NCBI RefSeq assembly: GCF_014842915.1
Contig: NZ_JACYXI010000007.1
Coordinates: forward strand, 186,001-250,000
Direction: 5' to 3'
Length of the DNA stretch: 64,000 nucleotides
Origin: Roseibium litorale
GTDB taxonomy: Bacteria; Pseudomonadota; Alphaproteobacteria; Rhizobiales; Stappiaceae
In this document: positions 1 to 64,000 of the stretch, piece after piece
How the letters are laid out: each line of letters opens with the position of its first letter
Numbering within the stretch: position 1 is the stretch's first letter
Program-made: the position numbers and the translations under genes
The notes under the pieces: generated by a model
Told to the model about the DNA's origin: nothing
What the model saw: the letters and a program-made list of their open reading frames with translations, nothing else
The model's database searches: none

Positions 1-57
1 GTCTTCAGTGCCTGGCTGAAAGAGGAACTGGCCTGCTCCCTCTCGGGTCTTGCCTAA
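1..57 (+). CDS. 3' end of a gene cut by the window edge
   Basis: Frame 1 is open from the first base to a TAA at 55-57 and encodes 18 residues ending in SLSGLA. The visible text (VFSAWLKEELACSLSGLA) resembles the short amphipathic C-terminal tail seen in many LysR-type regulators (an F-x-x-W-L pattern). That resemblance is too short to name the protein, and the remainder lies upstream of the window. Confidence 0.4.
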   Translation, partial: VFSAWLKEELACSLSGLA

Positions 58-309
58 ACAGCCTGCGAATGGGCGCAGACCTGCCGCAATCGCCCAAGCC
101 GCTCAAATCCGGACAGAACTTGGGCAACTGGTTCATCCAGCAGATTATTTTTCTGTAATTTGCGGGCCAGTTTTCCCCGGCACATATTGCCTCCGCGGAC
201 GAGAGATCGCCGGTGGTTCAAAGAAACCACGACGCGACGGTCCCGGATCGCCCGCAGATTGCAGGGGCCTTTGCCTGGCGCAGGCCCCTTCTTCGAAAGG
301 ACCGCACTC

Positions 310-564
310 ATGCGTCGTCTGATTGTTCCGGCACTTGCCGCCGCAGTTCTTGCAACTTCCTCCGCAGCTTTCGCAGCACAGACCGCTACCGGTACTGTGA
401 AATCGATCGATGCGAAGCACAGGACCATCACCCTGAGTGACGGAGCGGTCTATCACATGCCGGCCAAGTGGAAGAACCCGGGCCTCAAGCAGGGGGCCAA
501 GGTGGCCGTCACCTTCGACAAGCAGAATGGCGCCAACAATGCTTCTCAGGTGAAGATGGAATAA
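310..564 (+). CDS. DUF1344 family small secreted protein
   Basis: This 84-residue protein has a clear Sec signal peptide (MRRLIVPALAAAVLATSS, cleavage after the AFA-A region, about residue 22). A compact beta-rich domain follows (TGTVKSIDAKHRTITLSDG), typical of DUF1344, a small periplasmic family common in rhizobia and relatives; its function is unknown. The ATG at 310 is preceded by AAGGA at a good distance; a longer in-frame extension upstream would bury the signal peptide and is rejected. It stands alone with a strong terminator directly downstream. Confidence 0.85.
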   Translation: MRRLIVPALAAAVLATSSAAFAAQTATGTVKSIDAKHRTITLSDGAVYHMPAKWKNPGLKQGAKVAVTFDKQNGANNASQVKME

Positions 565-597
565 CCCCCAGCCCCCTTTCCAGCTCCTGAGACAAGC

Positions 598-630
598 GAA
601 AACGGCCCCGACCTCGTCAGGGCCGTTTTC
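598..630 (+). terminator. Rho-independent terminator of the DUF1344 gene
   Basis: The inverted repeat GAAAACGGCCC / GGGCCGTTTTC is separated by 11 bases and ends in a T-rich arm, 33 bases after the stop codon. The A-rich 5' arm would also let it work in the opposite direction. Confidence 0.8.
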
Positions 631-734
631 ATTCCGCTCACCGCCAGAAAACCAACTGGCCCAAATGTGACCGGCATCACGGCCAGCGCCTCAGACTGAT
701 CTAAACTGATCCTCCGCTTGAAAGAGGGATTCAG

Positions 735-1313
735 ATGTCAGTTTTTTATCGCACTGTTTCAGCTTCACTTGTCTGCCTGTCCGTGGCGCTGCCCGCCAAG
801 GCCGCCACGAAGACCTTCTGCAACCTGGAGCCCGGCAGCTGGGAAGCCAAAATCCCCGGCCAGATCGACGGTTTCTGGTCGGTCAAGAACGGCGCAGGCA
901 CGTTGACCATGATGGGACGGACCATGCCCCTGCCTCCAGGACAGCTCTCCGATGGCGCGATTGAGGCCAAGGCCGATGGCTCCATGATGATCAGCTCCCA
1001 AGAGATGCAAGGCAGCTTTCCCATCACCTTCGTCAAGAAGGGTGATTTGAATTTCGATCTCCAGGAGGACACTCCGCTGGAAAGCAAGGATGTGCTGGAA
1101 AACCTGGACATTGAGGTTCTGACCGGCTGCAAGCCAAGTGCCTTCCCCCGCCTGTATGCGGAAGGTTCCTACCAGGAAGAAGCCGGCACCATCGACTTCG
1201 AGCTCCACCTGATCGTGATCAGTCCCAGTATCATGTACGGCGTGACCTTTGGAGAGTTCAAGGGGCAGCAAGGAAAGGGCAAGGCCCGGCGCCTTTTGAC
1301 CTTCAGCCGGTAA
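735..1313 (+). CDS. hypothetical secreted protein
   Basis: A 192-residue protein with an N-terminal signal peptide (SLVCLSVALPAKAA, cleavage near residue 24). The mature part has two cysteines (in KTFCNLEPG and LTGCKPSAF) that could form a disulfide. The rest (GFWSVKNGAGTLTMMG, LHLIVISPSIMYGVTFGEF) looks like a beta-barrel or lipocalin-type fold in which substituents are compared with a reference state; this is only an impression. I do not recognise the family. Neighbours give no functional clue; the gene is flanked by a terminator and a long non-coding stretch. Confidence 0.65.
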   Translation: MSVFYRTVSASLVCLSVALPAKAATKTFCNLEPGSWEAKIPGQIDGFWSVKNGAGTLTMMGRTMPLPPGQLSDGAIEAKADGSMMISSQEMQGSFPITFVKKGDLNFDLQEDTPLESKDVLENLDIEVLTGCKPSAFPRLYAEGSYQEEAGTIDFELHLIVISPSIMYGVTFGEFKGQQGKGKARRLLTFSR

Positions 1314-1653
1314 CTGCACCGGTTTCGTATAGCAGTGACCTTTGAGATCTTGTTCTGGGCGCCGGCTGCTGTATGGTGCATCATCATGACCACCCGGCCC
1401 CACTCTTCGCAGCCACGCAGAAGCGCTTTTATTGCGCGCGGTTATCTGCGCTTGCTGCCTGGGCATGGTCCTGCCTGCGGCCGATTTAGTCTCTGAGACC
1501 TCACCTTCCGCCGATCCTGACGTGAACCTGCGCAAATCCTTGCGCGGAATGTGGCAAGATCCGGCATATCTGCTAAAAGACCATCAACTTTTTCCGAACG
1601 TCCAATGGCGGCTCTTCGCTTGAGGACCCATCGTGCAATCCGATCGAGGACCC
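1314..1653. other. non-coding region upstream of pheS
   Basis: About 340 bases without a convincing gene. A 63-codon frame at 1432-1623 has no ribosome binding site and no recognisable protein. I looked for a phenylalanine-rich leader peptide or attenuator of the enterobacterial pheST type and did not find one. The pheS promoter probably lies here. The usual rplT neighbour of pheST is absent. Confidence 0.5.
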
Positions 1654-2736
1654 ATGTCCGACCTGACCACTCTCGAAACCGAAATCCTGGCCGCCATTGA
1701 GAGCGCAGACACCGAAGCCGCGCTGGAAGATGTCCGCGTTGCCGCGCTTGGCAAGAAGGGCAGCCTTTCCGAACTGATGAAGACCCTCGGCGGCATGAGC
1801 CCCGAAGAGCGCAAGACCATGGGCCCGGCCCTGAACGGCCTGAAGGCCAAAGTCACCGATGCCCTTGCCGCCCGCAAGGAAGTGCTGGCCGAAGCCGCTC
1901 TTGAGGCACGTCTGGCCAGCGAAAGCGTCGACGTGACCCTGCCGCTGCGCAGCAGCCCGCTGGAGACCGGCCGCATCCATCCGGTCAGCCAGGTGATCGA
2001 TGAACTAACCGCGATCTTCGCCGACATGGGCTTTTCTATCGCCGAAGGTCCGGATATCGAAACGGACGAGCTGAACTTCACCGCGCTGAACTTCCCCGAA
2101 GGCCACCCGGCGCGCGAGATGCACGACACGTTCTTCTTCAACCCGAAGGAAAACGGCGAGCGCCTGCTGCTCCGTACGCATACGTCTCCGGTCCAGATCC
2201 GCACTATGCGCAATCAGGAACCGCCGATCCGCGTGATCATTCCGGGCCGCACCTACCGCTGTGACAGCGACCAGACCCACACGCCGATGTTCCATCAGGT
2301 CGAAGGCCTGGTGATCGACAAGGGCGCACATTTCGGGAATCTGAAGTGGGTTCTGGAAGAGTTCTGCAAGGCGTTCTTTGAAGTCGACAATATCAAGATG
2401 CGCTTCCGCCCGTCCTTCTTCCCCTTCACCGAGCCCTCCATGGAAGTGGACGTCCAGTGCGACCGTTCCGGTGGCGAAGTGAAGATCGGCGAAGGCAACG
2501 ACTGGCTGGAAATCCTCGGCTGCGGCATGGTCCATCCGAATGTGATCCGCAATTGCGGACTTGATCCGGACGTCTATCAGGGCTTCGCCTGGGGCATGGG
2601 CATCGACCGCATCGCCATGCTGAAATACGGCATGGCCGATCTTCGCGCCTTCTTCGACGCGGATGTGCGCTGGATCCAGCACTATGGCTTCCGTCCTCTT
2701 GACCTGCCGACCCTGTTCGGCGGCATGTCGAGCTAA
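1654..2736 (+). CDS. pheS: phenylalanyl-tRNA synthetase alpha subunit
   Basis: PheS, 360 residues, forms the alpha2beta2 synthetase with PheT and charges tRNA-Phe. The N-terminal coiled-coil region (about 1-90) is followed by the class II catalytic core. Motif 2 is near residues 199-220 ([18 protein letters not shown]) and motif 3 near 310-325 ([17 protein letters not shown]). The start chosen is ATG 1654, preceded by GAGGA; it gives the N-terminus [19 protein letters not shown] typical of the family. An in-frame GTG at 1633 has its own GAGGA and would add seven residues. The partner pheT lies downstream but is separated by a membrane-protein gene. Confidence 0.97.
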
Positions 2737-2775
2737 TCCGTCCGTTCCGTTTCGTTGAGAAGGCACCGGTTTCAC

Positions 2776-3483
2776 ATGCCCCTGATCAGCCGCCTTTTTA
2801 CCTGCCTTGCCGCTGTTGTCCTCTGCCTGAGCCTGGCGTTTCCCGCCAGCGCCCAGTCGCAGGAAAGCTCGCAGGACAGCTCCCAGGTCAACACACCGGC
2901 GAAGACCTCCTCGGATCGCGTCTCGACCCCGACCTCCTTTCTGGAGGCCTGCGCAGAGAAGATCGAAAGCCGTGGCCGTCTGCGCTTCTGCGACACCTAC
3001 TTCCAGGAGAAGCTGGGACCGCAGGCTGATGCGCTGCTCTATCTGAGAGACCGGATCACCGGTCTCAGGGCGTCCCACGAAGCCGCTGCGACGGAGAAGT
3101 ACAACAGCTTCCTGTCCGCCGTGGCGATCGTGGCGTTCCTGACGATCGTTTCGATCGTTCTGGTGGCCAGCGAAAAGCGCATACAGGGCCTTGGCAAATG
3201 GGCAAGCCTTGCATCCTCAGCGGCCCTGCTTGTGGTGATCGTGACCATGTCACTTGGCTGGCTTGGCAAATACCGCGCGGAATATGCCGCCCAGGTGGAG
3301 CTTGGCATGTTGCGGGACCGGATTGAGGCGGAATCGGCTCAGGTGATCGCGACAGGCAAGAGCATCACTCCGGAGATGGTCACCGAGTGGACCCGTGAGC
3401 TGGGCCACATTGGCGAGCGCTTTGCGAACAACTACGGCGCGGCGTCTCCGCTGCCCGAGTTCAGCCGCTTCAAGGCCGATTGA
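2776..3483 (+). CDS. hypothetical membrane protein between pheS and pheT
   Basis: A 235-residue protein with a signal peptide (MPLISRLFTCLAAVVLCLSL, cleaved after FPASA-Q). A Gln/Ser-rich linker (QSQESSQDSSQ) and a helical segment follow. Two adjacent transmembrane helices lie at about residues 105-127 (AVAIVAFLTIVSIVLVA) and 133-155 (SSAALLVVIVTMSLGWLG), then a charged helical tail of about 80 residues. I do not recognise a family. It lies 39 bases after pheS and 68 before pheT on the same strand, so it is probably co-transcribed. ATG 2776 places the signal peptide correctly; a TTG 21 bases earlier is also possible. Confidence 0.75.
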   Translation: MPLISRLFTCLAAVVLCLSLAFPASAQSQESSQDSSQVNTPAKTSSDRVSTPTSFLEACAEKIESRGRLRFCDTYFQEKLGPQADALLYLRDRITGLRASHEAAATEKYNSFLSAVAIVAFLTIVSIVLVASEKRIQGLGKWASLASSAALLVVIVTMSLGWLGKYRAEYAAQVELGMLRDRIEAESAQVIATGKSITPEMVTEWTRELGHIGERFANNYGAASPLPEFSRFKAD

Positions 3484-3551
3484 TCAGCCTTCTTCGCAGA
3501 TACGAGATTTTCCGGCCTGAGGGCCGTTGACCCGAGATAAAGAGCAAACCG

Positions 3552-5969
3552 ATGAAATTCACACTGTCCTGGTTGAAGGAACACCTTGAGACCGACGCAA
3601 CCCTGGAGCAGATCGCCGAAAAACTGACGATGATCGGCCTGGAAGTTGAAGAAGTCTCCGATCCGGCTGCCCGTCTCGCGCCGTTCAAGATCGCCCGGGT
3701 GATCGAAGCCGTTCAGCACCCGAACGCCGACCGCCTGCGCGTCCTCAAGGTCGATACTGGTGAAGGCGATCCGATCCAGGTCGTCTGCGGTGCGCCGAAC
3801 GCCCGCACCGGTCTGGTGGGTGTGCTCGGCAAGCCGGGCGACTACGTCCCTGGCCTGGATGTCACCCTCTCTGTCGGCAAGATCCGCGATGTCGAGAGCT
3901 TCGGCATGATGTGCTCCGAGCGCGAACTGGAACTCTCCGACGAGCACAATGGGATCATCGATCTGCCGGAAGATGCACCGGTCGGCATGAGCTATGCCAA
4001 ATGGATGGGCCTTGATGATCCGGTCATCGAAATCGGCCTGACCCCGAACCGTCCGGACTGCACCGGTGTTTATGGCATTGCCCGCGATCTGGCCGCTGCC
4101 GGTCTCGGCACGCTGAAGGACCGCAAGACTGATCCGGTCCGCGGCAGCTACCCCTGCCCCACCAAGGTCGAGTTCGCTTTCGGCGACACCCATCCGCTGT
4201 GCAAGGCTTTCGGCCTGCGTCTCGTCAAGGGGGTCAAGAACGGCCCTTCGCCGAAGTGGATGCAGGACCGCCTGCGCGCCATCGGCCTGCGCCCGATCAA
4301 CACGCTGGTGGACATCACCAACTACATGACCTTCGACCAGGGCCGCCCGCTGCACGTCTTCGACGCTGCCAAGGTCGCCGGTAACCTGGTTGTCCGCCGG
4401 GCTGCCGAAGGTGAAAGCATCGACGGTCTGAACGGCAAGAGCTATCAGCTCGACCCGAGCATCTGTGTCATTTCCGATGACAACGGCATTGAAAGCCTAG
4501 GCGGCATTCTGGGCGGCGAGCACTCCGGCTGCACAGAAACGACCACTGATGTGCTGATCGAATCCGCTCTGTGGGATGAGAACGGAATTGCCGCAACAGG
4601 CCGCAAGCTGGGCGTCAACACGGACGCCCGCTACCGTTTCGAGCGCGGTGTGGATCCGGACTTCATGCAGCCTGGCCTTGAAATGGCGACCCGCATGGTC
4701 CTGGACCTGTGCGGCGGCGAGGCTTCTGAGCTGGAAGTGGCGGGAGACCTGCCGGATGCGACCAACATCATCGACTTCCCCTATGCGGAAGTGAAGCGTC
4801 TGTCCGGCATTGATGTGTCTGTGGCCGAAATCAACGTAACCCTTAAGGCTCTCGGCTTCTGGCTGTCCGGCTCCGGTGATGTCGTCAAGGTTGCCGCTCC
4901 GAGCTGGCGTCCCGACATCGAAGGCAAGGCCGATCTGGTCGAAGAAGTGGTCCGTATCATCGGTCTGGACCGGGTGGTCTCCACACCGCTGCCGCGCACC
5001 AGCTCGATCAGTGGCCGGGTTCTGACCCTTGGTCAGATCCGCCGCAACCGTGCCCGCCGCGCTCTTGCCTCCCGCGGACTGAACGAAGCGATTACCTGGT
5101 CCTTCATTGCCAAGGCGACGGCTGAAGCCTTCGGCGGTGGCAAGCCGGAACTGGCGCTTGCCAACCCGATTTCCGCAGACCTTTCGGACATGCGGCCGAG
5201 CCTGCTGCCGGGCCTCCTGGCTGCAGCTCAGCGCAATGCCGACCGCGGCTTCCCGGATGTTGCCTTGTTCGAGATCGGGCAGATCTTCGCGGGCGATGCA
5301 CCTGAGGATCAGTCCATGGCCGCTGCCGGCGTCCGCCGGGGCACGGCCAAGCTCCAGGGCGCTGCCCGCCACTGGTCTGGTTCCTCCGCTGCCGTGGACG
5401 TCTTCGATGCCAAGGCCGATGCGGAAGCCGTTCTGGCCGCCATTGGGGCACCTGTCGACAAGCTGCAGGTCTACCGGGATGCCCCGGACTACTTCCACCC
5501 GGGCCGCTCCGGCGCGCTGAAGCTCGGCCCGAAGAACACGCTCGCCGTGTTCGGTGAGATCCATCCGCGCACTCTCGCCCTTCTCGATATCGAAGGACCG
5601 GTTGTCGCGTTCGAAATCTTCCCGGACAACCTGCCCCAGCCGAAGGGCAAGGCAACCCGCTCCAAGGGCGCGCTCGACGCCTCCGGCCTGATGCCGGTCC
5701 GCCGCGACTTCGCCTTCGTGGTGAAGAAGGACGTTGCCGCGGAAACCCTGCTGAAGGCTGCCCGTGGGGCAGACAAGAGCCTGATCACGGATGTGAACCT
5801 CTTCGACATCTATGAAGGCAAGGGCGTTGCGGAAGACAGCAAGTCTGTCGCCATCGACATCACCTTGCAGCCGCGCCAGAAGACCCTCACGGACGAGGAA
5901 ATCGATGCTGTCGCAAAGAAGGTGATTGCCTCGGTCGAAAAAGCAACCGGCGGCACGCTTCGCAGCTAA
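3552..5969 (+). CDS. pheT: phenylalanyl-tRNA synthetase beta subunit
   Basis: PheT, 805 residues, full length for the bacterial family. Visible domains are the B1 segment ([20 protein letters not shown]), an EMAP-II-like tRNA-binding domain at about 40-150 ([17 protein letters not shown]), and the B3/B4 editing region (about 200-390, including [12 protein letters not shown]). The B5 and catalytic-like domains follow, and the C-terminal anticodon-binding ferredoxin-like domain spans about 705-805 ([19 protein letters not shown]). It acts in the cytoplasm with PheS. The ribosome binding site before ATG 3552 is weak (AAAGAGC). Confidence 0.97.
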
Positions 5970-5983
5970 GCACTTCGGTACTC

Positions 5984-6007
5984 CCCTTCCCGCTCGCGCG
6001 GGAAGGG
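5984..6007. repeat. GC-rich hairpin after pheT
   Basis: A perfect 10-base inverted repeat CCCTTCCCGC / GCGGGAAGGG around a TCGC loop, 14 bases after the pheT stop. It could terminate transcription or protect the 3' end, but it lacks a clear T-run, so terminator function is uncertain. Short palindromes of this type are often dispersed repeats. Confidence 0.45.
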
Positions 6008-6067
6008 CCTCTCTCCCCGGCCCGAATCTGCTAGTCAGGGTTCACTGTGAGCTTCAGGGAGAGTGGC

Positions 6068-6712
6068 ATGCACGATGATCTTGACTGGAGCGCGGATGCA
6101 CTTGCCGATCCTTACCGCACGTCCGAGGACGACCGCAAAGCAGCCCTTTGCAGCTTAATCCGGCACTCTCCCGTCCTGCTCGACATTCTGACCGCCCTCC
6201 GGGAGCTTGAGCTTCCCGACGCCTGGCTTGTCTCGGGCGGGCTTTACCAGAACCTCTGGAACCACCTAACGGACAGGCCCTTCGGCTATGGCATCAAGGA
6301 CTATGACGTCATTTATTTTGACGGCCAGGACCTGAGCTATGAAGCCGAAGACGTTGTCATTCGGAAGGTTCAGGACCGGCTGGCGCATGTGGAGGCGGAA
6401 GTCGAAGTGCGCAATCAGGCCCGCGTTCACCTCTGGTACAAGCAGCGCTTCGGTTCCGATTATCCGCCCTTGTCCTGCTCGACAGAATCCCTTTGCAACT
6501 ACGCGTCCAAGACCCATTCCATCGCCGCCCGCATTGTCGCAGGTGATGAGATCGAGATCGCCGCGCCCTTTGGGCTGGCCAATGTATTCGGTCTGCGGCT
6601 CGTCCCGAACTATGTGGTGCCGAACCGGAGGACCTATGAGGAGAAGGGCGCGAGAATGCTGGCGCTCTGGCCTGAGTTGACGATTGAACCGTGGAACGAA
6701 AAGGCCGGCTAG
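6068..6712 (+). CDS. nucleotidyltransferase-fold protein (NTP_transf_6 type)
   Basis: A 214-residue protein of the DUF925/NTP_transf_6 family. The fold signature is GGLYQNLWNHLTDRP (about 57-71) followed by KDYDVIYFD with acidic residues at about 78, 80 and 85, as in the metal-binding strand of nucleotidyltransferases. A conserved C-terminal part (PFGLANVFGLRLVPN) is also present. Substrate and role are unknown for the family. ATG 6068 has GGGAGAG upstream; a GTG at 6047 is an alternative. Its TAG stop contains the TA target site of the IS630 element that begins at 6712, so gene and element abut. Confidence 0.8.
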   Translation: MHDDLDWSADALADPYRTSEDDRKAALCSLIRHSPVLLDILTALRELELPDAWLVSGGLYQNLWNHLTDRPFGYGIKDYDVIYFDGQDLSYEAEDVVIRKVQDRLAHVEAEVEVRNQARVHLWYKQRFGSDYPPLSCSTESLCNYASKTHSIAARIVAGDEIEIAAPFGLANVFGLRLVPNYVVPNRRTYEEKGARMLALWPELTIEPWNEKAG

Positions 6713-6771
6713 AGCGTTTCCTCTCTTGATTGAATCTTTGGGGATTCCTGTTTTCAGCGAATTGTGATTCA

Positions 6772-6801
6772 AGATGCTGTCTGGTGAGGAGGCCAGCATC
6801 T
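6772..6801 (+). promoter_or_regulatory. hairpin enclosing the transposase ribosome binding site
   Basis: The inverted repeat AGATGCTG / CAGCATCT has a 14-base loop that carries the GAGGAGG ribosome binding site (6786-6792). The transposase ATG (6803) lies just after the 3' arm. If it folds, it would limit initiation on read-through transcripts, a common form of transposase control. Pairing is seen in the sequence; the regulatory role is inferred. Confidence 0.5.
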
Positions 6802-6802
6802 G

Positions 6803-7162
6803 ATGACCCGACCTCTTTCTAATGATCTTCGTGAGCGTGTGGTTGCCGCGGTTTCTGCCGGGGCGGCCTGCCGTTCTGTGGCGGCGCGCTTCGGTGTTTC
6901 GGTGTCTTCCGTCGTGAAGTGGTCGCAGCGGCATCGGGTGACAGGTTCGGTCGCACCGGGCAAGACCGGCGGCCACCGCAAACCCGTTCTGGAGCCGCAT
7001 CGCGCCTTCATCGTGGAACGGATCGAGCAGACGCCAGACCTCACCTTGCACCGGTTGAAGGACGAACTGGCGGCACGCGGGGTGAAGATCTCGCACAATA
7101 CGGTGTGGACGTTCCTGCGCCGCGAGGGCCTGCGCTTCAAAAAAAACGCTGTTCGCCCTTGA
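6803..7162 (+). CDS. IS630 transposase, N-terminal part (orfA)
   Basis: This 119-residue product holds the two helix-turn-helix DNA-binding domains of IS630 transposases ([20 protein letters not shown] and a second HTH around [20 protein letters not shown]). The reading frame runs into an A8 tract at 7139-7146 and stops eight codons later, after KKNAVRP. The catalytic part continues in another frame starting at that tract, so the active enzyme needs a frame change there. Confidence 0.9.
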
Positions 7163-7751
7163 ACAGGCGCGCGCGGACGTCGCGCGCAGGCGTCGTCACT
7201 GGAAGGTCCGGCAAACCCGGCTTGATCCTGCCCGCCTTGTCTTCATCGACGAAACCTGGATCAAGACCAACATGGCGCCGCTGCGCGGCTGGGGGCGGAA
7301 AGGCAAACGGCTCAGAGGCTTCGCCCCGCACGGCCACTGGCGCACGCTGACCTTCCTCGGCGCCTTGCGCTGCGACCGCCTTGCCGCCCCTTGCGTCTTC
7401 GACGGACCCATCAACGGCCGTTGCTTCGCCGCCTATGTCGAGCAACAGCTCGTGCCCGCCCTCAAGGCTGGCGACATCGTCATCATGGACAATCTCGGCA
7501 GCCACAAGTCCGCAGCGGTGCGCGACGCCATCAAGGCCGCCGGTGCCACGCTTCGCTTTCTGCCACCCTACTCGCCCGACCTCAATCCGATCGAGCAGGC
7601 CTTCTCGAAGATCAAGCACTGGATGCGACAGGCCCAGAAGAGAAGCATCGAGGACACATGGCGCCACATCGGCACCCTTGTCGCATCCATCAAGCCAAAC
7701 GAATGTGCAAACTATCTCGCAAACGCTGGATATGCTGCCGTCAAAACATGA
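7140..7751 (+). CDS. IS630 transposase, catalytic part (orfB, reached by frameshift)
   Basis: In the frame beginning KKTLFALEQ the sequence encodes the DDE catalytic domain. The first Asp is in [13 protein letters not shown], the second in [12 protein letters not shown], and the Glu is in [18 protein letters not shown]. Joining orfA to this frame requires a net +1 change in the A8 run, either by ribosomal frameshifting or by RNA polymerase slippage. Read that way the product is about 315 residues, a normal IS630 length. An internal ATG at 7272 lies after the first Asp and cannot give an active enzyme. Confidence 0.85.
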
Positions 7752-7757
7752 AACGCT

Positions 7758-9563
7758 CTAGAACGTCACCATCACTGGGATCAGCCCACGGACGGAGTTG
7801 CCGGCAAAGACCTTGGCGCCGATGAGATCCTCGCGCCGGAGGTCCGCTTCCACCGCAATGCTCTGTTCCAGAAGCCCCGCCCGGAATGTGCCGGGCAGGA
7901 GACCATGACGCAGCCCCGGCGTCAGCAGCCGCCCCTTTGATGCGACAAACAAACTCGTGAAGCTGCCCTCGGTCAGGAAGCCAGCTTCGTTCTCAAAGAG
8001 AACTTCGTCACATCCAGTTTCCGACGCCATCTGCTGGCGGGTCTCGTCATAGAAGGCCCGGTTCGTGGTCTTGTGATAGAGAAAGACGTCATCGCTGCGG
8101 GTGCGCTGGGATGCAATCCGCACGTGCCAAACCTTGTTGCCACCGGCAGGCGCAAGCAGCGCAGCCGTAATGCCAAACACACCGTCTCTGCCAACGAGCA
8201 CACGAACCCGCAGCGGACCGGACCAGTTGTCCGCCAACCGCTTCAGCTCGGAGCAAAGTGCGTCCTGGTCGAACTCATAGGCAAAATAGCGCGCCGACGA
8301 CGCGAGCCGTTCCAGATGGCGTTCCAGGAGCAAGAAACCCTCATCCGGGGTCCAGGCCAAAGTTTCCAGCAGTTCAAAGGATTTTGTTTCCCGGCTAATG
8401 AAACTTAGTTTGAGTTTGCATTCGTCGTATTCCGGCCCGGCGCCAGAGTCGAAAACCACGCCGGATCCGGTGCCTGCAATGCACCTGCCGTCCTTGCGCA
8501 TATCCAGCGTCCGGATCGCCACGTTGAAGGCAAAGTCGCCTGAGGGTTCGATATGGCCGATGGACCCGGTGTAGACACCGCGCGGACTTGTCTCCAGCTG
8601 ATTGGCGATCAGCATGGCGCTCAGTTTCGGCGCGCCCGTGATCGATCCGCAGGGAAACAAGTTCTCGATGATGCGCGGGAAATCCGTCTCTGGCTCCAGC
8701 TCGGCCTCAACGGTCGAGGTCATCTGGTGAAGGCTCTGGTAACGCTCCACGTCGCAGAGCTTCGTCACTTGAACGCTGCCAGGCACTGAAATGCGCGACA
8801 GATCATTGCGCATCAGATCCACGATCATCGTGTTCTCGGCGCGCTGTTTCGGGTCGCTGGCCAGTTCCCGGGCGATGCGTGCGTCGTCCATCTCATCCAG
8901 CCCGCGCGGCGCGGTTCCTTTCATCGGCCTGGTGCGCAACCGCTTGCCTTCCCGTTCCAGAAACAGTTCCGGCGACAGGGACAGGACCGCCCGGTCCTCA
9001 AGATGCAAAAAGGCCGCGTGGGCAACCGGCTGGTTGCGCATCAGCCGCAGGAAAGCCGCTTCAGGAGAGCCTTCATGGCGAAGGCTTGCACGGATGGTCA
9101 GATTGACCTGAAATATATCACCCTTTGCGAGATGGTCACGAACCTTCGCAAAGGCACCGCCATACTGGTCGGAAGTCACGTCGAATTCCGGAGCGCCAAG
9201 ACCAGAGGCTCTGCCACCCGCGGCGGCGGCCAGCAGATCTTCCGCCTCGCTCAGGCTCAGTGTCTCCGGCGCCTCATAAACACCGAACCAACCGAGCAGA
9301 TCGCCCGTCCGCTGCCAGCGCTCGCGCAGCTTCGGCTCGAAGGCAAAGCCCAGCTCATAGGCAAGGAACCCCGCAAGGTGAGCACCCTGCCCCCTTGCTG
9401 CTTCAACCTGGTTCAGGAAATCTGGAACCTCGCCAAGCTCCCGGCAGGAAATCTCCCGCCTGGCCCCGCGAAACAGCAGCGCCTTTTTCTTCTGCAGCAG
9501 ATCAAGCAGTAAAACTGAGCCGGCAGGGAGCGGAGAATTCGGCAATGTCGGAAACTCGGGCAA
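7758..9563 (-). CDS. pabB: aminodeoxychorismate synthase component I fused to 4-amino-4-deoxychorismate lyase
   Basis: A 601-residue PabB-PabC fusion for p-aminobenzoate (folate) synthesis. The chorismate-binding domain (about 110-380) shows RTRPMKGTAPRG, RAENTMIVDLMRNDLSRI and FPCGSITGAPKLSAM. The C-terminal class IV aminotransferase-type lyase (about 390-601) contains the PLP lysine region YHKTTNRAFYDETR and ENEAGFLTEGSFTSLF. The longest frame starts at TTG 9563; no in-frame ATG lies nearby, so the start is uncertain. The glutamine amidotransferase PabA is not nearby. The TAG stop is regenerated by the TA duplication of the adjacent IS630 element plus its last C. Confidence 0.93.
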   Translation of the reverse strand: MPEFPTLPNSPLPAGSVLLLDLLQKKKALLFRGARREISCRELGEVPDFLNQVEAARGQGAHLAGFLAYELGFAFEPKLRERWQRTGDLLGWFGVYEAPETLSLSEAEDLLAAAAGGRASGLGAPEFDVTSDQYGGAFAKVRDHLAKGDIFQVNLTIRASLRHEGSPEAAFLRLMRNQPVAHAAFLHLEDRAVLSLSPELFLEREGKRLRTRPMKGTAPRGLDEMDDARIARELASDPKQRAENTMIVDLMRNDLSRISVPGSVQVTKLCDVERYQSLHQMTSTVEAELEPETDFPRIIENLFPCGSITGAPKLSAMLIANQLETSPRGVYTGSIGHIEPSGDFAFNVAIRTLDMRKDGRCIAGTGSGVVFDSGAGPEYDECKLKLSFISRETKSFELLETLAWTPDEGFLLLERHLERLASSARYFAYEFDQDALCSELKRLADNWSGPLRVRVLVGRDGVFGITAALLAPAGGNKVWHVRIASQRTRSDDVFLYHKTTNRAFYDETRQQMASETGCDEVLFENEAGFLTEGSFTSLFVASKGRLLTPGLRHGLLPGTFRAGLLEQSIAVEADLRREDLIGAKVFAGNSVRGLIPVMVTF

Positions 9564-9727
9564 GGGTCAAAGGCTGTCATGCCCGCAGGCTTGCAGCGCT
9601 CTTTGCATTCCATTGCCTCAGGGTCAAGACCATGCGGCAAAGCTTCCTCTGCCTGCCGCACGGAAATCTTCAAGGCCTTCCGTCAAGGCCGGAAAGCCCC
9701 GCTATACCAGTTGCAATCCTGCCGCGA

Positions 9728-10372
9728 TCAGAGGCTGCAGGACACGCCCGTGCCCCGGATACCGCAATAGCCGTTCGGGTTTTTCGCCAGGTATTGCTGA
9801 TGATAGTCTTCAGCGTAATAGAAGGTCTCGTCCGTGCGGATTTCCGTCGTGATCGACCGGGTGACACCGGCCTCACGTAAGGCCTGCTGATAGGCAGACT
9901 TCGATACTTCGACAGCCTCCAGATCCTCAGGCCCGGCATAGATGGCGGAGCGGTACTGTGTGCCTGTGTCATTGCCCTGGCGCATGCCTTGGGTCGGGTC
10001 ATGATTTTCCCAGAACACCTTCAACAGCGTTTCAAGCGTGATCTTTGCGGGATCATAGACAACCAGCACAATCTCCGTGTGGCCGGTCCTTCCGGTGCAG
10101 GTTTCATTGTAGGTCGGATTCGGGGTGTGGCCACCGGCATAGCCAACGGCCGTCACCCAGACGCCCGGCAGCTGCCAGAACAGGCGCTCAGCCCCCCAGA
10201 AACATCCCATGCCCACTTGCAGGGTTTTAAACCCTTCCGGGAAGGGCGGTACGATAGAGCGTCCGTTCACATAGTGGGGGGCGGAAGGAACGATGGCTTC
10301 GGCGCGCCCAGGCAGCGCCTCTTCCGGCGTTGGCAGAGAAAACTTCTTTGACAGCATGGTCATGAAAGACAT
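9728..10372 (-). CDS. msrA: peptide-methionine (S)-S-oxide reductase
   Basis: MsrA, 214 residues, reduces methionine-S-sulfoxide in oxidised proteins. The active-site motif [10 protein letters not shown] has its catalytic cysteine at residue 57. Family blocks [32 protein letters not shown] and [11 protein letters not shown] are intact. A C-terminal cysteine in GVSCSL and another in GYCGIRG could act as resolving residues. The N-terminal 45 residues ([13 protein letters not shown]...) match the longer form of the family. Cytoplasmic; single gene. Confidence 0.96.
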
Positions 10373-10573
10373 GATCGGTTCCTTGCGCTCACGCGGTCAG
10401 CTTCAACATCCGCCCCGCATGGACAGACACCGCGAGTTGCCAAGGTGGATGACCAAGATGGCTGGGCGGAGCAGACCGCAATGGATCAAGTTCCAAGATG
10501 GCGCTCAAACCGCGCGCCCGCAAGCCCCGCACACGCAGCCGTGTTTCAGACTTGAGAACCAAGTGGGGCCTGA

Positions 10574-10951
10574 TCAGAAGTAGCGTGGCTGGCGTGCCCG
10601 TCTGCGGCTTCCAAGCCAAAGCGTCGCAGACCCGGCAAGAAGAGCAACCAGCCAGAGCGGCCAGGACAAAACAGGCTCGACCGCAACATCCCACACTTCC
10701 GGATCGACGGAAGTGGTCACGCTTTCCTTTACCGTTTCGGGCCCTTGGACAGAGACACCCTCCCAGATCTGCCGTACGGACGTCACCACGACTTCCGACC
10801 GCGCGATCGATTTTGTTCCGTCAGACACCATCGCGACCAGTGCCATCGCGAAAAGAACGGTCCCCGCGAAGCGGAGCAAAAATTTGATCAACGCAATCAT
10901 ACCCGGCCACTCACTCAAACTCAGAACCGAATGGGACATATAAAAACACAA
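10574..10951 (-). CDS. small two-helix membrane protein
   Basis: A 125-residue protein with a transmembrane helix near residues 18-42 (MIALIKFLLRFAGTVLFAMALVAM), an extracytoplasmic loop (VWDVAVEPVLSWP) and a second helix (PLWLVALLAGSATLWLG) followed by RRRARQPRYF. The pattern matches a small alphaproteobacterial family that databases sometimes label PetM-like; the role is unknown. The start is uncertain: methionines at 1, 5 and 18 are in frame, and 18 directly precedes the first helix. Confidence 0.65.
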   Translation of the reverse strand: MCFYMSHSVLSLSEWPGMIALIKFLLRFAGTVLFAMALVAMVSDGTKSIARSEVVVTSVRQIWEGVSVQGPETVKESVTTSVDPEVWDVAVEPVLSWPLWLVALLAGSATLWLGSRRRARQPRYF

Positions 10952-11151
10952 CCAAGCAAAACACTCAGCCGTCCTTAAATGGTTCCGGCTGCGCGTTTTT
11001 TGCGGACATCATCCCAATGGAAAAACTCTAGCCAAAGAATTCCCTTACGGCAACTTCTTCTTTTCCGTTAGTTTTTGTGCATCCGGAGAAGCGCCTGCGC
11101 GCTCAACAATCCACAGGGATAGACAGGAAAATAAAAAACTTTAAAGGCAGC

Positions 11152-11179
11152 TTGCGCTTACGCGTTTCGTCAGTATATT
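11152..11179 (+). promoter_or_regulatory. probable sigma-70 promoter of tRNA-Ser
   Basis: TTGCGC (11152-11157) and TATATT (11174-11179) are separated by 16 bases, with the tRNA beginning 37 bases after the -10 box. Spacing and position fit a stable-RNA promoter. Confidence 0.55.
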
Positions 11180-11216
11180 GCGCGACTTGCAGGCGGCGCT
11201 TGACGCTGCTTCGAAC

Positions 11217-11306
<90 letters not shown>

Positions 11307-11658
11307 TTTTTCTTTTTGCGCGCCAGACTTTGGCTATTTGAGCGGATAGTTCTGGATTAGGACTTTGTCCTCGCTCCTCCTCTACAACTTTCACCATGCT
11401 CTAAGTACTCGGTTTGTGGCAGACGTTCCGCGGCGTTTCAACACTTCCGAGCTTGCGTGTCAGCCTGCACTTTCCGTTTCAATACACCGGCATGGATCCC
11501 GCCCAACTTATGCCAGATTTACCGGGTGCAAAGACAGCGCTCTGCAACGCTGCATAGGCTGCAGACGTTTGATATGATCAAGCCGGCCGCCTGGCGTTTG
11601 GCCGCCTTTGCAGCGATGGGGATGACAGGACCTGTAATACACGGGAGCGGGATTAGAA
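11307..11658. other. non-coding region after tRNA-Ser
   Basis: A T-rich stretch directly follows the tRNA (11306-11318) and may aid termination. Beyond that I see no gene, repeat or structured RNA in about 350 bases. The promoter of the following hydrolase gene is presumably here. Confidence 0.4.
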
Positions 11659-12819
11659 ATGTTGCCGTGCCGAGCACTGTCCCGCCGTGCCTTTTGCGGC
11701 ACCATTTTTACCGCAGGCCTTACGTCCTGTGTCCCCTTTGCAGAAATGAACAGCGGCTACGCCCCTACGCTCTGTGACACCCAACGCGCCTACCGGGGGC
11801 AGCCCAAGCTCGCGTCCCGTATTGCGCTTCCTCTCAAGCGGCACCCCTTGTCAGCGCCGCCGTTACCGGCTCCTGCCGCGAAGCGGCTGGACTCTGTTCT
11901 GGACGAGGCCATGCGACGCTCTGGCGCAAGCGCAATCAACGCTGCAGTGCGTGTTCCGGGCAAGGGCGTGTGGGAGAGCACAAGGCCTCGAAGCGCTCCT
12001 GCGATCGCCCAATGGGCAAGTGCAGGAAAGACGTTCACCGCCACAGCCATTCTCATGCTGGTGGACCGGGGCCAGATCTCACTCGACGATCCGGTATCGA
12101 TATGGATCGAAGACCTTCCGAACGGCAACGCAATCACCATCCGCCATCTGCTCAGTCACACGAGCGGCCTTTTCAGTGCGAATGAGGACCGCGCCTACAG
12201 ACAAGCCCCCCGCATTTTATCTTTGGCCGAGGAAATCAGCATACTGAAGCGTCACGGGGCAATGTTTTGTCCGGGCGAGAACTGGCGTTATTCGAACTCC
12301 AACTATTCTCTTCTGGGAGCAGTGCTTTCCCGCGTTGAGGGACCGCCCTACACACAGGTGATTTCGGAACGGATCCTGAAGCCGCTTCACCTCACCCGAA
12401 CCCGTGTTACCAGCGAAAGCGACACGCTTGATGACGTGGTTCCGCCCCAGGCGCCCGGGGCAGGCGAAATTGCGGCGGATCCCCGCAAGGCAGGACCAGC
12501 GGGCGGAATTGTTGGGCCGGCGTCCGAAATGCTGGTTTTCTGGCAAGCGCTGCTGGAAGCCCGCCTCATCTCTCCTGCGGCTTTGAGGACGGCCTTCCAG
12601 GACCTCTATCCGATGTTCGGTCAGCCTATGTACTATGGTCTCGGCGTGATGGCTTATCCCCTTCAGGACGGCCCGCTCCTCATCGGCCACAGCGGTGGAG
12701 GCGCGGGGCTCAAGACCGTGATCGTTTATGACACGACCCGCCAGGCCTTCGCAGCCGTCAGTGTGTCCGGACAGAAGGGCGCCGAGGCAACGGCGCTCGC
12801 CTTGCTCGAAACCTTGTGA
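11659..12819 (+). CDS. beta-lactamase-family (class C-like) serine hydrolase, putative lipoprotein
   Basis: A 386-residue member of the penicillin-binding-protein/class C beta-lactamase-like esterase family. The SxxK motif is SAGK near residue 121 (WASAGKTFTATAILML), the YxN motif is in YSNSNYSLLG, and the third motif is HSGGGAG. The N-terminus (SRRAFCGTIFTAGLTSC) has twin arginines and a lipobox-like LTSC, which suggests export and lipid anchoring. Such proteins may be esterases, D-aminopeptidases or peptidases; a true beta-lactamase cannot be claimed. It stands alone. Confidence 0.85.
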   Translation: MLPCRALSRRAFCGTIFTAGLTSCVPFAEMNSGYAPTLCDTQRAYRGQPKLASRIALPLKRHPLSAPPLPAPAAKRLDSVLDEAMRRSGASAINAAVRVPGKGVWESTRPRSAPAIAQWASAGKTFTATAILMLVDRGQISLDDPVSIWIEDLPNGNAITIRHLLSHTSGLFSANEDRAYRQAPRILSLAEEISILKRHGAMFCPGENWRYSNSNYSLLGAVLSRVEGPPYTQVISERILKPLHLTRTRVTSESDTLDDVVPPQAPGAGEIAADPRKAGPAGGIVGPASEMLVFWQALLEARLISPAALRTAFQDLYPMFGQPMYYGLGVMAYPLQDGPLLIGHSGGGAGLKTVIVYDTTRQAFAAVSVSGQKGAEATALALLETL

Positions 12820-12950
12820 CGACCGCAGCAGAACTAATGCTGCATAAGCAGTCAGAATCCCGGCTCTTTTAAGGTCTATTGCGTATTGCTCCGTCTACCC
12901 GCACGGGTTGATATGGCAGTGTTTGCAGTGCGAAATTTCAGGAGCGGACA

Positions 12951-13970
12951 ATGTCCAGCGAAATGAAAGCAGCCGTCGTGCGAGCCTTTGGCAAACCGCT
13001 CGACATCTCTTCAGTCAAACGCCCGAAGGCCACCAGGGGCAAGATCGTCGTCAAGATCGAAGCCTGCGGCGTCTGCCACACCGATCTTCACGCCGCAGAA
13101 GGGGACTGGCCGGTCAAGCCGGAACCTCCCTTCATTCCGGGCCATGAGGGCGTCGGTTTTGTCTGCGAGGTTGGTGAGGGCGTTACCAGCGTCAAGGAAG
13201 GCGACCGTGTCGGCGTTCCCTGGCTCCACACCGCCTGCGGCCATTGCCGCCACTGTGTGGGCGGCTGGGAAACGCTTTGCGCCGATCAGCAAAACACCGG
13301 TTACAGCGTCAATGGCGGGTTTGCCGAATATGTTCTGGCCGATCCGGACTATGTCGGCCATCTGCCGGACGGACTGGCGTTCTCACCGGCAGCTCCGATC
13401 TTGTGCGCGGGCGTAACTGTCTACAAGGGCCTGAAGGAAACCGATACCAAGCCGGGCGACACAGTCGTCATTGCAGGTGTTGGCGGTCTCGGTCACCTGG
13501 CAGTTCAATATGCCAAGGCCATGGGCCGGCATGTGGTCGCGGTTGACATCGCAGACAGCAAGCTGGAGCTGGCGAAGTCCCTCGGAGCGGATCTGACCAT
13601 CAATGCCGCGACAACAGACCCCGTGGCAGAACTGGCCAAGCTTGGCGGCGCCAATGGTGTCTTGGTGACGGCGGTTTCCCCCAAGTCCTTCTCCCAAGGC
13701 CACGCCATGCTGGGCCGTGGCGGCACCATGGCGCTTGTAGGCCTGCCGCCGGGAGACTTTCCGATGCCAATTTTCGACACGGTTCTGATGCGCAAGACAA
13801 TTCGCGGGTCGATCGTTGGTACGCGCAACGATCTGGTGGAAGCGCTGCAGTTCGCCGCCGAAGGCAAGGTCGCCTCGCATTACAGCGAAGACAGCCTCGA
13901 CAACATCAATGCCATCTTCGACAAGATGCGTAATGGGGCCATTGATGGCCGCGTTGTCATGACACTCTGA
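12951..13970 (+). CDS. adhP: zinc-dependent alcohol dehydrogenase
   Basis: A 339-residue NAD-dependent medium-chain alcohol dehydrogenase of the AdhP type. Catalytic zinc ligands are in [15 protein letters not shown] and PGHEGVGFV; the structural zinc loop is [15 protein letters not shown]. The Rossmann glycine motif is [17 protein letters not shown]. The family oxidises short-chain alcohols or reduces aldehydes in the cytoplasm. The start ATG 12951 follows AGGAGCGG. A strong terminator follows 20 bases downstream. Confidence 0.95.
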
Positions 13971-13990
13971 CGCCGCATCTCCAAACCCGG

Positions 13991-14023
13991 CTCCGGCCCC
14001 CGGCACAGGGGCCGGAGTTTTTT
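13991..14023 (+). terminator. Rho-independent terminator of adhP
   Basis: A perfect 10-base stem CTCCGGCCCC / GGGGCCGGAG with a 7-base loop, followed by six T residues. Confidence 0.92.
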
Positions 14024-14024
14024 G

Positions 14025-14543
14025 TCAGTCAATCAGGTTCACATCCGCCATCATGTCGGCGGCCGTTTCCTGGACAAATTCAGACAGAGCGGCAGGGCTG
14101 AGACCTTCGGGCAGACGCAAGTCGGCGGAAGCCTTGAACAGCATCTCGCCGGACATGGAGCCTGGAACCACTTCAGTTTCCAGGTGCTCGATGCTGACGC
14201 CATGCTCGCGCAGAACCCTTGTGATCCGGCGCAGAATGCCGGGATGATCCTGTGAAATCAGATCAAGATGCGCTGCAGCTCCCTTCGCGGGCTCCGGACG
14301 CGACTTATCCGACCTCAGGGTGATTGCGACACCGTCTTTAAGCAGCACGTCGAACTTCTGATGAAGATCGCCAATAGCCTCTTCCTCAATATCAACGCTG
14401 ACAATGCCCGCAAACTCGCCGCCGAGCCGGGCCATAGAGCTTTCAACCCAGTTGCCTCCCGCGTCCGCAATCGCCTCTGCGAGGCGTTCCACCAGTCCCG
14501 GACGGTCCTTGGCGATGACAGTAAACACCAGATGGCTGGGCAT
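14025..14543 (-). CDS. tandem ACT-domain regulator, GcvR-like
   Basis: A 172-residue protein with two ACT domains, at about 3-80 (HLVFTVIAKDRPGLVERLAEAI) and 92-165 (LISQDHPGILRRITRVLREHG). This is the architecture of glycine cleavage system regulator GcvR and related amino-acid-sensing proteins. The ligand is not evident. ATG 14543 has AGGAG at a good distance; an upstream extension of the frame lacks support. It converges on adhP, whose terminator overlaps its 3' edge. Confidence 0.88.
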   Translation of the reverse strand: MPSHLVFTVIAKDRPGLVERLAEAIADAGGNWVESSMARLGGEFAGIVSVDIEEEAIGDLHQKFDVLLKDGVAITLRSDKSRPEPAKGAAAHLDLISQDHPGILRRITRVLREHGVSIEHLETEVVPGSMSGEMLFKASADLRLPEGLSPAALSEFVQETAADMMADVNLID

Positions 14544-14771
14544 TTGAGGTCTCCTTAGCATGCCCGGGAGCAGGTTGCGGGTTTTCAGGCGCGCACCTTC
14601 CACGGATGAAAACAACCATACCCCGAGACCTTTGCGGTGCAAAATTGTGACGCTGGCAGCTCTTGCGCCGTCTGTCCTTGGCCGTTAAGAAGCGCCCCTC
14701 GTTCGTTTTCGCTCCGCACGTCCGGCCACGCGGCAGTTTTCCCGAGCTGCGTGCATCAGAAAGATTCGCCC

Positions 14772-16061
14772 ATGTCCCTCGCTTATGGTCTCGACTTCGG
14801 CACATCCAATACGGTGATGGCGCAGAGCCTTGGCCAGGGCAATTCCGCCACGCTCGCGTTCGGCAGCGAGCCGGACATCCTTAAGGGGATCGCAACGGTG
14901 CTGAGCTTTCTGGACGGCGGCGCATCCCGCGCACCGGAGCCGGAAGTCGGGCCCTGGGCCATCCGGCAGTTTATTGAGCACGCTGGCGACGTGCGTTTCA
15001 TCCAGTCTCTGAAGACATTCGTTGCCAGCCGCCAGTTCAAGGGAACCGGTGTCTTCGGCCGCCCGTTTGATTTCGAAGCGCTGATGGAGACGCTGATCTC
15101 CAAGGCCCTCGACCATCTGACTGTTCCGCTGAACCCGGATGGCGCACGGCTTGTCGTCGGGCGGCCGGTTATTTTTGCGGGCGGCGCGCCGGACGAAGTT
15201 CTGGCCATGGCCCGCTACCGGACAGCGCTGTCCCGGCTAGGCTTCGGAGAGATTCTCTTCGTCTATGAACCCGTAGCAGCGGCCTTTTCCTTCGCCCAGC
15301 GCCTGAAGAGTGATGCCACCGTGCTGGTCGCCGACTTTGGCGGCGGCACCACGGATTATTCCCTCATGCGTTTCTCTGTCGACGGAGGCCATGTCAATGC
15401 GACGCCGCTGGGCCGTGGCGGTGTTGGCATCGCCGGAGACACTTTCGACTACCGGATCATCGACAACGTGATCCTGCCGGAGCTTGGCAAGGGCAGCACC
15501 TATCGCAGCATGGGCAAACAGCTCGAGATGCCGCCAAACCTCTTTTCCAATTTCGCCCGCTGGCACCTCCTGTCGGTTTTCAAGACGTCCGACGACTACC
15601 GAGAGATGAAGAAGCTGCTGCGCTGGTGCGACGAGCCGGAGAAGATCGAACTGTTCATCGAACTGGTGGAAGAAGACCAGGGCTATCCACTCTACAAGAG
15701 CGTGTCCGATGCCAAGGCGCTTCTGTCCAGCGAAGACAGCGCGGAACTGCGCTTCGAACCGCTTGGCAAGGACTTCGCGGTGACGATAGCACGCGATGAT
15801 TTCGAGAGCTGGATTTCGGAAGACCTGAACCGGATGAATACGGCCCTTGATGCGACGCTCGCAGATGCCGGTCTCGCCGATGGGGATATTGATCAGGTGT
15901 TCCTGACAGGCGGGACGTCTTTCGTGCCGGCAGTCCGGCGCATGTTCGCCAGCCGCTTCGGGCAGGAAAAGCTGGCCAGCGGCGAAGAAATGTCCTCAAT
16001 CGCCACCGGCCTTGCCGTCATTGGCGCCCGCGAGGACGCTGCAGCCTGGGCCGTCGGCTGA
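14772..16061 (+). CDS. Hsp70-family ATPase, YegD-like
   Basis: A 429-residue actin/Hsp70-fold ATPase. Phosphate 1 motif GLDFGTSNTVMAQ is at the N-terminus, phosphate 2 is VLVADFGGGTTDYSLM, and the adenosine motif is VFLTGGTSFVPAVRRMF. The C-terminal substrate-binding domain of DnaK is missing, as in YegD-type proteins. The function is a presumed chaperone-like role without known client. ATG 14772 matches the family N-terminus MSLAYGLDFGTSN. Convergent with the PepSY protein gene. Confidence 0.9.
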   Translation: MSLAYGLDFGTSNTVMAQSLGQGNSATLAFGSEPDILKGIATVLSFLDGGASRAPEPEVGPWAIRQFIEHAGDVRFIQSLKTFVASRQFKGTGVFGRPFDFEALMETLISKALDHLTVPLNPDGARLVVGRPVIFAGGAPDEVLAMARYRTALSRLGFGEILFVYEPVAAAFSFAQRLKSDATVLVADFGGGTTDYSLMRFSVDGGHVNATPLGRGGVGIAGDTFDYRIIDNVILPELGKGSTYRSMGKQLEMPPNLFSNFARWHLLSVFKTSDDYREMKKLLRWCDEPEKIELFIELVEEDQGYPLYKSVSDAKALLSSEDSAELRFEPLGKDFAVTIARDDFESWISEDLNRMNTALDATLADAGLADGDIDQVFLTGGTSFVPAVRRMFASRFGQEKLASGEEMSSIATGLAVIGAREDAAAWAVG

Positions 16062-16088
16062 CCGCCCGGGCTTTCGCGCACCCCGCGA

Positions 16089-17522
16089 TCAGGCAAATAC
16101 CCGGCGCAGAACCGGTACTTTCGACAGGATCAGAAGATCCAGCGCAAGCACGGTGACAAGGGTCAGACCTGCCAGCGGGAAGGCCATGGATACGGCCAGC
16201 ATCAGCACCATCGCGCCACGCCAGTGAGGCCGGTTCTCCGGAACCTGAGGCGCAAAGAAGCGAGGCGCCGCCTTGCTGGGGCGGCGGGTCCACCACATCA
16301 GCACGCCGCTGATGCAAAGGAACTGGACGGACAGGCACACCAGCGTGTTCAGCGCCAGGTTCCAAAGTCCCGTAAGGCCCATGTGCAGCGGAATACTGAC
16401 AGCCATGGTCTTGCCCGCCAGCGAATAATCCGCAAAGCCCACATTGGCCAGAACACGGCCCGTATAGCGGTCCACGTGCACCGTCCGGTCGGAGAACGGA
16501 TCTTCCGCATCCGCGCTCATTGTGTCCTGATTGATCGTCCAGACCCCAGTTTCCCCCTTCGGATAAGCAACCCGGTAGCGGGCGTTGAAACCTGCGGCCT
16601 TTGCCAGACTGGAAACGCTATCGATATCGACCGGCGTGCCCGGCGCAATGCCAACCACGCCTGCCTGGGACCCGGAAGCCGGCATCAGGGTCTGCTCCAA
16701 AGCCCAAGGCACATCAGACATCGCACCATGGTTCATCGAGGCGTGGGTTTCGTCAGACAGGGGGACATTGTCCCACTTTTCCGCTGGAAACGTGTTCCAA
16801 GCCTGAACAAGCTTGGTGCCCCATACCCCTGTCCAGGACATGCCGGAAAGAAGAAATAGCAGCAGGAAGAACGAAACCCAGATACCGATGACGGTGTGAA
16901 GCGACTTGAGGAAGGCCCGTCCGGACTGGCCAAAGGCGGGGACGAGGCAATCCCTGAGGCGCTGGCCGCGCGGCCACCAGAGATAGACACCGGAAATCAG
17001 CATCACGATGCCAAGTCCCGCTGCAATCTCAAGAATCCGGTCTCCCGGTGTGCCAAGCAGCAGATCGCTATGGATGTTATCCGCAAAATCATACCAGCCA
17101 TTGCGGCGGACCCAGGTCTCGACGACCCCGCCGGTATAGGGATCAATGGCCACCATGGTCTGAACCCCATCAGGAGCCTTCACCCGGAAGACTGCGACAC
17201 GATCAACGGCCTTCGGACTAAGCCATTCGACGACGGTGCCGCCGGGGATCGCCTCTGCTGCCAGTTCAGCCTGCCGCGAGACGGCCATTGCGGAAACGCT
17301 TGCCGGAACCGGCACGGTGATGTTCTCACCATCGCGTCCGTCAAAATAGCCGATGTACATCATCATCATGCCGGTCACGGAGAGGATCAGCAGGAACGGG
17401 ATGATGAAAAGGCCTGCATAGAAATGCCAGCGCCAGGCCGCGAGATAGAAGCGGCGGTCATAAACGGCAGGTTTGCCGGTTGCGGCGGACGCCGCATCGA
17501 ACGGAAGACTGTTATCTGTCAT
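16089..17522 (-). CDS. PepSY-associated TM helix domain membrane protein
   Basis: A 477-residue inner-membrane protein of the PepSY_TM family. Transmembrane segments include HFYAGLFIIPFLLILSVTGM (about 33-55), GLGIVMLISGVYLWW, WVSFFLLLFLLSGMSW, LVCLSVQFLCISGVLMWW and a C-terminal pair ending in VLALDLLIL. Large periplasmic PepSY segments lie between. Members are often linked to siderophore or metal uptake and may act in reduction, but this is not proven. The start at ATG 17522 (MTDNSLPFDAAS) is preferred over one 18 bases upstream. A DUF2946 protein lies upstream on the same strand. Confidence 0.88.
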   Translation of the reverse strand: MTDNSLPFDAASAATGKPAVYDRRFYLAAWRWHFYAGLFIIPFLLILSVTGMMMMYIGYFDGRDGENITVPVPASVSAMAVSRQAELAAEAIPGGTVVEWLSPKAVDRVAVFRVKAPDGVQTMVAIDPYTGGVVETWVRRNGWYDFADNIHSDLLLGTPGDRILEIAAGLGIVMLISGVYLWWPRGQRLRDCLVPAFGQSGRAFLKSLHTVIGIWVSFFLLLFLLSGMSWTGVWGTKLVQAWNTFPAEKWDNVPLSDETHASMNHGAMSDVPWALEQTLMPASGSQAGVVGIAPGTPVDIDSVSSLAKAAGFNARYRVAYPKGETGVWTINQDTMSADAEDPFSDRTVHVDRYTGRVLANVGFADYSLAGKTMAVSIPLHMGLTGLWNLALNTLVCLSVQFLCISGVLMWWTRRPSKAAPRFFAPQVPENRPHWRGAMVLMLAVSMAFPLAGLTLVTVLALDLLILSKVPVLRRVFA

Positions 17523-17601
17523 GAGATACCCTAAGCGCACAGGTCCGGCCGATGGCCGCCTGCGAGCGCGCGCGTTGAATTTTCGGAAAAAGCTTAGGTG
17601 G

Positions 17602-18033
17602 TCAGAGGACCATCGGAGGCGCCCGCGCCCCGCGGCGGCCGGGTGAACCGCTCTTCAGCGCGAGTTTGACAGGAACAGGCTGATGAACAGCTTGCTCTCT
17701 GGGAGGGGAAAGCTCAGGACCAAAGCTGGCAATTGCCGCAAGGCTCGCGACCGCGGCAAAGGCGCAAAGCCCTGAATTTGCATGCGGACCGCTCTTGCCG
17801 TCCTTCGCGGGATGCTGGTGCTCCCCGCCTGCTGTTGTCCCATCTGCATTGAGCAGAACAGTCTGCAGGCCTTCAGAGGTACAAAGGACAACCGTAATCC
17901 GGCCATCCGGTGTCACATCCGGCATGTAGCCATGGGGGAAAAGCAGGCCAAGCAGCATCGGCAGCAGAAGCAAAATCCTTGCTGCTGCTGTCAGTTCTGT
18001 CTTCAGAGCTGAAACAATCCCGTTCCGGCGCAT
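17602..18033 (-). CDS. DUF2946-like small exported protein
   Basis: About 143 residues, with an N-terminal hydrophobic segment (ILLLLPMLLGLLFPHGYMP), a cysteine (VVLCTSEG), a His-containing linker (GGEHQHPAKDGKSGPHANS) and a second hydrophobic stretch (LCAFAAVASLAAIASFG). This layout fits DUF2946, a family usually beside TonB-dependent receptors, PepSY proteins or copper genes. Here the PepSY gene follows 79 bases downstream, so a shared metal-related role is plausible. ATG 18033 follows GGGGCAGGG; another ATG is 12 bases upstream. Confidence 0.65.
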   Translation of the reverse strand: MRRNGIVSALKTELTAAARILLLLPMLLGLLFPHGYMPDVTPDGRITVVLCTSEGLQTVLLNADGTTAGGEHQHPAKDGKSGPHANSGLCAFAAVASLAAIASFGPELSPPREQAVHQPVPVKLALKSGSPGRRGARAPPMVL

Positions 18034-18106
18034 CCCTGCCCCCATTTCGCACAGAGACGTAACCCAATTGCCTGGGACGGGCAATCAGGAACCACCCTTA
18101 CCTGCC

Positions 18107-19315
18107 CTATCCGCCTTCCACAGCCTGACCGAAGAGTGTGATCAAAAGGCCTAGAAGCGCGAGCAGGCCGTAAAGAAACGGCAGCAAGGCAGCAGATCCC
18201 CGGCTCCGGGCGTAACAAACTGCCAGAGCGGCCTGAAGCAGGTAATAGAGCGCAAAAGCCCGGGAGGCATAATTGATGATGTCGAACACATCTGCCACCC
18301 AGGTGAGCCCGATACCGGTGAGCGTGAGCAGCAAATAGCCGCTGCGAGCGGACAGACGATGACCGCTTTGCTCCTCGATCAGTCCGCCAGAACCGGCGGT
18401 GTCCGCAATCGCGGCACTGAACTGTGCCGCTAAGGCAGCCGCCACAAGCAGGATTGGCAAAATAGGCGCAACGAACTGCATCATGTCGATGATGGCGGTT
18501 TCCGAAGTTCCCAGCTCCGAACGGGGAAAGACGAAGGCGATCAGCAGCATGTAGACGAGATAGATTCCCGTCGAGATGAGCTGAGCCTGACGCATGGAGC
18601 GGATGCGGGTGTCTGCCGAATACTCGCCACCAAGATAGCGTGAGGTCTCGAACCCCTGAACGGTGATCAGAAGACCGAAGGCCAGGAACAGAGCATTCCA
18701 TCCTGTGACATGCGGCGTTTCAAAGACCAGGTCAGCATCCTGAACATGGCGAGCGAAGAAGGCCCCCAGGCCAATGAACAATCCGGCGATAATGGCAAGC
18801 TTGAGCGCAACGGAGGTGTATTCCAGACGCTCCAGCGACCTGAAGCCCCGGCCCCAGCCCACGGCGAGAATCAGCAGGAAGACAGCAGATGTCACCAGCT
18901 TTGCATGAACGGCTTCCGTTCCCGGAATGAGGTTCACGCCGAAAGATCCAAACAGATTGAGGTAATAGGCAACCGAGATGAAATAGGCAAAAGCCAGTGA
19001 CCAGGAGGACGCAGTCTCTATGCCGGCCCCGAAAGGGCCGGACGGCACCTTGTCCTCGATTGCCTTGATGTTGAAACGGATCGCAGAGCCGAAGAGCCAG
19101 GCCGTTAAACATAGCACAGCCATCATGCCCGGCGCGTAGACCCCATAGTTCCGCGCCAAGATGGGGCCGAGAACGAGAAACCCGCTGCCAATAATCGAGG
19201 CGAGCGGAGTAATCACCGCCCGCCAATCCTGGCTGGTTCTGAGGCGCGGCATCAGCAGGAAAATACAGGCGGCCACCATGACCAGCACAATCGAGATGTT
19301 CAGAATCACGTCCAC
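18107..19315 (-). CDS. APC-superfamily-like membrane transporter
   Basis: A 402-residue protein with about 11-12 transmembrane helices. The N-terminal region (ITPLASIIGSGFLVLGPILA) carries the GSGFLV-type unwound first helix seen in amino-acid/polyamine/cation symporters. Later helices include GFETSRYLGGEYSADTRI, the conserved TM6 surroundings. The substrate cannot be deduced. A GTG at 19315 starts the longest frame; an in-frame GTG six bases later is better spaced from CGGAG. It is separated by 73 bases from the DUF2946 gene downstream. Confidence 0.7.
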   Translation of the reverse strand: MDVILNISIVLVMVAACIFLLMPRLRTSQDWRAVITPLASIIGSGFLVLGPILARNYGVYAPGMMAVLCLTAWLFGSAIRFNIKAIEDKVPSGPFGAGIETASSWSLAFAYFISVAYYLNLFGSFGVNLIPGTEAVHAKLVTSAVFLLILAVGWGRGFRSLERLEYTSVALKLAIIAGLFIGLGAFFARHVQDADLVFETPHVTGWNALFLAFGLLITVQGFETSRYLGGEYSADTRIRSMRQAQLISTGIYLVYMLLIAFVFPRSELGTSETAIIDMMQFVAPILPILLVAAALAAQFSAAIADTAGSGGLIEEQSGHRLSARSGYLLLTLTGIGLTWVADVFDIINYASRAFALYYLLQAALAVCYARSRGSAALLPFLYGLLALLGLLITLFGQAVEGG

Positions 19316-19709
19316 TCCGGAGCCGCTCTGCCGCGATTCCGTCCTTTTCTCTGTGTCCCTACCTTATGAGCGCCTTGCATCCGCAATCACAAGCCCCACT
19401 CCAAAACACAGCCATCAGCCCTTCACCCAATGGACGAGCCGATTGGAGCTTGATCACATCGGCCCGCTCAACTAGCTTGGCGCCACACAGGACGGCGTCC
19501 TCTTGATGGGACTGAAAGCGATTCCGGTGGCGGTTGACCCAAGTCGGGAACCCAGGCCGGAGCTGTCGACGCTCAATACCACCCCGTGACCCCGGCGAGG
19601 GATCGCGATGGAATGGTGTATTTTGCGCCGCTTTCTCCCTCAGCCGGGCGCAATCACGACTTTCCGGCAGGCCACTGCCGGTGACGCAGGAATGATGAGG
19701 GAGATATCC
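19316..19709. other. leader region of the cobalamin operon, possibly structured
   Basis: 394 bases lie between divergent genes. On the + strand, 19520-19700 has pieces reminiscent of a cobalamin riboswitch in the expected order: GGTTGACCCAAGTCGGGAA, GGAGCTGTCGACGC, GGCCACTGCC and a final CGCAGGAATGA. The diagnostic GGTGxAAxxCC box and CCCCGCxACTG box are not intact, so I do not call a riboswitch. The promoter of the corrinoid operon should be here. Confidence 0.35.
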
Positions 19710-19970
19710 ATGCTCAAAACCGCAGGCACGCTCGTGTCCGTTTCGGCTTGTGCCCTTCTGGCCATGAGCAGTGCGGCTTCGGCCCATCTTGGCCATCTTG
19801 GCGAACTGGCTGGTCACTCCCATTGGTCGGGCGCTGCAGCGCTTGCTGGCGCGGTGATCGCAGCGGGCATTCTGGCCGTGAAGGGCCGCAAGAAGACCGC
19901 CAAGGCAAAGGAAGAAGCCAGCAGTACGTCTTCTGGCGCTCAAGCTGAAGCCGAAGGGGCAGCAGCGTGA
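19710..19970 (+). CDS. small exported protein heading the cobalamin operon (DUF6732-like)
   Basis: An 86-residue protein with a signal peptide (LVSVSACALLAMSSAASA) followed by a short His-rich stretch (HLGHLGELAGHSHW). One transmembrane helix (GAAALAGAVIAAGILAV) precedes a charged tail (KGRKKTAKAKEE). The His-rich start of the mature protein recalls CbtB and HupE-type cobalt or nickel proteins, and small proteins like this often precede corrinoid genes in marine alphaproteobacteria. A metal role is inferred. Its TGA overlaps the cbiX ATG (TGATG), so translation is coupled. Confidence 0.75.
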   Translation: MLKTAGTLVSVSACALLAMSSAASAHLGHLGELAGHSHWSGAAALAGAVIAAGILAVKGRKKTAKAKEEASSTSSGAQAEAEGAAA

Positions 19971-21151
19971 TGGGCGAAAAACTCGGCCTGATGATCTGTG
20001 GCCATGGCAGCCGCAACAAGGGCGCGGTCAAGCAGTTTGCACAGCTGGCAGAAGCGTTGAAAAAGCGCTTTCCCGACTGGCCGGTGGAATATGGCTATCT
20101 GGAATTTGCCAATCCGGTCATTCATGACGGCCTGAACAAGCTGAAGGAACAGGGCTGCACCCATGTGCTGGCCGTTCCGGGCATGCTGTTTGCCGCAGGC
20201 CACGCCAAGAACGACATCCCTTCCGTTCTGAACACCTATCAAGCCCAGAACCCCGGCATGAAGATCACCTATGGCCGCGAGCTCGCCGTCGACACCCGCA
20301 TGGTGCGCGCGGCTGGCGAACGCATTCAGGAAGCCCTAACAGCTGCCGGTGGCGATGTTCCCTTGCACGAAACGCTGCTGATGGTCGTTGGCCGCGGCGC
20401 ATCCGACCCGGATGCCAACTCCAACGTCATGAAGATCACCCGCCTTCTGTGGGAGGGCATGGGCTTCGGCTGGGCAGAGACGTCCTATTCCGGCGTGACA
20501 TTTCCGCTTGTGACACCCGGCCTCGAACATGCGGTGAAGCTCGGTTACAAGCGCATTGTCGTCTTCCCGTATTTCCTCTTCACCGGCGTTCTGGTGCAGC
20601 GGATCTACTCGGCGACGGACGAGATCGCGGCGAAGTATCCGGACGTCGAGTTTATCAAGGCCGGTTATCTGAACGACCATCCGCAGGTGATCGACACCAT
20701 GGCCGACCGGGTGCAGGAAATCCTGCAGGGCGCCAATGTGATGAACTGCCAGATGTGCAAATACCGCGAGCAGGTTCTGGGCTTCGAAGCGGAAGTCGGC
20801 CTTGCTCAGGAAAGCCATCACCATCATGTGGAAGGCCTAGGCGCGGACGCTGAATGCCAGCTCTGTGACGAGTTCTGCACCGGCGCTTGCGAGGAGAAGG
20901 TGCGCGAGGCGGCCCATCACCACCATGATCACGATCATGGACATCATGGTCACTCCCATGATCACGGGCACGGGCATCACCACCACCATGATCACGACCA
21001 TTCTCATGATCATGGCCACGCGCATGGACATTCTCACGGACACTCGCACGATCATGGACACTCCCATGATGGCGAGCACGGGCACCATCATCACCCTTAT
21101 CCTCGTGCGGACCATCCCCTAGGCCCCAAGTCGATGAGCAAGAAGCCCTGA
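19970..21151 (+). CDS. cbiX: sirohydrochlorin cobaltochelatase, long form with Fe-S motif and His-rich tail
   Basis: CbiX, 393 residues, inserts cobalt into sirohydrochlorin early in the oxygen-independent B12 route. The two chelatase half-domains are visible: LGLMICGHGSRNKGAVKQF (N-terminal) and LLMVVGRGASDPDANSN (about 130-250). MNCQMC at 258-263 fits the MXCXXC iron-sulfur motif described for long CbiX proteins, and more cysteines follow (CQLCDEFCTGACE). From about residue 315 to 380 the tail is almost all His, Asp and Gly, presumably a cobalt store. It overlaps both neighbours by one base at TGATG junctions. Confidence 0.95.
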   Translation: MGEKLGLMICGHGSRNKGAVKQFAQLAEALKKRFPDWPVEYGYLEFANPVIHDGLNKLKEQGCTHVLAVPGMLFAAGHAKNDIPSVLNTYQAQNPGMKITYGRELAVDTRMVRAAGERIQEALTAAGGDVPLHETLLMVVGRGASDPDANSNVMKITRLLWEGMGFGWAETSYSGVTFPLVTPGLEHAVKLGYKRIVVFPYFLFTGVLVQRIYSATDEIAAKYPDVEFIKAGYLNDHPQVIDTMADRVQEILQGANVMNCQMCKYREQVLGFEAEVGLAQESHHHHVEGLGADAECQLCDEFCTGACEEKVREAAHHHHDHDHGHHGHSHDHGHGHHHHHDHDHSHDHGHAHGHSHGHSHDHGHSHDGEHGHHHHPYPRADHPLGPKSMSKKP

Positions 21152-21807
21152 TGCCGGACACGCCGTCCTATTCCTATGAGCATGACCCGGCTGCGATCTA
21201 CCGGCAGTCCTTCGCCACGGTGCGTGCGGAGGCCGACCTCGGCCGCCTGCCGGAGGACATGCAGGATGTCGCCATCCGGCTGATCCATGCCTGTGGAATG
21301 ACGGATATTGTCCAGGATCTGGCCTTTAGCCCGAAAGCAGCGTCCGCCGGCAGGGCAGCTCTTGCCTCCGGCGCTCCGGTGCTGACGGATGTGGAAATGG
21401 TGTCCCACGGCATCATCCGCCGCTATGTCATCACCAGTGACGTGATCTGCACCTTGAACGAACCGGAGGTGCCCTCCCTCGCAGCCAGCCTCGGCACCAC
21501 GCGCTCTGCTGCGGCGGTGGAGTTCTGGAAGCCAAGCCTTGAAGGCGCGGTCGTTGCTATCGGCAATGCACCGACGGCTCTCTTCCATCTGCTGGAAGCC
21601 ATCGCCAAGGGCGGACCGAAGCCCGCGCTGATCCTGGGCTTTCCCGTGGGGTTCGTGGGCGCTGCGGAATCCAAGCAGGCGCTGGCGGACAACCCTTTTG
21701 GTGTTCCTTATATCGTGCTGCATGGCCGCAGAGGCGGATCGGCTCTGGCGGCGGCGGCTGTCAACGCTCTTGCGGCCGGGTTGCCCGAGGAGAAAAGCCG
21801 TGGCTGA
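21151..21807 (+). CDS. cobH: precorrin-8X / cobalt-precorrin-8 methylmutase
   Basis: CobH/CbiC, 218 residues, moves the C11 methyl group to C12 to form (hydrogeno)cobyrinate. The catalytic histidine region is DVEMVSHGIIRRYV, and the family blocks IYRQSFATVRAE, TRSAAAVEFW and GFPVGFVGAAESK are intact. In this locus the substrate is expected to be the cobalt form. The ATG overlaps the cbiX stop (TGATG), and the 3' end overlaps the next small gene by 8 bases. Confidence 0.96.
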   Translation: MPDTPSYSYEHDPAAIYRQSFATVRAEADLGRLPEDMQDVAIRLIHACGMTDIVQDLAFSPKAASAGRAALASGAPVLTDVEMVSHGIIRRYVITSDVICTLNEPEVPSLAASLGTTRSAAAVEFWKPSLEGAVVAIGNAPTALFHLLEAIAKGGPKPALILGFPVGFVGAAESKQALADNPFGVPYIVLHGRRGGSALAAAAVNALAAGLPEEKSRG

Positions 21808-22066
21808 CAAGACCGATCAGCCGGGCCTGAAGTCCAGAGGCAGCAGGCCGGTTCTGCAAAAGCCGGGAACGAAGGAGTTGGCGGCCAAACCGGGTCTGAA
21901 ATCGCGGGGCATGTTCTCCCACGGCGGCGCTCCTGCAGCCGACGGCACGCCAAAACCCAAAAAGTCGCGCGGGATGCTGACGCATGGCACAGAGGTCAAT
22001 TCCGGCCAGGCCAAGACGCTGGACACCCCAAAGCCGCGTCGTCCCTACTCTCTGGGGGAAGAATGA
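21800..22066 (+). CDS. 88-residue basic repeat protein inside the cobalamin operon
   Basis: The frame begins at GTG 21800, preceded by GAGGAGAAAA, overlaps cobH by 8 bases and ends in ATGA shared with cobL. The tight coupling argues that it is translated. The protein is basic and low in hydrophobic residues, with no signal peptide. It contains a short repeat: PGLKSRGSRP, PGLKSRGMFSHGG and PKKSRGMLTHGTE. It is probably disordered. I do not recognise a family; a role in scaffolding or in handling the corrin intermediates is only a guess. Confidence 0.7.
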   Translation: MADKTDQPGLKSRGSRPVLQKPGTKELAAKPGLKSRGMFSHGGAPAADGTPKPKKSRGMLTHGTEVNSGQAKTLDTPKPRRPYSLGEE

Positions 22067-23280
22067 CCCCTCCCTGGCTCACGCTCATTGGCATTGGTGA
22101 AGATGGTGCCCTCGGCCCAGCGGCGCGCGAAGCGCTGAATGCTGCTGCGGTGGTTTACGGCAGTCCGAGGCATTTCGAACTGGCAGGCGGTTTCCCAGGC
22201 GAAGCCCGGTCCTGGCCCAGCCCCTTTTCCAGGGTCTATGAAACCCTCAAGGCGCTTGAAGGCACCTCGACCGCAGTCCTCGCCACCGGCGATCCTCAGT
22301 GGTACGGCATCGGCGCGTCACTTGCGCGCCACCTTCCGCCGGAGAGCATGCGCGTGCTCCCCTCGCCTTCCGCATTTCAGCTGGCCGCAGCGCGGCTGCA
22401 CTGGCCCCTGCAGGACGTCGAGTGCCTGTCCATCCACGGCAGACCTGTCGAGACGCTGAATGGCTTTCTTCATCCCGGCCGCAGAATCATTGCGCTGACC
22501 AGCAACGGCGAAACCCCGGCGCAGGCGGCCACGCTTTTGACCCGCGCCGGTTTCGGCCCCTCCCGGCTCTGGGTGCTGGAGCATATGGGCGGCGAACATG
22601 AGCAGGTTCTTGAAGGCACGGCCGAAAGCTGGCCGGCGGCCCGTACCGCCGACTTCAACACGCTCGCCATAGAGCTTGCCGCCAAACCCGGCGCAGCCAT
22701 CTTCAGCCGCACGCCCGGCCTGCCGGATGAGGCCTTCCGTCATGATGGCAAGATGACCAAGCGCGAAGTCCGCGCGGTGACCCTTGCCGCACTTTCCCCC
22801 CGCCCCGGTGAATTGCTGTGGGACGTGGGCTCGGGCAGCGGTTCCATCGGCATCGAATGGATGCGCGCTGCTTCTGGTGCAAAGGCCATCGGGCTGGAAC
22901 CTCACGCTGAGCGCCGCGCCGTTGCTGCCGAAAACGCGCTTGCTCTCGGTACACCCGGGCTTGAGCTGCGTAACAGCGCTGCGCCGGAAGGGCTTGAAGG
23001 CCTCCCAGCGCCTGACGCCATCTTCATCGGTGGCGGATTGACCTCGGAGGGTACAGTCGAGACCTGTTTCAACGCCTTGCGTTCCGGTGGCCGTCTGGTC
23101 GCCAACGCCGTGACGCTGGAAGGCGAAGCGGTGCTCCTGAAGGCCTGGCAGACCTATGGCGGCGATCTCTCCCGCATATCCGTCCAGCGGGCAGATCCGG
23201 TCGGTGGACTGACCGGCTGGCGCCCCATGATGCCGGTTACCCAGTGGGTCTTGATCAAGAAGGACACCCAAACTCCATGA
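22063..23280 (+). CDS. cobL: precorrin-6Y C5,15-methyltransferase (decarboxylating), CbiE-CbiT fusion
   Basis: CobL, 405 residues, methylates C5 and C15 and decarboxylates the C12 acetate of the corrin ring. The N-terminal CbiE tetrapyrrole-methylase domain (about 1-200) begins WLTLIGIGEDGALGPAARE. The C-terminal CbiT Rossmann methyltransferase domain (about 215-405) has the SAM loop LWDVGSGSGSIGIEWMRAA. ATG overlaps the preceding stop as ATGA. The downstream cobI start overlaps its own stop in the same manner. Confidence 0.96.
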   Translation: MTPPWLTLIGIGEDGALGPAAREALNAAAVVYGSPRHFELAGGFPGEARSWPSPFSRVYETLKALEGTSTAVLATGDPQWYGIGASLARHLPPESMRVLPSPSAFQLAAARLHWPLQDVECLSIHGRPVETLNGFLHPGRRIIALTSNGETPAQAATLLTRAGFGPSRLWVLEHMGGEHEQVLEGTAESWPAARTADFNTLAIELAAKPGAAIFSRTPGLPDEAFRHDGKMTKREVRAVTLAALSPRPGELLWDVGSGSGSIGIEWMRAASGAKAIGLEPHAERRAVAAENALALGTPGLELRNSAAPEGLEGLPAPDAIFIGGGLTSEGTVETCFNALRSGGRLVANAVTLEGEAVLLKAWQTYGGDLSRISVQRADPVGGLTGWRPMMPVTQWVLIKKDTQTP

Positions 23281-24002
23281 GCGGCACCCTTTATGGCATC
23301 GGCCTTGGCCCCGGAGACCCCGAGCTTATGACGCTGAAGGCGCACCGGCTGATTTCTTCTGCCCGTGTCATCGCCTATCCCGCCCCCGACACCGGCCCGA
23401 GTTTTGCCCGGTCCATCGCCGCAAGATATCTGCCTGAGACTGTCCGCGAGATCCCGATCATCGTCCCCATGCGCGTGGAGCGGTTTCCCGCGCAGGAGAT
23501 CTATGACAAGGCTGCGGAAGAAATCGCGGCCGTTCTGGAAAGCGGTAAAGACGTGATCACCCTGTGCGAGGGCGATCCGTTCTTCTATGGCTCGTTCATG
23601 TATCTGTTCGAGCGGTTGTCGGGCCATTTCCCTTGCGAGATCGTGCCGGGCGTCACCTCGCTCACCGCCTGCGCGGCCCAGTTGCTGCGCCCCCTCACCA
23701 GCCGGATGGATATCCTGACCGTCATTCCCGGGCCGCTGCCTGATGAAGACATCCGCACCCGCATCGAAACCGCCCAGTCTCTGGCGATCATGAAGGTCGG
23801 CCGGCATCTGCCGCGCCTCAAGGCGCTTCTCGCGGAGATGGGGCTCCTGGATCAGGCTGGTTATGTCGAACGGGCCAGCCTTCCGGACCAGAAAGTCAGC
23901 CGTCTGGCCGATGTGCCGGACGGACCCGCACCGTATTTTTCCATGATCCTAATCTACAAGGGAGATGAAGCGTGGACGCTTCCCCCATCGTTCTCGTCCT
24001 GA
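23277..24002 (+). CDS. cobI: precorrin-2 / cobalt-factor II C20-methyltransferase
   Basis: CobI/CbiL, 241 residues, adds the C20 methyl group. The N-terminal SAM-methylase signature GIGLGPGDPELMTLKA is followed by LCEGDPFFYGSFMYLFERL and VPGVTSLTACAAQL, all typical of the family. The ATG at 23277 overlaps the cobL stop (ATGA). The 3' end overlaps the start of the next gene by 31 bases. In this locus the substrate is probably cobalt-factor II. Confidence 0.95.
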   Translation: MSGTLYGIGLGPGDPELMTLKAHRLISSARVIAYPAPDTGPSFARSIAARYLPETVREIPIIVPMRVERFPAQEIYDKAAEEIAAVLESGKDVITLCEGDPFFYGSFMYLFERLSGHFPCEIVPGVTSLTACAAQLLRPLTSRMDILTVIPGPLPDEDIRTRIETAQSLAIMKVGRHLPRLKALLAEMGLLDQAGYVERASLPDQKVSRLADVPDGPAPYFSMILIYKGDEAWTLPPSFSS

Positions 24003-25834
24003 ATTCCGCAGGCCTTCATACCGCCCGCCGCATTGAGGCAAGCCTGCCGCAGGCTTCCATCCATGGCCTTGCCGGGCGCATCCGGGAAGCCGACACGCTG
24101 TTCGATGAAACCATCGCGCATATCCGCCTGCTGTTCAGCGCCGGACACCCGATCATTGGCGTCTGTGCCAGCGGCATCCTGATCCGGGCCCTTGCGCCGC
24201 TCCTGACCGACAAGCGCAACGAGCCGCCTGTTCTGGCCGTCTCCGAAGATGGCGCCAGCATCGTGCCGCTGCTCGGCGGACACCGGGGTGCAAATGATCT
24301 TGCCCGGCAGCTGGGTCAGGCTCTGCGCGGCCATGCGGCTGTAACCACCGCAGGCGACACCGCCCTTGGCATTACGCTGGATGCTCCACCCAAGGGCTGG
24401 AGCCTTGCCAATCCGCAGGACGCCAAGCCGGTCATGGCCGAACTTCTATCCGGCGCTGCCGTCACCATTGAAGGGGATGCCCCCTGGCTGAGCGACGCAA
24501 AACTGCCGGTCTCCGAAACTGCTCCGATCACCCTCACGGTAACCGACGCTCCGGTTCAGGGCTCCCCGACACGCCTCGTGTTCCACCCGCGCCGCCATGT
24601 GGTGGGCGTTGGCTGCGCAAGGGGATGCGCACCGCAGGAACTGATCGATCTGGTGGACGCATGCCTGACAGAGGCAGGTATCACCAAGGGCGCAGTTGCG
24701 GCTGTTGCGAGCGTGGATCTCAAGGCTGATGAGCCTGCCATGGAAGCGCTGGCCCGGCATCTCGGCGTGCCGTTCCGCGTCTTCCCGGCAAGCCGTCTTG
24801 AAGAGGAAACCCCACGCCTCAAGAACCCGTCTGAGGTGGTGTTTGCGGAAGTCGGCTGCCACGGTGTTTGCGAAGGGGCAGCTCTCGCCGCCGTGGGCAG
24901 CGACGGCATTCTGCTTCAGGACAAGCGCAAGACCGCCAATGCGACCGCCGCCATTGCGCAGGCGCCCCAGCCGCTGGATCCAAACCTGATGGGCCGGGCA
25001 CGGGGGCACCTCTCCGTCATTGGCATTGGTCCGGGAGCAGACGAATGGCGTACGCCCCAGGCGACCCGGCTTTTGTCCGAGGCTGAAGATGTTGTCGGTT
25101 ACTCGCTCTATCTCGACATCGTCGCTCCTCATATCAACGGCAAAACCCACCACAATTTCCCGCTCGGTGAAGAGCAGGAACGGGTGCGCTTTGCGCTGGA
25201 GCGGGCTGGGGAAGGCCACAATGTCGCGCTGGTCTGCTCGGGCGACGCGGGCATCTATGCCATGGGCGCTCTCGTCTATGAACTGCTCGACCGCAGCCCG
25301 GAAAACGGCGGCGTGTCGGATGCGGCCCGCCGGGTGAGCATTCTCAACGCACCGGGCATCTCCGCTCTGCAGGCTGCCTCTGCCCGCATTGGTGCGCCGC
25401 TCGGCCATGACTTCTGCGCCATCTCGCTCTCTGACCTGCTGACGCCGTGGGAGTCCATCGAAAAGCGCCTGCATGCGGCTGCCGAAGGCGATTTCGTCAT
25501 CGCCTTCTACAACCCGGTCTCCAAACGCCGCCGCACCCAGCTTGCCACGGCCCGCGAGATCCTGTTGAAGCACCGGCCAGCGGATACGCCCGTGGTGCTT
25601 GGGGTCAATCTGGGCCGCCCGGAAGAGACCGTGCGCGTGACGACCCTTGAAGCCCTGACCGTAGACGAGGTCGATATGCTGACCACGGTCCTTGTCGGCT
25701 CCTCCAACAGCCGGGCCGTGCTGCGCGGCGACGGCAAGCCCTTCGTCTACACCCCTCGCGGCTATGCCAAGCGGATTGATGCACCAGAACCGGCAACAGC
25801 CCCCCAAACGACACTTGCAGGAGAAACCGCATGA
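23972..25834 (+). CDS. cobJ: cobalt-precorrin-5A hydrolase fused to precorrin-3B C17-methyltransferase (CbiG-CobJ)
   Basis: A 620-residue fusion. The first about 340 residues are CbiG: an N-terminal part (SAGLHTARRIEASLPQ, LLGGHRGANDLARQLG) and a C-terminal part (GVGCARGCAPQELIDLV, EVGCHGVCEGAALAAVG). CbiG opens the ring-A lactone and releases acetaldehyde in the oxygen-independent route. From about 345 the CobJ/CbiH domain (LSVIGIGPGADEWRTPQA, CSGDAGIYAMG, AFYNPVSKRR) methylates C17 and contracts the ring. GTG 23972 follows GGAG at good spacing. It overlaps cobI by 31 bases and cobM by ATGA. Confidence 0.95.
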   Translation: MDASPIVLVLNSAGLHTARRIEASLPQASIHGLAGRIREADTLFDETIAHIRLLFSAGHPIIGVCASGILIRALAPLLTDKRNEPPVLAVSEDGASIVPLLGGHRGANDLARQLGQALRGHAAVTTAGDTALGITLDAPPKGWSLANPQDAKPVMAELLSGAAVTIEGDAPWLSDAKLPVSETAPITLTVTDAPVQGSPTRLVFHPRRHVVGVGCARGCAPQELIDLVDACLTEAGITKGAVAAVASVDLKADEPAMEALARHLGVPFRVFPASRLEEETPRLKNPSEVVFAEVGCHGVCEGAALAAVGSDGILLQDKRKTANATAAIAQAPQPLDPNLMGRARGHLSVIGIGPGADEWRTPQATRLLSEAEDVVGYSLYLDIVAPHINGKTHHNFPLGEEQERVRFALERAGEGHNVALVCSGDAGIYAMGALVYELLDRSPENGGVSDAARRVSILNAPGISALQAASARIGAPLGHDFCAISLSDLLTPWESIEKRLHAAAEGDFVIAFYNPVSKRRRTQLATAREILLKHRPADTPVVLGVNLGRPEETVRVTTLEALTVDEVDMLTTVLVGSSNSRAVLRGDGKPFVYTPRGYAKRIDAPEPATAPQTTLAGETA

Positions 25835-26610
25835 CCGTCCATTTCATTGGTGCCGGTCCCGGCGATCCGGATCTCATCACCGTGCGCGGGTTGCGGCTGA
25901 TTCAGTCCTGCCCGGTCTGCCTTTATGCAGGCTCGCTTGTGCCCGAACAGATCGTGGCCGCAGCGCCGGAAGGCGCGCGCGTCATTGATACCGCACCGCT
26001 AACCTTGGACGAGATCATCGCGGAAATCGTCGCGGCTCATGAAGCAGGACAGGATGTGGCCCGCGTTCATTCCGGCGATCCGTCCATATATGGCGCAACG
26101 GCAGAGCAGATGCGACGCCTCGATGCGCTGGGTATTGACTATGACGTCACCCCCGGCGTTCCGGCCTTTGCTGCGGCAGCCGCAGCGCTGAAGACCGAGC
26201 TGACCATTCCGGAAGTGGCTCAAACGATCATCGTCACCCGCACATCCATTCAAAGCTCGGCAATGCCGAACAACGAGGATCTGGTAACCCTCGGCAAGAG
26301 CGGCGCGACACTGGCAATCCACCTGTCTGTCCGGAACCTGCGCGAGATCGAACGCCAGCTCACCCCGCTTTATGGCGCCGACTGCCCGGTCATCGTCGCC
26401 TTCCGCGTCGGCTGGCCGGACGAGGCCTTCATCCATGGCACCCTGTCAGATATTGCCGAGAAGGTCCGCAAGGCAAAGCTCACCCGCACGGCGCTGATTT
26501 TCGTGGGCCGCGCTCTGAAGCCGGACAAGGACTTCCGCGACAGCGCGCTTTATGACGCTGATCATGTCCATGTTCTGCGGCCAAAGAAAAAGGCCAAGGC
26601 AGGCGAATAA
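25831..26610 (+). CDS. cobM: precorrin-4 / cobalt-precorrin-4 C11-methyltransferase
   Basis: CobM/CbiF, 259 residues, methylates C11. Signatures are HFIGAGPGDPDLITVRGL, VCLYAGSLVPEQ, VHSGDPSIYGATAEQM and TPGVPAFAAAAAAL, then TIIVTRTSIQSSAMP. The C-terminus is lysine-rich (RPKKKAKAGE). It is the last gene of the first corrinoid transcription unit: its start overlaps the previous stop as ATGA and a strong terminator begins immediately after its stop codon. Confidence 0.96.
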   Translation: MTVHFIGAGPGDPDLITVRGLRLIQSCPVCLYAGSLVPEQIVAAAPEGARVIDTAPLTLDEIIAEIVAAHEAGQDVARVHSGDPSIYGATAEQMRRLDALGIDYDVTPGVPAFAAAAAALKTELTIPEVAQTIIVTRTSIQSSAMPNNEDLVTLGKSGATLAIHLSVRNLREIERQLTPLYGADCPVIVAFRVGWPDEAFIHGTLSDIAEKVRKAKLTRTALIFVGRALKPDKDFRDSALYDADHVHVLRPKKKAKAGE

Positions 26611-26650
26611 TGAGAAGGCCAGACCGGTTTCACGGTCTGGCCTTCTCATT
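26611..26650. terminator. bidirectional terminator after cobM
   Basis: A perfect 15-base stem TGAGAAGGCCAGACC / GGTCTGGCCTTCTCA with an 8-base loop. The right arm ends in TTTC. It lies between convergent genes and can serve both. Confidence 0.88.
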
Positions 26651-26679
26651 TCAGTGCCTTGTCTAATCAGCTCCGGAAA

Positions 26680-27141
26680 TCAGCGGGTTGCGCTGATGAT
26701 CGCCGAGACGATTCCCGTGCTGATCGCCACGAGGACGTAATCGTTGTTGTGGCGAACCCACTTGTAGCCTTTGGGCGGCTGCTTCAGGTGATGCTTCTTG
26801 TAGTCGACGGGCGCCCCGCGGAACTTTTTTGGCATGGTTCCGCCCGTCCGCTTCCAATCTGCCGCAGCAGCGTGAGAGGCGGGCTTCTTCATCTTTTGCT
26901 GCGCTTCGACCTTCTGCTGCTTCTTCAGCTTTTCGCCGGACAGCTTGCCTGCAGGCTTGGATGCATGGGCTTTCTGCTCGCCCTGCTGCTTTTGGTGTTG
27001 CTGCTTCTTTTTCTTCAGCAACAGCTCTTCCTGCGTCGGCTTGTCCTTGGCGGCAGCAATCGACGGAGCGCCTGCCAGGCTTGCGGAGACGCAAACCGCC
27101 AGCATCGCCGCGGCGGCACGAGACCAAATCATTCTTTTCAT
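26680..27141 (-). CDS. RcnB-family periplasmic protein
   Basis: A 153-residue protein with a signal peptide (AAAAMLAVCVSASLAGA, cleavage near residue 30). A Lys/Gln-rich charged linker follows (KKKKQQHQKQQGEQKA), then a C-terminal RcnB-type domain (YKKHHLKQPPKGYKWVRHNN, then DYVLVAISTGIV). RcnB in E. coli is a periplasmic protein linked to nickel and cobalt homeostasis. Its place between two units of a cobalt-using corrinoid locus makes a cobalt role plausible. ATG 27141 begins MKRMIWSRAA; an upstream alternative adds five residues. Confidence 0.8.
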   Translation of the reverse strand: MKRMIWSRAAAAMLAVCVSASLAGAPSIAAAKDKPTQEELLLKKKKQQHQKQQGEQKAHASKPAGKLSGEKLKKQQKVEAQQKMKKPASHAAAADWKRTGGTMPKKFRGAPVDYKKHHLKQPPKGYKWVRHNNDYVLVAISTGIVSAIISATR

Positions 27142-27229
27142 AAAATCCACTCTCACTAAACGCCCCTGTGCTTTAACGTTTAGAGCGGCCTATTCGGGCG
27201 GCAAGGCTGGCAGGAAGATATCCTGCGCC

Positions 27230-28564
27230 CTATCGAGCACCGGCGCGAGCGGCGATCAGATGCGCGAAAGATCCTGCTGTTCTGCCGTTGCGCAGCCCCA
27301 TGTCCGGCAAGACCGTCCCTTCCGCATCCTCGGCGGAAAACAGCCGTCCGCTTCCCCGTTCGGACAAAACCGAGGCGTAGTGGAATTCATGGGCCGCCAC
27401 CTGCAGCCCCTTTTTCCAGCCGCTGACGGGCAACGCCTCAAGGAGGCTAACCTCCCTGTAGCCAAGATGGCGCTTTCGGGCGGCAAAGCTCGTTTCCAGG
27501 GGCAGAAGACCCAGCATCCGGTGGCGTGTTCCATCGCCATCGACCAGGCCCTCGCCCAACGTCATGTAGCCACCACACTCACCATAGATGAATGTCCCCT
27601 GCTCTGCGGCCACCAGAAGGCTATTGCGAAAGCGGTCATTGGCAGCAAGCCGCCCAGCATGCAGCTCCGGATATCCGCCGGGAAGAAAAATAGCGTCAGC
27701 GTCCGGTGAGGCGGCCTCATCCGCAAGCGGTGAAAAGAAGCTGATTTCGACCCCGGCCCTGCGCCAGCCCTCCAGCACATGAGGATAGGCAAAGGCAAAC
27801 GCCACGTCCGAGGCAACGGCAATTCTTTGCCCAAATGGCGGCAGCAAAGGCCCACCGGAAAGCTTAGCTTGATTGAGTGGTGCGGCCAATCCTGCAATGG
27901 CATCCAGATCGGCATGGGCTTCCAGATGCTCTGCTGCCTGATCCAGAAACCCGGCAAGCCCCGTGTGTTCGCCTGCCTGCACCAGCCCCAGATGGCGCTC
28001 TGGCAGAACAAGCTCAGTCAGACGCGGCAAGGCGCCGACGACAGGAATGCCAAGCGGAGCCAAGGCTTTACGCAGCATGGCCTCGTGCCGGGCGCTGCCC
28101 ACCTTGTTGAGCAGAACACCAGCAATCGAAACATCCGTCCGGAATGAGGCAAAACCGGACACGAGAGCTGCAACGGATTGGGCCTGCTTCGCGCAGTCGA
28201 CGACAAGAACCACGGGTAGACCGAGACAAGCCGCGAGGTCCGCCGCAGAGCCGCGCCCGTTGGCCGCCCCGTCGAAGAGACCCATAGCCGCTTCCACGGC
28301 AAGCAGATCTGCGCCTAGCATCTGCGAGGCGGCCAAAGACCGGATCTGGTCAGCGTCCATCGCCCAGGCATCCAGATTGACGCAAGGCAGACCGCTGGCG
28401 GCTTCATGAAATTTCGGATCGATATAATCCGGGCCGGATTTTGCGGAAGCGACACAGACACCGCTGTTGCGCAGGGCTCTGAGAACCGCCAGCGTTAGGG
28501 TCGTCTTGCCCGCCCCGGAGGATGGTGCTGCGATCATCAGCCCCCGTGGGCCTGGTGGGGTCAT
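27230..28564 (-). CDS. cobB: cobyrinate a,c-diamide synthase
   Basis: CobB/CbiA, 444 residues, amidates the a and c carboxylates of cobyrinate with ATP and glutamine. The P-loop is LMIAAPSSGAGKTTLTLAV at the N-terminus. The C-terminal class I glutamine amidotransferase-like domain has the catalytic cysteine in GECGGYMTLGEGL and a conserved histidine in VAAHEFHYASV. Its ATG overlaps the stop of cobA (ATGA at 28561-28564), so the two form a coupled minus-strand unit. Confidence 0.95.
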   Translation of the reverse strand: MTPPGPRGLMIAAPSSGAGKTTLTLAVLRALRNSGVCVASAKSGPDYIDPKFHEAASGLPCVNLDAWAMDADQIRSLAASQMLGADLLAVEAAMGLFDGAANGRGSAADLAACLGLPVVLVVDCAKQAQSVAALVSGFASFRTDVSIAGVLLNKVGSARHEAMLRKALAPLGIPVVGALPRLTELVLPERHLGLVQAGEHTGLAGFLDQAAEHLEAHADLDAIAGLAAPLNQAKLSGGPLLPPFGQRIAVASDVAFAFAYPHVLEGWRRAGVEISFFSPLADEAASPDADAIFLPGGYPELHAGRLAANDRFRNSLLVAAEQGTFIYGECGGYMTLGEGLVDGDGTRHRMLGLLPLETSFAARKRHLGYREVSLLEALPVSGWKKGLQVAAHEFHYASVLSERGSGRLFSAEDAEGTVLPDMGLRNGRTAGSFAHLIAARAGAR

Positions 28565-29424
28565 CCGAGGTCCTGCACCTTGTTGCGCCCAAGCTGGAGT
28601 GGATCTGCGTCCAGAATGCGCCCCTCCATCGCTCCCAGCCAGTCAAGGCCGGAGCGGAGGCGCACCACTTCGCCCACGCAGACAATTGCCGGAGGCTCAA
28701 GCCCGGCCGCTTCCGCCTCTTCGGCGCAACGGCCAAGCGTCGTCTCCAGAACCTTTTGCCCGGCTAAGGAAGCGTTGCACACAATGCCCACAGGCTCGTC
28801 CACAGACCGTCCACCGGCAATGAGTTTGCCGGCGATCGCGGAAAGATGCTTCATCGCCATATACATGACGATCACAGGTGACCCCTTTGCGATACCGTCC
28901 CAGTTAACCGCGTCCGGCGTCAGCCCGGTCTGGTCATGGCCCGTCAGGAAGGTCACGGCCTGATTGGTATCACGATGTGTTGCGGGAATACCGGCATAGG
29001 CCAAACCACCGATCCCGGCAGTGATACCTGGAATAACGCGGAAAGGCACCCCGGCTCCGACCAGCCCCAAAGCCTCCTCGCCCCCCCTGCCGAAGACAAA
29101 GGGATCCCCTCCCTTGAGACGCAGCACACGTTTCCCGGCACGGGCGTATTCGATCAGCTTCAGCGTGATATCGCGCTGTTTCGGGCTGGGCTTACCGCCA
29201 CGCTTACCGGCATAGTCAACGACGGCACCCGGCTTCACCCATTGGAGAATCGTCTGATCGACAAGCGCGTCATAGACGACGACATCCGCCTGACGCAGGC
29301 CGTTCAGGGCGTGAAGGGTCAGCAGCCCGGGATCACCCGGCCCGGCACCGGCCAGCCAGACCCAGCCCGGTTCGAAAACCGGCAGCCGGGACGCGAGATC
29401 TGGAAAAAAAGCTTCGCTGTTCAT
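28561..29424 (-). CDS. cobA: uroporphyrinogen-III C-methyltransferase
   Basis: CobA/SUMT, 287 residues, methylates C2 and C7 of uroporphyrinogen III to give precorrin-2, the first committed step. Signatures are VWLAGAGPGDPGLLTLHALN, YAGKRGGKPSPKQRDI, LKGGDPFVFGRGGEE and GIPATHRDTNQAVTFLTGH. It lacks the CysG dehydrogenase/ferrochelatase domain, so oxidation to sirohydrochlorin must be supplied by another gene not seen here. It is first in a two-gene minus unit and is divergent from cbiD across 121 bases. Confidence 0.96.
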   Translation of the reverse strand: MNSEAFFPDLASRLPVFEPGWVWLAGAGPGDPGLLTLHALNGLRQADVVVYDALVDQTILQWVKPGAVVDYAGKRGGKPSPKQRDITLKLIEYARAGKRVLRLKGGDPFVFGRGGEEALGLVGAGVPFRVIPGITAGIGGLAYAGIPATHRDTNQAVTFLTGHDQTGLTPDAVNWDGIAKGSPVIVMYMAMKHLSAIAGKLIAGGRSVDEPVGIVCNASLAGQKVLETTLGRCAEEAEAAGLEPPAIVCVGEVVRLRSGLDWLGAMEGRILDADPLQLGRNKVQDLG

Positions 29425-29545
29425 CCGTTCTTTCTAGTCCGCAGAACGCCGGAGGCCAAGCTTCACGGCATCCTGCCGCTTATCTTCCTTGTGCGCAGGT
29501 GCAAATGGGTCGCAGATCTCCGGAGTTTCGCGGTATAAGCCGAGC

Positions 29546-30640
29546 ATGACTGGGGAAGCACCACGAGAGCTGAGACGCGGCTGGACGACCGGGGCCTGTG
29601 CCACCGGCGCGGCTAAGGCCGCCTTTCATGCGCTTGTTACAGGTGACTTTCCCGACCCTGTGACCATCACCTTGCCGAAGGGCGGTGAGACGGCTTTTGC
29701 TCTGGCCCGGCACGAACTGTCCGCAAGCAGCGCCAGCGCCTCCATCATCAAGGATGCAGGCGACGATCCCGACGTGACCCATGGCGCGATGGTCAGCGCA
29801 AGTGTTCGTCTGCTGCCGAAAGGCGAAGGCGTCCAGTTCCGGGCGGGACCGGGCGTTGGAACAGTGACACGAGCGGGCCTGCCGGTTCACCCCGGCGAAC
29901 CAGCCATCAATCCAGTGCCCCGGCAAATGATGCAAACCGCCATTGCGGAGGTCTGCCAGGAAACCGGCGCACCGGGCGACGTGGAAATCACCGTCTCCAT
30001 CGAGGACGGCGAAGCCCTCGCACTCAAGACACTGAACGGGCGGCTCGGCATCGTCGGCGGCCTGTCGGTGCTCGGCACCACGGGTATCGTGCGCCCGTTT
30101 TCCTGTGCCGCCTGGATTGCGTCCATTCACCGGGGCATCGACGTGGCACGGGCGGCAGGGCTCACGCATGTGGCCGCCGCAACCGGCTCCACCTCTGAAG
30201 ACGCGATCCGCGCCCGCTACGATCTGGAAGACGCCGCCTATCTGGACATGGGTGACTTTGCAGGCGGTCTGCTGAAGTACCTGCGCGCCCACCCTTTGCC
30301 CCGGCTCACATTGGCTGGCGGCTTTGCAAAATTCACCAAGCTGGCCCAAGGCGCGATGGATCTGCATTCCGCCCGCAGCAGGGTCGACTTTGAGTTCCTG
30401 TCCCGGTTGCTGGAAGAGACGGGCGCGTCCGCATCTCTGATCGACAAGAGCCGGAGCGCAAACACCGCCAAGGAAGTCCTGGACCTCTCTCTTGGAGAAA
30501 GGATCGACCTCAGCACGCCGCTGGCCCTTAAGACCCGCCAAGCCGTGCGGACGCTCTTGCGCGATGCTCCCATCTCCCTGGAGGTCATGATCGTTGACCG
30601 CGCCGGAAAGGTGACCGGGGAAAGCGGCTGGGATGAGTGA
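29546..30640 (+). CDS. cbiD: cobalt-precorrin-5B C1-methyltransferase
   Basis: CbiD, 364 residues, methylates C1 in the oxygen-independent pathway, the step done by CobF in the oxygen-dependent one. The diagnostic N-terminus is ELRRGWTTGACATGAAKAA. Later blocks VGTVTRAGLPVHPGEPAINP, GRLGIVGGLSVLGTTGIV and TLAGGFAKFTKLAQGAMDLH are intact. ATG 29546 gives the usual length; upstream in-frame codons lie in the intergenic region. cobK starts inside its 3' end (overlap of 8 bases). Confidence 0.95.
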   Translation: MTGEAPRELRRGWTTGACATGAAKAAFHALVTGDFPDPVTITLPKGGETAFALARHELSASSASASIIKDAGDDPDVTHGAMVSASVRLLPKGEGVQFRAGPGVGTVTRAGLPVHPGEPAINPVPRQMMQTAIAEVCQETGAPGDVEITVSIEDGEALALKTLNGRLGIVGGLSVLGTTGIVRPFSCAAWIASIHRGIDVARAAGLTHVAAATGSTSEDAIRARYDLEDAAYLDMGDFAGGLLKYLRAHPLPRLTLAGGFAKFTKLAQGAMDLHSARSRVDFEFLSRLLEETGASASLIDKSRSANTAKEVLDLSLGERIDLSTPLALKTRQAVRTLLRDAPISLEVMIVDRAGKVTGESGWDE

Positions 30641-31400
30641 ACGCCCCAAAATCCTCGTTCTGGCCGGAACCCCGGAAGCACGGAGCCTGCTCCGGGAATT
30701 AGCCGGCCGAATGCCCCACCTGGATATTCTTGCATCCTTTGCTGGTGCTGTTCAGGATCTGCCTGGAATCGACGTCCCTGTCAGGGTCGGCGGCTTTGGT
30801 GGCGCTGACGGGTTAAGCACCTTTTTGAAAGGCGAGCAGATCAGCTGCCTTGTGGATGCCACCCATCCCTTTGCGCAGGTTATCAGCGCTCATGCCGCCG
30901 CAGCGGCCCGGCAGGCAAGTGTCCCCTTGCTGAGGCTCGAAAGGCCGGCCTGGGAGCCAAACCCTGAGGACCAATGGATTGCGGCCGCCTCGCTTGATGA
31001 GGCTGCCAGCCTCCTCCCCGAAGGCTCAAAACCCTTGATCGCAGCAGGACGGAAGGAAATCGGCCGCTTCACCCATCGGGGGGATCTTTCCGCGGTGGTG
31101 CGGATGATCGAGCCTCCCGGCACCGTCTTGCCCGGCAGCTGGCACCTGATTCTCGAAAAGCCCAGCGCAGAGACCGCAGAGGAAAAGAAGCTGCTCAGCG
31201 ACCACGGCATCACCCATGTTGTGTCAAAGAACAGCGGCGGCCGAATGTCCTATGCAAAGATTGCTGCCGCGGCGGCGCTTGGCCTTCCCGTTGTCATGGT
31301 GCAAAGGCCTGAGCTTGCACCAGCCAGAACGTTCTCTTCAGTGGAGGCAATTCTAGAAGAACTGAAGCAGATGCCTCAGCTTCAAGCTGCCGGCTGCTGA
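30633..31400 (+). CDS. cobK: precorrin-6A / cobalt-precorrin-6A reductase
   Basis: CobK/CbiJ, 255 residues, NADPH-dependent reduction of the macrocycle before the C5/C15 methylations. Family text: KILVLAGTPEARSLLRELAG, CLVDATHPFAQVISAHAAAA and SKNSGGRMSYAKIAAAAALG. It is translationally coupled to cbiD. Its last 19 bases overlap, tail to tail, the end of the WecG-like gene on the other strand, which marks the border between the corrinoid locus and the polysaccharide island. Confidence 0.93.
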   Translation: MSERPKILVLAGTPEARSLLRELAGRMPHLDILASFAGAVQDLPGIDVPVRVGGFGGADGLSTFLKGEQISCLVDATHPFAQVISAHAAAAARQASVPLLRLERPAWEPNPEDQWIAAASLDEAASLLPEGSKPLIAAGRKEIGRFTHRGDLSAVVRMIEPPGTVLPGSWHLILEKPSAETAEEKKLLSDHGITHVVSKNSGGRMSYAKIAAAAALGLPVVMVQRPELAPARTFSSVEAILEELKQMPQLQAAGC

Positions 31401-32191
31401 GTTTTCTTCAGACGCCGCACCGCCCAGAGAAATTTCGGAATTCCGATCACATAACGGCGGAACAGGCGCCTTGGCTCCTGAGCAAGCCGGAACAGCCATT
31501 CAAGACCGAGGGCGCGCATCCAGTCCGGTGCGCGCAGGATTGTCCCGGACATGAAATCCAGCAAGGCGCCGACGCCAATGGTGACGGTTACCCCCAGCCT
31601 GTCCCGATTGGCAACGATGAACTGCTCCTGCCGCGGGTTTCCCATCGCCACCAGCAGAAGGTCCGGTTGAACCGCGGATATAGCCTTGCAGACCACATCC
31701 GTTTCGTCCGCCCCGAAATAACCGTTCCGCATCCCCACCACCGTGTGAAGCGGATAGGTTTCGCTTATATGCCGCGCGGCCAGCCTAAGCTGTTCTTCCT
31801 TCGCCCCCAGCAGATAGATACGCAGCGGTACACCGATCTTGCCGAGCAGCTGAGGAACAAAATCCGTTCCATTCAAGTTCGCAGGAAATCCTCTGCCGGA
31901 CAGCCATCTTGCCGCAATCTCGATCCCGATGCCGTCGTTCAGCAGCGTCATCGACCTGAGTACCGTTTCATACTCGGGCGTTTCAAGCGCAGTCAGCGCA
32001 GTATGCGCGTTGCAGATGGCGATATCCGTGCGGCGATGATCCAGAACCGCAGAGCGTACCAGGTTCAAAGCCTCCGGCAGGTCCAGGCGCAATATCTCCA
32101 GAGACCCGAAGCGGAAACTGCCGTCCCTGATAGAATGATCTGCTTCCACGCTCTTCACTGCCATACCTGTATCGCTTGCCGGAAGACTCAT
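31382..32191 (-). CDS. WecG/TagA/CpsF family glycosyltransferase
   Basis: A 269-residue GT26 enzyme. Typical blocks are ICNAHTALTALETPEYETVL, LLNDGIGIEIAARWLSG, ANLNGTDFVPQLL, GYFGADETDVVCKAI and LLLVAMGNPRQEQFI. The family adds N-acetylmannosaminuronate, glucuronate or related sugars to lipid-linked intermediates at the cytoplasmic face, usually as an early step after the priming sugar. ATG 32191 begins MSLPASDTGMAVKS; a later ATG (MAVKSVEAD) is possible. It lies just downstream of the acyltransferase on the same strand. Confidence 0.9.
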   Translation of the reverse strand: MSLPASDTGMAVKSVEADHSIRDGSFRFGSLEILRLDLPEALNLVRSAVLDHRRTDIAICNAHTALTALETPEYETVLRSMTLLNDGIGIEIAARWLSGRGFPANLNGTDFVPQLLGKIGVPLRIYLLGAKEEQLRLAARHISETYPLHTVVGMRNGYFGADETDVVCKAISAVQPDLLLVAMGNPRQEQFIVANRDRLGVTVTIGVGALLDFMSGTILRAPDWMRALGLEWLFRLAQEPRRLFRRYVIGIPKFLWAVRRLKKTQQPAA

Positions 32192-32214
32192 TCGGCCCAA
32201 TGATGATGGCCGCC

Positions 32215-32817
32215 CTAGCGCTCCACCGGTTCCCGCCAGCCGCGCATCGGAACGTCGGTCCGCTCGAATTTCCTGCGCTCCTTGATTTCCCGCGCCGGGT
32301 TCCCCGCATAGACCGTCCAGGGCTTGAGATCCTTGACCGCGACGCCGTGGGTCCCGAGAACAGCTCCATCACCCACCGTCACACCTGGCCCAACGAAGGC
32401 GTCCGCCGTGATCCAGGCATAGTCACCGATGGTGACCGGCGAGGTCATTAGTTGAAAGAATTCCCCATTGATGTCGTGAGTGCCGGTGCAGATATGCGCC
32501 CTCTTGGAAACCACAGCATATTTGCCGATCGTGATCCGCGCCATACAGTAGATGTCCGCGTGATCAGCAATCGCAGCAAAATCCTCAAGGACAAGGTTCC
32601 CCGGATACCAGATCCTGGCGGACGGGGCGACATAGACTCCCTTTCCGACTTTGGCACCGAATAGCCGCAGCAGGAACCTGCGCCAGCCGTGGAAGGGCTG
32701 CGTCCAGGACGCCAGCAGGCTCCAGACAAGCCCCCAGACCAGGCGCAGGACACGATGACGCCAGCCAAACCTGGGTTCGCTTTCAAAAACTCTTCCGGTT
32801 CCCACTGACACGTTCAT
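32215..32817 (-). CDS. WcaF-like hexapeptide-repeat acyltransferase
   Basis: A 200-residue left-handed beta-helix acyltransferase resembling colanic-acid acetyltransferase WcaF. Hexapeptide repeats run from about residue 55 to 170 (VGKGVYVAPSARIWYPGNLV, ITIGKYAVVSKRAHICTGTH, VTIGDYAWITADAFVGPGV). An acetyl-CoA-dependent O-acetylation of a sugar in the polysaccharide is the likely role. The N-terminal 45 residues are a hydrophobic helix-rich lead (VLRLVWGLVWSLLASW). It is divergent from the GT4 gene across 259 bases that presumably hold both promoters. Confidence 0.88.
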   Translation of the reverse strand: MNVSVGTGRVFESEPRFGWRHRVLRLVWGLVWSLLASWTQPFHGWRRFLLRLFGAKVGKGVYVAPSARIWYPGNLVLEDFAAIADHADIYCMARITIGKYAVVSKRAHICTGTHDINGEFFQLMTSPVTIGDYAWITADAFVGPGVTVGDGAVLGTHGVAVKDLKPWTVYAGNPAREIKERRKFERTDVPMRGWREPVER

Positions 32818-33076
32818 CCCTTTCGATATCCCCCTCTCGGCGCTTCCAGAGAACCCGGTGGCTTTTATCGCTCAGCCATCCGGAAAAATGCGGGCCTTCA
32901 TCCTTTTTTGAGAGGGAATGGTGGATCTTGAGTGAACAAACCGTCCTTACGTCATTTTTTTGTTTGTGAGGCCGTTTGGGATTTTGCGCCGGAGGCCGGC
33001 AGCATCCCAACCAGTGCTGGGTTATCCCGGTACAGACGGACCGCACATTAGAGACTCCCCGGAGAGAAGCCTTTCA

Positions 33077-34306
33077 ATGAACCCGCTTGACCGGACCGGC
33101 AATCACGCAGAACCTCACATTCTTCATCTCAGCGCCGACTACCCCAACCCGTACAGGAACCGGACAACAACAGCTATCGAGCGGCTTGTGATCAGTGCCG
33201 TGAGGGAAAACGGCGGCATCGGCGACCATGTGGTGATGTCTCTCAACCGCACGAGCCTGCCCTGGAAGACCCATTTCATCGATTGCGGCGAACGTGACGG
33301 CGTACGCGTGTTTGCCTACCGCTATTTCGGCCTGCCCATGGGAATTGGCCTGGCGGGCACCATGCGCCGGGTCGCACGCAAGATCGCCAAGGTTCTAAAT
33401 GCCGAGGGCTGGCAGCCTGACCTGATCCATGCCCACAAGTTCGCGTTTGAGGGAATCGCAGGTCTTGAGCTTTGTGAAACCTATGGCGGCACGCCCCGCT
33501 TCTTTGTTTCAGTGCGGGGAGAATCCGAGCGCAACGTCCTGTTGTTCAAGCCCAATTACCGGCCCCTTTTGCGGCGGATCGCGGAACGGGCAGACATGAT
33601 CTATCATGTCTCCGCCTGGTTCCGCGCTGCCTTCCACGAGCATATTCCCGAACAACCGGCCAAGGAGCGACTTCTACCGAATATCGTCGGCAACACGGCG
33701 CCTGAACTGCCTTCAATGCCTCCAAACGGGCGGTTTGCGACCGTCCTGCACCTGAACCTGCGCAAGCGGAAAGGTCTCAACGATCTGCTCAAGGGCTTCG
33801 CCATTTTCCATGAGGCAAATCCGGACGTCTGCCTTGATATCATTGGTCCCGGGGACGACGAGACCGTTGCGGCAGTCATCAAGGAGATTGACGAGCTGGA
33901 TCTGGCCGCAAGCGTCAAGCTTCTGGGGGGAATGGACGGCAAAACGCTCTTTGAGCACCTGCCCCACTACATTGCGCTTGCTCTGCCAAGCCATCAGGAG
34001 ACCTTCGGCATGGTCTACCTTGAGGCCCTCTTTGCGGGTATCCCTATCCTTTACAGCCGGGACACCGGCATCGATGGTTATCTTGACGGGGTCAATGCCG
34101 GGGTGGGCGTCGAAGCGGGCAACGCCGAAGACATCGCTTCTGCATTGGAAAAACTCTACCGCGACAACGCGGCCTACCGGAGTTCCATCGCGGCATCTGG
34201 CAGGCTTCTGCATGACCGGTTCGATCCGGAGGCAATCACATCGGGATACCGGAAAGATGTCGCAAGGGTTTGCGGATCAGCGCTACATGAGGGGACGAAA
34301 TCATGA
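33077..34306 (+). CDS. group 1 (GT4-like) glycosyltransferase
   Basis: A 409-residue GT-B fold enzyme. The N-terminal acceptor domain begins HILHLSADYPNPYRNR, and the C-terminal donor domain has HLNLRKRKGLNDLLKGF and the E-x7-E type region HQETFGMVYLEALFAGIP. It transfers a sugar from an NDP-sugar to a polysaccharide intermediate in the cytoplasm. ATG 33077 follows GGAGAGAAG. Its stop overlaps the ATG of the GH5 gene (ATGA), so the two are coupled. Confidence 0.92.
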   Translation: MNPLDRTGNHAEPHILHLSADYPNPYRNRTTTAIERLVISAVRENGGIGDHVVMSLNRTSLPWKTHFIDCGERDGVRVFAYRYFGLPMGIGLAGTMRRVARKIAKVLNAEGWQPDLIHAHKFAFEGIAGLELCETYGGTPRFFVSVRGESERNVLLFKPNYRPLLRRIAERADMIYHVSAWFRAAFHEHIPEQPAKERLLPNIVGNTAPELPSMPPNGRFATVLHLNLRKRKGLNDLLKGFAIFHEANPDVCLDIIGPGDDETVAAVIKEIDELDLAASVKLLGGMDGKTLFEHLPHYIALALPSHQETFGMVYLEALFAGIPILYSRDTGIDGYLDGVNAGVGVEAGNAEDIASALEKLYRDNAAYRSSIAASGRLLHDRFDPEAITSGYRKDVARVCGSALHEGTKS

Positions 34307-35619
34307 AGCGGGGAAGCACTGCGAAGATCATCTTGGGGCTGACCGCGCTTGCCACTGCCGCCTGCCTCGCCTTCTTCTTCATTGCCCTGCGCCCGCAGGT
34401 GATGCTTCAAGCAAGCGCCGCCAATACAGATCAGCAATTGCAGGTTCCCCACTTCCGCCGCGGGATCAATCTGCCGCGGCTCCTGAGTTTCGCTTACCGC
34501 GATCCCGCCAAGCCCGGCGCCTATCTCTGGCCGCCTTTTCAAGGCGGAATGTCGCGGTTTTCCGACGATGAGTTGAAACAGCTGACCGGACTTGGGTTCG
34601 ATTTCGTCCGGCTTCCGGTTGATGCCGGGCCTTTCCTGGCCGCTTCCGAACCGGACCGGCGGTTGCTGCTCGACGACATGCGCGCATGGGTGCTGCGGCT
34701 GCTGGACAACAATCTGACCGTCATGGTCGACATGCATCCGGCGACCTACGCCTCCATCTGGCGGCCGGAAGATATCCTGAAAGACCCTGAGGGGCCTGCT
34801 TTCGCCGCCTATCAAGGCCTGTTGCGCGATGTCGCCCGGCGGATCAAGGATCTGCCTGCGGACAAGATCGCCCTGGAGTTGATGAACGAACCGCAGCCGC
34901 GATGCGTCAGAGAGAGCGGTGAAGACTGGACAGTCACGCAACGGCGGCTTTACGACACGGTGCGTGAGGCCGCGCCTGATCTGCCGCTTGTGCTGACCGG
35001 TGGCTGCTGGTCCTCGATCGACGGGCTGGCGACGCTTGACCCCGCCGGATATGACAGCCGCACACTGTACGACATTCATTTCTACGAGCCGCACTTCTTC
35101 ACTCATCAGTCCCTGATCTGGGCATCTCCTCCTGCCCGTTATATTGCAGGGCTCAGCTATCCCTGGACCAACGGATCCGTGGAACGCACGGAGCAACTGA
35201 CCAAGGCCCATCTGGACCAGTTGGCAAAATCGGGACACGCTCAACCTGACAACGCCTTCGCCCAGGCTGCTAAGGAGATCCGCTCATACTACGGCCGCAA
35301 ACGGCCGGATAAGGCCACCATGGGCAGCAGATTCAAGGTCATTTCCGATTGGGCTGAAAGGTACGGGCTGTCACATTCCCGGATCGTCATCGGTGAGTTC
35401 GGGGCGGCAAGGATTCCGGACTATATTCCGGACGATAGCAGCCGGATTGCCTGGTACCGGGATCTCCGGCTGACGGCTGAGGAAAACGGTTTCGGCTGGG
35501 CGCTCTGGGATGATCACGCCGGTTTTGGGATCCTGACGGGCAACGGCAACACCGAAATCGACAGGCAGGTTGTGGAAGCCTTGGGGCTGAATGCCGCCGG
35601 TCTGCCGCAGTCGCGGTAG
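34303..35619 (+). CDS. glycoside hydrolase family 5 (cellulase-like), membrane-anchored or exported
   Basis: A 438-residue protein with an N-terminal hydrophobic segment (IILGLTALATAACLAFFFIAL) followed by a GH5 TIM barrel. Catalytic glutamates are the acid/base in LELMNEPQ (about residue 195) and the nucleophile in IVIGEFGAAR (about 364). Family blocks RRGINLPRLLSF, FDFVRLPVDAGPF, VMVDMHPA and YDIHFYEPHFF are present. Within a polysaccharide cluster such endoglycanases trim or release the polymer in the periplasm. Coupled to the upstream glycosyltransferase by ATGA. Confidence 0.92.
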   Translation: MKRGSTAKIILGLTALATAACLAFFFIALRPQVMLQASAANTDQQLQVPHFRRGINLPRLLSFAYRDPAKPGAYLWPPFQGGMSRFSDDELKQLTGLGFDFVRLPVDAGPFLAASEPDRRLLLDDMRAWVLRLLDNNLTVMVDMHPATYASIWRPEDILKDPEGPAFAAYQGLLRDVARRIKDLPADKIALELMNEPQPRCVRESGEDWTVTQRRLYDTVREAAPDLPLVLTGGCWSSIDGLATLDPAGYDSRTLYDIHFYEPHFFTHQSLIWASPPARYIAGLSYPWTNGSVERTEQLTKAHLDQLAKSGHAQPDNAFAQAAKEIRSYYGRKRPDKATMGSRFKVISDWAERYGLSHSRIVIGEFGAARIPDYIPDDSSRIAWYRDLRLTAEENGFGWALWDDHAGFGILTGNGNTEIDRQVVEALGLNAAGLPQSR

Positions 35620-35711
35620 CGGTTCCAGACAGACCGCAGCGGCATGTTAGGCTATAGGAATGATTCGCCGGCAGCCTGTGCCGGATCATCCATCGCCCAG
35701 GAGCCTGGCGG

Positions 35712-37022
35712 GTGACAGATCAAAGACTGACATTGGACCAGACAGCTGGCGGTTCCAAACGGGATCTGGCCGGATTTGTTCTGAGCTGGCTGCCAACACT
35801 GATGTTCGCTTATGCGATCCTGATAGCACCCATGATGATGCGGACCTCGGGCGGAGTGGATGACGGTGACATCAATATCGCCGCGTCAAAATCAAACGCA
35901 CTGAATCAGCTTTTCTGGCTCGGTCTTTTCAGTCTCGCGCTCCTGGCTTCCCTAAAGCGCCTGAACCGTCTTCCCGCCGTTTTGCTGCACCCGGTCGTGC
36001 TGGCGATTTTTGCCTATCTCGCCTTTTCCGGTCTTACCGTTTTCTGGTCTCCTGTGCCCGGCATTGCCTTCCGCCGGCTCGTGCTCCAGGTCATTCTTCT
36101 CTTGTGCTTCATCCTGTCCATTGGATTGGGAGACAGCCGGGAAGCTACGCTGAACCGTATGCTTGCTCTCGTGGTCCTGACCGTTGCCGTGAACTGTCTG
36201 GCTGTCGTGCTGATCCCGCCGACGCCGATCGGCTACGCCGGCATATATCCGCAGAAGAACGGCCTCGGGGCGGTCATGGCCTTTGTCATTCTGACCTGCC
36301 TCTATGGCATTACGGTCAAGAAAGGCCTGACCCGTTTTATTCTACTGGGAACAACCGGAGTTGCCTTCATCCTTCTGGTGATCAGTCAGTCCAAAACCTC
36401 TCTCGGACTCACGGTGCTGATCCCCCTCGTGGTCTATGTGTTTGTCGGACTGGCCTATCACTTGCGCGTCAACGCTTTCGTGCTCTTCCTGCTTCTGGCA
36501 TCCACAGGGCTTGTGCTGGCAGCATTTTTGTCTGCTCTCACCGGCTTCGGCCTGGATGAACTGTCGATGGTGCTATTCCACGACACCACATTTACCGGAC
36601 GGACGGTTATCTGGGACTTCGTTCTGGACGTGATTTCACGGTCCTGGCTGGGGGGGCAAGGCTATTCGTCCTTCTGGGGTGCGGGCGTGGACTCCATCGT
36701 TTTCCGTGAGGCTCCCAGCTTTGTGTCCCTGCTGCTACAGGCGCATAATGGCTATCTGGACGTTCTGGTGGAAACCGGTGTCATCGGGTTCTCTATCCTG
36801 ATGGTGCTCATTCTTCTGGCGTTACGCTCAGCAACCCAGCTCGTGCAAACAGACCGGCAGACAACGCGCCTTTGCCTGATGCTGATCCTGTTTGTCATCT
36901 GTCACAATCTTCTGGAAAGCAGCTGGTTCCGGAGCTTTTCGCAAATCTGGATGCTCTTCATCTTTGCGGCGCTTCTTCCACTTCTGCCTTCCGGAAAGGC
37001 CCCAGGTGACCAGAAGCCGTGA
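35712..37022 (+). CDS. O-antigen ligase/polymerase-like membrane protein (Wzy or ExoQ type)
   Basis: A 436-residue inner-membrane protein with about 11 transmembrane helices. The periplasmic-loop region contains TFTGRTVIWDFVLDVISRSW and LQAHNGYLDVLVETGVIGF, the conserved signature of the Wzy_C/O-antigen-ligase family (R and H in the catalytic loops). It probably polymerises repeat units in the periplasm. GTG 35712 is the start; the N-terminus is MTDQRLTLDQ. It sits between the GH5 gene and the chain-length regulator gene on the same strand. Confidence 0.9.
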   Translation: MTDQRLTLDQTAGGSKRDLAGFVLSWLPTLMFAYAILIAPMMMRTSGGVDDGDINIAASKSNALNQLFWLGLFSLALLASLKRLNRLPAVLLHPVVLAIFAYLAFSGLTVFWSPVPGIAFRRLVLQVILLLCFILSIGLGDSREATLNRMLALVVLTVAVNCLAVVLIPPTPIGYAGIYPQKNGLGAVMAFVILTCLYGITVKKGLTRFILLGTTGVAFILLVISQSKTSLGLTVLIPLVVYVFVGLAYHLRVNAFVLFLLLASTGLVLAAFLSALTGFGLDELSMVLFHDTTFTGRTVIWDFVLDVISRSWLGGQGYSSFWGAGVDSIVFREAPSFVSLLLQAHNGYLDVLVETGVIGFSILMVLILLALRSATQLVQTDRQTTRLCLMLILFVICHNLLESSWFRSFSQIWMLFIFAALLPLLPSGKAPGDQKP

Positions 37023-37120
37023 AATGGCCGCTTTTGAGGCACTGTGTTAGCAGTTCCCTAACCATAAACGGACTAAGAAAAGGTCTTTGATACGCGTCCC
37101 GGATTTTAAGGCCAAAGCTC

Positions 37121-39373
37121 GTGGAGACTTCTTCAACCACTCCCCGCAAAGGGAATCAGAACCTGTTGGATGCCCTTGAACTTCTTGGCATTCTCCGGGC
37201 AAGGTTGAAGTTCATACTGCTGACTGCCGTCGTTTTCGTCGCCCTCAGCGCGGCCATTTCCTTGATTCTGACACCGGTTTTCACTGCGACGACGGCTGTG
37301 CTCGTCGACCCGACAGTCCAGCAGCCTTTTGACACTCAGCAGCAGTCCCGCAATCCCCTGGTCGACAGCCTGGCAATCGACAGCCAGGTCGCTGTAATCC
37401 GGTCCGCCGCGATCCTGCGTCCCGTCATCAGCTCCGAAAATCTTGTGAACGACCCGGAGTTCGGGACTGGTGGCACCTCCGGACTGGTTGGAATGATCCT
37501 GAAGGCGCTGCGTCCGGGACCAGAAGCCGCAGGTCAGCAGGCAGAGGATAAAACTCTGAAGGCCCTTGCGGAAGCCACCACGGTCAAACGGGACGGGCAG
37601 ACTTTCATTCTCACGATAGCGGTGGACTCCAAAGACCCGGCGAAAGCCGCCCGCCTGTCCCGTGCCATTGCGGACAGCTACCTGAGCGATCAAAGACGGC
37701 AGCTTGAGAATGCGTCCAACCACGTCACGAGCCAGATTGACGACAGGCTCATCGGCTTGCGCGAACGTCTGAGACTGGCTGAGGATAAGGTTCAGGAGTT
37801 CCGGGCGAAGAACAATCTTCAGGTTGCTGGAGAAGGCGGTCTCATCACCGAACAGGATCTGGCCGGCGTCAACACAAGCCTGATCGAAGCCCGCGCTGCC
37901 CTTGCGGCCGCAGAAGCAAAGAACGCCGAAATACAAAGACTTCTGCGCCAGGGCGTCGACGCGGAATCCATCAGCGACGCAGTCAATTCGCCGACGATTT
38001 CACGGCTGCGCGAGCAATATACCGAAGCGGCACGCAACGCCGCAAACTTGTCTGCCGATCTGCTGCCGTCCCACCCGACGCTGGTGCGGGCACGCTCCCA
38101 GCTTTCTCAGATCCAGCAGCTCATCCGCGATGAGGTCGCCCGGATTGGAGAATCCTCAAAGATCGAGCTCAAGGTTGCGAAAGATCGCGTCGCCAACCTG
38201 CAGAGGCAACTGGAAAGCACAAGAACGCTGAACAATGCGGACGATGCTGCCCGGATCCGTTTGAGAGAGCTGGAAACAGAAGCTGTCGCCACACGCACGC
38301 TTTACGAAAACGTTCTGGCCCGTTCCAAGCAGATTTCCGAACTTGATCAGGTTGTCATACCCGACGCACGCATCATTTCCCCTGCCGTGACGCCCGAAAG
38401 CCCAACCTGGCCGAAAAAGAAGCTTATTGTCGCTTTGTCTGCCGTTCTTGGCCTTCTCGTTGGCGCGTGCATTGCCATAGCAGGAACCGCGTTCCGGCTA
38501 TTGAAGGCCCGGCTCCTTGTGGAAGAGGCCGAAGAAGTTCCTCCAGCGCAAGCGCAGAGTGGGTCAACCCAGCCATCCCCCTCTCTGCCTCAAACTTCCG
38601 TCCCCGGACAATCGGCCAGAAAGTTGCCGGGCCGGTCTCCGCGCAACCAGCGCCTTGCCTCCTCTCTGACCACGCTGAGCCATATTCCCCGCCTCGCGAA
38701 CATGGCCTCCCGGCAAGACAGCGTTATCAGGCAAGGCGAGGAAGTCGAGGCCATCCGCCAGGCTCTCGATCTGTTCTACGCGGATCAGGCAGCCGGAAAA
38801 GACACAGAGTTCGGGCTGGCAATCGAAAAAATCCACGAGCGCATTGATCAGCTGGCAGAAGACAGTGATGCACGCGTGGCTCTGCTGACTTCTTCGGCAA
38901 CCGGCCAAGGACAGACAATGTCTGCCTTTGCCATCGCCTTCGCAGGCGCTTGCCGCGGACTGAAGGTGCTGCTGGTTGATGCTGACCCCTTGCAGAGGGA
39001 TCTCACCCGGGGACTGGACGGCACACCATCCCGGCGGCAGCAACCATTGGCCAACCGGGTTCGGGAAGACCGGGAGCTCGGTCTGTCCTTTGTGTCCCTC
39101 ATTGCAGGTCAACCGCGCCACAAGCCCTTCGAACTGAGTGGGCAGGCAACCCGCGAGCTGGCAGATATAGCGCGGGACCATGACCTGACAGTCATCGACG
39201 GGCCGCTTCTGCGCGACCTCTCCAGCGATGCCCCTCTCATCGCTGTTTCCGATTTGATCCTGGTGTCCCTCGCCGAAGAGACACAAAAAACCATCGCCGC
39301 GCAGGAGTTGGCTGATACGCTCGACAAATTGTCTGGCGACCGTCCGCACGCCCTCCTGATCACGGGCAGCTGA
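37121..39373 (+). CDS. Wzc/ExoP/GumC-like exopolysaccharide chain-length protein
   Basis: A 750-residue polysaccharide co-polymerase. The N-terminal Wzz domain has TM1 at about residues 30-50 (FILLTAVVFVALSAAISLIL), then a long periplasmic coiled coil (about 200-400: RLRLAEDKVQEFRAKNN, AKDRVANLQRQLESTR). The PxxP-like TM2 region follows (PESPTWPKKKLIVALSAVLG). The cytoplasmic ATPase domain (about 580-750) keeps the Walker A' VLLVDADP but its P-loop reads SSATGQGQTMSA, with Gln in place of the essential Lys. No C-terminal tyrosine cluster is seen. It is therefore probably not an active BY-kinase. GTG start. Confidence 0.9.
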   Translation: METSSTTPRKGNQNLLDALELLGILRARLKFILLTAVVFVALSAAISLILTPVFTATTAVLVDPTVQQPFDTQQQSRNPLVDSLAIDSQVAVIRSAAILRPVISSENLVNDPEFGTGGTSGLVGMILKALRPGPEAAGQQAEDKTLKALAEATTVKRDGQTFILTIAVDSKDPAKAARLSRAIADSYLSDQRRQLENASNHVTSQIDDRLIGLRERLRLAEDKVQEFRAKNNLQVAGEGGLITEQDLAGVNTSLIEARAALAAAEAKNAEIQRLLRQGVDAESISDAVNSPTISRLREQYTEAARNAANLSADLLPSHPTLVRARSQLSQIQQLIRDEVARIGESSKIELKVAKDRVANLQRQLESTRTLNNADDAARIRLRELETEAVATRTLYENVLARSKQISELDQVVIPDARIISPAVTPESPTWPKKKLIVALSAVLGLLVGACIAIAGTAFRLLKARLLVEEAEEVPPAQAQSGSTQPSPSLPQTSVPGQSARKLPGRSPRNQRLASSLTTLSHIPRLANMASRQDSVIRQGEEVEAIRQALDLFYADQAAGKDTEFGLAIEKIHERIDQLAEDSDARVALLTSSATGQGQTMSAFAIAFAGACRGLKVLLVDADPLQRDLTRGLDGTPSRRQQPLANRVREDRELGLSFVSLIAGQPRHKPFELSGQATRELADIARDHDLTVIDGPLLRDLSSDAPLIAVSDLILVSLAEETQKTIAAQELADTLDKLSGDRPHALLITGS

Positions 39374-39379
39374 TACGGT

Positions 39380-41137
39380 TCAACGTTTGGCAGCGCCGAA
39401 TCTGCCTGCGAACTCCAAAAGCTTCTCCGTGACGTCTGCCCTTGCCGGTAGAGGACTGAGATTGTGATCTGCCTCCGGGACCTTGGAGAAAGTCACATTC
39501 GGATAGGCTGAGAGTCCCGAAGCATCCGGACCGAACCAATCGGCGATTTCAAGAAGCCCACGGTCGCCTTCGCTATACACGAGAGCCACCGGCACATTCC
39601 GCTCCGCCAGCGTCTTCAACCGGGCGGAGACCACGCTTTTGAGGCGATGGTGACGGGAGAGGCGCCCGAGAAGCGGTGAAAGCTTCCTGTCGGCAGCGGT
39701 GGCGAGAGCGGCCGTCACCTTCCGGACCGCAGTAGAAACCGTAAGCTCTCCAGAAAGCAGCCGCTTGAACTGCTTCGGATCTGTCATCTTGCTGCGGTAG
39801 GTATCGAGGGTCTGAATGGGTTCCCGGATGGCCTGATCGACATCCTCATCCGGATCCCACACCAGCTTGCGGGAGTTGACCAGAAAGGCCCCCTCAATAC
39901 GTTCATCGAGGCCAGCCGACACAAAGGCCTGGTAGGCGCCGCTGCATCGCCCCGAAATCAGAACATGCGCGTCTCCCAAACGCTCTTTCATCCAGTCGAT
40001 AGCACAGCGGACATCATCACTCTGCCGGGTCGAATAGAGAACCTGCTCGCCTTGACCGGGCCAGTAGGGTGTCTCACCGATCCCCGCAAGGTCCATCCGC
40101 AGGACGGCATATCCGCGGGAAGCCATCTCGCGGGCAAGATCGACCGTGTATCTGCCCCAGCCGCAGGAATGGTCATAGCCAGCATTGAGGACCAGAATGG
40201 CTGTCCGGGCGGGAGCTGACGCCGGCTCTGTAAGCACGCAGAAAAACATGCCGCCAGGACCAAATCTGTGCTGGCTTTCCCGGTAGTCTGGTGTTTCCAG
40301 AACTGCTGGCACATCCGGCAGCTTCGTACCGGCAGAAGCATCCGCGTCCTGCGGGAAGTGCTCGCAGATCCAGGAGACAACCGCCTTGATTGGCCCCGTG
40401 GGAAGCCGCGAGAGCGTCGGGTTGGAGATGTAGTCGACATAGCCCTCGAAAGCACTGAGGTCGACCTGCCCGCCACCAGCGGCAAGATGCTCGGCCAGCT
40501 TCACATCGGCAGGGTTGCCCGGGCGTCCGACGACCAGACTTCTTTCGACCTTCGGCGCCTCGCTTTTCAGCAGATTGAGCCCCTTGATTTCAGTAAGGGT
40601 CTCCGCCGAGAGAACGAAGCCGCCAGCCATCATCCCGCCTTCCGGCCCATCGGAGGATCGCACGAGGAAAGTCGGCTGGGTCATGGCCGTCCAGGCCGCG
40701 ATCTCTCTCAAATGCGCCCGGCCCTGCGACACGCCTCCGAGATAAACAACGCCGGCAACATGCCGCTTGCGGGCCAGTTCGCCTGCAAAGAGACCGCCAA
40801 GGCCTTGACCGATCAGAATGACCCTGGAGGCAGATGAAAGCGTGATGAGCTGATCAAGGGCTGCCTCGGCAGCCTTTTGCCAAGCCTCGATATCCCGGAT
40901 CGCATCGCTGGCCAGAGCCGAGTGGCAGGTTCCCGGAAAATCGAACCGCAGACAGGGATATCCGGCTTCCGCGAGCTTTTCTCCCATGATCCGGAAGGTC
41001 TTGCGCGAACAGAGCTCTTCATAGGCCCATGGACTGAGCATGAGAACGGCGGTTGACCCCTTAGCGGCATGATACATACCGGCGAGACCATCAAAGAAGA
41101 TTGGGCAGGCAACTGACACTTTAGGGTCCTGGATCAC
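39380..41137 (-). CDS. tandem alpha/beta-hydrolase
   Basis: A 585-residue protein with two alpha/beta-hydrolase domains, at about 10-265 and 285-585. Both have the strand and oxyanion patterns of serine aminopeptidase-like hydrolases (VLMLSPWAYEELCSRKTFRI; ILVLNAGYDHSCGWGRYTVD). The nucleophile elbow of the first domain is GQGLG (110-114), with no Ser. That of the second is GRCSG (396-400), with Cys398 at the nucleophile position. Late Asp (EGDRG) and His (EADHNLSPL) of the triad are present in domain two. It may edit esters of the polysaccharide. GTG start; alone on its strand. Confidence 0.82.
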   Translation of the reverse strand: MIQDPKVSVACPIFFDGLAGMYHAAKGSTAVLMLSPWAYEELCSRKTFRIMGEKLAEAGYPCLRFDFPGTCHSALASDAIRDIEAWQKAAEAALDQLITLSSASRVILIGQGLGGLFAGELARKRHVAGVVYLGGVSQGRAHLREIAAWTAMTQPTFLVRSSDGPEGGMMAGGFVLSAETLTEIKGLNLLKSEAPKVERSLVVGRPGNPADVKLAEHLAAGGGQVDLSAFEGYVDYISNPTLSRLPTGPIKAVVSWICEHFPQDADASAGTKLPDVPAVLETPDYRESQHRFGPGGMFFCVLTEPASAPARTAILVLNAGYDHSCGWGRYTVDLAREMASRGYAVLRMDLAGIGETPYWPGQGEQVLYSTRQSDDVRCAIDWMKERLGDAHVLISGRCSGAYQAFVSAGLDERIEGAFLVNSRKLVWDPDEDVDQAIREPIQTLDTYRSKMTDPKQFKRLLSGELTVSTAVRKVTAALATAADRKLSPLLGRLSRHHRLKSVVSARLKTLAERNVPVALVYSEGDRGLLEIADWFGPDASGLSAYPNVTFSKVPEADHNLSPLPARADVTEKLLEFAGRFGAAKR

Positions 41138-41312
41138 GACACGAAGATCCCGGCAGCAGCAGAAGGGCTCAAACCGGATCCCAAGTGTGGATAGCGCTGA
41201 AATCAGCTCGGGGAAACAATCAACAGCAAAAATCCTATCCTTCCTTTAATCTTGCTTCAAAGGTGCGGGGACATAGTGCGGGCATCCGGAACCAGGAAGG
41301 AGCGCAGGATCC

Positions 41313-42221
41313 TTGGAACGTGTCACGATCGCCATCGCCAGCATCGGCCGGCCCAGCATGGCGGAAACGCTTCGCTCGCTTGCCAGCATCAAAAAGGTAC
41401 CGGGCAAGACCCTTTCTGTTCTGATCGCGGATGACTCACCAGATGGCGCTGCAACCCGGCTTGTTGCCGGTCTCCGCCTGCCTGGGCTCGACGTTACCTG
41501 TCTTGCGGTCGCGTCAGGCAATATCTCGGTGGCCCGGAACGCTCTGCTTGATGAGACCACAGGCGAGTGGATCGTTTTCGTCGATGATGATGAGTGGGTC
41601 GAAGCCGATTGGCTTGAGCGGCTGTTTGCTTGCCAGCAAGAGTATTCTGCCGATGTCGTGATCGGTCCGGTGCATCCGGTTTATCCAGACCACGCTCCGG
41701 CTTGGCTCGTCCGCGCCAACCCGCTTTATGCGGATTGGGGGCACAGGGGAAAACGGCTTCTGACTGGAAGAGGCGGCAATACGCTCGCGAACATGACGTT
41801 CATCCGCCAATATGGTCTGCGTTTCGATCCGGAACTTGGGAGATCGGGCGGGGAGGACACGGCCTTTTTCGCCGAGGCCGCCACCTGCGGCGCGATCATC
41901 GTCGCGACAGACGACGCCATTGCCCGCGAGCATGTGCCTGAGGAGCGGCTGGATCCCGCTTATATCCTGCGGCGCGGCATCCGCTCCGGCCAGTCTTATG
42001 CGAACTCCCGCAAGGCTGATAATCCCGGCCTGCAATGGCGGCTCTTGTTTGGTGGCGATGCGTTGATCAAATGCGCCGTTGCGTTCACGCTTGCCTTGGT
42101 GTTCAGACCGTTCGACCGGGCCCGTTCCTTCCGCATGCAACAGAAACTGGCCCTGAACTTCGGCAAGATCCGCTCCGTTCTGAACCTGCCTCTGGCCCAG
42201 CTCTACGCGCCCCGCCCCTAA
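41313..42221 (+). CDS. family 2 glycosyltransferase
   Basis: A 302-residue GT-A enzyme. Nucleotide-sugar binding is indicated by VTIAIASIGRPSMAETLRSL and LIADDSPDGAA; the metal-binding motif is VDDDEWVEADW. A later block (RSGGEDTAFFAEAATCG) is typical of the acceptor side, with a C-terminal hydrophobic segment (LIKCAVAFTLALVF) that may attach it to the membrane. The start is TTG 41313, preceded by GGAAGGAG. Its stop codon overlaps by four bases that of the convergent deacetylase. Confidence 0.9.
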   Translation: MERVTIAIASIGRPSMAETLRSLASIKKVPGKTLSVLIADDSPDGAATRLVAGLRLPGLDVTCLAVASGNISVARNALLDETTGEWIVFVDDDEWVEADWLERLFACQQEYSADVVIGPVHPVYPDHAPAWLVRANPLYADWGHRGKRLLTGRGGNTLANMTFIRQYGLRFDPELGRSGGEDTAFFAEAATCGAIIVATDDAIAREHVPEERLDPAYILRRGIRSGQSYANSRKADNPGLQWRLLFGGDALIKCAVAFTLALVFRPFDRARSFRMQQKLALNFGKIRSVLNLPLAQLYAPRP

Positions 42222-42898
42222 ATCCGGTAACGAAGCCGCCGGAGTTGCGCATAGGCCGTGCCTTTCAGGATCTGTTTGAAAGACATGCGCGGCGGCAAAT
42301 CCCGTTCCGGCGAGAAGTCCTGCTGCACTGACCAGCGCGGACGGAACCAGGCGTCCCGGTACCCCATTCCCGAAGTGCTGGTTGAAACCTGAGAATAGCC
42401 TGCAGCCTTCAGGCTGGACAGGACAAGCGGATCAAAGGCTCCGAAAGGAATGGCCGCGGTCAGAACAGGGACGCCAGCCTCATCCTCGATCCTACGGCGC
42501 GCGTCGTGGAACTCCCGTTGCCGACCAGCCTCGTCAAGTTTGGTCCAGTCGATATGATCCCAGCCATGGCTGCCGATCTTCATTCCGCTTGCCACCATCT
42601 CGCGGATCTGTTCGCCGTTTAAGTATCCCTGCTGCCCGATCCGGCCCGCCAGAACAAAGAACTCACCACTTCGCCCCGCATCCAGAAGTGCCGGAACACC
42701 GGCTTCGTAGTCCGACAGGTTGCCATCATCGAAGGTCACCACCACACGGCATCCTGATTGCTGTTCCAGCTTGTCTAGGCAGGCAATCGTTCGCCGATAG
42801 GTTTCGACAGGGACAAAATACCGCCCCTCCCCTTCGCTCAAGGGAACGATTGGCTCCCCTATGCCGTGAAAGGTGATGGCAAGATTTGTGGTCAGCAT
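42218..42898 (-). CDS. polysaccharide deacetylase family protein (NodB-like)
   Basis: A 226-residue CE4-type enzyme. Motif 1 is VVVTFDDGNLSDYEAGVPAL, with the Asp-Asp catalytic/metal pair. Motif 2 is KIGSHGWDHIDWT, with the two metal histidines. A later block is PVLTAAIPFGAFDPLV. The family removes N- or O-acetyl groups from sugars; in this cluster the target is probably the nascent polysaccharide. ATG 42898 (MLTTNLAITFHG) is preceded by CAGGA; a TTG 60 bases upstream would add 20 residues with no family likeness. No signal peptide is seen. Confidence 0.88.
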   Translation of the reverse strand: MLTTNLAITFHGIGEPIVPLSEGEGRYFVPVETYRRTIACLDKLEQQSGCRVVVTFDDGNLSDYEAGVPALLDAGRSGEFFVLAGRIGQQGYLNGEQIREMVASGMKIGSHGWDHIDWTKLDEAGRQREFHDARRRIEDEAGVPVLTAAIPFGAFDPLVLSSLKAAGYSQVSTSTSGMGYRDAWFRPRWSVQQDFSPERDLPPRMSFKQILKGTAYAQLRRLRYRI

Positions 42899-43097
42899 GA
42901 AAAGGTCCTGAAAAAGGCTTGGCTCCCAATTCCAGGCACTCTGCCATGAAAAGTTCAACGGATAATGAGCGGAACCGCTCGCCAGGACGTCAATGAAATT
43001 AACCCCGGCGGAAGACCCTTGTGCTAAACCAAGCCCAATGATCTGACATTCCTAGACTGGCCGTTTCCACTCCCGGCCGGACCGAGCGGACGACTAT

Positions 43098-44387
43098 ATG
43101 CAATCCAATACACCCGGGAGCGTCCCGTCCAAGGTGAAGAACCTCATTGGACAGGCGCGCAAATCCAGCCTCGTTCGCAATACCTTGTCCTACACTGTGA
43201 ATTTTGGGCTTCAGCTCGTCATTCAACTGGCCTTCTTCATGCTGATCTCCCGGAACCTTGGTGCGGAAGGCTATGGCGTCTTCATCAGCATCACGAGCGC
43301 ATCGATCATAGCTGGATTCATTATCGGCCTGGGCAGTGAGTATCTTCTGGTCCAGCGTGTTGCCGTCGATCCTGACGCCTTCCCGCGCTACTTCGGCCAT
43401 GCCTTGATCATGATGGCTCTGACATTGCCGCTGGTCGCCATCCCCATGATTGTCTTCCTGCACTATCTGGTCGGAGACACGATCAGCCTGCTCCATCTGT
43501 CCGTCATCTCACTGACGGATCTGATCTTCACAAGGCTCGTTGTTCTGGCTGCGCAGGCCTACATGGCGTTCGATAAGGCAAACAAGCAGCTCTTCATCAA
43601 TGCCTTCATGGCGATTTCCAAACTCGTTTTCCTGATCGCAGCCACCAGTTTGAACAGCAAGCTGACGGTCTCTGACTGGACCTGGTGGTACTTTGCATCG
43701 GGATTGCTCTCCGCAATCGTCGCCATCGCTCTAGTCTTTCGTGACCTCGGGCGGCCAATCATGACCATTGTCCGGGAAGACCTGAGGCTCAGCAGCCTTT
43801 ACTGCGTCGAATTTCTCGCCATTGGCAGCATGAAGGATCTGGACAAGCCGGTTGTGGTGCACGCGATCGACGCCCATGCAGGCGGGCAATATGCGGCTGG
43901 CTTCCGCATCATCGATGCGGCCTCGGCACCAGTGCGCGCATTTCTCTATGCCACCTACACCCACCATTTCCGCCATGCAGAGGTCGGCAGGGAAAACAGC
44001 TACAGCTTTGCGCTGAAACTGCTGCCTGCTGCTGTTGGACTTGCTCTGCCAGTTGCCATTGGCCTGTTCGTGATTGCGGATTACATTCCGCTGGTGCTGG
44101 GCGAAGACTTTGCCGAAACGCCCAGTGTCATCAAGTGTCTGGCGTTCTATCCGCTGCTGATGGGCCTCTCCGGCATTGGCGCAGATCTCCTGCGCGCAAT
44201 CGGACATCAGAAAGTCCGTATGGCGCTCCTGATTTTCACCAGCCTGGCACTCGTCCCCGTTGTCTGGTTCGGCGCGATCATGGGTGGGCTTGTCGGCGCA
44301 GCCTTATTCCGCTTTGCCGTGCAATCGGCGCTGACCTTGCTGACCTGGGCCGCAATCCTCGTCTCAAGAAAGCGTAATGCGGCCTGA
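43098..44387 (+). CDS. Wzx-like polysaccharide flippase (MOP superfamily)
   Basis: A 429-residue protein with about 12 transmembrane helices. The N-terminus (SLVRNTLSYTVNFGLQLVIQ, FFMLISRNLGAEGYGVFISI) matches the polysaccharide synthesis/MATE-like exporter family. It translocates undecaprenyl-linked repeat units across the inner membrane for the Wzy-like polymerase encoded nearby. It lies convergent to the GH2 gene with a 20-base gap. Confidence 0.92.
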   Translation: MQSNTPGSVPSKVKNLIGQARKSSLVRNTLSYTVNFGLQLVIQLAFFMLISRNLGAEGYGVFISITSASIIAGFIIGLGSEYLLVQRVAVDPDAFPRYFGHALIMMALTLPLVAIPMIVFLHYLVGDTISLLHLSVISLTDLIFTRLVVLAAQAYMAFDKANKQLFINAFMAISKLVFLIAATSLNSKLTVSDWTWWYFASGLLSAIVAIALVFRDLGRPIMTIVREDLRLSSLYCVEFLAIGSMKDLDKPVVVHAIDAHAGGQYAAGFRIIDAASAPVRAFLYATYTHHFRHAEVGRENSYSFALKLLPAAVGLALPVAIGLFVIADYIPLVLGEDFAETPSVIKCLAFYPLLMGLSGIGADLLRAIGHQKVRMALLIFTSLALVPVVWFGAIMGGLVGAALFRFAVQSALTLLTWAAILVSRKRNAA

Positions 44388-44407
44388 GGTCATTTTCCTC
44401 AGGGTCT

Positions 44408-46885
44408 CTACCCCCGGAAACTGATCTGGCTGTTTGACGAAACCGCACGGAGGATTCCGGCGGGCGCTCCATCGCTCTCCGTTTCTGGAACAAGGCGAAT
44501 GAGTTTCGGGGCGCCCGGGGCAATATGGAACCAGTTGTCCAAAGGCAGGAACCCTTCGACGTCCAGATGCACGAAGCGGGCAGTCCGGGCTGCGGTCAAG
44601 GTCAGCAACCAATCTGCGTCTTCGCCCTTTGCCAGATCCGCCTGAATGTCCAGCGGCTGACGTGCTGGATCAAAGCCTTGCGGGAAATGGAAGGCTTCGG
44701 ACAAGATCTCCCCCGTTGCCTCATCAACCAGCCGTGCCACGGTGACGTCATGGGCAGGCGGCCCGAAACGGTAGGCGTAGGCCGTATCGAAGAAGGCCCC
44801 GAAAAGATCCGTCGCCGCCACGTCCTGGCTGGAGTGCGGCCCGAGTTCAAACGCCCGTTTGCCCGAGACCACCGGCGTCATGCCATCGCGCAGACAGCTG
44901 ACCGTCAGAACAAGCTGACGTACCGCGGGCGTTTCGTTATGAAGATGGGCAAAGAGGCCGTTGGTGCCCTCATCGCTTAAGGTAACATTCAAAGGCCGGA
45001 AGGCGCGCCGCAGCGCATGCCAGGCCGGTTTCGGACAGCCCGTGGCGTCAATCACTCCCCAGCCTGCACCTGGGAGCAGGTCCTGAAAGGTCCAGACCAG
45101 CGCACCCCGGCAGGTGGACTGCGCCCGCCGCCATTCGCCAAAGGTCTGTTCCAGAATGTCCGCTGTAACCGCCCTGGACAGATCGAGATACCGGTCCGGA
45201 TCCCCATAGCGCAGCACGAGCGGATCGACGCCATACAGCGACTTCAGATAGTGATCGCGCACATCCTCAAAGTCCCATCCCGCGCCCCTGTCCCGTGGAA
45301 TCCGCGCCTTCCAGCGCGGATCATGACCAGGTTTCACGGGCAGATGCTTTTCCAACGTCCGGCTTTCCGGAACATTGGAGAAGGCCAGGCACTCGGCGGC
45401 AAAGCGGACTTCGGCACGCCGCGCATCCTCTAGCGGACGCAAATAGGCGCCAACGCCGTAGTAGTGGGCGACCCCTTCGTTCGGCGAGAAGGGCAATGCT
45501 CCGCCACAAGGCGAATTGGCTACATAGGGCACATCAGGACGGTAGGCTCCTGCTGCAACACGCAGAAGCTCCTCGCAAAGCGCACCTTTCCAGCGGCTTT
45601 CCGGCAGACCCATCATCGCGCCTTGCTGATAGATCTCGCTGCCCCCGCACAAAACCGCCAGGGACGGACACTCCTGCAACCGGGTCAGCTGCTGGCGGGC
45701 CTCTTCCTGCACGAGCGCCGCAAAAGCCTCATCCTGAACCGGATAGTCATAATTGGCGAACTGGAAGTCCTGCCAGACGAGGATTCCGAGTTCATCGCAG
45801 AGCTCGAAGAAGGCGCGGGTCTCATAGACCATCGTGCCGCCGATCCGCAGCATGTTCATTCCGGCAAGACGCGCCTTTTCCAGCAGCGGGCGGTAGGTTC
45901 CACTATCACCAGACAGACCAAGCAGATCGGCATTGGTCCAGACTGCACCCCGGCAAAACACGGACACATCGTTGATGGTCAGGCCGAAGCCCTTGCCATC
46001 GGCGCCTGTCTCCACCTCGATCCGGCGGAAGCCGGTGCGGCCCAGATCGATTTGGCAAGAACCCAAATACAGCTGAACCTCGTAGAGGTGAGGTGTCCCG
46101 TGCGTGTGGGGCATCCAGTGACGGACATCCGGAATTTCAAGCGTTCCCGCCCAGCGGCCTTCTTCGCTCTTTTCAAGCGTGAGACGCTGACCGCCACAAA
46201 CAAGACTGACTTCTCCCATCCAACCCTCAAGCAGGCCTGAGAAGGTCAGGTAGCCAACTCCGTCCCGACCCAGATTGGCCAGAAGCTCCAGTTGGGAGAG
46301 AGTGGGCTGCCCGGCCTCATGCAGGGTGATTGCCCGCCATGGGCCGACCGCATGGATTTCAGGGCACCAGCCCGGCATGTGGCCAAGAAGCGTGGTGCGG
46401 ACCAGTCGCAGGCCCTGGGACGCCGCCAGCTGCGGCCGCCAGCGGGCACGCGGCCCCTTGGCTTCCAAATAGGGTGCGAGGGCCCGGAAACAGATATCGA
46501 GACGGGACTGGGCCTTCAGATGAACAGGAAGCTCATGGCCTTCGAACATGCTCCCGGAGCTAAGGATCAGCGTGCCATCCAGATAGACTTCCGCGATGGT
46601 CGCCAGTCCTTCCAGAGACAGAACCTTGGCGCCCTCGCCGAAGCTGACGAGATCTGCCCGGTACCAGATGTCCTTGTCGTGCAGGCTTTCAGGCGCAAGC
46701 GGGTCATAGCGGCCGGCAGCCGCCAGAGCCGCGGCAGCTGTTCCCGGCGCAGTCGCCGGAACCCAGTCGTCAATAGCGCTCAGCGCCTCCGGCGTAACCA
46801 CCGCCCCCGCCGGTGTCACCGTCAGATGAAAGCGTGTGACGGGCTGACCGGGTGACGGACGCAAGGCGGGAAAGGAGTTCGGCAT
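44408..46885 (-). CDS. GH2 beta-mannosidase-like glycoside hydrolase
   Basis: An 825-residue GH2-type protein. The N-terminal sugar-binding sandwich has DKDIWYRADLV and EVYLDGTLILSSG. The TIM barrel includes MNMLRIGGTMVYE, FELCDELGILVWQDFQFANY, the acid/base region LAVLCGGSEIYQQGAM (canonical NE replaced by SE) and the nucleophile region VRFAAECLAFSN. It is the last gene of the ACP operon, 28 bases after the DUF1839 gene. No signal peptide is seen, so it may act on a cytoplasmic substrate, which is odd for a degradative enzyme. ATG 46885 chosen. Confidence 0.88.
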   Translation of the reverse strand: MPNSFPALRPSPGQPVTRFHLTVTPAGAVVTPEALSAIDDWVPATAPGTAAAALAAAGRYDPLAPESLHDKDIWYRADLVSFGEGAKVLSLEGLATIAEVYLDGTLILSSGSMFEGHELPVHLKAQSRLDICFRALAPYLEAKGPRARWRPQLAASQGLRLVRTTLLGHMPGWCPEIHAVGPWRAITLHEAGQPTLSQLELLANLGRDGVGYLTFSGLLEGWMGEVSLVCGGQRLTLEKSEEGRWAGTLEIPDVRHWMPHTHGTPHLYEVQLYLGSCQIDLGRTGFRRIEVETGADGKGFGLTINDVSVFCRGAVWTNADLLGLSGDSGTYRPLLEKARLAGMNMLRIGGTMVYETRAFFELCDELGILVWQDFQFANYDYPVQDEAFAALVQEEARQQLTRLQECPSLAVLCGGSEIYQQGAMMGLPESRWKGALCEELLRVAAGAYRPDVPYVANSPCGGALPFSPNEGVAHYYGVGAYLRPLEDARRAEVRFAAECLAFSNVPESRTLEKHLPVKPGHDPRWKARIPRDRGAGWDFEDVRDHYLKSLYGVDPLVLRYGDPDRYLDLSRAVTADILEQTFGEWRRAQSTCRGALVWTFQDLLPGAGWGVIDATGCPKPAWHALRRAFRPLNVTLSDEGTNGLFAHLHNETPAVRQLVLTVSCLRDGMTPVVSGKRAFELGPHSSQDVAATDLFGAFFDTAYAYRFGPPAHDVTVARLVDEATGEILSEAFHFPQGFDPARQPLDIQADLAKGEDADWLLTLTAARTARFVHLDVEGFLPLDNWFHIAPGAPKLIRLVPETESDGAPAGILRAVSSNSQISFRG

Positions 46886-46913
46886 GTCGGTCCGCTCTGG
46901 CAGGAAAAGGAAA

Positions 46914-47918
46914 TCAGGCTGCGCGGAGGCCCTGCGCCACCATATGCGCGTCAAGATCTGCCATCAAATCGTCCCATGCGCTGACGGCAGGGGCAAGCGC
47001 AGGCACGAGCTTGTCGAAAGATTTGCGCATGACCGCCCGGGCAAGCTGGAACTGCACCGACTTGCAGGTGGAGGAAATCAGACGGGCCTTTGCCGCAGCC
47101 TCTTCAAGACCGGCGACGCCGTTGCGGCCAAGCCAGTCCAGATGGGCACTGAAGAGCTCGAAATTCGCCCCAAGCTGTCTCAACGTGTTGAAGGCATAAA
47201 GATGGAAGAACTCGAAAGGGCGCTCGGAAATACTGGCGACCTGTTGCGGGAAGACCTCTGAGAACGCTGCAATCGGATTGCGCTCCGGCCGCTTGGCAAG
47301 ATGCGTCGCCAGCAGCGCGAGAGCCCGTTCCACGATGACGTTCTGCGCGGGCATTTTTTCCGGGAACTTCACGAACTCGGTATAAGGCAAGAACGGCAGC
47401 GGCTGGGCCTTATCACCTCTCTGGAAGACACCGTCGAAATCGTCACCTTCCAGATGATGAAGGCCAAGACCATGGAAGTAGTCCATGGAGCGGCCCTCGA
47501 TATCCAGCCGGTTGACGGCAACGGTCGTCTTGCCGTGGGCGCTGTGATAGCCGACGCCCTGAGTGTCCGGCAGATAGAAACTGTCGACTTCGACCAGGCT
47601 CAACCGGCCCCGCCCGATCTGGCCTGCCACATGGGTTTCCACCCGGTCGTAGATGGCAAGCTCGGTGACCCGCAGGCCATAAAGCGTTTCCAGATCTTCA
47701 AGCGGAACCTTGAAGAACGTGAACTGGTCCCCCTCGAAATCCTGGGTGACGGAATAGGCGAGACAAGCTTCAGGCGGCAGGCCAAGCGAGGGCAGCACCT
47801 CGATCCAAACGTCCAGATAGCAGTTCGTCTCTGGCCAATCCCGCTCCGCCGCATGCAGCGGATGACGCTTGTAATTGGCCGGATCCAGATCCGGAAAAAC
47901 GCGCTCGGTCATTGCCAT
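46914..47918 (-). CDS. DUF1839 family protein of the aminoacyl-carrier operon
   Basis: A 334-residue DUF1839 protein, a family found next to amino acid:[carrier protein] ligases. The N-terminal region has a conserved cysteine (ETNCYLDVWIE, Cys33) and a downstream histidine-rich part (GVGYHSAHGKTTVAVN, GLGLHHLEGDDFDG). This is a Cys/His layout like that of BtrH-type enzymes that transfer acyl groups from carrier proteins. Catalysis is inferred. The C-terminal part is helical (FEFFHLYAFNTLRQLGANFE). It starts 9 bases after the ligase gene stop and ends 28 bases before the GH2 gene. Confidence 0.85.
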   Translation of the reverse strand: MAMTERVFPDLDPANYKRHPLHAAERDWPETNCYLDVWIEVLPSLGLPPEACLAYSVTQDFEGDQFTFFKVPLEDLETLYGLRVTELAIYDRVETHVAGQIGRGRLSLVEVDSFYLPDTQGVGYHSAHGKTTVAVNRLDIEGRSMDYFHGLGLHHLEGDDFDGVFQRGDKAQPLPFLPYTEFVKFPEKMPAQNVIVERALALLATHLAKRPERNPIAAFSEVFPQQVASISERPFEFFHLYAFNTLRQLGANFELFSAHLDWLGRNGVAGLEEAAAKARLISSTCKSVQFQLARAVMRKSFDKLVPALAPAVSAWDDLMADLDAHMVAQGLRAA

Positions 47919-47927
47919 CCCTCTCCC

Positions 47928-48839
47928 TCAGCCCCAAAGCGCCTTGCGGACACCTTCCGGCCATTGTGCCGTGTCGAGCCCGTGATGGCGGAACAGGGCG
48001 AGAGCCAGACGTTCCAGCCCAAAACCAACACAGGCGGTGTGAGCGGGAGACCCATCGGACAAGGTGATGCCCCAGGCCTTGCCGAAATTGTCCATGTGAT
48101 AGTTGAAGCTCATGCAGGCGGTCGGGCCAGCCCCGTCATTGACGGGCACAAGCATCTCGAACTTCAGCTCCTGCTCACGCTGGCTTGCGCCCATCATGCG
48201 GCCTGCGCGCCCGAAGAAGGGATCGTTGGCCACATCTACCTCATGGGGAAGCTGCAACAGGTCCATGATTTCGCCGCCACGCCGCTTCCAGGTCTCCCGG
48301 AAGGCAATGGTCTGCTCCTGAGTGCCGACACGCACATATTCACGCTGGCGGAACATCTGCATCCGCGTCGGCTCCTTGGAAGGCTCGTGTCGGAAGCAGT
48401 AGGACTGTAGGGCGACATAGGCCCCCTCTTCCGGCAGGTTTCCACGCCGAGCCAGGATCGGATAAAGCGGATAACAAGCCGCAGGCGTCAGGGCGATGTC
48501 GGTGATTTTCTGGTTCTTTGTCCAGTCTTCCCCTGCCGCCATGCACTGGATCAGGCCCATATGGTCGTGATCATTGCCGCAGAAGGAATGCACCGTCCCC
48601 GCAAGCTGGGGAAAGTTCTTCATGTAGCCGCTGGTCTCGAAATCCGGAACCGGCATGCCGGGCGGGAAGACCATGGCCTCGGAGATTTCGTCCTTGCCAA
48701 GGCTGAGAGCCAGTTGCTCAAAGCGGGAGATCACATCTTCAAACACGGCGCTGCGGCCATAAAGGCCATCTACACCGCTGTCATAAAGAAGGCCCTGATC
48801 AAATAACTTGTCGAGAAAAGAAACGGGCGCGGTCATCAT
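47928..48839 (-). CDS. amino acid--[acyl-carrier-protein] ligase (seryl-tRNA-synthetase-like)
   Basis: A 303-residue class II synthetase core without a tRNA-binding arm. It matches the family shown in Bradyrhizobium and Agrobacterium to load Gly or Ala onto a carrier-protein phosphopantetheine. Motif 2 is [20 protein letters not shown] (148-167) and motif 3 is [12 protein letters not shown] (272-283). The three zinc ligands expected of the family are present: Cys122 (PAACYPLYP), Glu167 (FRQRE) and Cys270 (HTACVGFG). ATG 48839 directly abuts the stop of the ACAD-like gene, and its carrier protein is encoded two genes upstream. Confidence 0.94.
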
Positions 48840-50021
48840 TCATCCCAAAAGGCTGGTGTCTTGCTTATTGACCAGGAGCATCGTCGACGTATTGCCGAGA
48901 ATGCGGTCATTCGAAATCATCAGCTGGGCAGAGTGCGCATCGCGCAGGTGCCGTCCGAGGCTGTAGGGAGTGCCATTTTTGTAAGCGGAAATCCCGCAGA
49001 TCAGCATGCAGTGGTTGATGATCACCAGGATCATCTGGGACGTGCCTACCTTGATGTTGTTCATGGCCACAGAGAAACTCATGGCATTGAGCGCATCGGC
49101 ATTGCCCTTGGCTGCTTCAAACTGCTTGAGCCCCGCCACCACGTTGGCCTTGACCTGCTGCAGCAGATTGGAAGCTTCTGCCAGACGCAATGCACCCGGA
49201 GGAGTTTGTCCCGGCATCTTGCGTGCAGCCGCACGGACGAAGGCCTGAGACCGGGCGACCGCATCTGCTGCGATCCCATACCAGAGCGCGCCCCACAGAA
49301 GGTGAGACACGGCCAGCATCGACTGGGCCGCGATTTCTGCGAAAGGCCGCGGCAGGATCTGTTCTGCCGGACATTCCCCGCGGAAAATATAGCCATCGGA
49401 GCAGGTGCCACGCATGCCCAGTGTGTCCCAAACGGACGTCCGTTCAAGCGTATATTGCTCTTTCAGGAAGAGGGTTGCGACCTGATCAGGGTGCGGTGCC
49501 TCGGCGTTGCGCCGGGAGGTGACCATAATGGCATCTGCCGCGGCCCCATAGGAAATGACCGTGGCGTCTTTGGTGAGACGGGCGATGGGACCATCCACTT
49601 CGATCGCGCAGATCGAATTCCGCAGGTTGCCACCAATTCCAGCCTCACTCGTCGCGGAAGCAACCAGCAGCTGCTCGTCACAGATCCGCTTCAGGAAAGC
49701 TTCGTGCCAGGCGCTGCCCACGGCGTAGTCGGCCAGGCTGGCAATCTGGATCTGGTGCATGGCGTAGGTCATCGCGGTCGCCGCGCAGGACTGGCCGAGG
49801 ATTGCACAGACATCCGCGACCTGGGTCAGCGTGGCAGATTCACCGCCAAGCTCGGGCCGGATCATGACACCCATCAACCGCTCAGCCTTGACCGCTTCCA
49901 TGCCTTCTGCGGGGAAACGGCCTTCGGCATCAACGCGATCAGCGAATTCAGCAGCGACCTTCGCCGCGCGGCGTGCGCGCTCCGCAAGGTCCATAGCTGC
50001 AACCTGGGCTGGGGCGTTCAT
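48840..50021 (-). CDS. acyl-CoA-dehydrogenase-fold flavoprotein acting with a carrier protein
   Basis: A 393-residue ACAD-fold protein. The N-terminal helical domain (GRFPAEGMEAVKAERLMGVM) and beta-domain (LVASATSEAGIGGNLRNS, LTKDATVISYGAAADAIMV) are normal. The C-terminus (GRHLRDAHSAQLMISNDRIL) resembles the type-2 C-terminal domain of flavin-dependent monooxygenases (HsaA/DszC-like). The usual Glu base in a YEGT-like motif is not evident. It probably acts on an aminoacyl-S-carrier made by the adjacent ligase, either oxidising or hydroxylating it. ATG 50021 begins MNAPAQVAAMDLAER, 1 base after the ACP stop. Confidence 0.88.
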   Translation of the reverse strand: MNAPAQVAAMDLAERARRAAKVAAEFADRVDAEGRFPAEGMEAVKAERLMGVMIRPELGGESATLTQVADVCAILGQSCAATAMTYAMHQIQIASLADYAVGSAWHEAFLKRICDEQLLVASATSEAGIGGNLRNSICAIEVDGPIARLTKDATVISYGAAADAIMVTSRRNAEAPHPDQVATLFLKEQYTLERTSVWDTLGMRGTCSDGYIFRGECPAEQILPRPFAEIAAQSMLAVSHLLWGALWYGIAADAVARSQAFVRAAARKMPGQTPPGALRLAEASNLLQQVKANVVAGLKQFEAAKGNADALNAMSFSVAMNNIKVGTSQMILVIINHCMLICGISAYKNGTPYSLGRHLRDAHSAQLMISNDRILGNTSTMLLVNKQDTSLLG

Positions 50022-50022
50022 C

Positions 50023-50274
50023 TCAAGCCACCTGACGGTCTTTGGTAATATCTGCCAGGGCTTCGGCGATCGCCGAGATGGAAGAGAATGTTTTGCGGTT
50101 GAGATAGGCTTCCGGGAATTCGATATCGAACTCTTCCTCAAGAGCGAGCATCAGCTGAACGGAAGCAAAAGAAGAAAGCCCTGCCTCGTAAAGATCGGCG
50201 GTATCAGCCAGCTGATCGGCAGCCACCGGTAGCCCACCGTGCTTCGACAGCAATTCGCGAATAGTATCGTTCAT
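50023..50274 (-). CDS. acyl carrier protein of the amino acid ligase system
   Basis: An 83-residue carrier protein. Alignment with ordinary ACP (LMLALEEEFDIEFP is nearly identical to the E. coli-type helix) places the phosphopantetheine serine at Ser35 in YEAGLSSFASVQLM. The DSL motif is replaced by SSF, as in carriers of the amino-acid:carrier-protein ligases. It heads a five-gene minus-strand operon. ATG 50274 has GAGGGA upstream. It is distinct from the fatty-acid AcpP. Confidence 0.93.
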   Translation of the reverse strand: MNDTIRELLSKHGGLPVAADQLADTADLYEAGLSSFASVQLMLALEEEFDIEFPEAYLNRKTFSSISAIAEALADITKDRQVA

Positions 50275-50601
50275 TTAGCAATCCCTCGTCTAATCAGTTC
50301 AGGCCTCTGGCACCCGGCCTCAGCATCCCTAGAGAGAACTAACTATACCGAAATAGATAAATCCGGCTTAAGCAGATTGGTTAACACGAACCAACAAAAA
50401 CAAGGCCACATGAAGCGCGTCGCGCATAACTATCAATTTTTAGCGCCGCTCTTTCGTTTCATTCACGCGCACATCATAATATTATAAAATGACATCTCTT
50501 GATAAAATTCAAAATTACTATTCACATCACGCATGGAAACCGATTTTAAAACGTAAAAATTTCAGCTTCTTTAGAGAAACAACCTGGCCACACAATCGCA
50601 T
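50275..50601. other. AT-rich non-coding region between the polysaccharide island and ptsN
   Basis: The region is strikingly AT-rich against the GC-rich surroundings, with the palindrome ATAATATTAT at 50476-50485 and no convincing gene. On the minus strand TATAGT with an upstream TTAAGC, 18 bases apart, could form the ACP-operon promoter about 60 bases before the ATG. The weak 71-codon frame at 50489-50704 is not supported. Confidence 0.45.
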
Positions 50602-50640
50602 TACAAAAACAAAACCCGGCCTCTTAACAAGACCGGGTCT
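50602..50640 (-). terminator. Rho-independent terminator of ptsN
   Basis: On the minus strand the stem ACCCGGTC / GGCCGGGT (one wobble pair) is followed by TTTTGTTTTTG, 30 bases after the ptsN stop. Confidence 0.8.
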
Positions 50641-50669
50641 CAATAAGAACAAATCTGATACCGGGACTG

Positions 50670-51137
50670 TCAGGCTGCGTTCGAGGATGCAACCGGCTGG
50701 GTAAGCAAACCGTAAATCGCCTCAGCGTCTGCGGTTCCACGCAAGCCTCCAGCAACCTTCGCGTCGCGGAGCTGGCGCGCAATCCTGGCCAAAGCCTTGA
50801 GATGATCCGCCCCCGCGCCCTCCGGCGCCAGCAGAAGGAAAACCAGATCGACCGGCTGATCGTCCAGCGCGTCGAAGTCGATCGGCTTGTCCAGACGCGC
50901 GAAAAGACCGACCAGACGGTCGAGCCGGGTCAGTTTGCCATGCGGAATCGCAATGCCGTGACCTACACCCGTGGATCCAAGCCTTTCACGCTGAAGCAGG
51001 GTATCGAAGATTTCCCGTTCGGACAGACCCGTCAGTTCCGCAGCTTTCGCGGACATGTCCTGGATCACCTGCTTCTTGCTCTTTGCCTTCAAACAGGCAA
51101 CGACCGCATCTTTCGTTAGAAGATCACTCAGATCCAT
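50670..51137 (-). CDS. ptsN: nitrogen phosphotransferase system EIIA component
   Basis: EIIA-Ntr, 155 residues, receives phosphate from the PTS-Ntr relay and regulates potassium, carbon and nitrogen functions. The phosphorylated histidine is His66 in GVGHGIAIPHGKL. Family text LLTKDAVVACLKAKSKKQ and DDQPVDLVFLLLAPEGAG is intact. It is last in the conserved lpt-rpoN-hpf-ptsN block, 61 bases after hpf. Confidence 0.96.
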   Translation of the reverse strand: MDLSDLLTKDAVVACLKAKSKKQVIQDMSAKAAELTGLSEREIFDTLLQRERLGSTGVGHGIAIPHGKLTRLDRLVGLFARLDKPIDFDALDDQPVDLVFLLLAPEGAGADHLKALARIARQLRDAKVAGGLRGTADAEAIYGLLTQPVASSNAA

Positions 51138-51198
51138 TTTTCCGCCTACAAGTCCGTCCGCGCCGGTCTGTCATGACCGGCGCGGCTTTCCTATCCGT

Positions 51199-51789
51199 TT
51201 ACTCGGCAGCCTGCTGGGCGACAAGAGCCGGATCAATCCAGCCAATGTTACCGTCAGACCGGCGATAAACCACATTCACACCGCCGTTTGCCGCGTTCTT
51301 GAAGAGGACAACCGGAGCTTCGCTCAGATCCAACTCCATAACGGCCATTCCGACGGTCAGGGTTTTCACCTTGGCCGATGTTTCCGCGATCACCAGCGGG
51401 TTGTAATCGGCTGGCAGCTCCTCTTCATCCTCTGTGGAGGCGAGAACGTAGGCTGCAGCTTCCAGCGCTTCACGCGCTGCTGCCGAAGACGGACCATGGT
51501 GATCCTTGAGCTTGCGCTTGTAACGGCGCAGCCGCTTCTCAATCTTGTCCGCGGCGAGATCGAAACTGAGGCGTGGCTCCTGGTCCTGAGCCGACACCTG
51601 CAACACAATCCCCGTATCGAGATGCAAGGAACATTCCGACTTGAAGCCTGTGCCTTCACGACTGAGCGTTACATGGCCGGTATAACCACCCGCAAAGTAC
51701 TTGGACAGCGCATCCTCAATCCGGTCAGTGACGTGGATACGCAGGGCATCTCCCACGTCGACATTTTTTCCCGAAATCCGCAGTGTCAT
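51199..51789 (-). CDS. hpf: long-form ribosome hibernation promoting factor
   Basis: A 196-residue long HPF. The N-terminal S30AE domain (LRISGKNVDVGDALRIHVTD, YFAGGYTGHVTLSREG) binds the 30S decoding centre. The C-terminal dimerisation domain (VVYRRSDGNIGWIDPALV) joins two ribosomes into 100S particles in stationary phase. The start ATG 51789 has AAGAGG upstream. Located between rpoN and ptsN as usual in alphaproteobacteria. Confidence 0.95.
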   Translation of the reverse strand: MTLRISGKNVDVGDALRIHVTDRIEDALSKYFAGGYTGHVTLSREGTGFKSECSLHLDTGIVLQVSAQDQEPRLSFDLAADKIEKRLRRYKRKLKDHHGPSSAAAREALEAAAYVLASTEDEEELPADYNPLVIAETSAKVKTLTVGMAVMELDLSEAPVVLFKNAANGGVNVVYRRSDGNIGWIDPALVAQQAAE

Positions 51790-52069
51790 GGGGACCTCTT
51801 TTCTAATTGGACCAAAGGTCGCCAGCCGAACAGACTGGCGTATGAAATGCGATGCATTCCATACCTATAGATATGGACCACTCGGCGCCTGAGCGCCATC
51901 CCCTTCACAAAAAGGCCCATAAGGCCGCCCGTATACGCATCTGACCGCCGGGTGTCAATCCGGAGGTCTCCGGTGTCTGCAGAACCATCACTTCAAGAGT
52001 TCAGTTTTTGATTGATCCGGGACACTGCCAGCATAGACAGTCTAAAATTTTCTATACTGAAACAGACAC

Positions 52070-53608
52070 TTACCTGCGCGCCCGTTTTTCACGGCGCCGC
52101 TGCACGGACGACGGAATTTTCATTGCTTCCCGGTATTTCGCGACTGTGCGCCTCGCGATATCCACGCCCTCATCCTTCAGGATCTTCACAAGCGTGTCAT
52201 CCGAAAGAATGTCATCAGGCGTCTCCGCGTCAATAAGCTGCCTCAATTTGTGGCGCACGGATTCCGCCGAATGGGCATCATTGCCCTCCGTCGCGGAGAT
52301 CGCCGAGGAGAAGAAATACTTCAGCTCGAAGATCCCCCTCTGCGTCGCCATATACTTGTTCGACGTCACCCGGCTGATGGTGGATTCATGCATGCCGATG
52401 GCCTCGGCGATGGTCTTGAGATTAAGGGGCCTGAGATGCTCAATCCCATAAGTCAGGAACCCGTCCTGCTGACGCACGATTTCCGTCGCCACCTTCAGGA
52501 TCGTCCGGGCACGCTGATCCAGGCTCTTCACCAGCCAGTTCGCCGTCTGCAGGCAATCGGTCAGATATTCCTTCTCGGCAGCATTGCGCGCCGTTTTGGT
52601 GATCCGGGAATAGTAGGTCTGGTTGACGAGAACCTTTGGCAAGGTGTCGCTGTTCAGCTCCACCGTCCAAGATCCATCGGGAGCCTTGCGCACGAGCACA
52701 TCGGGCACGAGTGTCTGCACCGGGTTGCCGCCAAAACCGCTGCCTGGCTTGGGATCAAGCGCCTTGATCTCCGAGATCATCTCGGACAGGTCTTCATCAT
52801 CAACGCCGCAAACCCGCTTCAGCGCCGCATAATCGTGGCGGGCAAGAAGCTCGATGTTTTCAAGCAGCTTTTCCATCGCCGGATCGAAACGGTTCCGGTC
52901 GATCAGCTGCAGTTTCAGGCACTCTGACAGACTGCGCGCAAAGACGCCGGAAGGCTCAAACGTCTGAAGAACGGCCAGAACAGATTCGATCCGTTCCAGC
53001 TCCGTTCCCAGCTGCTCAGCAGCCTCTTCAAGATCCAGATAGAGATAGCCGTTTTCGTCCAGCGAATTGATCAGATGAAGCGCGACAAGCTTGTCGGCAG
53101 GGTCGGACAGAACCAGATGCATCTGGTCCTCGAGCATCTGCACCAGCGACGTTTCCCCGGCCACAAAGGCTTCGAGGTTATAATCCTCGCTTACGCCTCC
53201 GGATGAAGAGCCGGAGAATGTGTCCGAGCCCTTCAACAAAGCAGGGTCTGGTCCGGCAGAAACACCAGGCTCATCCGGAAAGACGTTGCCGAGATCCGTA
53301 TCCATACGGCTGGCAATGCCTTCGGCGCCCGTTTCCAGCTGGCTTTCCATCCAGTCACCGGCGCGCGGATCGTCCCGGGCATCGTCTACCCTTGGGCCGC
53401 CGTCATCCCCGCCCGTAATCTCGACTTCACTGCTGGCAGGGGCCTCGGCTTCGCTCTTTTCCAGAAGGGGATTGCGCTCGAGCTCGGTTTCCACATAGGC
53501 CACCAGATCGAGATTGGACAATTGCAACAGCTTGATCGCCTGCATCAGCTGCGGCGTCATGATCAGCGACTGGCTCTGCCGCATCTCGAGCTTGGTTGAA
53601 ATTGCCAT
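52070..53608 (-). CDS. rpoN: RNA polymerase sigma-54 factor
   Basis: RpoN, 512 residues. Region I (RQSQSLIMTPQLMQAIKLLQ) interacts with activators. An acidic region II spans about 45-130. The core-binding domain, HTH (MHESTISRVTSNKYM) and the RpoN box (ARRTVAKYREAMKIPSSVQR) recognising the -24 element are all present. It directs enhancer-dependent genes of nitrogen and other pathways. It is preceded by lptB and followed after 280 bases by hpf. Confidence 0.97.
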   Translation of the reverse strand: MAISTKLEMRQSQSLIMTPQLMQAIKLLQLSNLDLVAYVETELERNPLLEKSEAEAPASSEVEITGGDDGGPRVDDARDDPRAGDWMESQLETGAEGIASRMDTDLGNVFPDEPGVSAGPDPALLKGSDTFSGSSSGGVSEDYNLEAFVAGETSLVQMLEDQMHLVLSDPADKLVALHLINSLDENGYLYLDLEEAAEQLGTELERIESVLAVLQTFEPSGVFARSLSECLKLQLIDRNRFDPAMEKLLENIELLARHDYAALKRVCGVDDEDLSEMISEIKALDPKPGSGFGGNPVQTLVPDVLVRKAPDGSWTVELNSDTLPKVLVNQTYYSRITKTARNAAEKEYLTDCLQTANWLVKSLDQRARTILKVATEIVRQQDGFLTYGIEHLRPLNLKTIAEAIGMHESTISRVTSNKYMATQRGIFELKYFFSSAISATEGNDAHSAESVRHKLRQLIDAETPDDILSDDTLVKILKDEGVDIARRTVAKYREAMKIPSSVQRRREKRARR

Positions 53609-53688
53609 CTCGCCTTGTGGGCTCCCGCTTTATGGACTGGTCCGCTTTTTGCTTGCCCATTGTTTATAGAGTAATTGCGGGCTTGTCA

Positions 53689-54492
53689 TCAAAGCGTAAA
53701 TTGTTCGCCCAAATACAGACGGCGCACGTCTGGATTGGCGACAATGTCAGCGGGCAACCCTTCAGTCAGAACTTCGCCAGCCGCAATAATATAGGCCCGG
53801 TCGATGAGACCGAGCGTTTCGCGCACATTGTGATCGGTGATCAGAACGCCAATGCCGCGCTGGGTCAGATGACGCACCAGCTGCTGGATATCCCCAACCG
53901 CAATCGGGTCGATCCCTGCAAACGGCTCATCCAGCAGCATGAAGGAAGGCCGGCTGGCCAAGGCCCGGGCGATTTCCACACGGCGGCGTTCACCGCCTGA
54001 CAGGGCAATGGACGGCGACTTGCGCAGATGGGTCAGGCCGAATTCTGCGAGCAGCTCATCCAGATCCTCGTTCCGGCGGCGGCGGTCCGGCTCGATCACC
54101 TCCAGAACGGCACGGATGTTCTCTTCGACCGTCAGCCCGCGGAAAATCGAGGCTTCCTGGGGCAGGTATCCGATCCCAAGCCGCGCGCGCCGGTACATGG
54201 GCAGGCGGGTGATATCAAAGCCATCCAGCGTGATCTGGCCCTGATCCGGACGGATCAAGCCGGTGATCATATAAAAAGTGGTCGTCTTGCCAGCGCCGTT
54301 CGGCCCCAGAAGCCCGACGGATTCTCCGGGACGGACTTCCAGGCTGACATATTTCACCACCTGGCGGCGACCATAGGTCTTGCCGATCCCTTCGACGACA
54401 AGCGCACCGGGCGCAGCTTCGGCCTGATGAGACTGCGCTTCACCTGCGCCTTTGTGTCCGAAGGGGAACAGTTTCACGTCATGCTTCCGCAA
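53689..54492 (-). CDS. lptB: LPS export ABC transporter ATP-binding protein
   Basis: LptB, 267 residues, the ATPase of LptB2FG that extracts lipopolysaccharide from the inner membrane. Walker A is GLLGPNGAGKTTTFYM, the signature is LSGGERRRVEIARAL, Walker B is FMLLDEPFAGIDP and the switch histidine is in LITDHNVRETL. About 28 extra residues precede the usual N-terminus (LVVEGIGKTYGRRQVV), so a start inside this stretch is possible. It follows lptA by 65 bases. Confidence 0.96.
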   Translation of the reverse strand: MRKHDVKLFPFGHKGAGEAQSHQAEAAPGALVVEGIGKTYGRRQVVKYVSLEVRPGESVGLLGPNGAGKTTTFYMITGLIRPDQGQITLDGFDITRLPMYRRARLGIGYLPQEASIFRGLTVEENIRAVLEVIEPDRRRRNEDLDELLAEFGLTHLRKSPSIALSGGERRRVEIARALASRPSFMLLDEPFAGIDPIAVGDIQQLVRHLTQRGIGVLITDHNVRETLGLIDRAYIIAAGEVLTEGLPADIVANPDVRRLYLGEQFTL

Positions 54493-54557
54493 GTTCGCCA
54501 GCGCCCAGCGCCAGGGGATGGGAGAAAGCCGTCATGGCTCGGAGACGAAGCAGAACG

Positions 54558-55094
54558 CTACTTCTTGTTGAGGCTGTTCGGCTGAATGAGAACCTTGACC
54601 CGGCCGGAACTCGGCGCCTGAAGGTCGGCCTTGCCGGTCTTCAGGTTGACCGTCAGCTTGTTTCCGACGACCACGTTCGGCCCCTGGCTCAGCACCACTT
54701 CCTTGCCAGTCATCACCATGATTTCCTTGGTCATGTCGAAGCTGGCCTGATCACCAGTCGCGGTCTGATCCTTGGAGGAGATATAGACACTGCCAGAGGC
54801 TTCCAGACGGGAAATCTTCTGCTGCACATCACCGGCGGCAGATCCGTCGTAGAAGACCTTCAGGTGATCGGTCTTCATGCGGGTTTCGCCCTGGGACACA
54901 ACGACACTGCCTGTGAAGGTCGCGCTGTTGCTCTTGTCTTCGACCTGCAGCTCGCTTGCCTCGATCTGGATCGGCTCCTTGTCGCTGGAGCCAAAGCCGG
55001 CAAAGGCGTTGGAGAAGGTCTGCGCCTGGCTGGCGGCGGCCAGACTGAGCAAGCAGAAGGTTCCGGCTATCGCGCTCTTGAGAAATCCACTCAT
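54558..55094 (-). CDS. lptA: LPS transport periplasmic protein
   Basis: LptA, 178 residues, forms the periplasmic bridge for lipopolysaccharide. A signal peptide (SAIAGTFCLLSLAAASQA) is followed by the OstA/LptA beta-jellyroll domain (IQIEASELQVEDKSNSATFT, GSVVVSQGETRMKTDHL). It lies 23 bases after lptC. Confidence 0.93.
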   Translation of the reverse strand: MSGFLKSAIAGTFCLLSLAAASQAQTFSNAFAGFGSSDKEPIQIEASELQVEDKSNSATFTGSVVVSQGETRMKTDHLKVFYDGSAAGDVQQKISRLEASGSVYISSKDQTATGDQASFDMTKEIMVMTGKEVVLSQGPNVVVGNKLTVNLKTGKADLQAPSSGRVKVLIQPNSLNKK

Positions 55095-55117
55095 CTACTC
55101 AGTTTCCTGTCTGCCGC

Positions 55118-55774
55118 CTACATGCCCCGGGCGCCGGGGAAGAGGGTCATCTTGATACCGTCCGTGAACCGGACGATCCCCTGCTTCTGGTCATAGGTCA
55201 ACTGACCAGCATGAATATCGCCCTTTTCCGATTTGATCTCGACGGGCTGGGAGGTCTTCATCGCGCCAGAGCGCAGGTCCACCGTCACGTCGGCCAGATC
55301 GATCGTGTAGCCTTGGCTCCACGTCACCTGCAAGCCGTCATAGAGAAAAAGTGTTTCCGCACCGTTGTCGTAAGTGCCCCGGCTTGCCGTAATTTTGGCA
55401 TCCTGCTCCGGATTGAGCACGATATTGGCCTGGATCGTCTCCAGATCGATGATCCGCGGATCACTCAGACGCTGGATCGCCCGGACGGCCGACACCTTGT
55501 AGGACCTCTCGCCATCGTGGCCGGACAGTTCAGGCCGGTCCATGACCAGGCCATCAGAACTGAAGCTGATGTTGCCGATGCCCAGGCTGTTCAGGAAATT
55601 GAACAGCACGACCATCCCGGCCATGCCGGCGAAGATCAGGACGCCGAGAAGCGGAAACAGCACGCGCAGCACCCGCACCCAGCGGCTGTGCCTGCGGGCG
55701 GCATACTGAGCACGGCGCTCCTCATGCGGTTTTCCCGCCGGGACCTTCTCCATGTCTGCCACATCCGCCGTCAT
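55118..55774 (-). CDS. lptC: LPS export system protein LptC
   Basis: LptC, 218 residues, a bitopic inner-membrane protein receiving lipopolysaccharide from LptB2FG and passing it to LptA. One transmembrane helix is at about 38-60 (VLFPLLGVLIFAGMAGMVVL), followed by a periplasmic jellyroll (ITASRGTYDNGAETLFLYDG, VDLRSGAMKTSQPVEIKSEK). It starts the lptC-lptA-lptB series, 32 bases after the exonuclease gene. Confidence 0.93.
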   Translation of the reverse strand: MTADVADMEKVPAGKPHEERRAQYAARRHSRWVRVLRVLFPLLGVLIFAGMAGMVVLFNFLNSLGIGNISFSSDGLVMDRPELSGHDGERSYKVSAVRAIQRLSDPRIIDLETIQANIVLNPEQDAKITASRGTYDNGAETLFLYDGLQVTWSQGYTIDLADVTVDLRSGAMKTSQPVEIKSEKGDIHAGQLTYDQKQGIVRFTDGIKMTLFPGARGM

Positions 55775-55806
55775 GCTGCGTGCTGCCTGCCTTCGTCCTG
55801 GTTGTC

Positions 55807-56427
55807 TTACGTGTGGGCGAAGATATCGGTTTCTTCCCAGCCCATCAGATCAAGATCCGCGCGGGTGGGCAGGAAGTCGAAACACGCTTTCGCGAGATGG
55901 GTGCGCTCTTCCCGCGCCAGCATGAATTCCAGCCGTTCCTTCAGCTTGTGAAGATACAGAACATCAGAGGCCGCATAGATAAGCTGCGCCTCGCTGAGTG
56001 TTTCAGCGGCCCAGTCCGAGCTCTGCTGCTGCTTGGAGAGTTCAACGCCGAGAAGCTCGCGGGTGAGTTCCTTCAAGCCATGCCGGTCCGTATAGGTGCG
56101 CACCAGCTTGGAGGCGATCTTGGTGCACCAGACCGGCTTCACTTCAATGCCGAGATAGGCCTTGAGCACCGCCACATCAAAGCGCGCGAAATGAAAGATC
56201 TTCGGCTTGGAAATATCCGTGAAGAGCTTTTCGAGGTTCGGCGCAGACTTCTGGCCCCGCTGGATCTGCACCACATCCGCCGTGCCATCGCCGGGAGAGA
56301 GCTGCACAACACAAAGCCGGTCACGAACCGGATTGAGGCCAAGCGTCTCCGAATCGACCGCAACAGCCTCCGCAGTCTCATAGGCGGAAAGGTCCGGCAG
56401 GTCGTTCTTGTGGTATCGGATCGTCAT
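55807..56427 (-). CDS. rnd: RNase D-like 3'-5' exonuclease
   Basis: A 206-residue DEDD exonuclease. Exo I is AVAVDSETLGLNPVRDRL (Asp and Glu), Exo II is KIFHFARFDVAVLKAYLG and Exo III is QLIYAASDVLYLHKLKERL. It lacks the HRDC domains of full RNase D, the common short form in alphaproteobacteria that precedes lptC. The substrate is structured RNA, probably in tRNA maturation. ATG 56427 (MTIRYHKNDLPD) is chosen over an upstream extension. Confidence 0.9.
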   Translation of the reverse strand: MTIRYHKNDLPDLSAYETAEAVAVDSETLGLNPVRDRLCVVQLSPGDGTADVVQIQRGQKSAPNLEKLFTDISKPKIFHFARFDVAVLKAYLGIEVKPVWCTKIASKLVRTYTDRHGLKELTRELLGVELSKQQQSSDWAAETLSEAQLIYAASDVLYLHKLKERLEFMLAREERTHLAKACFDFLPTRADLDLMGWEETDIFAHT

Positions 56428-56710
56428 GGCGTCGTAAGGCTCCTCGAAACGGCCTTGCGGCCAGCAGCGGTACCCGTTCGGGCAAAACAAAACCAGGCGC
56501 CCCGGCTTTTCGCCCGGCACGCCAGCAGCAGTCCATCAGTCAGGTAAAGGCTGGCAAGCGGATTGGCAAGGTTTTGCGAAACCCTGATGTCGTTCGGCTA
56601 TAGCTCAGGGTCGATTCATTTGCGTGCTTGGTTTTTTATTCGCAAGCTGTATTCTACATTTATGCCAGTATAAGTGGGGAGCAAAACTGTTCTTCGGTTT
56701 TGTTGCGTTT

Positions 56711-57856
56711 ATGTTTTTATCGACATTTTTAAGATTATTTATCCTAATATCACTTTTAACGCATACTTCAATTGCAAGATCAGAAGTATCATTTAGATCA
56801 AACAGAACCAACGACGGCCTCAGCTTTATAATTGTTTCCGGTCAATTTGAAAGTAACGATGATCTTTCCATATTTCATCACCTAGTTCAAACTCAACACC
56901 CAAAAGCAGTTAGCTTTAATAGCGAGGGAGGAAGTATAATAAAAGCAATGGAGCTTGGTCGCGCAATTCGTCAGTACGGCCTAAGCACACTTCAATTACG
57001 CATGCTGCAATGCGCCTCCGCATGCTCCTTGGCATTCATGGGGGGCGTTGAGAGAATTGCAGAGCCAGGTTCAATTGGCGTTCACAAATCCTCTTTCTCG
57101 CCAGACGTCAGCATATCAACGAGCGCTGCTGTATCTTTGGTGCAAGAATTAACAGCTGAAATTTTAGATTACATGTCAGAGATGGGTGTAAATCCTAAAC
57201 TGATGCAGTTGGCCTTGAAAACAGAAGCTTATGATATTCGCTACTTGTCTGGTCAGGAAATGTCAGAATTCAATCTCACAACAGGAGCGAGACAAACATC
57301 AAAAACAAATAAGCCATCTGTTTTAACCCCGCAACCGCAACCAGAAACACCGTTTCCATCAACGCTCGAAAGAACTGTCGCACAATTTCCAATTGCTCGC
57401 ACTGGAAGGATCCGACATCCAAAAGGCTCTGTTATGTTAAAGAGCTCACCAGACACCAAGTCCCCAGACCTTGCGATTCAGTTTAATGGCGACCCTGTTG
57501 AAATTTTAAGTACTAGTGACCGCTGGTATAAAGCCCGATCAGGCTCAAGTATTGGCTATCTTCATCATACTTGGGTCAGAGTAGACCAATTTGAGGCAAC
57601 AAGCGGTCTTCAAAGGCTCATTCAAATAAAAAGCTTCGATAAAATTGACGAAGCATTGAATTTTTCTAAAAACTTCAACCTTCGATCCTCAGTGTTTGTC
57701 GTCACAAATGGATGGTACGCAGTAACACTTGAGGACTCATTTGATCGAGAAACCGCAATAGAAGTTACAAAAAAACTAAAATCTGTCGGTTCAATTCCGA
57801 AGGATAGCTTCATCACCTTTGGAAACACTTACATAAAGCGGATTTGTTGCAATTAG
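56711..57856 (+). CDS. AT-rich gene for an exported ClpP/crotonase-like protein with SH3-like and SPOR-like parts
   Basis: From ATG 56711 the protein has 381 residues. It begins with a hydrophobic export segment (FLRLFILISLLTHTSIARS). A COG3904-like periplasmic ClpP/crotonase-fold domain follows: VSFNSEGGSIIKAMELGRAI, the presumed nucleophile serine in QCASACSLAFMGG (about 103) and SIGVHKSS. After a Pro/Gln linker comes an SH3-like segment (VEILSTSDRWYKARSGSSIG) and a C-terminal SPOR-like repeat (QIKSFDKIDEALNFSKNFN). Base composition is much more AT-rich than its neighbours and it lies next to tRNA-Leu, suggesting transfer. No ribosome binding site is clear; a GTG at 56624 is an alternative start. 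Confidence 0.78.
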   Translation: MFLSTFLRLFILISLLTHTSIARSEVSFRSNRTNDGLSFIIVSGQFESNDDLSIFHHLVQTQHPKAVSFNSEGGSIIKAMELGRAIRQYGLSTLQLRMLQCASACSLAFMGGVERIAEPGSIGVHKSSFSPDVSISTSAAVSLVQELTAEILDYMSEMGVNPKLMQLALKTEAYDIRYLSGQEMSEFNLTTGARQTSKTNKPSVLTPQPQPETPFPSTLERTVAQFPIARTGRIRHPKGSVMLKSSPDTKSPDLAIQFNGDPVEILSTSDRWYKARSGSSIGYLHHTWVRVDQFEATSGLQRLIQIKSFDKIDEALNFSKNFNLRSSVFVVTNGWYAVTLEDSFDRETAIEVTKKLKSVGSIPKDSFITFGNTYIKRICCN

Positions 57857-57941
57857 TATTGAAATCACCCAAGTCAGAAGATGTAAAATCGTACTTCGGA
57901 CAAAACTCAACAAACTGAATTTGACCACAATAGACACAAAC

Positions 57942-57973
57942 GAAAAAAGCCCCGGTGAACCGGAGCTTTTTTC
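57942..57973. terminator. bidirectional terminator
   Basis: A stem GAAAAAAGC-C-CCGG / CCGG-A-GCTTTTTTC with a four-base loop and T-runs in both orientations. It sits between the AT-rich gene and the oppositely oriented tRNA-Leu and can end both. Confidence 0.88.
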
Positions 57974-58012
57974 ATCTTATCGGACCTTGGTAGTAAGTCC
58001 GAAACAGTCATT

Positions 58013-58099
58013 TGGTGCCCAGGAGAGGACTCGAACCTCCACGCCGTTGCCAGCGCTAGCACCTGAAGCTAGTGCGTCTACCAATTCCGCCACCTGGGC
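58013..58099 (-). tRNA. tRNA-Leu (anticodon CAG)
   Basis: An 87-base class II tRNA on the minus strand. The acceptor is GCCCAGG / CCTGGGC, the anticodon stem is CTAGC/GCTAG around TTCAGGT (anticodon CAG), with a long variable arm, T-loop TTCGAGT and encoded CCA. It decodes CUG. Confidence 0.96.
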
Positions 58100-58110
58100 T
58101 GTGACGGCGC

Positions 58111-58138
58111 TTTTAAGGATGGCTCAGGGACTTGTCAA
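58111..58138 (-). promoter_or_regulatory. sigma-70 promoter of tRNA-Leu
   Basis: On the minus strand TTGACA (58133-58138) and TTAAAA (58111-58116) are 16 bases apart, with the tRNA starting 12 bases after the -10 box. This is a near-consensus promoter for a stable RNA. Confidence 0.75.
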
Positions 58139-58286
58139 TCACTCCGGCAAAACAATTTTCAATCTTTCACAGGCAGCCTGTGCACAGCCCTTCACAGGGC
58201 CCCTGCAAAGGGCTAAGAGACTGAAGGAACGCGCGGCTTTGTGGCCGTGCAGGTTATCTACAGGACGCGACAAGGGGGCACCCGGC

Positions 58287-59261
58287 ATGTCCACAGCTCT
58301 CAATGGAAAGCTCGTTACGGTCTTTGGCGGTTCAGGTTTCGTAGGCCGCCATGTGGTGCAGGCATTGGCCCGCCGCGGCTACCGGATCCGTGTGGCCGTG
58401 CGCCGCCCGGACCTGGCAACCCATCTTCAGCCGCTCGGCGCGCCGGGCCAGATCATGCCGGTTCAGGCGAACCTCCGCCACCGCTGGTCCGTTGACCGGG
58501 CGGTTGCCGGTGCGGATGCGGTGGTCAATGCGGTCGGTATTCTGGCACCGTCCGGTAAGAACAGCTTCGATGCGGTCCAAGCTTTCGGTCCGCGCGCAAT
58601 CGCGGAAGCCGCCCGTGCCGCCGGTCTCAGCGCCATCACCCATATCTCCGCCATTGGCGCGAACGCCGAGTCGCCTTCTGCCTATGCAAGGTCCAAGGCC
58701 AAGGGCGAAGCTGCGGTTCTGGAGACCCTGCCGGACAGCGTCATCCTGCGCCCTTCCATCGTATTCGGCCCGGAAGACGACTTCTTCAACCGTTTCGCCA
58801 GCATGGCTCGAATCATGCCGGTGCTGCCCCTGATTGGCGGCGGTCATACACTGTTCCAGCCGGTCTACGTTTGTGACGTTGCCGAAGCCGTTGCCAAGGC
58901 CGTGGACGGCCAGCTCGCCGCCGGAACCGTCTATGAGCTGGGCGGCGCCCAGACCGTCAGCTTCCGCGAGTGCCTGGAACTGATCCTTGAGGTAACCCAT
59001 CGCAAGCGCATCCTGGCGCCGCTGCCGTTTGAAGTGGCCGGTGTTCTGGCCAAGATCCTGCAAGTGCTGCCGGGTGCTCCGCTGACCACCGATCAGGTGG
59101 CGCTCTTGAAAAGCGACAATGTGGTCTCCGCAGAGGCCAAGGCTGCCGGGCACACGCTGGAAGGCATCGGCATCAAGCCAGTGACCCTGGCTGCCATCCT
59201 GCCCTCCTATCTGGACCGTTTCCGCGAACACGGCCAGTACGACGCGCACCGCGTGGCCTGA
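58287..59261 (+). CDS. NDUFA9-like NAD(P)-binding SDR protein
   Basis: A 324-residue atypical extended SDR related to the complex I accessory subunit NDUFA9. The dinucleotide motif is VTVFGGSGFVGRHVVQALA. ISAIGANAESPSAYARSKAK retains the YxxxK pattern of SDRs. Later blocks are VILRPSIVFGPEDDFFNRFA and FQPVYVCDVAEAVAKAV. In alphaproteobacteria such proteins may assist respiratory complex I or quinone metabolism; which applies here is unknown. ATG 58287 gives the canonical N-terminus; a terminator follows its stop. Confidence 0.9.
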   Translation: MSTALNGKLVTVFGGSGFVGRHVVQALARRGYRIRVAVRRPDLATHLQPLGAPGQIMPVQANLRHRWSVDRAVAGADAVVNAVGILAPSGKNSFDAVQAFGPRAIAEAARAAGLSAITHISAIGANAESPSAYARSKAKGEAAVLETLPDSVILRPSIVFGPEDDFFNRFASMARIMPVLPLIGGGHTLFQPVYVCDVAEAVAKAVDGQLAAGTVYELGGAQTVSFRECLELILEVTHRKRILAPLPFEVAGVLAKILQVLPGAPLTTDQVALLKSDNVVSAEAKAAGHTLEGIGIKPVTLAAILPSYLDRFREHGQYDAHRVA

Positions 59262-59282
59262 GCTAGCTGGCGAAAAGAACGA

Positions 59283-59308
59283 AAAAGGCGGCCACCGGGC
59301 CGCCTTTT
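59283..59308. terminator. bidirectional terminator
   Basis: A perfect stem AAAAGGCGGCC / GGCCGCCTTTT with a four-base loop, between the SDR gene and the convergent DUF1127 gene. Confidence 0.88.
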
Positions 59309-59333
59309 CTGTATGTGCAGACTTGGTCCCGCC

Positions 59334-59561
59334 TCAGCGCTGCCGGGGGTTCCGCCGGGTTCCTTCCATCAGCTCGTAGCCGGCGGATGTCCGCCGCAGA
59401 CCGATGTCCTGCAGGTCACGCTCACTCAGGCGCGCAAGCGACCTCATAGTGGCGCGTCTGCGGGCATAGGATTCGAGAGCCTTTCCCACAAAAAGAACCG
59501 CGTTGAAGAGAGGACGGAAAAAGCTGCCGGCTGTGGCTGTGCGCTCGTGGATCATCATCAT
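59334..59561 (-). CDS. DUF1127 (YjiS-like) small protein
   Basis: A 75-residue basic protein. The C-terminal DUF1127 motif is RSLARLSERDLQDIGLRRTS, an arginine-rich helical segment. Short DUF1127 proteins have been tied to RNA turnover and phosphate or stress responses in alphaproteobacteria; a specific role is not deducible. Three successive ATG codons (MMM) make the exact start uncertain by two residues. Confidence 0.85.
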   Translation of the reverse strand: MMMIHERTATAGSFFRPLFNAVLFVGKALESYARRRATMRSLARLSERDLQDIGLRRTSAGYELMEGTRRNPRQR

Positions 59562-59721
59562 TTTCTGCTCCCGCTGTTGTCCAAACCCGGGTCATCTCCC
59601 GGCTTGAAAACAGTTTCGCAAACCAATCCTGACAGCTGCGAGTCAGGTTTGATCGCGTTATGTTCTACAAAAAGAAAATCAGCTACGATTGCCGTCCCAC
59701 CGCCTTCCGGAGCCCAACCGC

Positions 59722-60741
59722 ATGAACCCGATTGAACGCGCCCTCGGCATTCTGCTGCTGCTGACCGGTGGAAAACTGGTGACCGCCACGACTTTGTCCG
59801 AGCGTTTCAATGTGTCACTCAGGACCATCTACCGGGATATCGATCGGCTCATTTCTCTTGGGGTTCCCGTCGATGCCGAACGGGGTGCGGAGGGGGGCTA
59901 CAGACTATCTCAGGACTATCTTCAAGCCCCTGTGGCCCTAACCCGCAATGAAACGGCCGCTCTGCTGACTGCCCTGGCGCTCGTGAGAGGCATCCGCACC
60001 ATCCCCTTGGCAACAGATCTCGACTCGGCTCAAAAGAAACTGGTAGCCACCTTGCCCAAGGCCGTTCATGCGCTGCTCGGTGAAGCGGAGCGCATTATTG
60101 GCATCGAACCCGTACCTGCAGATATCTTTCACTCCAATACCCGAGCAGAACCGACACCGCTTTGGCAGCAGGCCATAGACGGCTTCATGCAAGGCCTGCT
60201 CGAAAGCCGGAGAGTCCGCTTTCTTCACAACAACCCGGCAAGAGGCGAACCTCGCCCTCACGACGTTGAACCGCGTGGCATCCTGTATGACCGGGACCTC
60301 TGGTACATGGCCGGGTTTTGTGTCGACACACGGCAGGTCAAAGTTTACCGCGCGGATAGGGTGCGCGAGATGGAAGTAAGCGGCTTCCGCTTCCGGCAGG
60401 ACAAGACATTCGCGATCGAGTCCCTGCTTGGGGGCGCTTGGCTGAAACAGGCCATGCGCAGGTGGGAAACGGAAAGCCCGATTGCCCGGATCCGGATCAC
60501 GGCGGAACAGGCCGCCAAGCTGTCATCGGACTGGTACTACCGGCACGCGGTCTTAACCGCGGAGGAAAGCGGCAGTCTGATCATCGCCATCCCGGACACC
60601 GCCAGTTCCCGCATTCTGCCGCTGGTGCGCTGGCTCGGGCCGGGGGCTGAGCTCCTTGAGCCGGAACACATGCGGCAGGAGCTGGCAGAAGAATTAAAAA
60701 GCCTGGCCCAAACCCATGGCGGGCTGCCCCAGGCTTCCTGA
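59722..60741 (+). CDS. YafY-type transcriptional regulator with HTH and WYL domains
   Basis: A 339-residue regulator. The N-terminal HTH (RALGILLLLTGGKLVTATTL, SERFNVSLRTIYRDIDRLIS) is followed by a WYL ligand-sensing domain (VEPRGILYDRDLWYMAGFCV, about 165-240) and a C-terminal WCX region (ARIRITAEQAAKLSSDWYY). WYL proteins sense nucleic acids or nucleotides. The target is unknown. ATG 59722 starts MNPIERALGIL. Convergent to uppP with a 9-base gap. Confidence 0.92.
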   Translation: MNPIERALGILLLLTGGKLVTATTLSERFNVSLRTIYRDIDRLISLGVPVDAERGAEGGYRLSQDYLQAPVALTRNETAALLTALALVRGIRTIPLATDLDSAQKKLVATLPKAVHALLGEAERIIGIEPVPADIFHSNTRAEPTPLWQQAIDGFMQGLLESRRVRFLHNNPARGEPRPHDVEPRGILYDRDLWYMAGFCVDTRQVKVYRADRVREMEVSGFRFRQDKTFAIESLLGGAWLKQAMRRWETESPIARIRITAEQAAKLSSDWYYRHAVLTAEESGSLIIAIPDTASSRILPLVRWLGPGAELLEPEHMRQELAEELKSLAQTHGGLPQAS

Positions 60742-60750
60742 AGCTTTACG

Positions 60751-61572
60751 TCAGCCCATCAGGTAGAGACCGGCAAAACCGGCGATACCGACCGCGATGC
60801 GCCAATAGGCAAAGGGCGCGAAGCCGTGGCGGGAGACGAAATTCAACAGCCCCTTGACCACGAACACGCCTGCAACGAAGGACGCCACGAAGCCGATGCC
60901 GATGATCATTGCGTCATCCCCGGACAGCACGTTCCGGTTCTTGAAGAGATCATAGGCAAAGGCGCCCGCCATGGTCGGCATGGCCAGAAAGAAGGAAAAC
61001 TCCGCCGCCGAGCGCTTGTCCGTGCCCATCAAAAGAGCGCCGGCAATCGTGGAGCCCGACCGGGAAACACCGGGCACCATTGCCAGGCACTGGCAGAAGC
61101 CGATCTTCAGACAGAGGCTGAGCGGGTAATCCATCACGTTGGTGTAGCGCGGCTTGAGCGGCAGCCGGTCGATCCACAGCAGAATGATGCCCCCGATCAG
61201 CAGCGTCGAGCAGATGAGCTGCGGCGACTCAAACAGCACTTCCTTGATAAAGCCATGCGCCAGCACGCCGATCACCGCTGCTGGCAGAAAGGCAACCAGA
61301 ATGCCGAACACAAAGCGGCGGCTGGCCGGGTCGGAGGGGAATGTGACCAAAAGGTTCCAGAGCCGGGCGAAATAGACCGACAGAATGGCGAGGATTGCTC
61401 CGAGCTGGATCAGAACCTCAAAGGTTTTGCCTTTGCTTTCAAATCCCAGGAAATGCCCTAGAAGCAGAATGTGACCGGTTGAGGATACCGGGATGAATTC
61501 GGTCAAGCCCTCGACAATGCCAAGGATCAGCGCATTTACGATCGTCTGTTCTTCCAATTGGTAGACCCTCAT
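60751..61572 (-). CDS. uppP: undecaprenyl-diphosphatase
   Basis: UppP/BacA, 273 residues, an inner-membrane enzyme that recycles undecaprenyl pyrophosphate to the monophosphate carrier used for peptidoglycan and polysaccharide. Motif 1 is [20 protein letters not shown] and motif 2 is [17 protein letters not shown]. Eight or so transmembrane helices are visible. ATG 61572 gives [17 protein letters not shown]; an upstream start adds 13 residues. Confidence 0.96.
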
Positions 61573-61763
61573 GTCTTCTGCTGGGGCATGCCGCTGGGAA
61601 AAGTTGTGCAAACGGTGGATATATTCAGATGGCGCGCAACATGGGGCTGCGCGTCAAGCGCTTGATAACCACCGTTCAGACATAATTTCCCGCTATCGGC
61701 AGCCGCGGTACTGCCCTAATTCCGTTCCGCACCTCGTACCCGTCAGGCCCAAACAAGCCCTTC

Positions 61764-62456
61764 ATGCTTACGCTCTATCATCATCCCTTCTCGCCGTCTT
61801 CCAGGTTCGTACGCCTCATCTTGAGTGAATACGGTGCCAACTTTGATGACAAGCTGGTCAATCCCTGGGAACGGCCGCATGAGCTGCTGCTTCTGAATCC
61901 TGCCGGGACCGTTCCTGTTCTGGTGGAAAACGATGGGCCACCGATCTGCGGCGCCCTGACGATCATGGAGTACCTCGATGAAACCCGGGGCTACGCCATG
62001 GCCGACCGGCGTCTGATGCCCGATCATCCCGATGCGCGTGCGGAAACACGCCGGCTGGTCGACTGGGCCTTGGGCAAGTTCGATACGGAAGTCATCGGCC
62101 ATCTGGTGCGTGAACGGATCTACAAGCAGACCATGCCGCGTTCCATCGGCGGCGGCGAACCGGATTCGGGCGCCCTGCGTGTCGCCCGTGCGAACATCCA
62201 CCACCACATGAAATATTTCGGCTATCTTGTAGCTTCCCGCAGGTGGCTTGGCGGCGACCGGCTGACCTTTGCCGACTTCGCGCTGGCAGCGGAACTCTCC
62301 TGCGCTGACTATCTGGGCGAAGTGCCATGGGCGGAAGAGGACAACGTGAAGCACTGGTACGCCCGGGTGAAGTCCCGCCCGAGCATGCGTCCGCTGCTGG
62401 GCGAGAAGGTTCTCGGCCTTCCAGCCGCAACAACCTATGCGGATCTGGACTTCTGA
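61764..62456 (+). CDS. fzlA: FtsZ-localised GST-fold protein FzlA
   Basis: A 230-residue GST-fold protein matching Caulobacter FzlA, which binds FtsZ filaments and is needed for division in alphaproteobacteria. The GST N-terminal thioredoxin-like domain is [20 protein letters not shown]. FzlA-type text is seen in [39 protein letters not shown] and [20 protein letters not shown]. The C-terminal tail ([20 protein letters not shown]) is longer than in other GSTs, as in FzlA. The stop overlaps the presumed queG start (CTGA). Confidence 0.9.
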
Positions 62457-63613
62457 GCGGACCAGACAAACAGGACAGGAAGACGGAAAAGCTGCTGCAG
62501 GCCCTTGCGGGCAAGGCCGCACAACTCGGCTTTGACGATCTCAAGATCACAGCCGCAGACAGCATTCCCCAGGCACCGGAGCGGCTAAAGCAGTTCGTGG
62601 ACGCCGGATATCATGGCTCCATGGGCTGGATGGCAGAAACCCAGGAGCGGCGCGGCGACCCGCGCGTGCTCTGGCCGGAGGCCCGCTCCATTCTGCTGCT
62701 GGCGATGAACTACGGGCCGGACTGCGATCCGCTCTCCCATCTGGATCAGCCGGACCGCGCCGGTATTTCCGTCTATGCCCGCAACCGCGATTATCACGAC
62801 GTCATCAAGGGTAAGCTGAAGGAACTGGCGAGCTTTCTCGTCTCGCGCGCTGGTGGGGATGTAAAGGTCTTCGTCGACACGGCCCCGGTGATGGAAAAGC
62901 CGCTTGCAGCGGCAGCCGGGCTTGGCTGGCAGGGTAAGCACACCAATCTTGTCTCCCGGAAGCTGGGATCCTGGTTCTTTCTGGGGTCGATTTTCACCAC
63001 GCTGGATCTGGCGCCAGGCGGCGCAGAGCGAGACCATTGCGGTTCCTGCCGCTCCTGCCTGGACAGCTGCCCGACGGAAGCTTTCCCAGCGCCTTATCAG
63101 CTCGATGCAAGACGTTGCATTTCCTATCTCACCATCGAGCATGCAGGTCCTATACCGCTGGAGTTCCGGGCAAAGATGGGAAACCGGATCTATGGCTGCG
63201 ACGATTGCCTGGCCGCCTGCCCCTGGAACAAATTCGCTGAAGTGGCGAGTGAGGCCAAGCTCAAGGCCCGCGAAGATCTGATATCACCCCGTCTCGCCGG
63301 CCTTCTGACGCTGGACGATCCGGCTTTCCGCACGCTGTTTTCCGGCTCTCCCATCAAGCGCATTGGCCGGAACAGGTTCATTCGCAATGTGCTGATTGCC
63401 GCCGGAAACTCCGGCGATCAAAAACTGCTGGCTGCAGTTTCGCCGCATCTGAACGACCCGGACCCGGTGGTTCGCGGAGCGGCCGTCTGGGCCGCAGCTC
63501 AAATCGCAGATCCTGCAACTTGGGCCGGGCTTGCCGGAGACTTTCTCCCAGGGGAAACGGATGACAGCGTTCTGACGGAGTGGGAACGCTGTCATCCAGC
63601 AGACAAAAGCTGA
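62453..63613 (+). CDS. queG: epoxyqueuosine reductase
   Basis: QueG, about 386 residues from the presumed start, reduces epoxyqueuosine to queuosine in tRNA using cobalamin and iron-sulfur clusters. Cobalamin-site text is [20 protein letters not shown]. The two ferredoxin-like cluster motifs are [16 protein letters not shown] and [14 protein letters not shown]-terminal HEAT-like repeats follow ([19 protein letters not shown]). There is no ATG, GTG or TTG near the expected N-terminus. CTG 62453, which overlaps the fzlA TGA as CTGA, gives the normal family length. ATG 62327 would add 42 residues inside fzlA. Confidence 0.93.
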
Positions 63614-63616
63614 ACC

Positions 63617-64000
63617 TCACGCCGTCAGGTGTGAAAAAGCGGCAACAACCTGATCATAGACCGGCCGTTTGAACGGCACGATCAGCGCGGGCAGAGCCGA
63701 GGCCTCTTCCCAGCGCCATTCGCCAAATTCCGGGCTGTGTCCATCCGGAGGGGTGAGGATATTGATCTCGCTCTCAGGCCCCTCAAAGCGCACCGCGTAC
63801 CATTTCTGTGCCTGGCCCCGGTATTTGCCCTTGCGGATATCTGCCAGGATCTCGGGCGGATAATCGTAGGTCAGCCAGCCATCGGTTTCCCCAAGGACGG
63901 AAACGCTCTTCATCGAGGTTTCCTCATAAAGCTCACGCAATGCTGCGAGCTTCGGGTCCTCTTCCGGATCGATACCGCCCTGCGGCATCTGCCAGGCGAA
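63617..64000 (-). CDS. rppH: RNA pyrophosphohydrolase, 5' end cut by window edge
   Basis: The last 127 residues of an RppH-type Nudix hydrolase that removes pyrophosphate from mRNA 5' ends. The frame is open beyond 64000. Text matches the family: [35 protein letters not shown] (the Nudix box GGIDxxEDxxxAAxRELYEET), [10 protein letters not shown] and [11 protein letters not shown]. It converges on queG, with only three bases between the stop codons. Confidence 0.94.

Follow-up and report, generated by a model that had tools for sequence, protein, structure and literature searches.

The existence of SerRS-like carrier ligases has been on record since 2010, and a review of 2022 still described their biological role as unknown (PMC9437257). 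The window analyzed here, a 64,000-nucleotide stretch of the Roseibium litorale genome, places such a ligase in one operon with an ACP, a flavoprotein of the acyl-CoA dehydrogenase (ACAD) fold, a DUF1839 protein, and a GH2 glycosidase, next to genes for a polysaccharide—what would these five genes make together? From what the genes encode, their conservation and co-occurrence, the predicted folds, and the residues of the active sites, all of which are shown here, we infer the substrates, the order of steps, and the roles of the flavoprotein, GH2, and a nearby hydrolase (HYD) in a cytosolic aminoacyl-carrier-protein pathway that would couple an amino acid to an amino sugar for a surface glycan; we put the probability of this reading at about one half. 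An earlier note on this DNA had proposed that the operon makes a modified aminoacyl group for the polysaccharide or a sugar precursor, and that interpretation stands in part.

Operon Layout and Conservation

The five genes form a single minus-strand unit: ACP (50023..50274, 83 aa), flavoprotein (48840..50021, 393 aa), ligase (47928..48839, 303 aa), DUF1839 (46914..47918, 334 aa), and GH2 (44408..46885), separated by gaps of 1, 0, 9, and 28 bases. An ORF and codon check bore out every coordinate of this unit as the earlier note had described it. All five genes start with ATG; the ORF finder places the GH2 start at a TTG at 46954, upstream of the ATG at 46885. A terminator-like hairpin between the operon and its upstream gene (50610..50642, minus strand) is a pattern match only, with three such sites found against 6.6 expected in shuffles.

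On the GH2 side lie a Wzx-like flippase (43098..44387, plus strand, PF01943), convergent with GH2; a polysaccharide deacetylase (42218..42958, minus strand, PF01522, scanned over 42218-42895); a GT2 glycosyltransferase (41313..42221, plus strand, PF00535); and a Wzc/Wzz-like chain-length protein (37121..39373, plus strand, PF02706 and PF13807). The rest of the island (31382..37022) holds genes for a WecG-type glycosyltransferase (31382), a hexapeptide transferase (32215), a GT4 (32960), a GH5 (34303), and Wzy (35712). The polysaccharide genes had been said to adjoin the operon directly; this is true of Wzx, the deacetylase, and the GT2, while the hexapeptide acyltransferase is some 11 kb off. 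On the opposite flank, beyond the terminator-like hairpin, the genes would be ptsN, hpf, rpoN, and lptB, judging by their translations.

Gene order and strand are kept in 72 of 75 full-length loci, which were drawn from the best 80 of at least 570 relatives and are therefore biased to close relatives. All five genes are also present in 18 of 20 additional loci, from genomes of five families, and the set recurs in Betaproteobacteria; for these reasons, the arrangement is not due to chance. Among family genomes, 47 carry both DUF1839 and the ligase, four DUF1839 alone, none the ligase alone (ligase scored over its cut-off), and 36 neither; in a phylum sample the ligase accompanies DUF1839 in 16 of 16 genomes. 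Two observations count against the proposed pathway: four DUF1839-keeping genomes of the window's genus gave no ligase-family match, and two operons of family f216 hold a DUF1839 copy without its Cys, yet each of these genomes has a second, intact copy.

Ligase and Carrier Protein

The ligase passes the curated family NF005479 (483.3 bits, cut-off 357) and matches the Bll0957 structures at 2e-85. C122, E167, and C270, which we take to be the zinc-ligand positions of the SerRS-like core, located by counting in the Bll0957 alignment, are each invariant in 116 of 116 homologues. The ACP, a PP-binding domain protein, passes the curated NF005480 (117.5 bits, cut-off 72), has 4H2W chain C and 2JQ4 (Atu2571) as its best PDB matches, and keeps the phosphopantetheine Ser35 in 116/116. 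The window thus agrees with Bll0957-type amino acid:[carrier protein] ligases in curated families, zinc-ligand residues, and phosphopantetheine serine; one difference is that a Bradyrhizobium-like locus, L156 (the genus is our own reading), carries the ligase and the flavoprotein but neither DUF1839 nor GH2. Known relatives point to Gly or Ala as the small amino acid that the ligase would adenylate and load on the ACP.

DUF1839 as a Putative Amide Synthase

The DUF1839 protein scores 430 bits against PF08893 (gathering score 22.5), and its AF2 model is of high confidence (pLDDT 93.2). Over 291 residues, nearly the whole chain, the model matches CcbD with Z 20.1 and rmsd 3.5; a chain of the AziU2-U3 complex follows at Z 18.6 and CtaG at 16.7, and the next unrelated row is at 8.9. 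These predicted-fold matches support the earlier suggestion that DUF1839 is a transferase, and point to a carrier-protein-dependent amide synthase. A profile comparison with seven BtrH_N proteins (hhalign) gave a probability of 2.3 and E 0.02; no sequence link to BtrH-type proteins was detected, and the transferase role rests on the predicted fold.

Counting the best copy per locus only, C33 is kept in 116/117 homologues, T131 in 115/117 (with one Ser), and H149 in 117/117. The Cys-His-acid triad does not occur in the order of CcbD, CtaG, and BtrH: Cys33 is in place, and Thr131 and His149 stand where BtrH_N has His and Asp—a placement made from strand borders and spacing, not superposition. 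His and Thr are thus in reverse order to the His and acid of CcbD/LmbD, CtaG, AziU2-U3, and BtrH. Both this exchange of triad residues and the papain-like fold of DUF1839 are stated in the literature (PMC10318531). A papain-like domain with a helical bundle and a carrier-protein donor would be common to DUF1839 and these proteins, and for CcbD and BtrH the acceptor is an amino sugar or aminoglycoside. CcbD is described as using a ping-pong mechanism with Cys, His, and Glu to join proline, delivered on a carrier, to an amino sugar (PMC12945683); the window system differs in having no lincosamide-like pathway. In a CcbD-like ping-pong, DUF1839 would accept the aminoacyl group on Cys33 and transfer it to an amine, most likely on an amino sugar of a nucleotide-sugar or lipid-linked glycan precursor.

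Surface Glycan or Diffusible Metabolite

In Roseibium, the product of the proposed pathway would feed the adjacent Wzx/Wzy polysaccharide. Of the 19 loci nearest the window, 18 have polysaccharide genes no more than 10 kb away, and none of 20 control stretches does; the link returns in two of three f216 loci, with different genes than near the window. The frequency falls to 22/56 in the other loci, and the same 10-kb count gives 0/3 in family f69 and 0/4 for plasmid loci. Co-location in relatives, which the earlier note had offered as a refutation test, therefore varies by lineage: the link is real and repeated, and it is not obligatory. Two results count against a surface-sugar product, namely the 34 of 56 other loci where the kinds of polysaccharide gene sought are absent within 10 kb, and an operon copy that follows nif genes on a plasmid.

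These results bear on a doubtful though possible reading, in which the operon yields a small diffusible aminoacyl-sugar metabolite (a signal, a metallophore, or an antibiotic-like compound) and the polysaccharide neighborhood is secondary. Stand-alone operons are common, as the 34 loci illustrate, and neither glycosyltransferase nor Wzx is annotated in the loci of A. lipoferum, Azospirillum sp. B510, Caballeronia, Phyllobacterium, R. rhizoryzae, and R. gallicum, the PLSDB gene tables for annotated plasmid loci being incomplete. MFS or ABC transporter genes sit a few kb off in several loci; however, the family neighbor table has no single transporter or resistance gene that accompanies the core. 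CtaG and the AziU proteins are members of secreted-metabolite pathways. CcbD, too, is assigned to such a pathway in the text cited above (PMC12945683). Against this reading, polymer genes are recurrent neighbors near the window and in f216 while controls have none, and in A. argentinense genes that the seeds of the 10-kb count did not capture, encoding a GT9 glycosyltransferase and a sulfotransferase, lie about 5 to 8 kb upstream.

The Flavoprotein

The flavoprotein carries PF02771 (Acyl-CoA_dh_N), and its AF2 model (pLDDT 90.6) has the acyl-CoA dehydrogenase fold, with Z 41.8 to ACADSB. Judged from alignment, the catalytic Glu typical of dehydrogenases is not conserved at its expected place: the Glu of the C-terminal motif occurs in at most 5 of 57 sequences at any column from 355 to 393 (motif alignment only). 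The alternative helix position is Ser239 by counting, and a Glu at 229, ten residues away, is present in 46/57. In the proposed pathway, the flavoprotein would oxidize the aminoacyl group while it is on the ACP; for Gly, oxidation would have to fall at the amine or alpha carbon, because an alpha,beta bond cannot form.

Alternatively, the flavoprotein may act on an amino sugar, as an N-oxygenase like KijD3 or DnmZ, rather than on an ACP-bound amino acid. The missing Glu would suit this reading, and by sequence the closest PDB entries, weak matches at about 1e-10, are KijD3 (3M9V) and a nitrososynthase (3MXL). KijD3 and DnmZ are found among many similar fold matches; however, the fold is matched equally well by true dehydrogenases, by TcsD, which dehydrogenates acyl-ACP, and by ColB1, an oxidizer of carrier-bound cysteine. 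The flavoprotein also remains with the ligase in three loci (L156, L158, and L159, the first two also with an ACP-like gene) despite the absence of DUF1839 and GH2, and we regard the amino-sugar role as unlikely.

HYD, a Proposed Sixth Partner

Treating the five genes as the whole set overlooked HYD (39380..41137, minus strand), a duplicated alpha/beta hydrolase with TIGR03101- and TIGR03100-like halves. The halves score below the curated cut-offs for exosortase-A hydrolase 1 (97.8 against 168.45) and hydrolase 2 (65.2 against 202.75). The N half mostly lacks a nucleophile, and the C half has Cys398 (78/80), an Asp, and His558. A HYD homologue immediately follows GH2 in Azospirillum and Mycetohabitans; within 10 kb, HYD is present in 16 of the 19 loci nearest the window, 32 of 56 others, and none of 20 control stretches. 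Relatives of its halves are found together with AMP ligase, decarboxylase, or ACP-like genes. HYD thus looks like a sixth partner, often near the five-gene set; its absence within 10 kb in 24 of the 56 other loci counts against this role. As a Cys alpha/beta hydrolase, it might perform a second acyl transfer or edit a mis-loaded carrier.

It is quite unlikely that HYD performs the final transfer, forming an ester with a sugar hydroxyl in the style of Cys-type alpha/beta acyltransferases, with DUF1839 limited to moving or editing the aminoacyl group. The conserved Cys, Asp, and His of its C half would allow this, and HYD occurs with the ligase and an ACP-like gene but no DUF1839 at L157 and L160; however, the 24 loci just mentioned have DUF1839 and no HYD nearby, and the CcbD-like fold of DUF1839 favors amide synthesis.

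GH2 and Cellular Location

The GH2 protein is beta-mannosidase-like (PF22666, Glyco_hydro_2_N2; 1e-45 to 5N6U), and its catalytic Glu pair, E440 and E521 (counting from the TTG at 46954), is kept in 115/115. It reads GGSE where 2VJX has GNNE; the beta-mannosidase Asn before the acid/base Glu is replaced by Ser in 114/115 homologues. A crude test found a hydrophobic N-terminal stretch in 0/115 GH2, 0/117 DUF1839, 0/119 flavoprotein, and 0/116 ligase homologues, so that their action would precede export. GH2 would then remove or remodel a beta-linked sugar ahead of export; the earlier assignment as a trimming or proofreading hydrolase is not supported, the two intact catalytic Glu being its sole basis. 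A hydrolysis or recycling route that forms no new bond, with DUF1839 as peptidase or thioesterase and GH2 catabolic, would suit a papain-like fold (PMC10318531) beside a glycosidase and is nevertheless very improbable, given that 47 of the 51 family genomes with DUF1839 also have a ligase gene and that the closest DUF1839 folds are carrier-dependent transferases, not peptidases.

Relation to Known Systems

The amino-acid-to-surface-sugar hypothesis is not new: a 2010 note in proofs predicted that an uncharacterized ORF, Atu2574, joins an amino acid by an amide bond to an amine of a surface sugar, and that the aminoacyl group undergoes redox modification (PMC2922099). The StRS system predicted there is made up of a SerRS paralogue (StRS), an ACP, a redox enzyme, the conserved uncharacterized ORF, a glycosidase, and liposaccharide genes (PMC2922099). 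The window has the same set, with the first five of these linked. From gene order, Atu2574 would be the DUF1839 protein. The note in proofs calls the redox enzyme Rossmann-fold, whereas we find an acyl-CoA dehydrogenase fold, and its text gives no structural relative of the ORF, hydrolase partner, or counts (PMC2922099). New beyond 2010 are the DUF1839-CcbD fold match, the HYD partner, the flavoprotein without the usual Glu, the lack of signal-like N-termini, and the locus counts; the structural evidence on DUF1839 makes the 2010 prediction directly testable. If DUF1839 is the amide synthase, the pathway could be reconstituted with its proteins in purified form, and a named polymer could be searched for the modified sugar.

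The Dlt system, which D-alanylates teichoic acids, likewise relies on a ligase and a carrier protein as the source of aminoacyl thioesters destined for a surface polymer. The ligase folds differ, and, unlike in Dlt, transfer in the window system would be cytosolic and, by analogy with CcbD, to an amine; no gene labeled DltB or DltD was found in the annotated plasmid loci, whose tables are incomplete. If the proposed pathway is true, aminoacyl thioesters would join the routes by which Gram-negative surface glycans acquire amino acids, and both a Pfam DUF and the exosortase-associated hydrolases would gain a suggested function.

Exosortase-A-associated TIGR03098-TIGR03101 genes share three elements with the window, namely an ACP-like protein, a ligase that uses ATP, and two alpha/beta hydrolases; they have an AMP-forming ligase and a PLP decarboxylase where the window has a SerRS-like ligase, flavoprotein, DUF1839, and GH2. 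We tentatively suggest, as a possibility that falls short of even odds, that a CcbD-fold DUF1839 with an exchanged triad places oxidized Gly or Ala on an amino sugar within a glycan ready for export—which would be the first end product of SerRS-derived carrier ligases—and that the ACP/Cys-hydrolase core is common to exosortase-associated modules, two unrelated chemistries of amino-acid activation leading to one type of polysaccharide decoration. The two hydrolases are fused in HYD, unlike the exosortase-A-associated pair, and the motif GLCDG is present in two of six hydrolase 1-type proteins examined.

Proposed Function and Its Precedent

The five-gene operon encodes a real and conserved pathway of the predicted kind, and we put at about even odds that it ends in amide coupling of an aminoacyl group to an amino sugar that goes into a surface glycan. 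Aminoacylation of a surface sugar was already predicted in 2010, in the note in proofs of PMC2922099; the earlier note's inference, that a modified aminoacyl group is passed to the polysaccharide or a sugar precursor, is therefore a rediscovery. What we add is the structural case for DUF1839, a sixth partner (HYD) with its exosortase-type relatives, the missing Glu of the flavoprotein, a likely cytosolic location, and counts for a polysaccharide link that depends on lineage.

The genes lie on the minus strand, each with an ATG start, in the order ACP (50274-50023), ACAD-fold flavoprotein (50021-48840), SerRS-like ligase (48839-47928), DUF1839 protein (47918-46914), and GH2 hydrolase (46885-44408), with intergenic gaps of 1, 0, 9, and 28 bases; open reading frames and start codons were checked, and the layout given in the earlier note matched exactly. 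The polysaccharide island forms one flank of the operon, and the other, beyond a terminator-like hairpin, holds genes that by eye appear to be housekeeping. Cobalamin biosynthesis genes (CbiD, CbiJ, methylases, and CobB-like) at 25831-31400 of the window border the island.

Proposed Steps and Their Evidence

The ligase and ACP belong to curated families, and the zinc-ligand residues and Ser35 are invariant (116/116). In the first step, the ligase would load Gly or Ala on the ACP; these are the substrates given in a review table, where Ser appears as well; the review describes the biological role as unknown (PMC9437257). The flavoprotein would then oxidize the aminoacyl group, more likely at N or C-alpha, since Gly cannot form an alpha,beta double bond. 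Its ACAD fold comes from a predicted structure and a fold search, the latter giving no separation of dehydrogenase from monooxygenase; the closest solved sequences, by a weak match, are nitrososynthases. A conserved Glu is absent from the C-terminal segment, where no column exceeds 5 of 57.

The third step, transfer of the aminoacyl group, is assigned to DUF1839, which would act as CcbD does—according to PMC12945683, CcbD takes carrier-bound proline onto its own Cys and passes it to a thiooctose amine. The closest structural matches of the DUF1839 model (pLDDT 93.2), each spanning almost all of its length, are CcbD (Z 20.1), one chain of the AziU2-U3 complex (18.6), and CtaG (16.7); the next unrelated fold scores 8.9. 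In the literature searched, DUF1839 (PF08893) occurs in a single paper. A papain-like nature and a C(T/S)H triad have previously been ascribed to DUF1839, and a role in glycan processing was guessed (PMC10318531); the residue spacing agrees with that triad. Thr131 begins one strand and His149 ends the next, where BtrH-type proteins carry His and Asp; comparison of DUF1839 with BtrH-type proteins by hhalign gave no sequence link. Conserved K286, R294, and R298 on a C-terminal helix recall the carrier-holding Arg patch described for CcbD (PMC12945683), an analogy that is no more than suggestive.

Both catalytic-site Glu residues of GH2 are present in 115/115 homologues, and a Ser stands beside the acid/base in 114/115; mannosidase 2VJX has Asn at this place, and the exchange may reflect a sugar altered at C2.

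Among homologues of GH2, DUF1839, the flavoprotein, and the ligase, a crude test of the first 60 residues found no N-terminal hydrophobic stretch; HYD proteins have one in 3/80 cases. Judged from these sequences, the operon chemistry is probably cytosolic, and hence must come before Wzx. Dlt-like membrane transfer was rejected, as the same four proteins lack a membrane or signal stretch in this region. A comparison with PHROGs gave nothing of use.

Conservation and Distribution

Searching named genomes with an alignment of DUF1839 returned at least 570 relatives, of which the best 80 were kept; the closest of these is from Roseibium suaedae (Stappiaceae), with 93 percent identity in DUF1839 (the genome containing the window is 4.94 Mb). 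By tblastn, all five genes occur in the same order on one strand in 72 of the 75 full-length loci among these 80, and the remaining three, which are all from Roseibium, are missing the ligase alone. DUF1839 loci from five families have the full set in 18/20 cases; within this group, GH2 was not detectable at L136, and L151 is a second copy close to a contig end. Further loci of the window's family carry all five genes in 13/15 cases, two being without the ligase; these counts are not independent of the named ones, as named loci and sampled genomes often seem to be the same strains (L175 and L018, for example). All five genes were also found at 10 of the 11 plasmid loci fetched: R. gallicum, A. 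lipoferum, A. argentinense, Azospirillum sp. B510, Caballeronia, Mycetohabitans, Cupriavidus metallidurans, Phyllobacterium, R. rhizoryzae, and Methylobacterium. On an R. leguminosarum plasmid (L198, 8462-10468) the operon appears degenerate: its ligase and GH2 are partial, and neither ACP nor flavoprotein was found. Transposase genes and an NRPS gene lie close to this copy.

The distribution of DUF1839 is sparse: 51/87 genomes of the family, 5/385 of the class, and 16/398 of the phylum. DUF1839 is nearly always accompanied by the ligase, and the ligase is also found without DUF1839. Family genomes with both number 47, those with DUF1839 only 4, with ligase only 0, and with neither 36, counting ligase matches over the cut-off; a few other family genomes have weak matches below it. 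In the phylum sample the ligase accompanies DUF1839 in 16/16 genomes and stands alone, over the cut-off, in 12 more. Fisher values calculated for the co-occurrence take no account of how closely the genomes are related. Ligase loci without DUF1839 retain the flavoprotein in 3/5 cases (L156, L158, and L159), and no alternative transferase was seen near the ligase in three of the five (10 proteins, with doubtful choice of reading frames in high-GC DNA).

The four DUF1839 genomes that have no match to the ligase (G031, G038, G051, and G059) belong to the window's genus group. Their Roseibium-like loci (L018, L029, L042, L173, and L175) keep ACP, flavoprotein, DUF1839, and GH2, with the Ser of the ACP and the triad of DUF1839 both intact. 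As the SerRS-like ligase is absent from all five, some other activity must load the carrier in such strains; R. denhamense is one example of a Roseibium without the ligase.

In two genomes of f216 (taken as Burkholderiaceae because its loci resemble named plasmid ones), Cys33 is missing from the DUF1839 copy in the operon and retained in a second, intact copy (L150 9577-10500; L153 7201-8181 and 12032-13252). The Cupriavidus metallidurans locus (L197, listed with these cases) likewise has a second DUF1839 gene separate from the operon. It is possible that the Cys-less and intact copies form a paired pseudo-enzyme.

A Proposed Sixth Partner and Exosortase-Type Relatives

HYD (39380-41137, minus strand, as the operon) is a duplicated alpha/beta hydrolase gene. 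Its N half has Ser at the nucleophile place in only 2/80 proteins, and its C half has Cys in 78/80 with conserved Asp and His. In A. lipoferum, A. argentinense, Azospirillum sp. B510, and Mycetohabitans the gene immediately after GH2 is a homologue of HYD; in Phyllobacterium and R. rhizoryzae the homologue and GH2 are convergent. A search of the surrounding 10 kb showed HYD at 16/19 of the loci nearest the window, 32/56 other named loci, and 14/17 loci of the window's family; at f175 (taken as Rhizobiaceae) 5/6, f2 2/3, f216 1/3, and f69 2/3; and at 2/4 plasmid loci, 2/5 ligase-only loci, and 0/20 control stretches.

Hydrolase 2 and hydrolase 1 of exosortase-A clusters are relatives of the two halves of HYD, which score below the curated cut-offs. 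We compared four loci (L222-L225) around hydrolase 1 genes that exceed the cut-off. Also over their cut-offs are hydrolase 2 and a PLP decarboxylase in L222, hydrolase 2 and an AMP ligase in L223, an AMP ligase in L224, and a ligase and decarboxylase in L225; amino-acid adenylation domains are among the runner-up matches of the ligases. ACP-like proteins occur in L222 and L223 and, by eye, in L224; polysaccharide genes beside these modules were identified by eye only, as Wzz-like genes in L224 and L225. The motif GLCDG is present in 2/6 hydrolase 1-type proteins, the pattern giving no nucleophile call in the other four. This module—hydrolases 1 and 2, an ACP-like protein, and an AMP ligase—may parallel the operon, and a carrier protein paired with such hydrolases may be a wider theme.

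Polysaccharide Gene Context

The earlier note had described the operon as embedded in an exopolysaccharide island. Within 10 kb we counted genes for GT2, GT4, Wzx, Wzz/Wzc, Wzy, and deacetylase, leaving out loci shorter than 18 kb (5/80 named, plus L143, L150, and L151; L171, at 14.4 kb, was kept). The association is real, with such genes at 18/19 near loci and at 0/20 control stretches from the same genomes, although the controls are few and arbitrary and the seeds, drawn partly from these same loci, favour them and miss other kinds of gene. It is lineage-dependent, however: the near loci (L016-L033 and L095) are mostly Stappiaceae, with Oricola (Ahrensiaceae) and unplaced MAGs, whereas the other named loci, mostly Rhizobiaceae, have polysaccharide genes in 22/56 cases. 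The counts are 16/17 for sampled-genome loci of the window's family (f1, taken as Stappiaceae), 3/6 for f175, 1/3 for f2, 2/3 for f216, 0/3 for f69, 0/4 for plasmid loci (which are longer, 25 to 29 kb), and 0/5 for ligase loci without DUF1839. At the A. argentinense locus (L099), a GT9 gene and a sulfotransferase, kinds that the seeds do not cover, lie 5 to 8 kb upstream. The operon also occurs alone, apart from polysaccharide genes.

Where neighbours are present, they differ: a bacterial sugar transferase, a ManC-type protein, and Wzc at L153 and Wzy with Wzc at L149 (both f216), and Wzz at L148 (f2). Different gene sets in separate lineages indicate that the association recurs.

Several lineages show further neighbours. 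On the nif-bearing Rhizobium gallicum plasmid (L096), an annotated exopolysaccharide production repressor (9319-9492) directly precedes the operon, and nif genes also lie ahead of it. In Rhizobiaceae-type loci, EpmA (EF-P lysine aminoacylase) and lysine-2,3-aminomutase-like genes precede the ACP and share its strand (L061 5154-6218 and L066 6222-7274, representatives scanned for clusters of 41 and 43 loci); extending the operon to include them was rejected, the pair being lineage-specific. Many Stappiaceae-type loci share a conserved upstream group of a PTPS-like protein, a zinc-dehydrogenase-like protein, a GT4, and a methyltransferase (L029 5442-5867, L042 7283-8233, L170 3745-4821, and L171 2582-3658), as if making a glycosylated pterin.
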